A stretch of 64,000 nt of DNA from the NCBI RefSeq assembly GCF_016097555.1, contig NC_054706.1, forward strand, positions 75,796,218-75,860,217, written 5' to 3'. Of this stretch, positions 1-64,000 are shown in pieces. The position numbers and the translations under genes were made by a program. This stretch comes from Gigantopelta aegis. Lineage: Eukaryota; Mollusca; Gastropoda; Neomphalida; Peltospiridae. The notes beneath the pieces are model-generated. The model searched no databases. It was not told the DNA's origin and saw nothing but the letters and a program-made list of their open reading frames with translations. Position 1 is the first letter of the stretch. Each line of letters starts with the position of its first letter.

Positions 1-66
1 AGAAGGGGCTTATCAAAGCCACCTACTTTTAATAAGGAGCTCCCTACTTTCAATAAGGAAACAGTT

Positions 67-175
67 AAAGTTTGTTTTATTTAACGACACCACTAGAGCA
101 CATTGAGCCCATACTTTTACAGTTGGTAAAAGAGTTTGACATTCAATAGCTGATGATCAGCAAAATCATTGTACA
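67..175 (-). repeat. SINE tail fragment
   Basis: This stretch carries the 'ttaacgacaccactagagca' block typical of the SINE 3' body, read on the minus strand, followed by a decayed 'tgacattcaatagctgatga'. Only the tail is present, with no tRNA-like head. It is an old fragment. Confidence 0.6.
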
Positions 176-624
176 TTAAAATAAAAAAATAAAAATATAT
201 ACTCTGTTAAAAAAGAAACACATAGGCTAAATATTCATGGAATTATCTCTTTAATACAAAGTGGCATAATTTCGTTATTTATGATCGTATCACAGTCAAA
301 TTTGACGAGTATGTGACAATGTTCTTGCTATGGACTGACGGGAGTGGAGGCGTTTTCGTCACCAAACAGCGTCGCATGAGGGCGCTGAATTCAGTACCTT
401 GTGTGGCTACCAGCAGCAGCAATCACTGCGCGACATCTCCTTGGCATAGACTGAATGAGTCTCTGAATCCGGGCATGTGGAATCCTTGCCCATTCTTCCT
501 GCAGTGCATATGACAGTTGCTGAAGTGTTTGAGGCTCCGGGGAACACTGGCATACACATCTGTCCAGTTTGTCCCATAGATGTTCAATGGGGTTAAGATC
601 TTGATGGCCATGGCAGCACATTAA

Positions 625-1821
625 TGTAACGGGGTAAAAATATATAACACTGTATGTATATATGTTTTATTTTATTTGCTACTTATTTTATAATATTTTA
701 TTAATGGGTTATTTCGTTTGTTTTTAGGATATTCGTCGTAGAGAATACCCTATTAGACAACGCCCTAACCTTTCTTTCCCGTCAAATTGGAGTTTAGCCA
801 ATGATATTTTATTCTGGTGTCATGTGACATTGGTCACGGCTAGTCCGTGCCACATTCACATTGAACAGCAAGCCATCAACACATGACATAATTCTGAACT
901 ATTTCTTGATTATTTTTTCATCTTTTCTGCGACGGTTACACAGGTTTGACTAACATGAATTTATATATTTATATAATTATTGTGCACATTATGTTCCATT
1001 ATGATTTAAGTATTAACTATTGATAGATATAAAATCATAATCTGTATTAACTATTGATAGATATAAAATCATAATCTGTATTAACTATGGATAGATATAA
1101 ATTGATAATGTAGTTGACACTAGGGAAAGGTAGTGGTTATAAGTATTTAAAAGTATATTTAATGTAATTTTAATGTATTTTTAAATATATATTCTTAATT
1201 TACTAACTGTAAAGACAATAATTATTAGGGTAATTATATTGTATACAATAACGATAAATATATATAGGTCTAACCATTATATATTTTCGCTTATATTATG
1301 ATGTTTGTTTATAGGATGAGGAACTGTCATTAATACCCGGCAACCAGTTCGGTCCATAGCCCACAGCCAAGGTATGTAACTTAACTATTTATAGGTGTTT
1401 GTGTGTAGTTTCTAGTAACAACGCACACATTTTTCGTGTGTTGTTGGTTTCACAAGCGTGTTGGCCAGCGCTTGTCATTTTGTAAGCTGGATCGATGAAC
1501 CAGTAGTGTATTTATGTTGTATCGAATCAGTGGGTTATGTCCACGGATGAGGTTTTGGATGTATATACATGTTTATTCTGATAACGTATAACTGTTAAGT
1601 AATCTATAAATTGGTATCCTTGACGATGTGTATTTTGTCAAGTTGTGAGATGTATAACATTTGCATTGTATGATGATGACACAGTGTTTTACCAATTATA
1701 TTATATTACATATTTTATATACTATTTTCAGGACCTTTATTTGGCGGTTGCCAAATAAACCGAATCCTACCCAGCATTGTTGTTGTCTTTCTGATTAGAG
1801 GGATTTAACCCAAATGCTACA
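625..1821. mobile_element. Solo LTR (Gypsy-like), fossil
   Basis: A 1,197-bp insert starts with TGTAAC and ends with GCTACA, giving the TG...CA termini of an LTR. A 4-bp target-site duplication TTAA flanks it at 621-624 and 1822-1825. Near the 3' end an AATAAA signal at about 1755 is followed by a T-rich stretch, as in an R-U5 end. No internal coding region is present, so this is a solo LTR left by recombination. It inserted into the Tc1-like transposase and is therefore younger than that element. A TTAA-targeting DNA element is the alternative, but the termini do not look like piggyBac. Confidence 0.7.
1011..1104. repeat. 34-bp tandem repeat, about 2.8 copies, inside the LTR
   Basis: The unit starts 'tattaactattgatagatat' and recurs at 1011, 1045 and 1079. 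The first two copies are identical and the third has diverged. Confidence 0.8.
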
Positions 1822-3311
1822 TTAATGTTCTAATTCTGTAGGAAATCCATTGTTGCACATGCCGTATGCGGCCTGGCATTAACCTGCTGAAAAAGTTCTC
1901 TCTGTCGATCCAAAATGGGAAGCATGTGACGGCGAAGAATTTCATCCCGGTAAGCTACAGCTGTCAGGTTGCCTTGTACGAACACAAGTTCACTTCTGCC
2001 GGTGTATGAGATGGCTCCCCACATCATGAGACTCCCTCCACCGAATCTGTCAACTTGGACAACGCGGCTATTGGCAAAACGTTCATTGTGGCATCTGTAA
2101 ACATGTTGTCGTCCATCATGTCGCTGTAGAAGGAAACGTGACTCGTCGCTGAACCATACTCGCCACCACTTTCCCCAAGTTCCACCCCTGTACATTTGTG
2201 CACCAGCGAACATGTAAATGTTGATGTTGACGTTGCAGGACGGGGCCAATATACATTCTCCTAGCCCGTAAACCAGCTTCTCGAAATAGGTTCCGAATGG
2301 TTTGTGCAGACACCGTTCTCAAACCAGGTATGCTGTGGCAGTTCGGTGACGCAAGTGCAGAACCTGGATGTAGCGATCTTGTGCTGCAGTTGTTATGCAA
2401 GGTCTTCCACTTGTGGGCCGGTCTTCAGCTAATTGAACTGTCCCAGAGACGTGAAATGGTGCTCTGATGGACGTTCATGTAGTGTGCGACTGCTGACTGC
2501 AATTCACCTAACTGGAGGCGGCCTATTGCAATGTTTCGATTCAGCAGGTTTAGTCTTGGCATCTTGTAACTAGTCTACGTCAAAATGGAAATGAGGCATC
2601 ATTGTGACCATTACAGCTTTAAATACCCATTACTACCTCAATCTCCCCCCCCCCCCCCGAGTTTCACATGCATTCGCCAAAATCTGACCATTCCACGCTG
2701 ATTTCCTGCAATTGTCGCACAACGTGCGTTAGATTTGTTTTAGGGTGCATTTGGGCATGCTGTCCCATTCCAGGAACATTAACAAACATGGTCATTCAGC
2801 AACATTGTACAAAAAACCCCCGATATTTTGTAAAATCAAACACTTTTCTTCTTTCCCTATCACATATGCATTTCTTTTTTTACAGAGTATAATTTAAAGA
2901 TCCTATCTAACTGAAAGTTAAAAATGTATATTGCTAATTGGAAAGTTAAGATTCATGTGTATACTGACATGAAGAATTTTGACTTTTTGCTTCGTTTGAC
3001 AGCAAACTGTTTGAAACGGATCTTTTTCGAAGAAATCCAAGTTCTCTGCAAGAAAAAATAATTAGTTAAACATAGTAAATCTATACAACTACTAGTGAAT
3101 AAAAGGTATGAAAAAGATAACTGAAAATTCATAATTATATCCATGCATCTACATGAAGAGATGATTTACATACATGTGTGCTACATACAGGAAACCAATT
3201 TGTCCGGTGTCTATTAAATGTTTTGTCTCTTTTTTCAAAGTTTTCATTGGAATGTTCTGATAAGTACTTGGCAAAATTATTCTCTAGTCTCTAAAGCAGT
3301 TTCCATCAATA

Positions 3312-3590
3312 AAGTTTGTATTGTTTAACAACACCAGTAGAGCAAACTGATTTATTAATTAATGGCTATTTAATGTCAAATATTTGATATTTGTTTATCA
3401 CAATCACATATTCCCATTAGCAGCAAGAGACAGCACAACACATACCACGGCCTTTGATGTTCCAGTCGTGGGACATTGGTTGGGACGGGAAAACCCAATC
3501 AGAGCATGGGTCCACTGAGGTGGTTCGATCCTATGACGCAAGCACCTATAGTTAACCGCTCTACTGACTGAGCTTGATCCCACCCAGTTT
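3312..3590 (-). repeat. SINE, near full length, decayed
   Basis: Read on the minus strand, this has a tRNA-like head with a B-box-like 'gatcgaaccacc' region, the 'ccacgactgg'-type core in altered form and the tail block near 3312. Many substitutions indicate an old copy. Confidence 0.65.
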
Positions 3591-4797
3591 TCATAAATAG
3601 ACATTATATATATATATAACTAATTTATTCATCGTCCTAGTTTACAAACACTACTGACTACTGATGATTAATTTAGTTGCTAATGTTCACACATGCTGTC
3701 TATTGGAAACTCTGTTCTGTTGCAGGAAATATGTTCCTAAACAATTCAAAGAGGAGACAACATGTTCCTGAATATGTTCGCATTATCAGATCCCATACTA
3801 GTTTGAATAATGGTGTGAGATGAATGGGTTCTCAGCCATCAGTGAACAGAGTTTCAAATTCATGAATGTGAATGGGAGCTCATTTAACGTGCCCATATAC
3901 AAACGTGGTTCAGGCATGCCCGTCCCGGATCTGATTTCTGACATTGCCGGGGGCAGTTCTGGGACGGGAGGGCAAATATATGAATGATGTAGGTATTTGT
4001 AGACGCGTTTCATTGTTGCATGCGATTTGTTGTAACGACTTGAATTGTGTGTGTGGGAAGACAGGCCTGCGCAAATTAAAAATGTGCATAACCTGAAAAG
4101 GGGTTATGCCAAAAGATTTTGCATAACCTATTTTGGCTTGCATAACCTGGTTTTTTCTTGATAATTAAAAAAAATATATATACTTAATTTTGAGAAACAA
4201 GAGTGTGACAATGGTAAGTAAAAAGTATATGTATACAAATGTTTAAGAGATTTAATAAATTACCAAAACATAGTGAATGCCAGGCTTGACCTATTATATA
4301 AAACACATCATCATGTGTGCATAACTACGTGTGAATAAATAAGAATTCATTGCAAGGCAATCTCTTACCATTAATTTTATATTAGTCTTTTATGTGTATA
4401 TAATGTCAAGACATTCAGTTGTGAGTGGGAGATTATGTGCCATCTTCCTTATCTGAGGAACAGTGGATAATGATACTGTCATTATCACTGACACTGTCAT
4501 CATCATCACTGTCACTATCCGATTCGGAATTACAGTTAATAATAGGGTCACTGTGACTCTGGTTTACCTTGGTTGCTCAGGGCATAACATTTATTTTTTC
4601 AGACAAACGATATGTCGTTCGTGTGGTTTTAGTGTTTGCACAAACGATTTTCTTCAGCTTTCATGAGCTCAGTTTTAGTGTAACGTACCACCATTTCTTG
4701 AAAGTTTTTTCACTAATTGTCCTTTTTGGGTTTTTTTTGCATTAGGTCCTGACATTTTACAACTCTATAACTAAATGCCAGGCTAAGGTGATGTCAC

Positions 4798-5635
4798 GTT
4801 TAATAAATACTCATAAAGCGCTTTAATTTCCAAACCGTGTATTGTTTTTCGCACGTAGCGAAATAATCAAAGGGAACGTGCGACTATGTTACTAAATGTT
4901 ATTGACACTTCTAATGACAGACCGGCCTCGGTGGCGTCATGGTAGGCCATCGGTCTACAGGCTGGTAGGTACTGGGTTCGGATCCCAGTCGAGACATGGG
5001 ATTTTTAATCCAGACACCAACTCCAAACCCTGAGTGAGTGCTCCGCAAGGCTCAATGGGTAGGTGTAAACCACTTGCACCGACCAGTGATCCATAACTGG
5101 TTCAACAAAGGCCATGGTTTGTGCTATCCTGCCTGTGGGAAGCGCAAATAAAAGATCCCTTGCTGCTAATCGGAAGAGTAGCCCATGTAGTGGTGACAGC
5201 GGGTTTCCTCTCAAAATCTGTGTGGTCCTTAACCATATGTCTGACGCCATATAACCGTAAATAAAATGTGTTGAGTGCGTCGTTAAATAAAACATTTCTT
5301 TCTTTCTTTCTAATGACAGTGCCAACTTTGTAATTGACCGCGATGTCGAGTTCAAATGGATACATTGTTTAATAAATACTCATAAAGCGCTTTAATTTCC
5401 AAACCGTGTATTGTTTTTCGCACGTAGCGAAATAATCAAAGGGAACGTGCGACTATGTTACTAAATGTTATTGACACTTCTAATGACAGACCGGCCTTAA
5501 CCATATGTCTGACGCCATATAACCGTAAATAAAATGTGTTGAGTGCGTCGTTAAATAAAACATTTCTTTCTTTCTTTCTAATGACAGTGCCAACTTTGTA
5601 ATTGACCGCGATGTCGAGTTCAAATGGATACATTG
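4798..5635. repeat. Local tandem duplication, second copy lacking 300 bp of the SINE
   Basis: Copy 1 (4798-5366, 569 bp) contains a whole SINE. Copy 2 (5367-5635, about 269 bp) repeats the same flanks, but the SINE between 'gaccggcc' and 'ttaaccatatg' is missing. The breakpoint has a 2-bp CC microhomology. Outside the deletion the copies look almost identical, so the duplication is recent and postdates the SINE insertion. Confidence 0.85.
4921..5307 (+). repeat. Full-length tRNA-derived SINE with target-site duplication
   Basis: The head resembles a tRNA, with A-box-like 'tggcgtcatggtaggcc' and B-box-like 'gggttcggatccc'. The body has the 'aaaagatcccttgctgctaa' core, and the tail ends 'aaataaaacatttctttctt'. 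A 12-bp duplication TTCTAATGACAG flanks it at 4909-4920 and 5308-5319. The internal Pol III promoter looks intact. It is a SINE, not a tRNA gene. Confidence 0.88.
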
Positions 5636-6560
5636 TTTTTTTCTCACACCTGCAATGCTAGGCCTGTTCTCTTACTATTTTATTCCAAAAATAGTTATAT
5701 TATCCAAAACACGTCAGTTTACATTTTCTGACGAGCGATTATAGTTTTAGCATGAACGATCCGTCATTTGTGTCAATATTGGTTTTGCATAACTGACAGA
5801 CGAACGACAAAATCGTTCGTGCCAAATCTTATGCCCTGGTTGCTGATCCAGTTTGAGATTGTAATGACCATCACAATATTGCCATTTTTGATTGGTTAAA
5901 TTCGGCTATAATGCCTTCTAACAACCAATAGGAATGCACCTACTTTGCATGGTATTTATACAAACTTGACTGGTTATGTAACGCACTACGAAAAAGCACT
6001 GCATCAGGAACAAGTCTAATCTTTGTACTCGCGATAAAAATATGTTGGTACATTGCCGGGATTAATCATTCAGTAAACTTTACATAAATGGTAAATCGGT
6101 TATGCCAAATAAAATGGCATAACTGATGCATGAACGAAACAGTCGTTTGTGCAATTTTTGCAGGCCTGGAAGACGTTTTGTCATAAGATTTGATGACGTT
6201 TAACAAACCTCATCAGTTCAAAAATATTTTGCGGGAAATGTAAATGCCTACAAATTTCCACTGAAATAAAGAAAACATGAACGTAGACAATTTACTGATG
6301 GCATTATGTAACAAAACAATTATTTAGCACATCTGGACAATAATAGATTTGATGGACCCATGAAATCCGGACATTTTGACATGCTTATAAGCAAATGAAA
6401 AAACAAAACTAAAAGGTTGTACTTTAATGCGATTTGACTGGCTGAGAGCTTACATTTGTTGTAAAAAATAGAACATGTTCTAATCGGTACAAATTCTGAT
6501 TTAGGTGTTCTCACAGTACTATTCGTTCGCATGCGACAAGTCGGTATGACTAATCGCGTA

Positions 6561-6622
6561 AGATCAGGTCTGGTCATAGGGCTTTACGTGCACATTCAGA
6601 CCAAGCTATCGTAGCGCACGCC
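6561..6622 (+). repeat. Dispersed repeat module (copy 1 of 3)
   Basis: The motif 'ggtcatagggctttacgtgc' followed by 'acattcagaccaagct' and 'gtagcgcacg' also occurs at 19061 (+) and 58240-58166 (-). It is a recurring non-coding repeat end, perhaps part of a longer element seen more fully at 57535-58245. Confidence 0.6.
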
Positions 6623-6742
6623 AATTGCGTAATGAAAACACCCCTTTAAGTAAAATAATAAAACGCACTTAGAGTTGCCGCCCTTTAGTCGCTACTCTTA
6701 GCTGGATACAAAACACGAATATAAATTGCAATAACATGTAAC

Positions 6743-7953
6743 GAATCCGGGTCGTTTTGCCCTTATTCCTATTCGCCCCGGAGTCGTTTCGCCCTTATTC
6801 CCGTTCGCCCCGAGTCATTTCGCCCTTAGAATGAGTCGTTTTGCCCCTATGTATTGGGGTGGTCCGAAACAAAATGTGGACAACTACAATAAATTTATTT
6901 TTTGTTAGATTTTACCCACATTTTGTCCAGACAGAAATCTTGAGAAAAAAAACAATGGCATGGATTCCACATACTAGATGATAACCATGTCACCTGTATC
7001 GACTTCGCTGAGATCGCATAGGGCAAAAAGCATGTAATTTTGTGCCGGCTTCCATTTTGACTTTTTATGGAATATTCTACAAGAGGGGTGAAAGGATATG
7101 ACTTAATCTAACAACCGTTGAATGTAATAACATGTTATGATATAAATGCAAATGTGATGACGTCATATTATTTTATTATTATTAATATTATTTGATTGTT
7201 TAAAGATATCACTAGAGATAATTGATTTTATATTAATATTTTAGAGTCTTTCATCCCTCTTGAAGAGTATTCCATAAAAACCCAAAATGGCAGACAGCAG
7301 AAAACTGCATGTATTTTGCCCTAAACTGGCTGTAACGAGAACAGACATCGATATGTTGTTAAAACCTGTTTAAAACAGCACAAAACACGCATTATGTTAA
7401 AACATTTTAATAACAAAATACGCATTATATATTTTAATAACAAGGACAACAACAATGCCATTTATAGCATACAACAAGCATTTTTTAAATGTAAACTGAA
7501 GCAAATGGACCTTTTAATATTGCATCAGCATAGATGTAAACATGACACGTCAATGGATATTACAGAGGCCAATTTCGCAAATTTGCTAAAAAGAGGTCTC
7601 CCCCCCCCCCCCACACACACACCAAAGCACTTTATAACTAATATGTCCTATCGACAATATCATTGTGTAGGCTAGTCTTTGTATTTATTAATATAAAATA
7701 CATCAGGCCCGTAGGAACTGGGATGGTGTGAGGGGACGGGTTCTTTAAAATATTGCACATAATAACATATACATATAAATGGTGTTTATGGTTGATAAAG
7801 GGTTACAAATTGATAATCTATATCTGATTTGCAACTAGAGTCACGTAAACAAATTTATTCATCATTCACAAACATAAACATGAGGGCGAAACGACCCTGT
7901 GGAGGAGAAACGACACGGGGCGATCGGGAATAAGGGCGAAACGACCTGATACC
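6743..7953. mobile_element. hAT-like MITE with long TIRs and 8-bp TSD
   Basis: The left end carries repeated 'ggtcgttttgcccttattc' and 'gtcgtttcgcccttattccc' motifs. The right end carries the inverse, 'gggaataagggcgaaacgac'. An exact 8-bp duplication CATGTAAC flanks it at 6735-6742 and 7954-7961. No coding capacity is visible. The 8-bp duplication fits hAT, but the transposase source is unknown. A second copy lies at 54701-55341. Confidence 0.75.
6990..7350. repeat. Imperfect inverted repeat inside the MITE
   Basis: The arms at about 6995-7090 and 7240-7350 are imperfect reverse complements. They share 'tttttatggaata' and 'gggcaaaa' blocks around a spacer of about 150 bp. They could fold into a long hairpin. 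This may be a separate foldback element nested in the MITE. Confidence 0.6.
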
Positions 7954-8639
7954 CATGTAACAGTAGACTACTGGCATTTCCTGTTATGATACCAAACAAA
8001 CCTAGCAAGTTCTTTTGTTGATTTCATAACTAACACAAAATCAAGAACCAAAACACATTTCGAATCATCCGCCGGATCCACCAATAAGCTCAAACTAGCA
8101 GCCCCTAAGAGTTGTGCAAAGTTAGCAGTCATTTCATGCAGACAAAATAGTCTTTGTTAGTGTTCACATTTATCGATTGGTATGTTCTTTTCAGTACTTC
8201 CTGTATCTTCTAGCAGCCACTAAGAGATTATTAATACACTTACAGGCTGCAGCATAGGTAAACAAGGGTAGTACTAATGACAATTCACATTTTTATTCGT
8301 ACATTAATATAGTATTACACATAGAAGATGTATTACAGTTTTGTCTTCAATCTTAGGTGCATTAAATTAGTAAAATTACGGTCTCTACCTTACATTACGG
8401 TCTCTACGTTAAAAACTAACACATTTATGTGAATGTTTACCGCCATTTTTTTTACTTTTTAAACTTTATTAATGAATTATGCTAAATTTAGTAGAAACCT
8501 CTGGATTTCCTAAGTTCTGGTACGGTATACATACCCATTTCAATATGCCCACTTTTTTAAATATACTTTTCAAATATTAAAATTACGATTTTACAATGCT
8601 GAGCAAACAACAGTAATCCCCATGTTAAATGATGTTTCC

Positions 8640-11600
8640 ATCTATAGGGCTACTAAAAGTCGATACAAATCCCTGCTATTGATTTTTAAGTGTAACATTA
8701 AGTGTATAACTAAAATATATAAATAAATCCCTGTCAAGCTTCCCAGTTTTTCAAATACAGTTCTCTAACTTAAGCTAAAATTCCTATTTTATTATACGGA
8801 GCATACGAAAAGTAACCCCCATGTTTCCATCTCTACTAAAGTCGATGGAAACCACTGCTATTGGTTTCTAAGTATCACACTAAGTGTATAACTGGAATAT
8901 GTAAACAAATCCCTGTCAACCTTCCCAGTTTTTTAAATATATTTTTTTAACTTGGGCTAAAATTCCGATTTTACAATGCCGAGCATACGAAAAGTCACCC
9001 CCATCTTTCCATCTATACTAAAGTCGATGAAAACCACTGCTATTGTTTTCTAAGTATCACACTAAGTGTATAACTGGAATATGTAAACAAATCCCTGTCA
9101 ACCTTCCCAGTTTTTTAAATATATTTTGTTAACTTGGGCTAAACTTCCAATTTTACAATGCCGAGCATACGAAAAGTCACCCCCATGTTGCCATCTATAC
9201 TAAAGTCGATGGAAACGACTGCTATTGTTTTCTAAGTATCACACTAAGTGTATAACTAGAATATGTAAACAAATCCCTGTCAACCTTCCCAGTTTTTTAA
9301 ATATATTTTTTTAACTTAGGCTAAAATTCCGATTTTACAATGCCGAGCATACGAAAAGTCACCCCCATGTTTCCATCTATACTAAAGTCGATGGAAACCA
9401 CTGCTATTGGTTTCTAAGTATCACACTAAGTGTATAACTAGAATATGTAAACAAATCCCTGTCAACCTTCCCAGTTTTTTAAATATATTTTTTTAACTTG
9501 GGCTAAAATTCCGATTTTACAATGCCGAGCATACGAAAAGTCACCCCCATCTTTCCATCTATACTAAAGTCGATGGAAACCACTGCTATTGTTTTCTAAG
9601 TATCACACTAAGTGTATAACTAGAATATGTAAACAAATCCCTGTCAACCTTCCCAGTTTTTTAAATATATTTTTTTAACTTGGGCTAAAATTCCAATTTT
9701 ACAATGCCGAGCATACGAAAAGTCACCCCCATCTTTCCATCTATACTAAAGTCGATGGAAACCACTGCTATTGGTTTCTAAGTATCACACTAAGTGTATA
9801 ACTAGAATATGTAAACAAATCCCTGTCAACCTTCCCAGTTTTTTAAATATATTTTTTTAACTTGGGCTAAAATTCCAATTTTACAATGCCGAGCATATGA
9901 AAAGTCACCCCCATGTTGCCATCTATACTAAAGTCGATGGAAACCACTGCTATTGGTTTCTATGTATCACACTAAGTGTATAACTAGAATATGTAAACAA
10001 ATCCCTGTCAACCTTCCCAGTTTTTTAAATATATTTTTTTAACTTTGGCTAAAATTCCGATTTTACAATGCCGAGCATACGAAAAGTCACCCCCATGTTG
10101 CCATCTATACTAAAGTCGATGGAAACCACTGCTATTGGTTTCTAAGTATCACACTAAGTGTATAACTAGAATATGTAAACAAATCCCTGTCAACCTTCCC
10201 AGTTTTTTAAATATATTTTTTTAACTTGGGCTAAAATTCCAATTTTACAATGCCGAGCATACGAAAAGTCACCCCCATCTTTCCATCTATACTAAAGTCG
10301 ATGGAAACCACTGCTATTGGTTTCTAAGTATCACACTAAGTGTATAACTAGAATATGTAAACAAATCCCTGTCAACCTTCCCAGTTTTTTAAATATATTT
10401 TTTTAACTTGGGCTAAAATTCCGATTTTACAATGCCGAGCATACGAAAAGTCACCCCCATCTTGCCATCTATACTAAAGTCGATGGAAACCACTGCTATT
10501 GGTTTCTAAGTATCACACTAAGTGTATAACTAGAATATGTAAACAAATCCCTGTCAACCTTCCCAGTTTTTTAAATATATTTTTTTAACTTGGGCTAAAA
10601 TTCCAATTTTACAATGCCGAGCATACGAAAAGTCACCCCCATCTTTCCATCTATACTAAAGTCGATGGAAACGACTGCTATTGGTTTCTAAGTATCACAC
10701 TAAGTGTATAACTAGAATATGTAAACAAATCCCTGTCAACCTTCCCAGTTTTTTAAATATATTTTTTTAACTTGGGCTAAAATTCCGATTTTACAATGCC
10801 GAGCATACGAAAAGTCACCCCCATCTTTCCATCTATACTAAAGTCGATGAAAACCACTGCTATTGGTTTCTAAGTATCACACTAAGTGTATAACTAGAAT
10901 ATGTAAACAAATCCCTGTCAACCTTCCCAGTTTTTTAAATATATTTTTTTAACTTGGGCTAAAATTCCAATTTTACAATGCCGAGCATACGAAAAGTCAC
11001 CCCCATCTTTCCATCTATACTAAAGTCGATGGAAACCACTGCTATTGGTTTCTAAGTATCACACTAAGTGTATAACTAGAATATGTAAACAAATCCCTGT
11101 CAACCTTCCCAGTTTTTTAAATATATTTTTTTAACTTGGGCTAAAATTCCAATTTTACAATGCCGAGCATACGAAAAGTCACCCCCATCTTTCCATCTAT
11201 ACTAAAGTCGATGGAAACCACTGCTATTGGTTTCTAAGTATCACACTAAGTGTATAACTAGAATATGTAAACAAATCCCTGTCAACCTTCCCAGTTTTTT
11301 AAATATATTTTTTTAACTTGGGCTAAAATTCCAATTTTACAATGCCGAGCATACGAAAAGTCACCCCCATCTTTCCATCTATACTAAAGTCGATGGAAAC
11401 CACTGCTATTGGTTTCTATATATCACACTAAGTGTATAACTAGAATATGTAAACAAATCCCTGTCAACCTTCCCAGTTTTTTAAATATATTTTTTTAACT
11501 TGGGCTAAAATTCCGATTTTACAATGCCGAGCATACGAAAAGTCACCCCCATCTTTCCATCTATACTAAAGTCGATGGAAACCACTGCTATTGGTTTCTA

Positions 11601-14600
11601 AGTATCACACTAAGTGTATAACTAGAATATGTAAACAAATCCCTGTCAACCTTCCCAGTTTTTTAAATATATTTTGTTAACTTGTGGTAAAATTCCAATT
11701 TTACAATGCCGAGCATATGAAAAGTCACCCCCATGTTGCCATCTATACTAAAGTCGATGGAAACCACTGCTATTGGTTTCTATGTATCACACTAAGTGTA
11801 TAACTAGAATATGTAAACAAATCCCTGTCAACCTTCCCATTTTTTTAAATATATTTTTTTAACTTGGGCTAAAATTCCGATTTTACAATGCCGAGCATAC
11901 GAAAAGTCACCCCCATCTTTCCATCTATACTAAAGTCGATGGAAACCACTGCTATTGGTTTCTAAGTATCACACTAAGTGTATAACTAGAATATGTAAAC
12001 AAATCCCTGTCAACCTTCCCAGTTTTTTAAATATATTTTTTTAACTTGGGCTAAAATTCCGATTTTACAATGCCGAGCATACGAAAAGTCACCCCCATCT
12101 TTCCATCTATACTAAAGTCGATGGAAACCACTGCTATTGGTTTCTAAGTATCACACTAAGTGTATAACTAGAATATGTAAACAAATCCCTGTCAACCTTC
12201 CCAGTTTTTTATATATATTTTTTTAACTTGGGCTAAAATTCCGATTTTACAATGCCGAGCATACGAAAAGTCACCCCCATCTTTCCATCTATACTAAAGT
12301 CGATGGAAACCACTGCTATTGGTTTCTAAGTATCACACTAAGTGTATAACTAGAATATGTAAACAAATCCCTGTCAACCTTCCCAGTTTTTTAAATATAT
12401 TTTGTTAACTTGTGGTAAAATTCCAATTTTACAATGCCGAGCATATGAAAAGTAACCCCCATATTGCCATCTATACTAAAGTCGATGGAAACCACTGCTA
12501 TTGCTTTCTAAGTATCACACTAAGTGTATAACTAGAATATGTAAACAAATCCCTGTCAACCTTCCCAGTTTTTTATATATATTTTTTTAACTTGGGCTAA
12601 AATTCCGATTTTACAATGCCGAGCATACGAAAAGTCACCCCCATCTTTCCATCTATACTAAAGTCGATGGAAACCACTGCTATTGGTTTCTAAGTATCAC
12701 ACTAAGTGTATAACTGGAATATGTAAACAAATCCCTGTCAACCTTCCCAGTTTTTTAAATATATTTTGTTAACTTGGGCTAAAATTCCGATTTTACAATG
12801 CCGAGCATACGAAAAGTCACCCCCATCTTTCCATCTATACTAAAGTCGATGGAAACCACTGCTATTGGTTTCTAAGTATCACACTAAGTGTATAACTAGA
12901 ATATGTAAACAAATCCCTGTCAACCTTCCCAGTTTTTTAAATATATTTTTTTAACTTGGGCTAAAATTCCGATTTTACAATGCCGAGCATACGAAAAGTC
13001 ACCCCCATCTTTCCATCTATACTAAAGTCGATGGAAACCACTGCTATTGGTTTCTAAGTATCACACTAAGTGTATAACTAGAATATGTAAACAAATCCCT
13101 GTCAACCTTCCCAGTTTTTTAAATATATTTTTTTAACTTGGGCTAAAATTCCAATTTTACAATGCCGAGCATATGAAAAGTTCACCCCCATGTTTGCCAT
13201 CTATACTAAAGTCGATGGAAACCACTGCTATTGGTTTCTAAGTATCACACTAAGTGTATAACTAGAATATGTAAACAAATCCCTGTCAACCTTCCCAGTT
13301 TTTTAAATATATTTTTTTAACTTGGGCTAAAATTCCAATTTTACAATGCCGAGCATACGAAAAAGTCACCCCCATCTTTCCATCTATACTAAAGTCGATG
13401 GAAACGACTGCTATTGGTTTCTAAGTATCACACTAAGTGTATAACTAGAATATGTAAACAAATCCCTGTCAACCTTCCCAGTTTTTTAAATATATTTTTT
13501 TAACTTGGGTAAAATTCCAATTTTACAATGCCGAGCATACGAAAAGTCACCCCCATGTTGCCATCTATACTAAAGTCGATGGAAACCACTGCTATTGGTT
13601 TCTATATATCACACTAAGTGTATAACTAGAATATGTAAACAAATCCCTGTCAACCTTCCCAGTTTTTTAAATATATTTTTTTAACTTGGGCTAAAATTCC
13701 GATTTTACAATGCCGAGCATACAAAAAGTCACCCCCATCTTTCCATCTATACTAAAGTCGATGGAAACCACTGCTATTGGTTTCTAAGTATCACACTAAG
13801 TGTATAACTAGAAGATATGTAAACAAATCCCTGTCAACCTTCCCAGTTTTTTAAATATATTTTTTAACTTGGGCTAAAATTCCAATTTTACAATGCCGAG
13901 CATACAAAAAGTCACCCCCATCTTTCCATCTATACTAAAGTCGATGGAAACCACTGCTATTGGTTTCTAAGTATCACACTAAGTGTATAACTAGAATATG
14001 TAAACAAATCCCTGTCAACCTTCCCAGTTTTTTAAATATATTTTGTTAACTTTGGCTAAAATTCCGATTTTACAATGCCGAGCATACGAAAAGTCACCCC
14101 CATGTTGCCATCTATACTAAAGTCGATGGAAACGACTACTATTGTTTTCTAAGTATCACACTAAGTGTATAACTAGAATATGTAAACAAATCCCTGTCAA
14201 CCTTCCCAGTTTTTTAAATATATTTTTTTAACTTGGGCTAAAATTCCAATTTTACAATGCCGAGCATACGAAAAGTCACCCCCATCTTTCCATCTATACT
14301 AAAGTCGATGGAAACCACTGCTATTGGTTTCTAAGTATCACACTAAGTGTATAACTAGAATATGTAAACAAATCCCTGTCAACCTTCCCAGTTTTTTAAA
14401 TATATTTTTTTAACTTGTGGTAAAATTCCAATTTTACAATGCCGAGCATATGAAAAGTCACCCCCATGTTGCCATCTATACTAAAGTCGATGGAAACCAC
14501 TGCTATTGCTTTCTATGTATCACACTAAGTGTATAACTAGAATATGTAAACAAATCCCTGTCAACCTTCCCAGTTTTTTAAATATATTTTTTTAACTTGG

Positions 14601-15219
14601 GTTAAAATTCCAATTTTACAATGCCGAGCATACAAAAAGTCACCCCCATCTTTCCATCTATACTAAAGTCGATGGAAACCACTGCTATTGGTTTCTAAGT
14701 ATCACACTAAGTGTATAACTAGAATATGTAAACAAATCCCTGTCAACCTTCCCAGTTTTTTAAATATATTTTTTTAACTTGGGCTAAAATTCCAATTTTA
14801 CAATGCCGAGCATACGAAAAGTCACCCCCATCTTTCCATCTATACTAAAGTCGATGGAAACCACTGCTATTGGTTTCTAAGTATCACACTAAGTGTATAA
14901 CTGGAATATGTAAACAAATCCCTGTCAACCTTCCCAGTTTTTTAAATATATTTTGTTAACTTGGGCTAAACTTCCGATTTTACAATGCCGAGCATACGAA
15001 AAGTCACCCCCATGTTGCCATCTATACTAAAGTCGATGGAAACGACTACTATTGTTTTCTAAGTATCACACTAAGTGTATAACTAGAATATGTAAACAAA
15101 TCCCTGTCAACCTTCCCAGTTTTTTAAATATATTTTGTTAACTTGTGGTAAAATTCCAATTTTACAATGCCGAGCATATGAAAAGTCACCCCCATGTTGC
15201 CATCTATACTAAAGTCGAT
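8640..15219 (+). repeat. 182-bp satellite array, left arm (about 36 units)
   Basis: Monomers repeat every 182 bp, for example the block 'atctatactaaagtcgatg' at 9011, 9193, 9375 and 9557. Conserved blocks include 'cactaagtgtataact', 'aaatccctgtcaaccttccc' and 'acaatgccgagcatacgaaa'. The first two to three units (8640-9000) are clearly diverged, whereas interior units differ by only a few bases. This is the usual sign of homogenisation by unequal exchange in the interior. No coding potential was seen. Confidence 0.95.
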
Positions 15220-15419
15220 NNNNNNNNNNNNNNNNNNNNNNNNNNNNNNNNNNNNNNNNNNNNNNNNNNNNNNNNNNNNNNNNNNNNNNNNNNNNNNNNN
15301 NNNNNNNNNNNNNNNNNNNNNNNNNNNNNNNNNNNNNNNNNNNNNNNNNNNNNNNNNNNNNNNNNNNNNNNNNNNNNNNNNNNNNNNNNNNNNNNNNNNN
15401 NNNNNNNNNNNNNNNNNNN
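15220..15419. other. Assembly gap (200 N)
   Basis: Exactly 200 N separate the two inverted satellite arrays. The flanking ends are mirror images: 'ctaaagtcgat' on the left and 'atcgactttag' on the right. Any reading frame across the Ns is meaningless. The round number suggests a placeholder of unknown true length. Confidence 0.97.
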
Positions 15420-18330
15420 ATCGACTTTAGTATAGATGGCAACATGGGGGTGACTTTTCGTATGCTCGGCATTGTAAAATCGGAAGTTTAGCCCAAGTTA
15501 ACAAAATATATTTAAAAAACTGGGAAGGTTGACAGGGATTTGTTTACATATTCCAGTTATACACTTAGTGTGATACATAGAAAGCAATAGCAGTGGTTTC
15601 CATCGACTTTAGTATAGATGGCAACATGGGGGTGAATTTTCATATGCTCGGCATTGTAAAATTGGAATTTTACCATAAGTTAAAAAAATATATTTAAAAC
15701 ACTGGGAAGGTTGACAGGGATTTGTTTACATATTCTAGTTATACACTTAGTGTGATACTTAGAAACCAATAGCAGTGGTTTCCATCGACTTTAGTATAGA
15801 TGGCAACATGGGGGTGACTTTTCATATGCTCGGCATTGTAAAATCGGAAGTTTAGCCCAAGTTAACCAAATATATTTAAAAAACTGGGAAGGTTGACAGG
15901 GATTTGTTTACATATTCCAGTTATACACTTAGTGTGATACATAGAAAGCAATAGCAGTGGTTTCCATCGACTTTAGTATAGATGGCAACATGGGGGTGAA
16001 TTTTCATATGCTCGGCATTGTAAAATTGGAATTTTACCATAAGTTAAAAAAATATATTTAAAAAACTGGGAAGGTTGACAGGGATTTGTTTACATATTCT
16101 AGTTATACACTTAGTGTGATACTTAGAAACCAATAGCAGTGGTTTCCATCGACTTTAGTATAGATGGAAAGATGGGGGTGACTTTTTGTATGCTCGGCAT
16201 TGTAAAATTGGAATTTTAGCCCAAGTTAAAAAAATATATTTAAAAAACTGGGAAGGTTGACAGGGATTTGTTTACATATTCTAGTTATACACTTAGTGTG
16301 ATACATAGAAAGTAATAGCAGTGGTTTCCATCGACTTTAGTATAGATGGCAACATGGGGGTGACTTTTCATATGCTCGGCATTGTAAAATTGGAATTTTA
16401 GCCCAAGTTAAAAAAATATATTTAAAAAACTGGGAAGGTTGACAGGGATTTGTTTACATATTCTAGTTATACACTTAGTGTGATACATAGAAAGTAATAG
16501 CAGTGGTTTCCATCGACTTTAGTATAGATGGCAACATGGGGGTGACTTCATATGCTCGGCATTGTAAAATTGGAATTTTACCACAAGTTAACAAAATATA
16601 TTTAAAAAACTGGGAAGGTTGACAGGGATTTGTTTACATATTCTAGTTATACACTTAGTGTGATACTTAGAAAACAATAGTAGTCGTTTCCATCGACTTT
16701 AGTATAGATGGCAACATGGGGGTGACTTTTCGTATGCTCGGCATTGTAAAATCGGAAGTTTAGCCCAAGTTAACAAAATATATTTAAAAAACTGGGAAGG
16801 TTGACAGGGATTTGTTTACATATTCTAGTTATACACTTAGTGTGATACATAGAAACCAATAGCAGTGGTTTCCATCGACTTTAGTATAGATGGAAAGATG
16901 GGGGTGACTTTTCGTATGCTCGGCATTGTAAAATTGGAATTTTACCATAAGTTAAAAAAATATATTTAAAACACTGGGAAGGTTGACAGGGATTTGTTTA
17001 CATATTCTAGTTATACACTTAGTGTGATACTTAGAAACCAATAGCAGTGGTTTCCATCGACTTTAGTATAGATGGAAAGATGGGCGTGACTTTTCATATG
17101 CTCGGCATTGTAAAATTGGAATTTTAGCCCAAGTTAAAAAAATATATTTAAAAAACTGGGAAGGTTGACAGGGATTTGTTTACATATTCTAGTTATACAC
17201 TTAGTGTGATACATAGAAAGCAATAGCAGTGGTTTCCATCGACTTTAGTATAGATGGCAACATGGGGGTGAATTTTCATATGCTCGGCATTGTAAAATTG
17301 GAATTTTACCGTAAGTTAAAAAAATATATTTTTTAAAAAACTGGGAAGGTTGACAGGGATTTGTTTACATATTCTAGTTATACACTTAGTGTGATACTTA
17401 GAAACCAATAGCAGTGGTTTCCATCGACTTTAGTAAAGATGGAAAGATGGGGGTGACTTTTCGTATGCTCGGCATTGTAAAATTGGAATTTTAGCCCAAG
17501 TTAAAGAAATATATTTAAAAAACTGGGAAGGTTGACAGGGATTTGTTTACATATTCTAGTTATACACTTAGTGTGATACATAGAAAGTAATAGCAGTGGT
17601 TTCCATCGACTTTAGTATAGATGGCAACATGGGGGTGACTTTTCGTATGCTCGGCATTGTAAAATCGGAATTTTAGCCCAAGTTAACAAAATATATTTAA
17701 AAAACTGGGATGGTTGACAGGGATTTGTTTACATATTCCAGTTATACACTTAGTGTGATACTTAGAAACCAATAGCAGTGGTTTCCATCGACTTTAGTAT
17801 AGATGGAAAAATGGGGGTTACTTTTCGTATGCTCGGCATTGTAAAATCTGAATTTTAGCCGAAGTTAAAAAAATATATTTAAAAAACTGGGAAGGTTGAC
17901 AGGGATTTGTTGACATATTCTAGTTATACACTTAGTGTGATACTTAGAAACCAATAGCAGTGGTTTCCATCGACTTTAGTATAGATGGCAACATGGGGCT
18001 GACTCTTCGTATGCTCAGCATTGTAAAATTGGAATTTTAGCCGAAGTTAAAAAAATATATTTAAAAAACTGGGAAGGTTGACAGGGATTTGTTTACATAT
18101 TCCAGTTATACACTTAGTGTGATACTTAGAAACCAATAGCAGTGGTTTCCATCGACTTTAGTAGAGATGGAAACATGGGGGTTACTTTTCGTATGCTCCG
18201 TATAATAAAATAGGAATTTTAGCTTAAGTTAGAGAACTGTATTTGAAAAACTGGGAAGCTTGACAGGGATTTATTTATATATTTTAGTTATACACTTAAT
18301 GTTACACTTAAAAATCAATAGCAGGGATTT
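15420..18330 (-). repeat. 182-bp satellite array, right arm (about 16 units)
   Basis: This is the same monomer as in the left arm, in inverted orientation. Near the gap two monomer types alternate. One has 'cggaagtttagcccaagtta' with 'attccag' and the other has 'ggaattttaccataagtt' with 'attctag', giving a 364-bp dimer at 15420-16147. Outermost units (17800-18330) are diverged, mirroring the left arm. Confidence 0.95.
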
Positions 18331-19060
18331 GTATCGACTTTTAGTAGCCCTATAGATGGAAACATCATTTAACATGGGGATTACTGTTGTTTGCTCAGCA
18401 TTGTAAAATCGTAATTTTAATGTTTGAAAAGTATATTTAAAAAAGTGGGCATATTGAAACGGGTATGTATACCGTACCAGAACTTAGGAAATCCAGAGGT
18501 TTCTACTAAATTTAGCATAATTCATTAATAAAGTTTAAAAAGTAAAAAAAATAGCGGTAAACATTCACATAAATGTGTTAGTTTTTAACGTAGTGACCGT
18601 AATGTAAGGTAGAGACCGTAATTTTACTAATTTAATGCACCTAAGATTGAAGACAAAACTGTAATACATCTTCTATGTGTAATACTATATTAATGTACGA
18701 ATAAAAATGTTAATTGTCATTAGTACTACCCTTGTTTACCTATTCTGCAGCCTGTAAGTGTATTAATAATATCTTAGTGGCTGCTAGAAGATACAGGAAG
18801 TACTGAAAAGAACATACCAATCGATAAATATGAACACTAACAAAGACTATTTTGTCTGCATGAAATGCCGGATCCTCTTCTTTTTTTCTTCGTTTTTAAC
18901 TTCCGCCAATGCTGGAACAGCCCTAAGTTCAGCCAGTAACGTTTCGCTAACGTTCGCGAACTATTTGATTGGTTCCCGACGTGGCCATTTGGTTTAACGT
19001 GAAGCGCATAAACCAGTCTAGCGGACGTTTTTCTGCTCAGTCTGACTGAGCGCAGACCAG

Positions 19061-19165
19061 AGGTCAGGTCATAGGATTTTACGTGCACATTCAGAACAAG
19101 CTGTTGCAGCGCACGTCTGTCCCGGGCGCAGGTGCCGGTCTCGGCCGTCTCCTCCGTCCAGGACA
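19061..19165 (+). repeat. Dispersed repeat module (copy 2 of 3)
   Basis: This shares 'aggtcaggtcatagg', 'ttttacgtgcacattcaga' and 'gcgcacgtctgtcccgggcg' with the copies at 6561 and 58140-58240. It lies about 600 bp upstream of the REXO5 start. The GC-rich 'ggtgccggtctcggccgtct' belongs to the repeat and should not be taken as a promoter CpG island. Confidence 0.6.
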
Positions 19166-19533
19166 TGCGGTGAACAGCCAAACACACATACGTTTAAATA
19201 GTGGCAAAAGTGTAGTTTCCAAACTTAAAAGAGAAACGTTTCGACACTTTAACACCCCTCCTCTACCACCCCTCCCCCCAAAAATAAATAAATAAATAAA
19301 ATCAAACAAGTATTATTTTGACATTTATTGTAGCTTATGAAGGTCTGGTTGCATCGTTCGTAATGGTTTCTACAAAATATATAGTTCGGTCAGGTTCCCA
19401 AAAAGCCGAACAATCCAGAAGCAAGAAAAAAACATTCCATTTATTCAAATTTCCCCATTTGTTGTGGCCATTTGTTCATTCATTTATACTTATTTTCGTG
19501 CTTATATTCAATTATGATTCACTCAGGCTGTCC

Positions 19534-19660
19534 TGAGTAGACACCTCAGATATATGGGTTGTCAGTCCAGGACTGACGGTTAATGGTTAGTTGTTAGTGA
19601 CCATTTGTGCCACATCCCAAAATAAAAAATCTAACGGATTGGTGCTCAAAACCAGTGGAG
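19534..19660 (-). repeat. Second SINE family, fragment
   Basis: The block 'gggttgtcagtccaggac' followed by 'ggttaatggttagttgttag' is the reverse complement of the SINE body at 43315-43545. It is a partial copy in the REXO5 5' flank. Confidence 0.6.
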
Positions 19661-19755
19661 CCTTTTAAGAGTAAAGAAGAAATCGAATGGCAGCCTCCAT
19701 GAACACGAGTATCTTTTCCGTTTCATTTAATACATGATACTCCAAAGTGTGCATT

Positions 19756-22700
19756 ATGGCGAGTAAAGAGTCTGTTAAAGCCAAAGTCTCAATGGACATA
19801 AAACAGCCTAAGAGGGACAGACGTCTTGAATCAAAGAAAAGAAAAGCCATTGCCCTGCTTGGTTTAATAAAGGAAAGGGAAAAAGAAGTATGAATCATAC
19901 AATAGTTTCATACTATCATAGTAACTATGAATATGATTATAACTATGATCAGTTAAGATTCGTGTTAGTGTTTAACTAGTCCGAAGGGACGTAGAAAGTG
20001 TTGTTCTTTATACGTCCGGATATTGTTACATACCCTATATATAGGCCCTAATATGTATATCTCATATCTCAGATATGAGATATATATTATATATAGGGTA
20101 TGTAACTGATCTGTTACAGATATTATCTGTATATACCATAGCTGGTATTCAAAAATTGTGGCACCATGCTTCAACCATTTCTCAACCAAAATAGTGCAAT
20201 AAATGGAAACACAAACCAAAAATGTATAACCTACCATGCTCACTAAATCTCGATTGAAGTACTTACATCATTATTAAAAACAAAATGGCGAGTTTGATGA
20301 TTGCCGGAGTTAGCTCTAATTTCATAACTTACATAAAGTATTATTATTCAGTAAGAGTTTAATAAATATGTTTAAATCATGATATGATTTCTACTATACT
20401 TTCCATGTAGGAAGAAGAATTGGCAACGTTTGATGATTGCCGGAGTTAGCACTAATTTCATAACTTACATAAAGTATTATTATTCAGTAAGAGTTTAATA
20501 AATATGTTTAAATCATGATATGATTTCTACTATACTTTCCATGTAGGAAGAAGAATTGGCAACATTGATGGAAAAAAAATCACCGGAGAGTGATTCCAGC
20601 TCTGACAATGATGACTCAATCCCAGTTAAACAAAGAAAAGTAGTTAAGGAATTCAACAGTGTAGATATATCCAGCGTGGACAACAAGAAGACTTCCTCCA
20701 AGTCATCAAACTGGCTATCTCATGACGAGGCACAGAGGCTCAGAATGGAACTTCGAGAAAAACAAAAAGCTAGCATGGTCAGTACTATTACTGTATATAT
20801 TTGTAATGCAACATCTATCGGACTAACCTGTTGATCGTCAGAATTTATGTTATCAATAACAACTTGTTAACTTTCAATATTTATTATTATCCTGTCCATA
20901 ATTATGATTGCGACAAAATGGTAATGAATTTGTAACTACAGGTATAGACTAGATGTAACCTGTGTTTTGTGCAGAAACATTTAGATGGATGTACATGTAG
21001 TGACCGTACACTGGGTGTTTCCCTCAAAATATGTCCACCATACATAGGCACTTCTATGTTAAGTGACAAAGATAGCTGCATCCATTGAGGTTGTATTTAT
21101 GGAATATGTGTGTACGGTAGTCGACTAGACCTAGTGCAAAAAGATCCAAGCGAAGTTCTGCATCAGGTAAGTACAAAGAAGGTAGTCGGTAGTGCAGATC
21201 AACAGAGTTAAAGTGATCAGAATGACTGGAAACTGTGGTCACTGATCATTACTATTGCACATATACACATGGCATTTTAAGTGATGTTTTGTGACACAAT
21301 GGGCCTGACCAGCACTTTCCAGCATCTATAAGCCTAGATGTATCTTTGAATATAAATAGTTTTTGAATAATTATTCAAGTATTAATGCAGAGTTTTTGTT
21401 CTATTTTAACAGCAAAAACCAAAGTTATATTTAACCCTGGAAGAATTGTTGAAGCAAAATACAAACAGTGAGGAGGTGGATGGATCGAATGATGAGTTGC
21501 CTCCCCTGTTTATGCAAGACATTCAGCACCTGCTACTGCTTGGTATTATGGGTAACATAGCAAGTGCCAAGCCAAGGTATTGATTTAAAACTTCTGTCTA
21601 CGTTTATAGCAGGGCACTGGTGTATTCATTTTGCTGTTGTTGAGAGATATACCGACAGCAGATTATATCTCAACAACTGCAATTTCTGTCGTTATTAAGT
21701 TCGAGTCTGGCTATTGCATTGGATTATATATATAAACAAATGAATTGCTGGAATCATTCCAGTGTCGGCATCATTTATGTTAAAGATTTCGTAGGTTGGT
21801 TTACATTTTTTTTAGCATTTTACCAATATTTTTAATTACAGTATGATAATTTAGTAATGGTAAATGACCGGGAAAGATTCTAAGGTTGAACATGTTTGTT
21901 GAATACATGTAATTTACTTTTGTCAAGGTATTTGGCATCTTCTTGAACTGATTAACAGTTGTTGGAAGTTTAAACTGCAGTGATCTCAGGCCTTGACCTT
22001 AAGTTTTTTCAGTGGTAGCCCACCGGGTTATAAAATCTGGTAGCCCCACAAAGTTCTTTAAAAGAAAAGAGAAAAAAGAAAAATAATTTATTTTTATTTA
22101 AACGTTTTAGGGTGGGTTTTTGTAAATCATGAATTAAGTATTAATGCAGGGTTTTTGATAAAACAAAACAACCGACTTGTTTGGTACGATTCCAGAAATA
22201 CACAATAGTATTTATTATTATTATTATTATTGCACCACGCTTTGGTGTCGGTCCCTTTGATTTTACCCGTGGTGTATCCCATACATATCGGAAAAGGATG
22301 ATGTAACTATAACTTATTATTATTATTATTATTAAAACACTTCATACGGTTTTCATGAGTAGAACTCAGCTGTCTGCTAATCGTACGATCTTCAGATCGA
22401 TATAGCATATTTTAATACTTAAAATGGCTGCAACTACATGTATGTTCAATAGGTGTAATTTTGAATAATCTTAACAAAACTTTCCTTTATTCCAAAATAA
22501 TAGCGGTTTTTATTGATGACAATAAACTTGTAAATGCCGAAAGCCAATTATCCCAGACAGGGATTGCCATGTGCGTTTGTGTTATCACATGACAAGGTCA
22601 GATTACCATTACCCATATTTATTTACATGCTTATATACCACTAAGGTTTCAAGCATGTCTGTCCCAGGCCCGGTCTCTGGATAGCCAGTGATCTGGTCAG

Positions 22701-25700
22701 ATGTCATTTTTAGCGAGGTTATCGCGCAAAGCGATAGCAAACGATAAGAGAGATTTCATTAAAATTAATTTGTAAGAAAGATTAATATTTTTAACATTGA
22801 AAATATTCGTTAATTTATACATTTATTTAACGTAGTGATAGATATTAATTTTGTAAACAATAATTTGACAATTTACATAGGTAGCCTAGAAGGAAATAAA
22901 CCGCGATTGAGTTATCTTTTAGTTTAGACTTCAGCTGCAGCAAATAGTCTTGATCATACAAAGCGTTTGTTATAAGTTATAAGTTATAAGTAGGCATAAA
23001 AACAATGGGCCATGTTGTTGATTGTCATAAATGACTACGAATAGTTAACCCATGACCCAAATGAAAATTCCATGACCCGTACGAACCAGGTTTATCTGGC
23101 CGCTGGATTACATCAAATTATTTGTTTTGGTCTGCTATGTTAAAAAAAAATCCTACCACTGGCAAATATACTCCTTTATTTCACTAAATCATATTGCTCA
23201 ACCGCCACCTGTGGGTCACACTAGGGGAGCAATTAACAGTTACAGCGACTCCTGACAGCAAAGAGCGTGCACATAAAAGGTGGAATTTCAGACATGTCTT
23301 GTTGATTGTTAAGTGGCTGGACGTGCCAAAACATTTGGTAGCCCGGCGGACTACCAGGGTTAGATAACTGGTAGTCCGAGTGAGAAATCAGTAGCCAAAA
23401 CAGCCCGGGCTACTGCTAAGGTCGAGCCCTGGAACTACATTCTAATTAGTTCACTAGATAAATGTTTTAGCCAATTAGTTATTATTGTGACATTTATTTC
23501 GAGCTTTATAGTATATATATTTTTTAAAACATGACCATATGTCGGTTTTTCAATTAGGGTTTGTAATTACATTGTTTTCCAGGTGGTGTCGTTTACTGCG
23601 CATGGGCAAAGTTTCTTCTGTTGTTGTCATGGTAATAAATGAACTGTGCGTTTCAGACCTGGAAGAGTATGCTGATTGTCTCCCCTTTCTCAAAGAAAAC
23701 TTTTCTATGGTGAGTTTAGTATCAGTGGTTCAGGGTTAGCTCTGGGTGAGCAAAACATTTTTCAAATTATCTATTAAAAAGGCAAGATCACAGCTATTTT
23801 CATGCAAAATACCAATTATTACATGCAGTTGTTTCACCAAATTAAAATAAAATTTGTCATTTGTTCCTAAAATTAGATGAGTGCCAGGTAATTTGTTAAG
23901 AATGTGCTGTTGATCCTGAGTTCGACAAATTTAATTTTTTTATTAAACTATTTTTTGTATTGAAAAAAAAAATCTTTCCCAGGTGGTCAAAATGCCTTCG
24001 ATGAGGTTTATATATAAAATGTCTTGCTAAATTTCTTGGGGAAACACTATGTTAATATAGAAATAGGAGTTAACTTTATCCAAGTGCAGATCTAATGGGG
24101 TGGACCTGAGAAACATGCCCCATTTTAAATGCCCCTATTAAAACTATTTGTTAATTTCACGAATACCAAACCTTTATTGGGGTTGCCATTTCAGAGGTTA
24201 GTCCATGTGCCCTTCTTCTCTAGGTACTCTCCCTAAAATATTTCCTGGGTCCCCCCTTGCTATCTAATTACAGTAAGTTTGTTCTTCCTCTAGATCTGTA
24301 ATCTTAGTTACTGATATGTAACCAGGTTGTTGATTAGTTTTGATTTTGTAGCAGATTTTGTTCCAAATAGGCACCTGTGTCAGTCAGTAGAACCCTCTGA
24401 TTGGGTTTTTTTCCCATCCCAACCAGTGCACCACGACTGGTATATCAAAGGTTGTGGTATGTTTTGTCCTGTCTGTGGGAAAGTGCATATAAAAGATCCC
24501 TTGCTACTAATGGAAAAATATTTTGGGTTTCCTATCTTAGACTATATGTCAAGAGTTACCAAATGTTTGACATGTAATAGCCAATGATTAATAAATCAAT
24601 GTGTTATAGTGGTATCGCAACCCCTGCAACTGCCCACAGCTGTCAGCAATGCAGTGGAGTTTTTCATTCTAAGTGGCACTTTTTTTTGTTGTGGACTATA
24701 TTCTTTTCTTTTTTTCACGGCATGCATTTTGCTGTGGACATTTTCTTAATTGCGGGTGTTGTATCGATAAACAAAACAAACTTTAAACATATTCCTAAAC
24801 AGTTTTGTCAATCCTTAATGTAATCAGTAAAACATACATTGTAGCCAGCTTGTAAATGACTATAGCCAGTACAATTCCTCAGCAGCTGGCTTGTTTTGAT
24901 GAGCATGTTAACCCTGCGTGATTAAACAATGTGCTGGGGTGTCATACCAATCATTCCTTTCTTCTGTTTGGCAGTTTGTAGAGGTGACCTCACCTCACCA
25001 GTACCAGAGTACAGCTGATCAGGATGTTTTCCGTGTTCCACTCAGTCGAACGCAGCTGTCCATAATGTTTAACAAGAAATATAAACGAAGTAAGTATTTA
25101 TAGGATATTAAACGAGCTTCCATTTCATATCACATTTATGTCCTGAGTGAAATAAATTTCAGTTGTCACAAGCTTTAGCAAATGACAATGAAAATTATTT
25201 CACGAGGGACATAAACATGATATGAAATGGTAACAAGTTTAATATCCTGTTAATTATCTGTAATCGATGTTAATCTATATCACTCAGCTCGTTTAGTTGG
25301 CATTCCTGACAGGCTGTGGTGTGCCAATCGATGACGGTGAAGTGTTACGTCCCACTAGGCATGATAGTGGGACGTATCATTTTGACATGTACCAAGATAG
25401 TTTTAACCATATGGGTTATAATCAAACATATCACCAATGTGGCAACCTGTTAAATTTACAACATCACTTAGCTGGACGCAGCTGACAAAACAGGAGGTAG
25501 AGTATTAATTTTATCATATCTTCATCCCACTTATTTGTGATTTGCAGTAAATATTTTGACATGTGTGTATAGATCCTAGCAACCTGTTTGTTAATGTTTT
25601 ACCATGTTTTGCAGAAATAAAGAAGTCACTAGACTCGAAGAAGAAGAGCGATACACAAGGAAACGAAACAATTGACAGGAGAAGTCTTCTACTGAATCCT

Positions 25701-28700
25701 AGTCAGTTGATATCAGAGGGTTACCCACTCCCCATCAAAACAGAGCAAGGTACAGTTAAAGTTTTATTTTGTGTAATGACAGAATTAGAGCACATTGATT
25801 TATTAGTCCCCTACTGGTCCAACCAGAGGGCACTACAGTGCTGTCTGGTGTATCGGCACACCTAAGCATTCAAAGACCATTTTCTATGTGAACACTGTGA
25901 AATACTTCATAAAATGTGTCTCTCACCAATGAAGCATTGCATAATCAGAAATGCACTACAAATTGTTTTATGTCTGTAATAAATAAACATTTAAAATTTG
26001 TCCATAAATGTACACATCCTCCTTGTATCCAAAACGATTTGCATGTCTGGTGATTCGGCGCAGTAGATGTGGATCGGTGACCCGACTATTTATGACCTCA
26101 TTTTGTAGCCCTTAAGCGCTACACTATTGTCCCAGGATTATTTTAGTACTTTTTTGTTTTATCTTGTCAAAAGCTATTACTATGAAAATGAACAATAACA
26201 CATGACCCATCTCATGATCTGTTTCGGAATCATTTTCTTGCAGATGCATACATATTCATTGTCATGCATGGCTAAGATGCCTACATGGATTTTTTTTTGT
26301 CGGGTAGATTGTGGATCTCATTTCGCTTTTATTTTATTAATTTTTTTATTATTATTATTTTATTTTTTTTGGGGGGGGTGGGGTGGGGTGTGTGTGTGTG
26401 TGTAAAAATGTGACAATTGTGAACTGGAATGACTGTCAATTAAGGTGTAAAACTTTTGTTTTGTTTGCATTTGTCTGTGTTTTCCTTTTCAGTTTAAATA
26501 AAAATAACCGAACAAAAATAATTACTATAATTTTAAAAATGTGGGAAAGGTGTTTTTAGACTGGTTTTAACATTCTTAATATCAATAAGGCTGACCTACT
26601 TCGCGTTTATGTACACGAAAGCAAGTAAATTATTTATTTTGAAATTATATATTATTGATAATTAAAAAAACCCCATTAATTGTACTATTAACAATAAATA
26701 TATTGATACTTGATTAAAAATTGTAATTGAACTTTAATTCGTTAAAAACACCGACAACATGACAACTTCCTAAGCATACTTGAGCAAAATAACAAGTGCG
26801 CCAAACCACTGGCCGTGCCGATACACCGGACACGGTTGTATAGGTTTCATCTCCGTCTGTCTGTCCATACATCTGTCCCACATATAGTTTGCTGGATGTT
26901 TTTTTTTAGAATGCCTTGAGATATTGAACTGAAATGTTCAGTATAGCTTTATCATGTACTGTACTGTTACAGATCAAGTTTAACTTTTGTGGTGATTTAC
27001 CTATTTTTGACGGAGTTATGGTCCTTGAACTTGGGAAGTATGAAAATTAGTTTTTCAGAAGGCCTTGAGATATTGACCTCAAATTGTGTGTATAGCTTTA
27101 TAATGTACTGTTACAGATCAAGTTCAACTTTTAAGGCGATTTACCCATTTTTGACGGAGTTATGGCCCTTAAATGTAGGAGATATGAAAATTAGTTTTTC
27201 GGACTTTTATATTGATATTGATGTGAAATTTTGTATATACCTTTATCATGTACTGTTACTGATCAAGTTTAACCTTTGTGGTAATTTACCCACTTTTCAC
27301 AGATGTACCTGTATTGCCCTTGAATTTCGGCGATATGAATAATTGTTGGGTTTGATAGGGGGACATGTATTGCTTTAGCAGTACTCTCGGAATGCTTCTT
27401 AATCATCGGCGTCATTTGATAATTCCAACACATAGTCTTAGTATAAAAACCTGCTACATTTTTAAATTAGTAGCAAGGGATCTTTTTTATGAACTTTCCC
27501 ACAGACAGGACAGCACAGCACGTGCCATAGCCAACTGAGTTCAAGGGTCGGAATTCTCCTCGGATCGGCTGTTTTCCTCTCATGGAACATTGTGTTTCCT
27601 CGCATTTTAAGCGTCCTTTTCCCCCAAAATGTGTCAGATGGCACAGATTTTAACCTAGGATTTCAAGAATTTCCGGGACCCCTCTATATATCCTCTTTTT
27701 TTACAGTTCACCAGTTACCACACCTGGAGTTAAATTGTGTTCCCCGGTACATGTGATAATCACAAAGTTAAATTGTGTTCCCCGGTACATGTGATACTCA
27801 CAAAGTTAAATTGTGTTCCCCGGTACATGTGATACTCACAAAGTTAAATTGTGTTCCCCGGTACATGTGATAATCACAAAGTTAAATTGTGTTCCCCGGT
27901 ACATGTGATACTCACAAAGTTAAATTGTGTTCCCCGGTACATGTGATAATCACAAAGTTAAATTGTGTTCCCTGGTACATGTGATAATCACAAAGTTAAA
28001 ACAAAACCTTAAATGTTGGTACAAGCATAACCTGGGGGGGGGGGGGGGGGGGGGGTATTTTGTCTACATCTTTTCTGTAATAAATAAATGAAACACTTTG
28101 AAATTAAGAGTGGAAAGGTGAAAAGCAATCAGTAATATTTTACCACTTAACTATATTGCATCTGCGAAGTATTGCAGAGATTAAAATTGTGTAGAATTCC
28201 AGATGTTTTAACAAACTAATATTTTGTCTAATAAATTAAATTTACTTTTCAGATAGATATAAAAAATTTGTGTTCAGCAAAGCAGTGTACACTAAACCTC
28301 AGTCGAATAGTCCAATGTTTGCAATCGACTGTGAAATGGTAAGTGAAAACGTGACAGCAGAAAGAAGGTTGAGAAATATTCATGTGAATGTGCTTGTGGT
28401 TCATCATCAGTGACTGATGAAAACATTATTATTATTTTTTAATTAGAGATAGAGAATAACTGGTTACTGTCTTACGATAACGACTTTACCCTGTGGTTAC
28501 TGTGTCACGATAACGACTTTACCCTGTGGTTACTGTCTTACGATAACGACTTTACCCTGTGGTTACTGTCTTACGATAACGACTTTACCCTGTGGTTACT
28601 GTCTTACGATAACGACTTTACCCTGTGGTTACTGTCTTACGATAACAACTTTACCCTGTGGAAGGGGCGGGATGTAGCCCAGTGATAAAGCGCTCACTTG

Positions 28701-31700
28701 ATGCACGGTCGGTTTGGGATCAATCCCCTTCAGTGGGCCCATTGGGCTATTTCTCGTTCCAGCCAGTGCATCACGACTGGCATGTCAAAGGCCGTGGTAT
28801 GTACTACCCTGTCTATGGGATGGTGCATATAAAAGATCCCTTGCTAATCGAAAATAGCCCATGAAGTGGCAACAGCGGGTTTCCTCTCTCAATATCTGTG
28901 TGGTCCGTAACCATATGTCTTGACGCCATATAATCGTGTTGAGTGCATCATTAAATAAAACATTCCTTTCTTTCTTTACCCTGTGAAGGTTAGATTTTTA
29001 TCTAAATTAGAAAGAATGGTGAATGCCATGAGGTGACTGAAAATATAGAAATTTATCTAGTCATAATATTTTGCCAATACAGTCATATAGTGATTGCAGG
29101 ATAAAAAAGATTAGCATTTGCAAAAATGAAACTGACTTTAGTTATTAGGCAGTGTACATTTGTTTTGGTTATTAGTAATATTACAGCTTTTGTACTATTA
29201 AATTACAGACCACTTAGAACATTTTGCTTAATTCTCAGTTTTGGTAATTCTGGTGTTTGTGGTAGCTGAAAATACATTTTTTGTACGTTTTGTTGTTTAC
29301 ATCAGTTTATAGTTACATCTTTGAATGTTTAACTCAATGCATGATTAAAAAATTAAAAAATTAATTAAATTAAAATTTTAATTGAATCTTTTAATTTAAA
29401 AAAAAGTTTAATTAACTTTTTTCCCCTGTAACATGTTACGGTGAACATCTATTGATGCAACCATCAGTGCTGCAGAATGTTTATGGTCATCAAGACAATA
29501 AGTATTGAATTACTTGAATGTTTGTGCTGTGATGTTTGATTGTTTTCGTCCAGTGTTTGACTACTGCTCGGAGGAACGAGCTGGCCCGGGTGTCTGTAGT
29601 GAATGAGAAACTGAAGCTGGTTTATGAGAGTTACGTCAAGCCCTACAACAAGATCATTAACTATCTGACAAGGTACGCTATATATATATTTCAGGTATAG
29701 TGGAATGACTATAGATATTTTATATGTCATCACACTTAGTATTGCTATGTATATATTTCAGATATAGTAGAATGACCATAGATATTTTATATGCCATTTC
29801 ACTTAGTATTACTATATATATATTTAAGATATAGTGGTATCACCATGGAGATTTTATATGCCATCACTCTTAGTATTGCTATATAGAGAATATCTAGTTA
29901 ATGACGTCGGATATCTGCTTTATTCTGTGACGGTAAGAATGGGAAATTTTGCGAGGCTCTGCCGAGTGGAATTTCTCATTCGCAGGAGACAATATTTCGA
30001 AATGTCAGGTAACTGGAAGTCAATTCATATGGTTTTTTTACCAATAGTTCAGTTGTGTGAATTATATTTGCGTAACCTGTGGGTTAACTGATTGCATACC
30101 TCAAAGTTGCATTGAAATTATATTTTAAATACATGATTTTTAGCTTAAACGTAGAGTTAAAACAAAATACAAAAGAAAATATTTTATAAAACAGATTCTT
30201 TTATGCTTGCTAAAGTTAACAATATTTTAAAAGGACTAAATATCAGCCCCAGTACTAAAACAAAATAGATACACTGCCAGATTCCTTTTCTCGTTTTGCG
30301 GTGGCCAAGTTACTTTCACTTTATCAATGATACTTCTATACTACAGTGATGTTCCAAATCTTCGTTTTTTAAAGCTCATTATGCGATATTAGTATTTTTC
30401 AGCTTTTGTGACACTTTTGGATTGTGTTAAAACTGTTTTCAACATTTATAAACTGTTATGTCTAATATAGGCCTATATTTCTTTAGAGATGAAATAGCAG
30501 GAGATAAGGCCCCCAGCGGGTCGTGACATTTCTGTAACACTTTTGGCTTGACTCTATACTGAACATTTACTTAGACTGGTCGCAAGTTACAACTGTTGCA
30601 ATATAACATTGTTTACTGATTTGCTGCACATCAATAATCTAAAAATCAGCCTAAAACATTTGTTGGAATACTAGTCAAACTTTAGGGTCTCGAAATCACA
30701 ATACTCAGCTGTATAATAAACTTCCTGTAATCGTAAAGTTTGCAAGTTTTAATTTCTGAACGGCTACAGGTCACGATGTAACCGATTTGCTGTTCGCGTA
30801 AATTTAATTTTGCTTACCCGACATGCGAACAGAATGGCCCTGCATAAGGCCTGAACAGGATAAAGCAAATATCCAACATCTTTAACTAGTTATTTTGTTT
30901 ATCCTGCAGACCATAAACATTAAGGCAATTATTTCTTTTATTTCGGCCACATTGTACAATGATCTAGAGGTCAAATGAGCAATTTTGTAATGTAGGCTTT
31001 GCATGTGACGTTCTGTCAACAGAAATGGTGGTTGTAGGATAGATATATATATTTCAGGTATAGTGGTATGACCAAGACGATCCTAGATCCCATCACAGTG
31101 AGACTGGAAGATGTTCAGCGCGATTTACAGAGACTGTTACCATCAGACGCCATCTGGTGTGGACAATCCCTCTGTTCTGACTTGATAGCGTTACAGGTAA
31201 GATGTACAAGTTTCTACTCTGTTGTCTCTGTATACATGTTCAGCGCGATTTACAGAGACTGTTACCATCAGACGCCATCTGGTGTGGACAATCCCTGTGT
31301 TCTGACTTGATAGCGTTACAGGTAAGATGTACAGGTTTCTACTCTGTTGTCTCTGTATACATGTTCAGTGTGATATACAGAGACTGTCTCACCATAGTGT
31401 AGTCAGAAGGTGAATTAGAGGTATTACTTTTCCAGCAGTGGTGATGCTGTGAATGTCTTACTTTTGCATTTAAATTCAATGTTACTTTTTTGTTTTTAGG
31501 TACGTTTTTCACAAAATACGTCCCAGGATAATGAAACCTGCATCTTTAACTGTCTATCTCAGTGCATATTAAATGCCTTTTTATTTATTAAATTAAATTT
31601 TTTACAAAATGAATTTACATTAATTTCGATTTAAAACCCCACAAAAAACCCCAACCCAACTAAATTCTAAATTGATTTTTAAATATATTCCCTCCCCCCT

Positions 31701-34700
31701 CAATAGTTTCATGATGTGCAGTATTTCTAGTGTTCTGAAAGTAAAAAATAAAACTGAATTTTCACACACACACTCCTCCATTTAAAAAAAGATGAAAGTC
31801 TAGCATTTAATATATAATGGCCAGACAGATTATTTCTTTAATAAAATTGAATTGAAATTTTAATAAATAATTTTTTTAAAACATCTATGGATACAGCTCT
31901 GAGTGTCAGCAAATACGTTTATGATAAACAAGACATTTAACACTGCAGGATTCTTGTGTGCTTAAAACTGTTCCAATTTTATAAATTCAGAATAAAAATG
32001 TACTAAACGTTTTGACAAAATGGTAAGCAAAATGCTGTAATTCCAACTGGCACAACATCTGATTATAAAATAATTCAGTGTTTTTGAAAATATCTGAAAT
32101 ATAATGACGACAGTTAAAGATCAGTTAATCTAACATTACAATTTCCGTAATGCACTAATGATATACATCACTGACATTGAAGTATCCAGTCACTATAAAC
32201 AATCACCATCAAGTAAAAAATTACTGCTGTGTATGGTCTTTCTCCTAAGTACTTCACAGTAATAATATAAGTATATATATATAGCAATACTGTACAGTAA
32301 TTGATCTATTTTTCAGATGTTCCATCCCTACGTGATAGACACGAGTGTTATTTATAACCTGACTGGCTACCGGTGGAAGAAAACTGGTCTCAAGAGACTC
32401 ACCGAGTTGTTCCTCGAGTAGGTTGAATACGTGCAGAGGCAGATCGGGGGGGGGGGGGGGGGGGGGGGGGTGGGTGTGGAGGCAGTGGCCCGGGCCCCCC
32501 TAAATTTTGTGACAGTTATAATTTTATTATATATTAATTTTCATATTTTTTTTACGATCTCATGACTAGTATAATTATAAGACTCCATTATATGTGGTCA
32601 TCTGGGACAGAAAAAGTACACTTGAGGTGGTAAACATTTTGACCTGGGACGGAATTTTCAGCACCGAGGATGTACTTTTTCAATCCCTCATGACTGCATA
32701 TGGTGAAGTCTTCTTCTCTCATCCATTCGATAAATACATGAAAACTATCATTTTACATGAACAGAAAATATGGCTGTACATTAGGTTAATGGCCAGCCAG
32801 CTTAAGAGTTCAGTTAATATTTTAGCATATATACCTACCTACCTACCTACCTACCTACATGTACCTACACACACACATATATATAGACATAGTGTATAGA
32901 CACATACATTCTGTCTGTCTGACTGTCTTTTAGCCGTTTATTAGACATTTGTTCATTTAATATGTACAGGTAATTGTTTATTTTTTCGCTGTATTAATTT
33001 ATGATTTAGTGTTTTGTTATCATGTTATAGAGCTAATTTGTTATGCTATTTATTACTGGGTTGCATGTAAGTCTATTATTCAGCTGTTTGTAAATTGATT
33101 ATTTCAGTCGTAAAATTCAGGAAAGTAAGCAAGGTCATAGTTCTGTTGAAGACAGCCAAGCGACGATGGAGCTGGTTCTCCTCAAACTGAAAAACGGTAA
33201 ATAACAAATGTTAATATTCACTGCACACCTTTCCTATACCCAGGCTAGGGATTGGAGGATTCATTTGTAAAAATTGTCAATTAAATTTTCAGTATTTAGT
33301 CCATGGTTTGATTTATTCACAATACTTTCCACAAGTATACAATTTTAAGAGGAACAAACTTTAATAAAAATAAACCTTAATCGAAATAAACCATGGTACT
33401 TAAATTGAAAAACAGTGCATCGAACCATGGGCCTAAAACCATGAATATGATGAACTGTGATTAAATACCGTGCCTCTAACGTAGGCTAAAGAGTCCAATT
33501 AGTCAGAGCTTTGTCAGTTCAGATTGGTGTTGGGAAGCTGACGATCTTGCTTTATAGATCAGGATTATTAAATTCATCATGGCAACCCCTACAAATTGTA
33601 TGCATGCGAGATCATTAAAAATTTTGGTCTAGGATCTAAAGTTTCTTAAACACTCTGAAAACATAGGGGGATTTTTCAAAGACAATTTCCAATCAAATAC
33701 AGTAACATTTTCCAATGATCTTTTATGAAATTGTAATTCCACATATAATGTTTTAGGTTTGACGTTTGGAGATTGTGTTCTTGAGGCATTTGAGGACATG
33801 CAGAAACAAGTGGATAATACTGTAACCCTGCCAACAAATGCTGGACAATTGGAAGATAAATCGTTAAAAACAACCGGCGAGCAGAAGACGTCAGTAAAGG
33901 AGGAACCTGTATCATGTGATGGACAATTAGAAAACAAATCACCAACCGAGTCATCGGGGGACTCCAAGGCAGACAGTCAGACTAGCGATTCAGAGGATGG
34001 AGATTTGGAGAGCAGAGATATGGAGAATAAACACTTGGACAGTAGAGAGTTAGAGAACTGTAGCAAGAGAACTGTGGAAGAGAGAAGGAATCTCTTTTTG
34101 CAAGAGAAACATTACAGCAGTTTGTTTGAACAAGTGAAGAAAGTTAAAAAGACAGGTGACGTTTCATTGTTTTGTGACTCGTGTGTGAATTGTCAAAGAT
34201 AAAATATAATTGTGATATTTAATAAATATTGACCCGTGTCATTTAATCAATATTGACCTGTGTCATTTAATAAATATTGACCGGTGTTATCTGGTAGTAA
34301 AGAATTTAGAAAAAATAGTGTGTGGCTGAACAGGTTTGATTTTAGAAAAAGGACTTTCATGCACCAAAAGGTAATACAACAAACAAATCAATAAAACATA
34401 CATTATAAAGATTTAATACAAAAAAAGAAAAGAAAACATTTTACAACGCCCTTCAAAGATCATCTCATCCCACCCACACAAACAAGTTTCACTCTTCTTT
34501 TCCAGAAGTTTCCCATACTCATTAATATTTCACCTTTAACTACTTACTCTTTTTTATTGCACATATTTCCCAGGGAAAACACCCAAATTCATCAATAACG
34601 TTTTAACAAAAGGAATGCACAAAACACACATTTCATAAAACAATACCTGACATAGGCCTATGACATATACAAGCACGCACAATAAATATTTTAGAATATT

Positions 34701-36149
34701 ATTTTAGTCTCAGTTTTAATGCCACTATTAAGTAGCTATAATTAGTTTGTTGTTGGCATTTTCCAGCTGTTGTTATTGACAATGAGGAGGTCACTTCAAG
34801 GTGGAAGTCGGAACAAAGTGATGATGTCACGTGTGTAGAAGTATCTAGTGACACGGCGTGCTACAAACAGGCCAAGAAACATGTAACAGATTTTCCGTTT
34901 TTCTGGACTCAGTTCCACGGTTTCTCTCAGTCGGACTCGGAGGCGCCAGACACAGAAGATCTGAGAAAGGTTTGTAGTGGATGTGTTGTCCCTATAGATA
35001 CGTAGAATTACTGTAGTATGAAACAAATATATTATAGAAATACATGGTAGCAAATGTGAAATCCAGAATGGCTTTGTGAACCTGAACAAAAAAAAACTTA
35101 TGCAATTTTCTGAATATTTGTCTCTTAAAGGAACATACCCTAGTTTCGACACGTGAAAATGAACACTAAGTTTAGTTAATCTACAAACCTGTAACACATT
35201 TGGATAAAGTTACAATTGAGTGAAACATGAGTCTGTGACTCTGAAATGGTGAAATACCCTCTAAAAATAGATTAAAACTGGACTCCTTAGCTGTTACTTC
35301 TCAGATGCATGTGCGTTTTTAAAAATATGAGAAATACATTTTGTGATATTGAAAACGCTAGGATGACCGAAAACACTTCAAATGTACGGAAATGGATAAT
35401 CTAAACAATAAAATCTAAGTAAAGTATGACTTCAGTTATCAAAAACGGCTCTAATAGTAAAAAATATGCCTTAGTGTTTAAAAACTAGGGTATGTCCCTT
35501 TAAAATGTAGATTTGACCTCACACATGTAATATCTTTTTTATTTTTAGATACCGGGTACTGAGATATGTGCCGCCTATATGTGGTAAAATGTTGCTAACG
35601 GAAAAATATAGCTGGTTTTATCTTAGACTACATGTCAGAATTATCAAATGTTTGACATCCAATAGCTGATTATTAATAAATCGGTGTGCTCTAGTGGTGT
35701 GAATAAACAAAATAAATGTTTTTGATGGTGAAAAGCTTAAAAGCCGATTATTAATAAATCAGTGTGCTCTGGTGGTGTCATTAAACAATTTTTTTTTGTT
35801 CTTTTAAGCCATGTTGCGAAATCATCAGAACATCAAAATGTTGCAAACTAACATATTTTAAATAGGTTTTCTGTTATATAATTTAAACTATACAGTATAT
35901 TGTTTATTGTCAGCTTATTTGTATTGACTGATTCTGTTGTTGCTCAGCATATTTTTCAAATTTAGCACAACTTAAATTGATCATTTCTTACCTATGTTTA
36001 TGTTACAGGAAAGACTGCAGAAAATCAACAAATATCTGAGAAAACTGATGAAGAAAGTGAAGGAAAGTTCTCTAGTGTGTGTTCTATTGACGGGACGAGA
36101 CGACCAACACAAACTTTGTAATGGTGGCGCATTTGTGAAAATCACATAG
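19756..36149 (+). CDS. REXO5: REXO5-like RNA exonuclease (DEDDh 3'-5' exonuclease), 14 exons
   Basis: Coding exons: 19756-19887, 20547-20777, 21413-21576, 23583-23709, 24975-25089, 25615-25749, 28253-28338, 29554-29672, 31058-31196, 32317-32417, 33108-33196, 33757-34155, 34767-34969 and 36009-36149. All junctions are GT-AG and all phases agree, giving 726 aa. The N-terminus is Lys/Glu/Ser-rich, and a region of about 60 aa (residues 165-220, WCRLLRMGK...) matches the REXO5 pre-exonuclease segment. The exonuclease domain spans about 322-485. ExoI is FAIDCEM (D327, E329), ExoII is GQSLCSDLIAL (D411) and ExoIII is GHSSVED (H460, D465), so all five catalytic residues are present. HPYVIDTS also matches the family. 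Human REXO5 (NEF-sp) is 774 aa and ends with two RRMs and a short tail. Here an acidic linker (exon 12) replaces the RRMs, yet the tail (KYLRKLMKKVKES...) still aligns. Likely role: nuclear/nucleolar RNA 3' trimming. The start is the first Met of a Lys-rich leader. Confidence 0.93.
19965..20250 (-). repeat. Dispersed element (copy in REXO5 intron 1)
   Basis: On the minus strand this reads '...gatttagtgagcatggtagg', 'ttatacatttttggtttgtg' and 'tatatatagggtatgtaac'. The same order of blocks is found at 54420-54692 (+) and 57535-57900 (-). An AT-rich palindrome 'atatctcagatatgagatat' sits inside at about 20060-20085. No coding function was recognised. Confidence 0.7.
20293..20564 (+). repeat. 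136-bp tandem duplication spanning the REXO5 exon 2 acceptor
   Basis: Copy 1 (20293-20428) and copy 2 (20429-20564) are nearly identical. Each includes a polypyrimidine tract, 'ttccatgtag' and the first 18 nt of exon 2 (GAAGAAGAATTGGCAAC). Only the second acceptor opens into the full exon. The first runs into an in-frame TAG after 12 codons. Confidence 0.9.
21987..23432. mobile_element. Non-autonomous element in REXO5 intron 3
   Basis: The ends are roughly inverted: the left has 'caggccttgaccttaa', the right read inward has 'cagggctcgaccttag', and both continue into 'ggtagccc...' blocks. The interior is AT-rich with (TTA)n tracts at about 22214 and 22315. I found no convincing target-site duplication and no protein. 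Confidence 0.5.
24390..24625 (+). repeat. SINE, headless, in REXO5 intron 4
   Basis: It carries 'ccagtgcaccacgactggta', 'ataaaagatcccttgctact' and the tail 'gtttgacatgtaatagccaa'. The tRNA-like head is missing or unrecognisable. Confidence 0.75.
25790..27410 (+). repeat. Dispersed repeat interrupted by a TA-flanked MITE
   Basis: The left part '(c)tactggtccaaccagaggg' and the right part 'ataggtttcatctccgtctg' are contiguous once the MITE at 25836-26838 is removed. The right part runs through 'tctgtctgtccatacatctg' and a degenerate repeat of about 145 bp. That repeat has 'gatcaagtt' at 26972, 27116 and 27261 with 'gacggagttatgg' blocks. It ends near 'gggggacatgtattgcttta'. This looks like a common molluscan non-coding repeat; no protein was seen. 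Confidence 0.6.
25836..26838. mobile_element. Tc1/mariner-type MITE, 1.0 kb, TA target
   Basis: The terminal inverted repeats share 'ggtgtatcggcac', starting CAGTGCTGTC on the left and CAACCGTGTC when the right end is read inward, over 24 bp. TA flanks both sides (25834-25835 and 26839-26840). Removing the element restores a continuous host repeat, which confirms the boundaries. No transposase frame is present. Confidence 0.8.
27470..27570 (-). repeat. SINE fragment in REXO5 intron 6
   Basis: The reverse-complement SINE core 'tagtagcaagggatctttt' followed by 'cccacagacaggacagca' is present. Confidence 0.7.
27729..27999 (+). repeat. 38-bp minisatellite, 7 copies
   Basis: The unit starts 'gttaaattgtgttccccggt' and recurs exactly every 38 bp (27729, 27767, 27805 and so on). 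Differences are single bases ('aat'/'act', 'ccc'/'cct'). It is in REXO5 intron 6. The repeats are contiguous, without unique spacers, so it is not a CRISPR array. Confidence 0.95.
28034..28055 (+). repeat. Poly-G run (22 G)
   Basis: Twenty-two consecutive G on the transcribed-sense strand of REXO5 intron 6. It could form a G-quadruplex. The length is prone to sequencing error. Confidence 0.9.
28253..33196 (+). CDS. REXO5: Exonuclease-domain exons 7-11 of REXO5
   Basis: These five exons encode the catalytic domain. Exon 7 ends exactly on the ExoI motif (IDCEM), exon 9 carries ExoII (SDLIAL), exon 10 begins MFHPYVIDTS, and exon 11 carries GHSSVED. Splitting the active site across separate exons means that skipping any one of them would kill activity. 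Introns 8 and 9 hold duplicated pieces of exon 9, and introns 7 and 10 hold SINE and poly-G sequence. Confidence 0.93.
28461..28661 (+). repeat. 33-bp minisatellite, 6 copies, with a SINE in its last unit
   Basis: The unit starts 'tggttactgtcttacgataa' and ends 'cgactttaccctg', at 33-bp spacing. A SINE inserted into the final 'ctttaccctgtg', which became its target-site duplication. It is in REXO5 intron 7, right after exon 7. Confidence 0.93.
28662..28973 (+). repeat. Full-length SINE with 12-bp TSD
   Basis: The head is 'aaggggcgggatgtagccca' with B-box-like 'ggtttgggatcaatcccc'. The core 'aaaagatcccttgctaatc' and a tail ending 'aaataaaacattcctttctt' follow. CTTTACCCTGTG duplications flank it at 28650-28661 and 28974-28985. 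Confidence 0.88.
29681..29885 (+). repeat. 67-bp repeat, 3 copies, decayed copies of the exon 9 acceptor region
   Basis: Units begin 'tttcaggtatagtgg' (29689), 'tttcagatatagtag' (29756) and 'tttaagatatagtgg' (29823). Each resembles the true exon 9 start at 31058 ('tttcag|GTATAGTGGTATGAC') and stays alignable through 'catcaca.ttag', at about 70% identity. They lie in REXO5 intron 8, 1.2-1.4 kb upstream of the real exon. Confidence 0.75.
31111..31385 (+). repeat. 125-bp tandem duplication of the exon 9 3' half
   Basis: Copies start at 31111 (inside exon 9), 31236 and 31361 (partial). Copy 2 repeats the last 78 nt of exon 9 plus the donor GTAAGA. The only coding difference is a synonymous Leu codon. 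Its 5' edge reads 'gttcag|CGCGATTTACAG', an AG followed by an in-phase 26-codon segment at 31244-31321, so it could act as an extra exon. Confidence 0.92.
32446..32470 (+). repeat. Poly-G run (25 G)
   Basis: This begins 29 nt downstream of the exon 10 donor of REXO5. G-runs this close to a 5' splice site can affect splicing through G-quadruplex formation or hnRNP H-type binding. The effect here is not shown. Confidence 0.9.
35590..35800 (+). repeat. Two SINE tail fragments in REXO5 intron 13
   Basis: The blocks 'gtttgacatccaatagctga' and 'gtgtgctctagtggtgtgaa' occur at about 35647-35715. A second tail, 'agtgtgctctggtggtgtca', occurs at about 35760-35785. Both lack heads. Confidence 0.7.
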
Positions 36150-36204
36150 CAATGTTAGCACATACACAGCCGGGTCGACATCTTATATATTGTTACAAAT
36201 GTAT

Positions 36205-36307
36205 ATTAAACACCTAAAAATATTATAAATCATGTGTTCTCCATTTTAAATACTACTGAGGTTTTGTTTTACTTATAAATTCTCTAGAAGTGGCACATTG
36301 TAATAAA
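36205..36307 (+). terminator. Candidate polyadenylation signals of REXO5
   Basis: ATTAAA lies at 36205-36210 (56 nt after the stop) and AATAAA at 36302-36307 (153 nt after). Either could define a short 3' UTR. A T-rich stretch follows only weakly, so the true cleavage site cannot be chosen from sequence. Confidence 0.4.
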
Positions 36308-36409
36308 TGCCTAATATGTAAAGTGCCAACAATAATATAAATCATATATAAATCTCAACACTGCTCTAGCAATGTCTAGTGTTTGTAGTGATTATAACTA
36401 GCATTCAAC

Positions 36410-36650
36410 TGTGGTAAAGTGCCGTCGGTGTGGGAACGATCCCTCTTGGTGGGTCCATTGGGCTATTTCAGCCAGTGCATCATGACTGTAAGTCCTATCC
36501 GGTCTGTGGGATGGTGCATATAAAATATCCCTTGCTGCTAATGAAAAAATGTAGCGGATTTTCCTTTCTAAGACTGTCAAAATTGCCAAATGTTTGACAT
36601 CCAATAGCCGATGATTAATAAAACAATGTGCTCTAGTGGTGGTAACAAAA
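36410..36650 (+). repeat. SINE, 5'-decayed
   Basis: It has 'ggtgggtccattgggctatt', 'aatatcccttgctgctaatg' and the tail 'gtttgacatccaatagccga'. It lies 260 bp downstream of the REXO5 stop. Confidence 0.75.
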
Positions 36651-37914
36651 ATCCCACAATTTTTTAACTTATACATTACAGAGCAATTTTGATTGTGCTC
36701 ATTTCATTGGATGGTATGGCTGTAGTGACTGGGTCATCTTCATGCAGTAACCAATCAGATATCAAATCGATGTCACGATATATTACTATAAAATACAAAT
36801 ATCTCCTCGGAGTTCTCTTCAACAGGTTAGAGATTTTGGAAGTGATCTTAGCACTACATTATCGTAAAACCTTTTATAAGCTGTGATGCCATGACAATGC
36901 ATGCAATAGCCTGCAACAGTTTTGTCATAGTAGCGCTAAGATAGCATCAAAAATCAAGGCTCTGGCTTTGTATTCATAAACGTACTTAAGTCAATGTATG
37001 ATACTTATTTATGTACTTTAAGTATGTATTTAGGTATCATACATTGACTTAAGTACGTTTATGAATACGGAGCCAGGAGTATAAGAAAAGATTTTGGGCC
37101 TAAAAAAAATCTTATGTTTCCAGGAACCCAATCTTACCAAGAAAATAGGGCTAGCCCTAATTTTTTATATTGTTTTTAACGTATTATTGAATTTTTTAAT
37201 TTTTTATTAGTATCTATGTAAAAAAGAACATACATACCGTAACATTTTATCTGGACCCAACAGTGGAAGCTGACCAACACTCTTCCTTTTGTTTTCAGCA
37301 TGTTCCTACAAACATTTGTATTATGCTTTACTTTACATCGACTTTAAGGATAATAAAGATAATAAAGACAATAGAAAAAGACTTGTTGACAAAAAACATT
37401 TATTTCAATAAATATCTGACACAAGTGTACACCTTCCAATCATTATGAAACATACATTCAACATTTATAAATCGATACTATAAATTTACACATCAAGAAC
37501 CCATACTACTAGGAAGAATGAAACGTAATGTATTCCTTTAGGAACTGGAACTGACCCACACAACTGCATGGCTAACTAAGTACTGCATTAGGAACTCTAC
37601 ATTAAAGAAAACAAAAACAAGTCTACAATACACATTCAACCTAGTGTATTAAAGTATTAAAAGATATAAAATATTTTTGAAGATTTGGGAAAGGAAATCA
37701 TCTCCAATATAAGCAGTGTATTGTCTACCTGAAAGATGACTAAAACATGATCTTTGTTGATGGGTAGCTGTCGAATACATTATATTAGATGACTTGGTGC
37801 AATATATTGTTATTCATGGTCGTTAAATATTCAGGGCCAAATTTTCGAAACTTATACAGATGGAAAGAAACAAGAGAACACACCAAATTTAAATCATTAC
37901 TGGATCAAAAATTA

Positions 37915-38142
37915 AGTTTGTTTTTGTTTAACAACACCACTAGGGCACATTGATTTATTAATCATTAGCTATTGGATGTCAAACATCTGGTAAGTTTTAT
38001 ATATAGTCTTAGAGAGAAAACCTGCTACATTTTTCCATTAGTAGCAAGGGATCTTTTATATGCATCATCCCACAGACAGAATAGCATAGCCTATACCATG
38101 ACTGTTGCTATACCAGCCAAATGGGCTATGTTCCACCCCTAC
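37915..38142 (-). repeat. SINE, reverse orientation
   Basis: It carries 'gtttaacaacaccactaggg', 'gctacatttttccattagta' and 'cccacagacagaatagca', with the head decayed near 'ttccacccct'. Confidence 0.8.
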
Positions 38143-38157
38143 TAGATTAGTTAGGCC

Positions 38158-38530
38158 TATATACAATACTAATATGTAATGTTGGATTCGCTGTCAGTAC
38201 TGTGGCATTGACGGCCAGTAACAGTTAACTTCACTTATCTTACCGCTACTATATACAATACTAATATGTAATGTTGGATTCGCTGTCAGTACTGTGGCAT
38301 TGACGGCCAGTAACAGTTAACTTCACTTATCTTACCGCTACTATATACAATACTAATATGTAATGTTGGATTCACTGTCAGTACTGTGGCATTGACGGCC
38401 AGTAACAGTTAACTTCACTTATCTTACCGCTACTATATACAATACTAATATGTAATGTTGGATTCGTTGTCAGTACTGTGGGATTGACGGCCAGTAACAG
38501 TTAACTTCACTTATCTTACCGCTACTATAT
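38158..38530 (+). repeat. 92-bp tandem repeat, 4 copies
   Basis: The unit begins 'tatatacaatactaatatgt' and ends 'cttatcttaccgctac'. Copies differ by one or two bases, so it is young. It directly follows a SINE 5' end. Confidence 0.95.
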
Positions 38531-39558
38531 CGTAAAACCATAACCTACAGCAATTTTAAAATATCGTGCTAAGATAGTTTAAAAAATATGGGCCCTGATA
38601 CTATGGATGATGTTTTTTGTTGCAGTCAATTCTTGCTGTTACTATTTAATTGGTCTCTTATTACTTTCCACTGTCATAATTGTCTCCTAGTGATTTGTAA
38701 CTTTCCTAAACCATTTTGTATATTTAATAGTTTGTGGTAAATGCTGGTATTTAGCCACATGAACATGTCATAGTTTGTCTGCGTTTAAGACTTACATGTA
38801 TCATCACTGGTGCATTTCCAGGCTCTAGCCCCCCACCCCTCCCCAATAATTCTGAATAAAAATATTGGTAACAAATCCTAAGGCAGAGCTGAATTTTACT
38901 TGTAGGCTATTTCAGGACATCAAGTTTTCAAAATATTACGGGGGAGTATACCCACAAACAACCTAGAAACTTTTCTTTGCACCCATGATCTCAGTCAGCA
39001 CCCTAATGTCTATTTGCTTCCACCATGCCTGATTTCATCCTTATTCTTTCTTTGGTGGAATAGTAAAGTCACTTCTTAAGCCCAATGAATCATTAACAGA
39101 TATGTCTTTATAATTCTTGCCCACAGTACAATGAAGCAACGTTAAAGCACAGGCCACTCCAGACCGGTATTTTTTTAACACAACCAGAATCCACGTCTAA
39201 AACATGATCATCTATTTAGCTTTAACTGCAGAAGAAGTAAATTCAACAGTGCATATTCATCTATACATTACAACACTGACTAAAGCACTATCGTTAATAT
39301 GAGGTAAATTACAAACCAGTGACTTAATATGTAATCTCGGCCACACTGCAAAACTCAATAAAATAACAACTGTAACAAGAATCATGTTTGTAACATAAGC
39401 TAATTATAACAAATAAATTATCTTAAAATTAAACAGTTCATCACAATATGCATTTTGAAAGAAACACACAAAACTATGAAAAAACAAAAACCCAACAGAA
39501 GTAGATACGTACAAACTTGTGCAAAACTATTGTGAATAATTAGTTGTAGAGTTGCTTT

Positions 39559-39925
39559 GCAAAAATAGTACTAACAACTGGTAATGTACAAATACTGCAC
39601 ACAATTATTACCAATAATTAGTATGATGAAATATAGGACAGATGTGCAAAAATAGTACTAACAACTGGTAATGTACAAATACTGCACACAATTATTACCA
39701 ATAATTAGTATGATGAAATATAGGACAGATGTGCAAAAATAGTACTAACAACTGGTAATGTACAAATACTGCACACAATTATTACCAATAATTAGTATGA
39801 TGAAATATAGGACAGATGTGCAAAAATAGTACTAACAACTGGTAATGTACAAATACTGCACACAATTATTACCAATAATTAGTATGATGAAATATAGGAC
39901 AGATGTGCAAAAATAGTACCAATAA
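39559..39925 (+). repeat. 87-bp tandem repeat, 4 copies plus a partial
   Basis: The unit starts 'gcaaaaatagtactaacaac' and includes 'ttattaccaataattagtat'. Copies start at 39559, 39646, 39733 and 39820, with a partial at 39907. Confidence 0.95.
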
Positions 39926-40804
39926 TTGATGTATGATTTATGTGTGCAAAATATAGCCCAGAACTGGTTTGAAGTAAATGTAATATATTCAAAATGTATC
40001 ATTACATATATTTTCAATTCTCCATGTACAAGTGCTAAACCCTGGAGACAATTTCATACTTCAGCATTACAAACTACAAGCAAATAAATAATGTAACTGT
40101 AGTGGTGTTCCAATAATTGACTGTACATAATCAAATATTGATCAGTTCAGCTCAAACACTGAAATCATTTAAATAGAAACCAGATGCACTTTGGGCATAT
40201 CATTAACACAAAGAACCCCAAGATACCTGATGAGTATTCAAGGTACACAACAATTGCATAGTTCTAATCAAATTTTCCTTACATTCATATATATTTTACC
40301 TGAAAGTTAATTGGTTTGTGAAAACCAACAACAAAGGATTAACTTTCAACCAATTCCCAACAGAAAGTAATGCAACTGGTGTTTTTATACAGAGTGACTG
40401 AATAGGTTAATATTTGGCTAATGAAATTGGGCATATGTTAGCCACTTCTAATCAACCTATTTATGAAAATAACTTAAAATGTCAATACACAATTTTGCTA
40501 AAATCGATGATGACCTTGCAACATCATTGCTTGGGTGTTCATTTTGTTGTCGGTCAGTAATTTTCTGAAATACAATACATGATTCATTTTAATTATTTTG
40601 ATGAATCTAACAAGTCAGTATTTAGAAATTGCAAATTTATAAAGAATATTACTTAATAAGCAGAAAATAAGCATATTGTGAAAATACTTTCAAAGTTTAA
40701 AATGTTTTTGCTTTTTTAAATTTAAATTCTCATTAAACAAAATATTATCCCAAACAGTAATAAAAGAACTAGCACAACAACGTGCTAATGATTTTTTTTA
40801 TTAT

Positions 40805-41030
40805 CAGTACCAGAAAGTAAAAACAACTGTTATATTACTTGCAACTATGATTGTTACAGTTAAGTATTTTTTTTATTACCAGTACCAGAAAGTAAAAACA
40901 ACTGTTATATTACTTGCAACTATGATTGTTACAGTTATGTATTTTTTTTATTACCAGTACCAGAAAGTAAAAACAACTGTTGTATTACTTGCAACTATGA
41001 TTGTTATAGTTATGTATTTTTTAAACTGCA
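40805..41030 (+). repeat. 75-bp tandem repeat, 3 copies
   Basis: The unit starts 'cagtaccagaaagtaaaaac' and recurs at 40805, 40880 and 40955. An apparent reading frame across it (IVTVKYFFYYQYQKV) is a by-product of the repeat, whose length is divisible by 3. Confidence 0.92.
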
Positions 41031-42214
41031 TAAAGGTCTGCCATTAATTGCTGCATATACACATGATGGCACTGTTGCAAACAAACTACCAACAAAAGAT
41101 AACATATATCAAAAGAGGGTCAATTGTAACATTAAATTTAAAAAAAATAAAATCAGATTGTGATTCACCAATTTAAACTTCTTTTATTAATTAATTAATT
41201 AATTTTTTCTGGATTGCAAGGACAATACGGCGAGAATTACTTCCAGGGGCCTTAAATGCCCAAGAAATGCAATGTACAGCATGAAATTAGGAAATGTATC
41301 CGAGGCATAAATAAAACAGAGTATTTCTAGGAACCTGACCCTATCTTTTTTTTTCTTTTTTTTTTAAGTAATGTTATTTTTAAAAAAGTTAAATTATTAT
41401 ATTATTATTATTACTACTACTTATATAACATTTTATCTGGACCTATAGGCGTGAATGAAGTACATATAAAATATATACCTTTTTTCCAGCACGTTCCCAA
41501 AAACACAAAACTGGGTGGGTTTTTTAAAAATGTTTATGCATATTGTAATGTCCAAAAGCTTGCTATAAATCGTTACGTTTAATAAGGGTCCACTTTCTGG
41601 TAGAATACATCATCCCACGCCAAATCCATTGTACTGGTATGAATGGTCACAACAAAATTGTCCTACATAGTTGGTGAGGTGCAACATATTTTATATAAAA
41701 CATTCTATTATACAAATGCTGATTGTTTGCTTCACGTAAACATTTAATTAGTAATAAAACTGAAATGATTAAATGATGTGCATTTATTAATAAAATAGAG
41801 AAACACACAGACTACCACACACACACACAGTCGGGATCAAAACAACTGACAGATAGTGAATACATGATCTACAACATACCAGGACCTAACACAAACCCAA
41901 TGCTTATTCCTAATGTTTCTTGCAACATTAAATTTAGTTTTTAACGCTAACCACAAGAATCTGGATGATCTAATGCTAGTCTCAGAGTACCAACTGGCAA
42001 GACAAAGTTGACCAACTCAACAGCTGTGTTGTAATTTCCTCCATACCCAACTATGACGGGTGCACTTAGATTAACAATTAATCGGTCATAGGAGTTGTAT
42101 ATGACGAGCGCTCAAACTAGCAACTAGCAGCTGGATCAGCAAATTGACCAACTGCCATGTCAGTTGGTAGACTGAGCCTAGCACATAAGAATCTATTTCA
42201 AAACAGAAAATGTT

Positions 42215-42310
42215 TTCTGTCAGTGGAACAGATACCTGTAACTTAAGGGATTTGAACTCAGGACATTCTGAGTGATGGTCCAGGCTCTACCAACTAAGTT
42301 GAGAATGGAA
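42215..42310 (-). repeat. tRNA-derived SINE head (third family)
   Basis: On the minus strand this reads 'acttagttggtagagc' (A-box-like), then 'gagttcaaatccc' (B-box-like). The acceptor and T stems do not pair, so it is not a functional tRNA gene. Confidence 0.6.
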
Positions 42311-43314
42311 TGCCCACTGTCTGTATACTGTGGGAGCACTCTTTGTTTTACAAAGACTACTATACAAGCAACAAAACATCTGGTCAAGGGAACAACTTTT
42401 GATACACACCTCCATTCATATTATATCTATAAACATTTAAACACATAACCATAACTCGCTGAAATACTATAATATAATATCACAATTTTTGAATCTACAT
42501 GATTTATTGTAACAGGTTAATAAAGGCTTGCATGCATAGCTTTCTTAAAACATATTTTTTCAGACTTTTTTTTTTTCCTAAACAAAGTTTTTATTTCAAC
42601 ATTATGAAGTAAAGATTTAATCAGAAGAACTGTTTATCAATGTTATTTTTATACCAGTAACCACATACATGTAACTTAACATACTTTATAATTATATGTT
42701 TATTAGTGGGTTAAAAATAATGATTTTCTTCTTTGTGTAGACTTCAATCTGTAGTTTGTGAAAGCATGTGGGAAAATATATTATTCTTCTGCTCCCTGAT
42801 ACCATAACAAGTATATATTACATTCATCACACAAAAAGACAAACTGTACAAACTACCCAGTTATTAAATAACTTAATACACTGTTTAAAACACCATAGCC
42901 ATATTTTACTGTCATGGTTATAAAACAGATGACATTATTTATATTTCACTTTGAGTGCAAATTAAATATCTCATTTTGTAAAAACACTACATCTCTTAAC
43001 ACAAAGTACATTTATTTCAGATGTCCCTTAATGCTGGATCAGAAGGGATATATATGTATATTTAAATTATATTTTAATCTCAAGATATAACAAATGATGA
43101 TACTTGATGCATAATCCATTGATGATGAGCAAATCAATCAAATGTTCTGCAAACACAGAAACTGGTACATGGGATGCTGCTTATGTAATATTTCCGAATC
43201 ATCTATTTTGATTAACTGTACCCCACTATAGCCTATCGGAATACTTGATGCACTGATCTTGTATTATAAAGATATAAAAACGTATGATTGTATACTGATT
43301 CAAATAAATCATTG

Positions 43315-43545
43315 CTGGCCACAGTGGGTGTAGTTGTTGAGCTGCTTGGTACCGAGTTCGCATCCCAGTACCAGCTCCTACCCAGAGCAATGTTTAACTA
43401 CTATTGGGCAGATGTTATGACCACTACACCTATGTCTGTCTCACAAGTAACTCGCTATCCTGGACTGACAACCCAGGTTGTTGAGGTGTGTGCCCATGAC
43501 TGTTTTTGAACCTTAATTCGATATAAGCATGAAAATCATTCATCC
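43315..43545 (+). repeat. Second-family SINE, near full length
   Basis: It has 'ggtaccgagttcgcatccca' (B-box-like), 'cctggactgacaacccagg' and the tail 'cgatataagcatgaaaatca'. A partial inverted copy is at 19534-19660. Confidence 0.7.
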
Positions 43546-43915
43546 ATTATGTGGTAAAGTAATCTGAGAGGTCTAACTGTAACTATCGTGTGTATGTTAC
43601 ATGTCTAGTGACTAAATGGTTTTGATTTCATCTTGAAACTACAGACTACTTTTCTTTTTTTTATCACAGCTGAAGAATAAAAAAGTACAAATAAAACAAA
43701 AAGCACTTGAGTAAACAAAAATACATAATTTTTTAAAACATAAACAGAATTGTCATACAATGAAGTAACAAACAAAACAATGTATCAAAACCTGTATCGC
43801 TTTTGTTCAGTGATTTCGATACATTTACAAATAAATACTAAGACTGTAAACAAAAAATAATAATTATGGTCCAAATTTATGAAAGGTATATTATATCCTT
43901 TTGTCATATACTCAT

Positions 43916-44205
43916 GTCATAAGAAGCATCTAAAACAAACAGGATAATCACCCTTTGTAATTCAGACCCTATGAATGTCATCAGAATTTTGTAATCGGGT
44001 CTAGCTCATCAACTCATTCAGCTTACATGTATGTACACTGCTGGAGAGAAATATACTCCTGTCATAAGAAGCATCTAAAATAAACAGGATAATCACCCTT
44101 TGTAATTCAGACCCTATGAATGTCGTCAGAATTTTGTAATCGGGTCTAGCTCATCAACTCATTCAGCTTACATGTACGTACACTGCTGGAGAGAAATATG
44201 GGAAC
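43916..44205 (+). repeat. 145-bp direct duplication
   Basis: Two copies begin 'gtcataagaagcatctaaaa' at 43916 and 44061 and run through 'gtacactgctggagagaaat'. There are three or four differences. Confidence 0.93.
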
Positions 44206-44676
44206 ACATCAAACTGTAGACCAAATTTAATTCACTACTAGCATAATAATGTCTGTATTTTAAACAGAGTTGTAATGTGGGATTGAATGTCAGTAGTGTC
44301 CATAGGCGTACAGGCCTGAATCTGGATAAAATTTATGTTACTACCAAACAGCTACAATGTATATCAGGCGCGGGACCAAGCCCTCCCTATTTGTGGTCAA
44401 ACAATATATATTACAGAATACACCAATAATGCAAACTTAAGGACCTTTAAATTCTATTTTAAAAAACAAGAACAGCTTTTGGGCCCCCTCTATTAAAAAA
44501 TCCTGGTCAGCATCTAAATGTAGGGTTGCAAACAAATCACTACATAGTTTTACATGGATTGCAACTAATTTTGATGGTAGAATGGTGGAAATACATAGTA
44601 AATGGGGCTCAGGTTAGCACATTTTGCCTGAATATCTATTATTTTGGCCTGAATTTGAGGTTTTGCTCCAGCACAT

Positions 44677-44745
44677 GGGGGGGGGGGGGGGGGTGGTGTG
44701 TGTGTGTGTGTGTTTGTCGTGTGTGCCCCCCCCCCCCCCCCCCCC
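44677..44745. repeat. G17...C20 inverted homopolymers with a (GT)n spacer
   Basis: Seventeen G at 44677-44693 face 20 C at 44726-44745 across a GT-rich spacer of about 32 nt. The arms could form an all-GC hairpin. Confidence 0.9.
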
Positions 44746-46244
44746 ACTCTGTCTTGTAGGCTTATGGTAGTGTCAAATTGTCTGCCAGTAACATGGTCAA
44801 CTTTTTACACTCGGAATTGAGGGTTTTAGTTGTAGTCAATCTTTACTGTTATTATTTGCGTTCTCCATATTTCTTTCCATCAACATGTTTTACATTCTCC
44901 ATATATGTGGGACATGAAGAGTGCTTGGAAACTGACCCAATATAAAGCCGGTTATCAGTGTATTATATACAAGCATGTAATGAGGGTTCTGACAACTGTT
45001 ATACAGTGTTTGGAAAATGAAGAACATGATGTAAGCTAGTTAGGATCTTTCTTATTCTAGTAGATCATTAATCAAGATGTCACTTCTAGTCACTCCAATC
45101 TGTACATCACAACACACTGGACTCGAACAGCACAAGTAGGTCTATAACCTAGTTGTTTTTTCCTGATTCATATGGAAATAAAATCTGGTTAATTAAACTA
45201 CAAAATAATGTTTATAGTAAGTGCAATACAAGACTAACAGCAAATATTTTAAAGGGACTTCCCGAGTTTGCTGCATTGTAAGATGTTTCCAACTAATAAA
45301 ATATTTCTACGATTATACTTACATATTAAATATATTTTCTTGTTTAGAATATCAGTGTCTGTATATTCAATGTGTTTCTGGTCGTCTTAATATTTGTAAG
45401 AAGCCCAAAGTGGATTTTGTCTTCAAATAATTTCGTACGTACGAAAAAATCTGTTTTAAGAAATAAAATGAAATTTAACCTGGTACAAATATTAAAACGA
45501 TCAGAAACATGTTTAATATACAGCCACTAATATTTTATGCAGATAAATACATTTGATATGTAATTAAAGCCGTCAAAAAGTCTCTGTTAGTCGATAACAT
45601 CTTAAAAATTGCAGCAAACTCAGGAATGTCCCTTTAATGGCAATAACCATTCGGTCGACTGTAAGTCAATGGTGTGGAAAATCAAATATATGTTTGTTTG
45701 TTTCTTTAAAAAGGAAAAATATTTTATTTATTCATTAATATTTGTGATTTATTTGATATTTCATGTGCTGCTTATTGTGCCATTTGCAAACATTATTTTA
45801 TTGAAAGCTACAGCCACTTTTTATGTCCAGCTGTCTGAAAAAGGAAACTACTCTCACTAAACCTTCAGCATGATAACCAACCTGTAACAGTCAAAGCACC
45901 TCCAATTCCAATAAAATAAAGAAAAGGGGCATTACCTTTTAACAGAAATAAATTTAACACCTATATACATGTGTCTTATTGGCTGCAATAGTGGTATAAT
46001 CCCTGTAATGGGGAAGAATTTGATTTTTTTTTAAAAAAATTTTTAAACATATGAGGCACACAAATGTGGATTCCGCCACTTTGCAATATGTTTTTGGTAT
46101 TACAAGAATTAGTGATGCAACATGAAACAAAGTATTCCTTGTATAGCACTTGTTAATGTTCCCATCTCATTAGCCATAATAGTAAAATATAACAAATGTG
46201 AAAAGGTGGATTTCTTGTCATGGACTACATGTAAGTTAGAAAAG

Positions 46245-46315
46245 TTTCAAAAGTTTGTTTGACACCACTAAGGCACACTGATTAATTAATTATCCGTTAT
46301 TGGATGTCAAACAAA
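46245..46315 (-). repeat. SINE tail fragment
   Basis: This contains 'gacaccactaaggcacactg' and 'ccgttattggatgtcaaac' in reverse orientation. Confidence 0.7.
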
Positions 46316-46389
46316 AATAATATATTTAACAACTACATGTACGTCAACTACATCGAAGGAATCGCCTAATAGTGCAGTCATCTTACATT

Positions 46390-46650
46390 AGAGTATATTT
46401 CTGGGTGAAAGGTGCTTTGGCCCAAGGATCAAACATCATGGGACCCATTTTCTGACTGGGTTTTACCAGTACTTTTACCAGTACCCCATAACTGATATAT
46501 CAAAGGCCATAGTATAGGCATATGCTGTGAATATACAAGATTTAGCAGGTTTTCTCTAAGACTGTCAGTATTATCAAATGTTTGACATCCAATGGCTGAT
46601 AATCAAGAAACCAATGTGCTCTGATGGCGTCATCAATCGAAACAAACTTT
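46390..46650 (+). repeat. SINE, decayed
   Basis: It has 'gtgctttggcccaaggatca', 'atatcaaaggccatagtata' and the tail 'gtttgacatccaatggctga'. Confidence 0.65.
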
Positions 46651-47579
46651 TAACTTTCAGGGTAAAACTTAAAAGTTTTATGTTTAGAGTATTCCATTCT
46701 TTATCTCCTAGTGTTCTCAGCAGTGTCCAAATTCAAAACAATTCAAACTCATAGAAGAAGCACTTATGGTCCGTTTTGTCTTCATTACGTACCTTCAAAT
46801 TATTTTCTGGCAGAAAGCCTAACAGTGTACTGGCATGACCGTTTTGGCACATAGTAGAATTTTGATGATGCTAAGATTTTAAAAGTATTTTCTAAAAATA
46901 CATTTTACTGAATCATCAAGTCAGAACACTTCGAATAATCACAGACGTGAGAATTTACTCATTTCCTGATATGATTTGAGAACCTTGGGTCGGAGAGTTC
47001 CCAGCAAATTCGTAGGGGATTATACATTCAGGAATAAATCTCACACAACTAAATGTGAAGGAATTATTACTTCAACGTAAGTTTTAGCCAGAAATGATAT
47101 ACCTGTTGTAAGATGATAAAGTACAAAGTACATGTACTTTTACAGGTAAACAGAATAACAGTTTAAAATGTAACATGAGCAGGCAAACTGAACTTGCTCT
47201 CAATATAAATCTCTTCCAACGCGGCAATAGAATTTGTACACTCGGTCGATATAAATCCATAATATATACATCAAACACTTTTATATCTTTGACTAGAGTA
47301 TGTTTTCACTTGTGTACAAATCATCTGGGTATATTTTGGTTAACTGTTTGAAATGACTTCATATTCCTAACAACACACAGCACAAACAATGACTTGTATA
47401 ACAAATCAAATTTTGATAGAATCAGTTTTTAACACTGGTCTGTACAAAATAGCAAAACAGATGTTCATTAAATACAAAACCCAGTGCAACTGACTTGCTT
47501 CTGACATCACACTGTGCAACCAAAACAATATACAATTTTGTCAGTAATTAAATGGCGACTGACAATGGTGCAAAGTAAT

Positions 47580-48335
47580 CTGTCTGTATCATCACATAGT
47601 GATAGTGTAACTGGCTGATAATAGAACTGTAAAATTAAAACTACGAATGACTGTCACCAAGATACAACTATATCTGTAAATTAAAACACTGACAGATTGA
47701 TAATAAAACTGAGTGGCTGGTTTCCACTGGCCACTACTGAAACAGTGCGTGACTAACTCTATGGTACAGCTAACTGTAAACTAAAACAGCGAGTGACCGT
47801 CATGATTGTATAGATAACAGTAAACCAAAACAGTGAGTGGCTGTCAAGATAGTACAGTTAACTGTAAACCAAAAGAGTGAACGGCTGTCTCCATGGTACA
47901 GCTAACTGCAATCTAAAACAGTGAGCAGCCGTCTCCATGGTACAGCTAACTGTAAACTAAAACAGAGAGTGGCTGTCATGATAGTACAGGGTTCAAACTT
48001 AACAATGGCACTGGCAGCAATTGCCGTTGTTGAGAAATAAATTGCCATAGGTAGAGAGTATCCTCATCAATGGCAAAATGTATAAACTTGGGAGTACATT
48101 ATCTGCCAATACTTAATAGTTGCACATTTGAAATATGGCTGTATACAGCAAAATAACTTTTCTGTCATGTTTATTTGCTGCAAATGTCACTTTTAAAAAT
48201 GATTTCCATAGGCAGCCAGCCTCACCATTGCCATCAGTGGGCTGTTTCACTCATCACAATTCTTTTTAAAATTGCCGCGGGAAACAAATTCTGTAAACTG
48301 TAAATTAAAACAGTGTGTGGCTGTCATGTCCGTAG
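47580..48335 (-). repeat. Degenerate minisatellite of about 46 bp next to the NAA60 stop, split by an insertion
   Basis: Units such as 'tacagctaactgtaaactaa' plus 'aacagtgagtggctgtc' repeat about every 46 bp to 47985. They resume at about 48293 after an inserted element (47987-48292). The array ends about 20 bp from the NAA60 stop codon and so probably lies in its 3' UTR. Confidence 0.75.
47987..48292. mobile_element. Short MITE-like insertion in the minisatellite
   Basis: It begins 'agggttcaaacttaacaatg' and interrupts the repeat at 47985, which continues at 48293. The same end type ('agggctctaacttaacaac') occurs at 48968. Confidence 0.5.
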
Positions 48336-48356
48336 TTTCTCGTGCAGATGATGACA

Positions 48357-51300
48357 TCAGCTGGTGTGGCTCAGGGATGTTGGTTGTTTTGACGGGTTTA
48401 GTAGTCTATGTATAAAATTCTGAACTGCGGTGTAGATGTGACGAGGAAACGCACATGGCTGCAGCTTGGTGATAGCACTCCCACAGTGGCTGATGTAGTC
48501 GGTACATGTTGTCAAGGAAACAATCATTTAAAACAGTGGTAAAATTGTAAACTCATGTATACGGTATATATTAGATAGATGTTTAAAATAAATACTGTTA
48601 AACCTTTAGGATACTGTAGTTGACAAAGGTCAACATGCTCCATACCACATCCATTGGCAGTATTATGAATTTAGTTTTGTGAAAACTCAATGGTGATTTA
48701 CATATAAAACTGACAAAATCTATTTACTGTGTGTATTGTATAAAATGACAATAATGGCAGAATGTATCGATCATATTATGAAATTGCCTACTGATTCTAA
48801 CAAATAATTTGATAATATATTTAACTGTTTTACCAACGCTTTTTAAAAATATCTTAATAAACATCTATATTTGTGTTCGATTCCATTACATAAAAACTGA
48901 GAGACATTTTTACATATATCTTTACAGTAAACGTTTGGCTGAAATATTTGATTGTATATTATTATAACAGGGCTCTAACTTAACAACAGCACTGATGGAA
49001 CTTGCTGTAGTTGTGATATGAAATGCTGTCAATCAGAGTCTTCACCGATTGTAGCGTTTTGCCAATGGATACAAATTATTGCTGTCAGTTGAAGGGACTA
49101 TTTTTGAGTTTTATATTTGTTGTAAATGCTATTGGTTTAAAACTGTCGTAGCGAGGCTCAACATTGCTGTCTCCGAGTCGTAACAGATTCTTAAGTTTGA
49201 ACCGTGTTATATGTGATTAATAACATAAATCTAGTAACACCGACATAAAGTGAAAATCCATAAAACACGGGTGTTGAAAGGATATAACACAGACCACGGT
49301 GGCTGTCCTCCGTTTATGTACAGCACGTACGAGTACCCGTCCCGTGGTTTGCCCTGGATTGAGTAGTAATACGGGAGGAAGCTGTGAGCCGTGAAGTTGC
49401 GACGCTCGTAAAACTTGAGGGCCACGATGTTGGTCGACAGGACATGGAGGTACGCAGCCTTACAGTTGGATCTCTCTTTGGTCGACAGGTGGGACAGCAA
49501 ACTATCCAGGAGAAGGGATGCTGCAAGTATATAAATAAAACAATATACAGTTGAATCCTGTTGGCTAGAATCCGGTCGGCACTCGAGAAAGTGTTCAACC
49601 CATCGGGTAGTTCGACCTAACCATTCAGACAACAATGTGTAAGTGTAACTCGGGACTTTGGTTCGAGCGTTGTGGTGTATTTGACCTTTCCGATTTTGAC
49701 CCAACGAGATTCTACTGTATATATAAAACAAAACAAACAATGTAACGAAGACAAACAATAACAAATCAATACAAAGTAATATTTATTAAACAAAACTAAA
49801 ACCAAAAATCTTTATTTAAAAAACATCCACTTTGAAACCACAAAGTTAAAAGAAGATAAAACTTGACGTTTGTCTATGTAACTACAGAATTCTGGTGGAG
49901 TATATGAACAAAGTAATATATATATAACTAATGCAAACAACCAAAACAATACAAATAAAATAGTCAAGCCTGCTCTAGTGGCCAACTGTGTTAAGAGACC
50001 ACAGTTTTATTCTCCCAAATCACCTACATGTATTGTAGTCTAAACTGGACTATATTAAGCAAGTCACCTGTGTTAAAGGCCACTTTTTGATACCCTCTTT
50101 AGTGGCTGCTTAACACAGGTTTGAATGGACTACAAATAATACAAACAACTGACAACCATAATGATAAACAAATCAATACAAACAAAACCAATACAGTGCA
50201 AACAATAAATACAATAGAAACAAAACAATTTAAAAAGACATTTTAAAAAAGAAGTAATAAATGCAAAGAAAACAATATTTTAATAAACACAAATATACAA
50301 TACAAAGAAAATAAACAAAAGAAGAATATGATCAGAACGAGACTTCATTGATGAAATAACTTACCAATTCCATTCCTCCTGAAGTCTCCCACCACTCCCA
50401 GACTCAGAATGTAGGCCACTTGGACAGTGGCCGGGTAATACGATGCCAAAATATCAGAATCCTGAAACACAGACACACTAACATGAAGGAACATAACTTC
50501 ATTAGGACGTTCATCTACCAACACAAAAACAAGAGAAATAATATACATCCACGAATCTCGACAGAGTAGGACCAACTGTATGCAATTAAGTATAATCGAT
50601 TACTTTTAATTTAATTATTATTACCATGATATATATCATAATTCATATGTATTGTCTGTCATCTATCTCTACATGAACATAGTTGTTATTAAAATTTGTA
50701 GAGAAAGATCTTAATATAGGCTTCAGTCTGATGACCAATCCCATGGTCATGTTAAAGAAAATTAAATTAAAATGAAGAAATATTGTTTAAAACAGCTGTA
50801 TGTATGGTGAAGGAGTGGACTGATGACTGGACAGAAGTTGTGGATTACCTCTTTCATAAGTTTAGCCTTGGATTTAATCTCTGCGACAATGAGTCCAATA
50901 ATTCTGGAATGATACGTAGCTGCGAGTGAATAGAACCGCGGAGAGGATGTAATGTCATTGTACCAAGACTCGGGGTACCTGAAAATAGTCAGTGCTATGT
51001 ATTAGAGACACACAACCCAGCAGACTTGGCAGAAACCCGAAGGTAGTGAATACTGCAATAAATTTTATTTTAGGCATGTCATGAAAGGTTTGTCAAAATA
51101 AACAGTTTTAATTACATACAAACATGTATCTTATTGCATCATAAATCTCAAATGGCCATAATTCATTTATTGTGGAGAGAACATAAAAACCACCAGTGTT
51201 TACCCAAGGTGCTGTGGCTCAGAATCAATCACTGCACTGACCCCATAAATGTCTTTGCCAGGACCATAAAAATTATACCGATGAAAAAAACAATGGAACA

Positions 51301-54235
51301 ACTTCTGCGGTCAGCCCACCAATAGAATTAGTAAATTCAATTAGTAAAAATGCAAAAGTTAGTTGTCATCAATATATCCACCAAATAAGTACATTGTTTG
51401 AGCCCGATGGCCATTGGGAAACAAAACATAAAAAAGAAAAAGACTAGTCACCATGTTTGAAATGGAATCAGGCTAAAACAGCACCAAAATGGAACCATTT
51501 TCATTGGCGAGAATGGAACCCTTTTTTCCTCTTTAATATAACAGTTCAAAGGTCAATGCATTGTGTCATTCTGTCTGGTCCGAACATCAATCCTGTCCTT
51601 GAGATACTTAGTAATACACTGATTCCTGTCATTGTTTGAAACTCGCCCCAAAACAAACTCACCCCAGTGGTTGGACACTCACCCCAATATCACTTTACGT
51701 AATTGTGATGATATATGTGAAATAATATAAAGTTCTTGTTGATATTCAGTATAAAAGTAATAAATGATTAATATAGCTGATGTTTTAGTAAGCATATCAT
51801 CATTCACAACTTGTAATGATTCTGGTTCCGTTTTAGCCACTCATTTTGAAATATTTGGCGTCATTTCAGCCAACACTAGGTTCCGTTTTGTCCCAATTTG
51901 GTTCTGTCGCTTGGGGCCATTTTGGCTATAACCCTTTGAAACAGTACATTGACTCTGTGGTATGCCAGTGTTCTCGCTGCTCCATTTAAGCGGGGCGGCC
52001 CACCCTGCTATTGCATTTTGCCGCCCTCCTTTCACATTCTCCGCCCTCCTTTATTTTTCTGCGCCCCTCTTTATTTTCCAGCATCTATCTCCGCTCTACC
52101 GGCCTCGGTGGCGTCGTGGCAGGTCATCGGTCTACAGGCTGGTAGGTACTGGGTTCGGATCCCAGTCGAGGCATGGGATTTTTAATCCAGATACCGACTC
52201 CAAACCCTGAGTGAGTGCTCCGCAAGGCTCAGTGGGTAGGTGTAAACCACTTGCACCGACCAGTGATCCATAACTGGTTCAACAAAGGCCATGGTTTGTG
52301 CTATCCTGCCTGTGGGAAGCGCAAATAAAAGATCCCTTGCTGCCTGTCGTAAAGAAGAGTAGCCTATGTGGCGACAGCGGGTTTCCTCTAAAAAAACAGT
52401 GTCAGAATGACCATATGTTTGACGTCCAATAGCCGATGATAAGATTAAAAATCAATGTGTTCTAGTGGCGTCGTTAAATAAAACAAACTTTAACTATCTC
52501 CGCTATTTCCAAATGCACACTTTTTTCCACACATAAAAACCCCACAACGATCAGCCCGCACACTGGACATCAAAGGAAACAAGCCGCATTGTATACGAAA
52601 AAGCAACTGACGAAACATTTACGACAGTTACCGTAACGTAATTTAATAGTATTTTTAACAGCCTCTATTTTGTCCCATACATGTATCCATTTGTATGTTT
52701 AATACAAACAATAAGTTATATTTTATTCGAGCAATGGAATTTTTTTTTTTTTTTTTGGATTCGGCAATCCCCCACTTATTTGGCGCCAAATTTGTCACGT
52801 GATCAGAACTATCTTTTGTTTCCACTAACTGTCGTCTGATATTTTGTCCTCAGTTACAGATATAATTGATGATGATTTTTAATTTCTGTCATTCTGTTTA
52901 TTCAGCAGTTCTTATAACATATTGTAAACTTTTCATTTTGGGTGGATATTACCGCTTATAAAATCAACGGAAGTGGTAGTGTTTAGTATTAAAATCATTC
53001 ATCTTGGGTGCCAAATAATATATACACCGCCACTACAAAAACTAAACTACTTTCTATCAGTTGGCGATAATATTTTATCACAGCAATCGATTCATTCGAT
53101 GAAGATGGGAATAATACCCCAAAAAATCTACATTAGGGGATCACACAATTGTCTTTTTTCTTTTTCATATATCTTGAAATCTTTATTAAAATAATAATAT
53201 TAAAAGTTTGATCGGTTCAGCAAAAACGGAACTGCCAGTGAATATCAGACCGATAACATCTTCGGTTCAATTAAAAGACGAGTCTGCTTGTATTTCGTAT
53301 ACACTTTTTGTAATCAAAATAAGAAGTATGTCTTTCCACAAAGTCTATCAACACACAACAACGTGGTAACCACCAAGCTCTCTCCCCCCCCCCCCCTTTT
53401 TTTTTTTTTTTGAAGGGTGTGGTGGTGCGCGGACGCCTTCCTTTAATTTTCACCCAGCGAGAACACTGTATGCACATTTAATTCAGCTGTATTCAGGTAT
53501 GGCTAGTTAGTGTTACCACATTCACAACTTTCTGATTGTTAAATAATACATATATAACTTATATATATTATCGAAGTCTGTTCAACAGAGCCGAGCGATA
53601 TTGAAATTTGAGGTTTAGTATCAATATCAGTATTTTGGGGGCGATTTACCTGGGTATTGGTACAGTATTCAGTATTAACATAATACCAATACCGATAACG
53701 ATACTGAGCAGTATTTTCAGTACACTTGGCTTGAAATGAATGTGTGACTTAAGGCTCACCCGCTAATTTCATCTAAATAAAATTAAATTCCATACACAAG
53801 TCTCTTGTCTGATTTATACTCAATCCAATTGGCGTTCGTCAGATATATTGTTAGTGCTTTAATAAATGGCGGGAAACAATTTTCAATTAATTTTTTTAGT
53901 ATTTTGGAATTTGCTCGGTACAGTAAATTGGTATTGACAGGATACCGATACCGAATGGTTTATATGGTATACCACCCAGCTCTATACTGTTCAATCAGAA
54001 GAAAAAATATTACTTTTTGTATTTTAACTTCAAAACAATGTTCTCGCTGGGTGAAAATTAAAGGAGGGCAGCCGCATATTTTGAGTATTGTAATATAAAC
54101 ACTTTCTTGGAAAAACTTCACTTACTCTATGGGAAACCATTCTGCACACAATTTCTTGACCTCATCCACATCATCTGGACCGAGAAAGCGCAGCTGAATT
54201 TCTTGCTGCATGCAAAGAGAATGCGCCTTGCTCAT
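48357..54235 (-). CDS. NAA60: NAA60 N-alpha-acetyltransferase 60 (NatF), 5 coding exons
   Basis: Exons in transcript order: 54235-54126, 50978-50849, 50461-50365, 49520-49286 and 48501-48357. All phases agree and give 238 aa (human 242). The GNAT fold shows the acetyl-CoA loop RRNGIG (residues 108-113 region). Residues equivalent to human E37, Y97 and H138 fall at the same numbers: WFPIE37, QVAY97ILSL and YLH138VL. GGQPPW and LPYYYSIQG are also family signatures. The C-terminus (DYISHCGSAI..., QNFIHRLL) matches the amphipathic membrane-anchoring tail. The family acetylates N-termini of transmembrane proteins from the cytosolic Golgi face. Introns 1-3 are GT-AG and intron 4 is AT-AC. The start is the first Met after an in-frame TGA. 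Without splicing of intron 4 the frame would end at 49231 with an unrelated tail. Confidence 0.95.
48502..49285 (-). other. NAA60: U12-type AT-AC intron (NAA60 intron 4)
   Basis: On the minus strand the intron begins ATATCCTTTC at 49285, the U12 AT-AC donor consensus. It ends TTTCCTTGACAACATGTAC at 48502. TTCCTTGAC fits the U12 branch-site consensus, and its A lies about 10 nt from the terminal AC, within the usual U12 range. No GT-AG alternative restores the conserved protein. Splicing here gives PPWSV-F-DYISH, matching human PPWTILDYIQH. Phase 2, 784 nt. Confidence 0.9.
48968..49209. mobile_element. MITE of about 240 bp within the AT-AC intron
   Basis: The left end is 'cagggctctaacttaacaac'. 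The right end read inward is 'cacggttcaaacttaagaat', an imperfect inverted repeat. It makes up about a third of intron 4. The target-site duplication is unclear (TTATA-like on both sides). Confidence 0.55.
52096..52493 (+). repeat. Full-length SINE with 11-bp TSD in NAA60 intron 1
   Basis: It has the same tRNA-like head as the copy at 4921 ('cggcctcggtggcgtcgtgg', 'gggttcggatcccagtcga') but a different tail, ending 'cgttaaataaaacaaacttt'. CTATCTCCGCT duplications lie at 52085-52095 and 52494-52504. Shared heads with two tails show modular SINE evolution. Confidence 0.88.
53440..54065. repeat. 26-bp perfect inverted repeat around a 570-bp spacer
   Basis: The arms at 53440-53465 and 54039-54064 are exact reverse complements containing 'cacccagcgagaaca' / 'tgttctcgctgggtg'. 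Similarity extends outward imperfectly. The spacer includes 'ataccgataacgatactga'-type AT-rich repeats. It probably marks two inverted copies of a repeat end, or a TIR element. A related 'gtgttctcgctgctcc' occurs at 51969. Confidence 0.65.
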
Positions 54236-54350
54236 GAAGACATTTCACTGGGGAGGACGCCCAATCACAGCACTCGTAGACGTCGCTTCATCACAATCCA
54301 CCCACACGGGTGCGAACCCCTCACTAGAGATCAGCTGGTTGAATACAAAT
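54232..54350 (-). promoter_or_regulatory. NAA60 5' UTR exon part with two uORFs
   Basis: A clear acceptor 'tatttttcag' ends just before 54350, so at least one noncoding exon lies upstream (not located). The leader holds uORF1 (ATG at 54291, 8 codons, stop at 54265) and uORF2 (ATG at 54243, Met-Ser-Ser-stop). The uORF2 stop overlaps the main start as ATGA. This layout could lower or gate translation of NAA60. Confidence 0.6.
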
Positions 54351-54419
54351 CTGAAAAATACACATACAGCGATATGTATGTACACGTACAGAAACAAACA
54401 ACATACATTTTCTTTAGTT

Positions 54420-54692
54420 CAGGCTGCACATTATGTCAATACTTTTGTTAATGTTTAAGGCGAGTTGCTTCCCTCTATTTACCAAATTTAAAATGGCGGA
54501 CAATTTTTTATGTTGTCATTGGAAGATTTATTTTGTTAATAATGCTGCAAGTACTTCAGTCTGGATTTAGTGAGTATGGTAGGTTATACATTTTGGTTTG
54601 TGTGCCAATTTGTTGCACTATTTCGGTTAAAAAACCAGTTGAAACATGGTGCCATAAGTTTTGAATACCAGCTATATATAGGGTATGTAACA
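54420..54692 (+). repeat. Dispersed element, plus copy, upstream of NAA60 coding exon 1
   Basis: The blocks 'ttatgtcaatacttttgtta', 'gcgagttgcttccctctatt', 'gatttagtgagtatggtagg' and 'tatatatagggtatgtaac' match 57535-57900 (reverse) and 19965-20250 (reverse). A MITE truncates it at 54693. Confidence 0.7.
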
Positions 54693-54700
54693 ATATTCAG

Positions 54701-55341
54701 GAATCAGGGTCATTTCGCCCTGAAACATTTCGAACCCTGTGTTGTTTCAACCATAGTCTCGTTCACCCAGGGTTGGTTCATCCTATATCCTATTCATACC
54801 AGAGTTGATTTGCCCCCATTATATATTTATAGTCACCCGGACACCACACAGTCACACACGATGTTGTCACTTGTCACAAGAATCACACTGACAGTTCTTA
54901 AATTAAATAAAAATTATTCTTTTAAATTAACCTATTTCTATACATTTACTAGTATTTTTACCTACATGTATTTTATGTGTATGTTGTGAGTGCATTGTAA
55001 TATAGGCGTATCATAAAAAACGTGAACCGTGCTACCCCATAAACCGGTCTATTTATAAAATTTTATGTTTGATTTGTTTTTAAGGAATCTGCATACGATT
55101 GAACCCTGACATCAAAATACTTGTGTTGAATTATGAAAACCTTCACAAAAACAAAGTGCACAAATGAGGAAAAGACAAGTAGACATTCAAAATATTTTTA
55201 TACATAGAGAAATATATACACGACTGCGAAACAACCCTACATCATGTACATGGGGGCAAAATGACCCTGTTAATGGTATGAATGGACCCTGGTCGAAACG
55301 ACGCGGCCGATCTAGAACTAAGGGCAAAACAACCTGTTATC
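54701..55341. mobile_element. hAT-like MITE (second copy), 641 bp
   Basis: The left end is 'gaatcagggtcatttcgccc' and the right end is 'gggcaaaacaacctgttatc'. An exact 8-bp duplication ATATTCAG lies at 54693-54700 and 55342-55349. It is the same family as 6743-7953, with its TIR motifs more decayed. It lies between NAA60 and RRP7A. Confidence 0.78.
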
Positions 55342-55349
55342 ATATTCAG

Positions 55350-56372
55350 CAGACCTTGCGTTTTAAGGTGCACTGGTGTGATCGCGCTTGTAATTTCAAT
55401 CTGACGAGTGTGAAAAAGTACACGTTACACTAAAAAAACAATGCACATAAAATAGATGGGTATATTTATTTCCACTGTTTACAAAAATCAACAATTTTCA
55501 TCGTTATTTTTCACTCGCCTTAGCATATTGAGGTTTGCGGATTTCCACTCGACTATAATTTCAAAAAATCAAGGACTGATTCTGACATAAAAAGTCCCTT
55601 CAGTTTACATTTTCTTTTATCATATTAGTAAAACTTAATAATTGTTAATCCTTTCGTGCTGGGGTGTCGTTAAACATTGATTCATTATAATTATTCATCC
55701 AATTACAAATTTTATGATCAGTCATTTTTGATGGCACAACTACACTGTATTTGATTTGGACTTCTTTTGTTATTACTGTAAAAGTAAACAGTTTTGGGGC
55801 ATAATAAATATAGATCTATTTTGGACTAGTTATATATGTTTTATCATAAAGACAATATTATATTTTTTATCCAAAACTTCAAAGTTGTCGTCATTATCAT
55901 ATGATCATCAAGCCTACACAACTTTGACACCTGCTGAAAGTAAAAACAAACAATATACATAAACAAGCTTGAGCTATAAAAGACAATAAATTCGACCATG
56001 AAAAAACAATTGAACAAAAATTTTAATCTAGACATTTTACCATCATGGTATCGTTCTAGGAAACAAGTTACAAAACCTCCAAAAACCATAATATTAAAAC
56101 CGGAAATTAACAAAAATTTATATAAATTCATGACATGATTACTAAACGAAAGAAATCAAATAACGTGTGTGGAGTATTTATCTTTACTACTTTTAGTGTT
56201 TAGTTAAACAAGACGGATTGCTTGCGAGGGTTCTAGTAATATTTTATAAAATAAATACACCTGTTAGTTGATGTATAACATTTAAATAACTTAGTATTTA
56301 AATACGTGTATTTCCGGATGTTTTATACAATGGCATTTATATATTCACATAGTTAATTTTCGCCAAAACAAA
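55350..56372. other. Divergent intergenic region upstream of RRP7A
   Basis: This kilobase of AT-rich sequence has no recognised coding exon. The noncoding first exon of NAA60 and the shared promoter are expected here or just upstream. A 'tatttccgg' ETS-like site is at about 56309, and an AT palindrome 'atttaaat...atttaaat' lies near 56280-56305. These are weak, short matches. Confidence 0.4.
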
Positions 56373-59300
56373 ATGTCGGTTTCCGGTACACATGGGAATG
56401 TTGTTGAAAATGGTTTTACTGGTAAAACACACTTAGAAGAAGCTAAAATTGACTATTTTCTTTAAATAAGCTTTGTACATTGTTTTATTGGGTACCAGAC
56501 GTTTTTCCCCCCAGATAGTTCGCCCCCAGTCAATTCGCCCCTAGGTCTGTTCACCCCCAAATAGGATGTCAGTTCGCCCCCACGTGCATTCGTTTTATTT
56601 CGTAAATGATGTTTATGATATATTTGCATTATTTTTGTTGTGTTATGTGGTCGTGAGATCGAATCTCCCCAGTGGAATCAAGCCATTTGCAATTAATAGG
56701 CCCTAATGCTTCATGGCTTGCGGTGAACTCGTATGGGGGAAAATGCAGTATGTAAATTACAAACTGATGTATCCAATACTGTATAGCAACTTGTCTGTAG
56801 TATGCAGAGTTCGACAAATCCACTAGCCTGACATCTGTGGCTAGTGGTTTTTAAGTTCGGGCTAGTGAGAAACGCGAAACATGCATGCCTTGTTTACGGT
56901 TTCTGTCGCAGGAAATAAGTCTAATAACATGCGTGTTTTGATTAGTTAGGCAAGTCATGTGGTAGTTAATCGCGCACATAATGTTTTAGGCTAAGAAACT
57001 AATTTTATTTTTATTTTCTACATTGGAGGTGATAATTTATCTATTCGGGCAAAAATTGTCTGGTCATTCAGGCAAGGATGCTCTCAACGTCACATGTCAT
57101 TCGGGGAAAATGTGCCCATATGCCTATGCACGAAACAAAATATAGGTGACCACGGGTGACATGAAAATAGGCGACTGTCCTTGACGCACAAACTGCGGTT
57201 GCCACGCAAATAGTTGGTTGATGGTGACATAAACAAGTGTCAAAATACACATTTAAGAGAAATATCAAAGTATATCTGCATATCCGTACATCCCCATGGA
57301 TACGAGTTCACCGTTCTTTTTTACATACAAGTTTGTTTTCCATACAAGTTTTCCGTTCGTACGAGTTAGTTTCCATATGATTTCACTGCATCCCATGCTT
57401 CATGGTCAAGCGAGACAGAGTGTAGGATGTCATTTGTCAAATCATCAAAACGTAGATTTAAGTTGAAGGCAAGTTGTCTTTATGTTTCACCTAATTGATC
57501 AAGCCCTCCAAGGGGCTAAAACTGGTGGGTAACCACAGTAGCCCGAAGGGATGTAGAATGTGTGGTTCTTCTAGTCCGAACCTAGTTACATACCCTATAT
57601 GTAGCAGGTTTTAATCTTGTTTCAAACATTTCTCACCCTAAATAGTGCAACAAATGGATACACAACTCAAAAATGTATAACTTAAAATACTCACTAAATC
57701 CCGATTGAAGTACTCGAGTCACTATTAACAAAATAAATCTTCCAACAACAACTGTCAAAAGTCCCCAGCCATTTTAAATATGTTACATAGAGGGAAGCAA
57801 CTCTCCGTGCACATTAAGAAAAGTATTGACATAACGTGCCCCGTGCACTAGAACCATGAGAGAGAAACCACGACACACCCAGTAGGCAAGGTTCCAGTAT
57901 GAGCAACTATTCGGCAAACAAGTCAAAATTACTCCTATAACTCCATTCCTTTTTGATGAAACATTCCAAATTATGTGCCAAATTACCTCATGAAAAATGC
58001 GCAATCTTTTTATATTTTGCGCATATAATCCTATGGGACATACAAAATTCAATAGCACCCAAATGCCCCGTGATCGGGCTACTTACCAGTGCGGGCAGTC
58101 CCTCGTACCACCCACTCCAAAACATTTCCTGTTCTGGATGAAGGAGCTGGCATAAGTGGACACCTACGCCCATGAAAAGGTGTGCGCTACAACAGCTTGC
58201 TCTGAATGTGAATGTTAAGCCCTATGACCTGACCTAACCTGATGTTCCCCCTAATATTTGTAAGTTAGGTTACGTGGCCGGTTCAGGATCAGTTGCCGTC
58301 AGTTTGCCCATTGGGTATTTCTCATTCCAACCATTCCAATCAAAGGCCTTTTATTGACTTTTCTGTATCTATAGATATAGATACATGTACTTGTTGGAGC
58401 ATTATATAATTAAAAGTTCATTACACCATGGTCACAGGGGTTCTGTAATTCCCCTTTCTATCTATTCTCATGTATGTGGTTAATTTTGTGATTTTCTGAA
58501 AATAATCAAATTAAAAGCTGTAATCACTGGCCATCATAACACTTCCCTTTATGTCATTTCTCAACCACAATGTCCACAGCCAAAAAACATGCCATTAAAA
58601 AAAAACCTGAATATAGTCCCAAGGGAAAAAAGTGCTATGGTGAATTAAAAACTCGACAGCATTGCCGATTGCCATGGACAAATGCAGGAGTTGATTACTC
58701 ATAGTTGTGTTTAATGAATTTCAGCAATTGCTGGCAAATTGGGCATGTTTGCATCATTAAGTCCCTTTATTCCAGTGGTCTGTGTCTTAAAAAACTTAAA
58801 TGTTAAGTTATTTATAACAGAAGTTTGTTATTTTTGTTTGTGGACATATGATATTATGATTGCAACATGTTCTTCAACATTAGCGCAGTGCTTGAGTTAG
58901 GTCAGGATTATGGTCAGGAATTGTAAGTCTTTCAAACTAGTTACATGTAGCACACATTTGATGTTGCACATTTTCAGAATTTATTAGATTTTCTAAATAC
59001 ATGTATTATTAACGTCACCATTTCTTACAGGGGCGGGATGTAGCTCAGTGTTACAGCGCTCGCTGGATGTGTGGCTGGTCTAGGATCGATCCACATCGGT
59101 GGATCCATTGGGCTATTTTTCGTTCCAGCCAGTGCTCCACAACTGGTGTAACAAAGGCCGTGGTATGTACTATCCTGTCTGTGGGATGGTGCATATATAA
59201 AAGATCCCTTGCTGCTAATCGATAAGTGTAGCCTGTGAAGTGACAACACCTGGTTTCCTCTCTCAATATCTGTATGGTCCTTAACCATATGTCTGACACC

Positions 59301-60318
59301 ATATAACCATAAATAAACTGTGTTGAGTGCGTCATTAAATAAACCATTTCCTTCCTTCCTTCTATTTCTTACACTTACAAGTGGAATTTGCATTTGTACT
59401 AGTAGCCCACACAAATCGTAGGATAAATTGCATAACAATTTGGATTGCAGGTTAGATTTTGAAAATACGATTGTAAGAATATTATTCTTTGATACTAATT
59501 TGCAGTCGTATTTGTTCCCTGTAGTTGTTCCACTGAAGGTGAAGCAAGATGACCAGGTAGCACATCATCTGTTTTTAAAACAACACAGAGCGAAAGAATC
59601 GGATGGGTCCAAACCACAGAACAAAACTCTCTTTGTTGTCAATGTACCCCCATATTGTACAAAGGTTAGTCAGTTTATCACTCTTTTACGATTATAGTTT
59701 TATATTTATATATGCAGTTTGAATATAGAATAACTGGTTTAAGCCTGTAATGTTTAGCGATGAAAAATATGGCCTAAAATATCCACCAGTAAGGTATTTA
59801 GAAATTGAGTTTATACATTTGAAGATCTTGATGAGGTGTGATTAATTGTTCCCCAACTTAGATTATGAGGAGCTATTTAAGATATGGAGCAGTGATATTT
59901 GATTTGTTTGTAGTACTATGATGTTTAAAAAAAAAAATGTTTTACATGCTAAGGGTAGATAAAATTACTCTCTTTAACTAGTCTCAGATGAGTGATGGGG
60001 AGAGAAAATTGTATAGAGATGGAAAGCAATAAATGTCTCTTTTCGTGTTGAGGTGTCAGTAAACATTCATTCATTCAATAAATGTGTCTGTTTTGAAGAA
60101 GTGACGTAACTGTAATATTTAATTTTTTGTTTATTCAGGACTGTCTAAAAAACATGTTCTCAAAGTGTGGACAAGTCAGTCGTGTATATCTTCATGACAG
60201 ACCCACATCAGGAGCTCCCCCGAAAAACCTCTCCAAGTATTTCTCCAAAACCAAAGAACCACAGGTGAGTTATTCACTCCTGATGCAGGACCAGTTGTTT
60301 CCTCCCAACCTCCTCCCC

Positions 60319-60349
<31 letters not shown>

Positions 60350-61867
60350 AAGCCAGTCATTTCCCCATACCAAAGAAGCATTGGTGAGTTATTTCGACTG
60401 ATAGCTTGTTATTTCTCCGTACAGAAGAATCACTGGTAAGTTACTCCCCCCAGAAAGCTTTTTGTGTCTCAATAACAAAGAACATTTGTGTTGACTTAAT
60501 TACCCTAGAAACTCATTTCTACATACCAGGGAACAACCGGTGAGTTAGTTTCTCCAGATATCTGTAAAAGTATTTATCTCCATGTATGTTTTTAATTTTA
60601 AAAACCTCCGAAGAAGTACAAGCATTCATTAAGCTAATTCTTTATCTTTTTTCCTCTTTTACCATGAAAACAAACTGAGGTGAGTGTTAAATTGCTCCCC
60701 ATACTTATATTATTAGGAGCCATTTAAGATATGACCATATTGATGCCATATCAATTCACATGCAAAGGCGAGCTAACAATTACTCTCCATGAACTAATCT
60801 CGGGAGTGATGGGGAGTGAGGTTGATAGCTTCTCTTGAATACTGATTTCTGGTTTGGTTTGTGAATAAGCCAGTTTATTAATAGCAAATATTATTAAATG
60901 TTACTAAAATCATAGTCGTAAAAAATTTGGAATTGATTGCATTTATGGAACCATAAATATTTTTCAAATTTACAGTGCAACTAATCCAGGTAACATATGA
61001 TAAACTTCACATTTACAGTGCAACTAATCCAGGTAACATATGATAAACTTCACATTTACAGTGCAACTAATCAAGGTAACATATGATAAACTTCTCATTT
61101 ATAATGCAACTAATCAAGATAACATATGATAAACTTCACATTTACAGTGCAACTAATCCAGGTAACATGATAAACTTCACAGTTACAGTGCAACTAATCC
61201 AGGTAACATGATAAACCTCACATTTACAGTGCAACTAATCCAGGTAACATATGATAAACTTCACATTTACAGTGTAACTAATCCAGGTAACATGATAAAC
61301 TTCACAGTTACAATGCAACTAATCAAGGTAACATATGATAAACTTCACATTTACAGTGTAACTAATCCAGGTAACATGATAAACTTCACATTTACAATGC
61401 AACTAATCAAGGTAACATATGATAAACTTAACATTTACAGTGCAACTAATCCAGGTAACATATGATAGACTTCACATTTACAATGCAACTAATCCAGGTA
61501 ACATGATAAACTTCACAGTTACAATGCAACTAATCAAGGTAACATATGATAAACTTCACAGTTACAATGCAACTAATCCAGGTAACATATGATAAACTTC
61601 ACAGTTACAATGCAACTAATCCAGGTAACATATGATAAACTTCACAGTTACAATGCAACTAATCAAGGTAACATATGATAAACTTCACAGTTACAATGCA
61701 ACTAATCCAGGTAACATATGATGTACATTATTTTCTTTTTCAGGGCTTTAAGGTGGCGTATGTCGTGTTCAAACATCCTGAAGCCGTTTCCAAGGCAACA
61801 GAATGGTCTTTTGACAAGCCTTTTGTTCTTGAGACTGATTCAGCACCGTTGCTGACTGGACTGGCAA
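56373..61867 (+). CDS. RRP7A: RRP7A ribosomal RNA-processing protein 7, 5' exons (partial at window end)
   Basis: Exons are 56373-56421, 59525-59664, 60139-60264 and 61744-61867, with consistent phases and GT-AG junctions. They encode residues 1-147. The N-terminus VENGFTVVPLKV matches the Rrp7 NGF-VVP-K signature. An RRM follows, with RNP2 TLFVVNVPPYC (about 51-61) and a GFKVAYVVF RNP1-like strand (about 106-114) after an inserted loop. In human RRP7A the C-terminal half (KWI..., then a basic helical RRP7 domain ending in FRPY) follows; it is not in the window. Exon 4 most likely ends at 61867 (A|GTAAGG, phase 1) so that a Ser spans the junction. Rrp7 acts in the SSU processome in early 40S assembly in the nucleolus. 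The start is the only Met giving the conserved N-terminus; the long intron 1 (3.1 kb) is repeat-rich. Confidence 0.93.
56505..56590. repeat. Isolated 'ttcgccccc' TIR-like tract in RRP7A intron 1
   Basis: Repeated 'agttcgcccccagtcaattc' motifs resemble the hAT-like MITE ends at 6743 and 54701, but only one side is visible. It is probably a relic end. Confidence 0.5.
57535..58245 (-). repeat. Longest copy of the dispersed element, RRP7A intron 1
   Basis: Read on the minus strand it starts with the 'aggtcaggtcatagggctt' module (58240). It then passes 'gtgcacggggcacgttatgt' and 'gagttgcttccctctatg' and ends near 'agggtatgtaactagg' and 'catcccttcgggctac' (57540). It links modules that are separate elsewhere (6561, 19061, 19965, 54420), which suggests one element of about 0.7 kb. 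No protein was recognised. Confidence 0.65.
59030..59363 (+). repeat. Full-length SINE with 10-bp TSD, RRP7A intron 1
   Basis: The head is 'ggggcgggatgtagctcagt' with B-box 'taggatcgatcc'. The core 'aaaagatcccttgctgctaa' and a tail ending 'aataaaccatttccttcct' follow. ATTTCTTACA duplications lie at 59020-59029 and 59364-59373. It sits 160 bp upstream of exon 2. Confidence 0.9.
60255..60700 (+). repeat. Decayed tandem copies of the RRP7A exon 3 end and donor
   Basis: The true junction reads 'ccaaagaaccacag|gtgagtta'. Downstream in intron 3, similar blocks recur: 'ccaaagaagcattggtgagt' (about 60370), 'agaagaatcactggtaagtt' (about 60425), 'gggaacaaccggtgagttag' (about 60530) and a weaker 'aactgaggtgagtgttaaat' (about 60675). 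Each keeps a plausible GTRAGT donor. Confidence 0.65.
60971..61727 (+). repeat. 41-43-bp minisatellite, about 18 copies, each with 3' and 5' splice-like signals
   Basis: The unit reads 'cacatttacagtgcaactaa', then 'tccag|gtaacatatgataaact'. Every unit thus has a tttacag acceptor-like end, a 14-nt segment and a CAG|GTAACA donor-like start. The array ends 17 bp before the RRP7A exon 4 acceptor. Confidence 0.93.
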
Positions 61868-61879
61868 GTAAGGTTAAAC

Positions 61880-62080
61880 TTTGATTTATTAATCATTGGC
61901 TAATGGAGGAAAAACATTTGGTAATTTTTGACATGTACCGGGTAGTCTTAGAGGGACTCACTTACCAAGAGACAGGACATCACATACCATGGTCTTTAAT
62001 ATATCAGTCATGGGACACTGCAACTGGAAAAGCCCATTCAGAGAATGGGTCCACTGAGGAGAGTCAGTCATAGGATGCAA
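61880..62080 (-). repeat. SINE, decayed, RRP7A intron 4
   Basis: It contains 'gatttattaatcattggcta', 'gagacaggacatcacatacc' and 'gggtccactgaggagagtc' in reverse orientation. It starts immediately after exon 4. Confidence 0.7.
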
Positions 62081-62089
62081 GCACCTCAG

Positions 62090-62380
62090 GATAATAAAGG
62101 GATCTTTTATATACACAGACAGGATAACACATACCACAGCTATTTCTCATTCCAGCCAGTGCACCACGACTGGTTGTATGAAAGGACGTGGTATGTACTA
62201 CCCGGTCTGTGAGATGGTGCATATAAAAGATCCCTTGCTGCCAATAGGAAAGAGTAGCCCATAAAGTGGCAACAGCGGATTTCCTCTTTCAATATCTGTG
62301 TGGTCCATAACCATATGTCTGATGCCATATAACCGTAAATAAAATGTGTTGAGTGCATTGTTAAATAAAACATTTCCTTC
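62090..62380 (+). repeat. SINE body, forward
   Basis: It has 'ccagtgcaccacgactggtt', 'aaaagatcccttgctgccaa' and a tail 'aataaaacatttccttc' that abuts the 82-bp array directly. Confidence 0.8.
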
Positions 62381-63616
62381 CTCAGTTGAGTGGGGGCAGG
62401 TAGTGTTAAAACACTCAACTGATGAGCAGCGGGTCTCAGTTTTAATCACCCTCTTTGGACTGACTCAGTTGAGAGGGGCAGGTAGTGTTAAAACACTCAA
62501 CTGATGTGCAGCGGGTCTCAGTTTTAATCACCCTCTCTGGACTGACTCAGTTGAGAGGGGCAGGTAGTGTTAAAACACTCAACTGATGTGCAGCGGGTCT
62601 CAGTTTTAATCACCCTCTCTGGACTGACTCAGTTGAGAGGGGCAGGTAGTGTTAAAACACTCAACTGATGTGCAGCGGGTCTCAGTTTTAATCACCCTCT
62701 CTGGACTGACTCAGTTGAGAGGGGCAGGTAGTGTTAAAACACTCAACTGATGTGCAGCGGGTCTCAGTTTTAATCACCCTCTCTGGACTGACTCAGTTGA
62801 GTGGGGCAGGTAGTGTTAAAACACTCAACTGATGTGCAGCGGGTCTCAGTTTTAATCACCCTCTCTGGACTGACTCAGTTGAGAGGGGCAGGTAGTGTTA
62901 AAACACTCAACTGATGTGCAGCGGGTCTCAGTTTTAATCACCCTCTCTGGTCTGACTCAGTTGAGTGGGGGTAGGTAGTGTTAAAACACTCGACTGATGT
63001 GCAGCGGGTCTCAGTTTTAATCACCCTCTCTAATCTGACTCAGTTGAGTGGGGGTAGGTAGTGTTAAAACACTCGACTGATGTGCAGCGGGTCTCAGTTT
63101 TAATCACCCTCTCTGGTCTGACTCAGTTGAGTGGGGGTAGGTAGTGTTAAAACATTCAACTGATGTGCAGCGGGTCTCAGTTTTAATCACCCTCTCTGGT
63201 CTGACTCAGTTGAGTGGGGGTAGGTAGTGTTAAAACACTCAACTGATGTGCAGCGGGTCTCAGTTTTAATCACCCTCTCTGGACTGACTCAGTTGAGTGG
63301 GGGTAGGTAGTGTTAAAACACTCAACTGATGTGCAGCGGGTCTCAGTTTTAATCACCCTCTCTGGACTGACTCAGTTGAGTGGGGCAGGTAGTGTTAAAA
63401 CACTCAACTGATGTGCAGCGGGTCTCAGTTTTAATCACCCTCTCTGGACTGACTCAGTTGAGTGGGGCAGGTAGTGTTAAAACACTCAACTGATGTGCAG
63501 CGGGTCTCAGTTTTAATCACCCTCTCTGGACTGACTCAGTTGAGTGGGGGTAGGTAGTGTTAAAACACTCACCTGATGAGCAGCGGGTCTCAGTTTTAAT
63601 CACCCTCTCTGGTCTT
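62381..63616 (+). repeat. 82-bp tandem array (about 15 units) resembling an amplified SINE head
   Basis: Units start 'ctcagttgagtggggcaggt' and repeat every 82-83 bp. Each aligns loosely with the tRNA-like SINE head: 'gtagtgttaaaacactcaac' against 'gtagctcagtggtaaagcgc', then 'gcagcgggtctcagttttaa' against the B-box region. The last unit runs straight into a SINE body at 63617. Each unit also contains an 11-bp perfect inverted repeat (TCAGTTGAGTG / CACTCAACTGA) with a nested 'gtgttaaaacac' palindrome. Confidence 0.9.
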
Positions 63617-63730
63617 AGGTTTATTCCCATTGCAACCAGTGTCCCCCAACTGGTTCATCAAAAGCCATGGTATGTGCTGTCTTATCTGTGGAAAAGTGCA
63701 CATATAAAAACTCCCATGTTGTCTTTTCAG
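63617..63730 (+). repeat. SINE body fused to the 82-bp array
   Basis: It carries 'ttattcccattgcaaccagt', 'aactggttcatcaaaagcca' and 'gtgcacatataaaaactccc', the standard SINE core, directly downstream of the last array unit. Confidence 0.75.
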
Positions 63731-64000
63731 TATGAAGTTATACTAGTAATACTGCTAATAGTGTGTAGATAGACATTGATAGTTTTTATATCTAGACCAT
63801 AATAAAATGAATGCTACATTTTAATATAACTCCTTTTCAACATGGGGTTGGAGGAGGGGAGGTGAAATGTTTTGTTTAATATTTTGAGGACAATGGAAAT
63901 ACTGCACATTGAGCATCATGTATGTTTAAAGGACAAACATTTGTTTTGGTGAGGAGGTGGGCAAAAAAGAGAGTGGGTTTTTTATTGTTACGGTGGGCAG
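63731..64000. other. Window end, no feature recognised
   Basis: This is presumably RRP7A intron sequence. No further RRP7A exon could be found before the window edge. Confidence 0.5.

What the first reader, a model, noticed from the sequence alone, without database searches (positions are those of the whole stretch)
8130..18867. Giant foldback element whose arms are 182-bp satellite arrays
Inverted arms with about 500 bp of unique tip sequence followed by dozens of 182-bp units form one coherent mobile-looking unit of at least 10.7 kb. Known foldback elements have tandem repeats in their inverted ends, but usually with far shorter units. I do not recognise this one from any family. It may be a route by which satellite DNA is dispersed.
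Basis: partly seen in the sequence, partly recalled or inferred. Interest (0 to 1): 0.8.

Follow-up and report, generated by a model that had tools for sequence, protein, structure and literature searches.

The report
Foldback transposon with satellite-DNA arms
A stretch of about 10.8 kb looks like a transposon of the foldback kind whose two mirror-image arms are mostly tandem copies of a 182-bp sequence; a fruit-fly element called Tetris is built in the same way, so this looks like a large new example of a known kind, with its centre still unread.

Summary
The inverted structure is real, at the stated coordinates. Arms 8130-15219 and 15420-18867 (reverse strand) are 97% complementary over the outer 1,547 bp. 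Each arm: a unique tip of about 364-395 bp, a degenerate unit, a diverged unit identical in both arms, then similar 182-bp units; 36 and 16 unit intervals in all. Two corrections. The centre is a 200-N gap, so any core is unread. Units this long in foldback arms are published: about 220 bp in Tetris, about 210 bp in Galileo.

Evidence for insertion as one unit: CCGGATCC occurs only twice in 64 kb, once abutting the right tip and once 50 bp outside the left tip; those 50 bp carry a 16-of-17 copy of a tip motif. This fits an 8-9 bp target-site duplication with one longer end. Comparable shared 8-mers arise in about 0.1-0.4% of control trials, but the pair was picked after looking. Unit order is partly shared between arms near the gap, suggesting that the arms are copies and the left one later grew by 21-26 units.

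Most likely a nonautonomous, Tetris-like foldback transposon. Only one copy could be examined; no host genome is held.

The parts
8072..8079 (+). left copy of candidate 8-bp target-site duplication CCGGATCC (9 bp, from 8071, if the preceding G is counted)
   Evidence: two occurrences on the + strand of the window, 8072 and 18868, none on the - strand; controls 144 of 52,701 and 387 of 358,400
8080..8129 (+). 50 bp of left end outside the inverted repeat, probably part of the element
   Evidence: carries CTAGCAGCCCCTAAGAG, 16 of 17 identical to 8210-8226 in the tip; score 29 against a maximum of 22 in 300 shuffles; BLAST E 0.023 within the window
8130..8493 (+). left unique tip (flanking domain); inner limit approximate, 8493 to 8524
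   Evidence: 6 mismatches to the right tip; 8130-8524 not more similar to the unit than shuffles
8494..8650 (+). left unit 0: degenerate copy of the 182-bp unit
   Evidence: gapped alignment to consensus unit from 8494; 8525-8626 about 74% identical to units
8651..8833 (+). left unit 1: 183 bp, 29 differences from consensus, identical to right unit 1
   Evidence: (L01-R01 distance 0)
8834..15219 (+). left array of canonical units (35 full units plus 13 bp, cut by the gap)
15220..15419 (.). assembly gap, 200 N; centre of the element unread
15420..18163 (-). right array of canonical units (15 full units plus 13 bp, cut by the gap)
18164..18346 (-). right unit 1, identical to left unit 1
18347..18503 (-). 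right unit 0, degenerate (mirror of 8494-8650)
18504..18867 (-). right unique tip (mirror of 8130-8493)
18868..18875 (+). right copy of candidate target-site duplication CCGGATCC, directly abutting the tip

Best explanation
This is one insertion of a foldback-type DNA transposon of the Tetris kind: long composite terminal inverted repeats, each made of a unique outer tip and an inward array of 182-bp satellite units. The part that can be read shows no gene, so it was most likely moved in trans by a cut-and-paste transposase encoded elsewhere that recognises the tips and makes an 8-9 bp target-site duplication. Shown here: the paired arms, their composition, the identical unit 1, the partly shared unit order, and the CCGGATCC pair. 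Inferred: that the pair is a target-site duplication, that the 50 bp at the left end belong to the element, that a transposase acts in trans, and the history of the arrays. Proposed history: an arm with tip, decayed edge units and array was copied into an inverted pair, or kept alike by exchange between arms; unequal exchange and gene conversion then shuffled variants, and the left arm expanded by a net 21-26 units.
For: Arms 97% complementary over 1,547 nt, limits 8130 and 18867. CCGGATCC abuts the right tip and lies 50 bp outside the left tip, with no other copy on either strand of the 64 kb; controls gave 711 hits in 200,000 draws (draws with the two stretches under 3 kb apart were skipped but not subtracted), 144 of 52,701, 387 of 358,400 for GC-rich 8-mers, and 0 of 52,701 other stretches for this 8-mer itself. 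The 50 bp between carry a copy of a tip motif. Unequal arms (36 and 16 unit intervals) with identical unit 1. Same-direction colinear blocks between arms: for block lengths 3, 4, 5, 6, 7 the best block is matched by 5, 0, 1, 5, 2 of 400 order shuffles (length 7: R04-R10 with L30-L36, mean 4.0 differences); the local alignment R02-R15 with L23-L36 scores 29.3, reached by 1 of 400. 17 of 25 recurrent unit variants occur in both arms.
Against: No second copy could be examined, so mobility itself is not shown (no match). The candidate duplication is not flush with both arms: 50 bp intervene on the left. It was found by looking, so its significance is weaker than the raw control figures. The arms lie on either side of a 200-N gap. 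Counted from the tips, unit 2 onward is not in register between the arms (mean 7.87 differences at offset 0 against 7.78 overall). No fitting transposase was found, but only 10 of the 43 frames were scanned; the one transposase match was a Tc3-type fragment below Pfam's cut-off at 2116-2424.
Confidence: 0.7

Rival explanations
1. Segmental inverted duplication: the edge of an ordinary satellite array was copied in inverted orientation by template switching or break repair, with no transposition. The arms end together simply because that is where the copied segment ends.
For: Homology between any inverted duplicate pair ends at one pair of positions, so the sharp shared ends are not in themselves evidence for a transposon. 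Satellite arrays in kb-scale inverted pairs are known in Tribolium (PMC13081366, passages).
Against: Does not predict the CCGGATCC pair around the unit, nor a tip motif copy in the 50 bp beside it.
Confidence: 0.17
2. Two separate insertions of an array-bearing element (for example a Helentron-derived HINE or a tandem-repeat MITE) lie tail to tail, with their inner ends hidden in the gap.
For: HINE elements with internal satellite-like arrays are described in the Pacific oyster (PMC7492417, PMC8268682, passages); the centre here is unread.
Against: Helitrons leave no target-site duplication (recalled), against the CCGGATCC pair. The arms share not only sequence but part of the unit order. The inner ends of both would have to fall inside the gap.
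Confidence: 0.08
3. Scaffolding artefact: two contigs, each ending in the same dispersed satellite, were wrongly joined in inverted orientation.
For: Exactly 200 N between the arms. Both contigs end at the same unit phase, position 13 of the unit, about 1 in 182 by chance, which suggests a systematic cause of the break.
Against: The CCGGATCC copies lie on the two sides of the join. The tips are 98.5% alike over 395 bp. The arms are not identical (172 of 182 bp match at the contig ends), which argues against one palindromic chimeric read.
Confidence: 0.05

Closest known systems
Tetris (Drosophila virilis foldback transposon, TIR-220 repeats)
   Same: Composite inverted ends with an outer unique domain (up to 866 bp) and an array of about 220-bp, AT-rich, homogeneous repeats; 8-10 bp target-site duplications; no apparent coding capacity; related arrays of up to 66 units; long arrays flanked by two tips seen on DNA fibres; the unique domain shares a 37-bp stretch (about 80%) with the repeat (PMC4079207: abstract, passages, section 10 whole, Discussion part 1 of 2).
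   Different: Unit 182 bp; inverted ends at least 3.4 and 7.1 kb against up to 1,735 bp in Tetris; sequence not compared (no Tetris sequence was at hand); one copy only here; any inner and middle domain unread.
Galileo, subfamily F (Drosophila mojavensis, P superfamily)
   Same: Tandem repeats of about 210 bp inside long inverted ends; the two ends of one copy can carry different numbers of repeats (PMC3573991, passages).
   Different: Up to three repeats per end, ends up to about 1.26 kb, 7-bp target-site duplication; P-type transposase known.
Tm1 (Mutator/Foldback, root-knot nematodes)
   Same: Variable tandem repeats in composite inverted ends, unequal arms, 8-10 bp (mostly 9) target-site duplications in 45 of 53 elements, and short non-inverted sequence between duplication and inverted repeat (PMC3169594, passages).
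   Different: Repeat of about 14 bp; non-inverted ends of 7 bp on both sides, against 50 bp on one side here.
Tribolium satellite macro-dyads
   Same: Kb-scale inverted satellite arrays thought able to form hairpins (PMC13081366, passages).
   Different: Within multi-megabase satellite regions; no transposon-like tips mentioned in the passages read.
HINE / Helentron elements with central arrays (Pacific oyster)
   Same: Mobile elements carrying satellite-like arrays (PMC7492417, PMC8268682, passages).
   Different: One array between two different modules with short subterminal inverted repeats, not a pair of inverted arrays.

Membership tests
Foldback-type transposons (structural class) | long inverted ends containing internal tandem repeats | tested here: met
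Foldback-type transposons (structural class) | target-site duplication of about 8-10 bp | tested here: inconclusive
   CCGGATCC pair, no other copy in the window, flush on the right only
Foldback-type transposons (structural class) | multiple dispersed copies | not testable with these tools
   no genome held for the window; no second copy of the tip in the window; no match for short motifs in viral contigs or for 8080-9200 in plasmids
Foldback-type transposons (structural class) | unequal repeat number in the two ends of one element | tested here: inconclusive
   36 and 16 unit intervals, but both arrays are cut by the gap, so these are minimum counts
Tetris (as a sequence family) | sequence similarity to Tetris flanking domain or TIR-220 | not tested
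   no Tetris sequence was fetched; the likeness claimed is of architecture only
Mutator superfamily | MULE-type transposase, in the element or in a partner with the same tips | not testable with these tools
   centre is a gap; no genome
P superfamily (Galileo) | P-type transposase, 7-8 bp target-site duplication | not testable with these tools
   an 8-bp duplication would not exclude it; no transposase seen
Helitron/Helentron (HINE) | two unlike terminal modules around one array, no target-site duplication | tested here: not met
   the two ends are inverted copies of one tip; CCGGATCC pair. This tests the structure as one element, not the rival of two elements tail to tail

The most novel reading that the evidence does not exclude
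The element transposes complete satellite palindromes: arrays of this 182-bp satellite across the genome begin at foldback tips, so that a transposon is both birthplace and carrier of a dispersed satellite with kilobase-scale inverted symmetry. Such satellite 'macro-dyads' had, according to a 2026 paper (PMC13081366, passage read), been documented only in Tribolium.
Probability: 0.18. Interest if true: 0.6.

Novelty: new member of a known kind. Interest (0 to 1): 0.36.

Why it matters
If further copies exist, this would extend the Tetris pattern (satellite DNA growing inside the inverted ends of a foldback transposon) to another genome, with arms about two and four times as long as the longest inverted ends given for Tetris, and would show unit by unit how such arms stay alike while their lengths drift apart. 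It would also give a transposon-based origin for kilobase-scale inverted satellite arrays.

Tried and rejected
Looked for a flush target-site duplication at 8129/18868: none; the bases flanking the two tips differ. Looked for wider homology between the 50-bp left extra and the right flank: 18 of 500 shuffles score as high, so not convincing. Looked for an unoccupied copy of the joined flanks in the window: only matches of 16-19 bp with E 0.15 or more. Looked for the tip as source of the 182-bp unit: 8130-8524 is not more similar to it than shuffles. Tested whether the mismatch-free 378 bp at the tip/array border marks a conversion tract: 1,334 of 20,000 random placements do as well, so not significant. 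Looked for ordered block duplications inside each arm: weak (best 9 of 200 shuffles for blocks of 5 and 6 in the left arm; 5 of 200 for blocks of 2, and 76 and 26 of 200 for blocks of 3 and 4, in the right). Considered a palindromic-read artefact: disfavoured because the arms differ. Structural RNAs and tRNAs: none found. Viral contigs for one exact unit motif and one exact tip motif, and plasmids for 8080-9200: no match; these collections would hardly hold such DNA, so this says little. In the unit comparisons, units L01 and R01 were left out (50 of 52 units used), because they are the diverged edge units. Only 10 of the 43 frames were scanned against Pfam. Ten papers were opened, for passages only except PMC4079207 (abstract, one section and part of another as well); PMC12628747, PMC11136912 and PMC13427858 were opened and added nothing decisive. 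The library lacks most subscription journals, so this is no proof of absence.

Full report
OBSERVATION. The inverted pair is real and its outer limits, 8130 and 18867, are those of the homology. The outer 1,547 bp are 97% complementary without gaps and the match runs 3,450 aligned positions at 96.3%. Tandem Repeats Finder gives period 182 at 8651-15219 (36.1 copies) and 15420-18346 (16.1 copies). Of 17 array intervals that I picked from the 33 rows, this one included, it is the only one with a long inverted match between its 500-bp flanks (395 bp, 98.5%); 4 of the other 16 showed matches of 14-99 bp and 12 showed none.

THE GAP. 15220-15419 is exactly 200 N, which looks like a placeholder rather than measured length. 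Both contigs stop at the same phase of the unit, 13 bases in, which chance gives about once in 182. The facing ends are not identical: 172 of the last 182 bp match, with 40 identical at the very end. A single palindromic read is therefore unlikely, but the content of the centre is unknown.

ANATOMY OF AN ARM. From outside inward: a unique tip, 8130 to about 8493; a degenerate unit 0 (8494-8650 in a gapped alignment; the match is solid only from about 8525); unit 1 (8651-8833), which differs from the consensus at 29 alignment columns yet is identical in the two arms; then canonical units. Of the 52 unit intervals, unit 1 included, 44 are exactly 182 bp and the rest 180-185 bp. The tips differ at 6 of 395 positions over 8130-8524, with 2 more differences in the rest of unit 0. 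The tip is not more similar to the unit than shuffled sequence.

TERMINI. Directly at the arm ends the flanks do not repeat. However, the eight bases directly after the right tip, CCGGATCC (18868-18875), occur only once more in the 64-kb window, at 8072-8079, in the same orientation and 50 bp outside the left tip. Controls: 711 hits in 200,000 draws of a random 8-mer against a random 100-bp stretch (draws under 3 kb apart skipped but not subtracted); window 8-mers present in the real left 100 bp, 144 of 52,701; 8-mers with at least 6 G or C, 387 of 358,400; this 8-mer in other stretches, 0 of 52,701. I chose the pair after looking and allowed an offset, so the real weight is less than these figures. 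The 50 bp between the left copy and the left tip contain CTAGCAGCCCCTAAGAG, matching 16 of 17 bases of tip position 8210-8226; the score of 29 exceeds the maximum of 22 in 300 shuffles, though BLAST gives it only E 0.023 within the window. I read them as part of the element, giving limits 8080-18867 and an 8- or 9-bp target-site duplication. Non-inverted end sequence between duplication and inverted repeat is known in Tm1, where it is 7 bp (PMC3169594, passages). Because the two copies lie on either side of the assembly gap, they also argue that the two contigs belong together.

HISTORY OF THE ARRAYS. Leaving out the diverged edge units L01 and R01, 35 left and 15 right units were compared. 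Mean differences per unit are 5.0 within the left arm, 9.4 within the right and 7.8 between. Arm labels matter (0 of 2,000 permutations reach the observed excess), yet 17 of 25 recurrent variants are in both arms. Variant sites show all four combinations in 77 of 136 pairs, 44 of them with each combination at least twice, and linkage falls with distance inside the unit (mean r-squared 0.174, 0.092, 0.075, 0.050 in four distance classes), as expected if short stretches are exchanged between units, though repeated mutation is not excluded. Counted from the tips, units beyond unit 1 are not in register (7.87 differences at offset 0). At other offsets order is partly preserved: read tip to centre, the best blocks of 3, 4, 5, 6 and 7 units are matched by 5, 0, 1, 5 and 2 of 400 order shuffles; the block of 7 is R04-R10 with L30-L36, mean 4.0 differences. 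The best local alignment pairs R02-R15 with L23-L36 (1 of 400 at either gap cost), while the opposite direction is unremarkable (113 and 48 of 400). The two registers differ by 5 units and I cannot choose between them. Both imply 21-26 extra units in the part of the left arm nearer the tip. This suggests that the arms are copies of one another through the array, not two arrays grown independently, and that the left arm expanded later; it is an inference from one locus.

MECHANISM. The readable part shows no gene: of the 43 stop-to-stop frames of at least 90 aa in the window, those inside the element run through the N gap, and one (18837-19193) overlaps its last 31 bp; none of these was scanned for domains. 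The simplest reading is a nonautonomous cut-and-paste element whose tips are recognised by a transposase from elsewhere. Whether the 182-bp units hold extra transposase-binding sites, as shown for Galileo (PMC3688188, passages), is untested. The superfamily cannot be assigned: 8-9 bp duplications fit Mutator-like elements, and 8 bp also fits others (recalled).

KNOWN RELATIVES. Tetris of Drosophila virilis has the same plan: an outer unique domain of up to 866 bp, about 220-bp tandem repeats in the inverted ends, 8-10 bp duplications, no apparent coding capacity, related arrays of up to 66 copies, and fibres showing long arrays flanked by two tips (PMC4079207). Galileo F carries up to three repeats of about 210 bp in an end, with different numbers in the two ends of one copy (PMC3573991, passages). 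What is larger here is arm length: at least 3.4 and 7.1 kb against up to 1,735 bp given for Tetris. Kilobase-scale inverted satellite arrays are described for Tribolium and said there to be documented only in that genus (PMC13081366, passages).

LIMITS. One copy, one window, no host genome. The host is taken to be a eukaryote, since a match to the Rrp7 N-terminal domain lies at 59422-59697. A mollusc is my guess from the look of the dispersed repeats (recalled, not tested).

On re-reading the calls I moved the tip/unit-0 border by one base (8493/8494), changed the unequal-arms test to inconclusive because the gap cuts both arrays, and added the results that had been left out. The odds did not change.

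Noticed in passing
62381-63612 and 62139-62380: A 15-copy array of an 82-bp unit starts where one copy of a dispersed repeat of about 220-330 bp (other copies near 5083-5312, 28663-28977, 59029-59364) ends; a second junction of a tandem array with a dispersed repeat.
   Followed up: partly
whole window: Rich in tandem arrays: 33 rows in the Tandem Repeats Finder output, with periods such as 33, 38, 43/84, 75, 87, 92, 125, 136, 144 and 145 bp.
   Followed up: no
45249-45637, 36962-37076, 25096-25254, 7019-7323: Self-complementary stretches of about 115-390 bp (67-87% identity) that look like hairpin MITEs.
   Followed up: no
2116-2424 (-): Tc3-type transposase helix-turn-helix match below Pfam's cut-off (E 3.6e-05, 24.4 against 31.5 bits), probably a decayed Tc1/mariner copy.
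   Followed up: no
59422-59697 (+): Match to the Rrp7 RRM-like N-terminal domain (PF17799, E 5e-07), probably an exon of a host ribosome-biogenesis gene.
   Followed up: no
15219 / 15420: Both contigs flanking the 200-N gap end at the identical phase of the 182-bp unit, in mirror orientation; cause of the break unexplained.
   Followed up: partly
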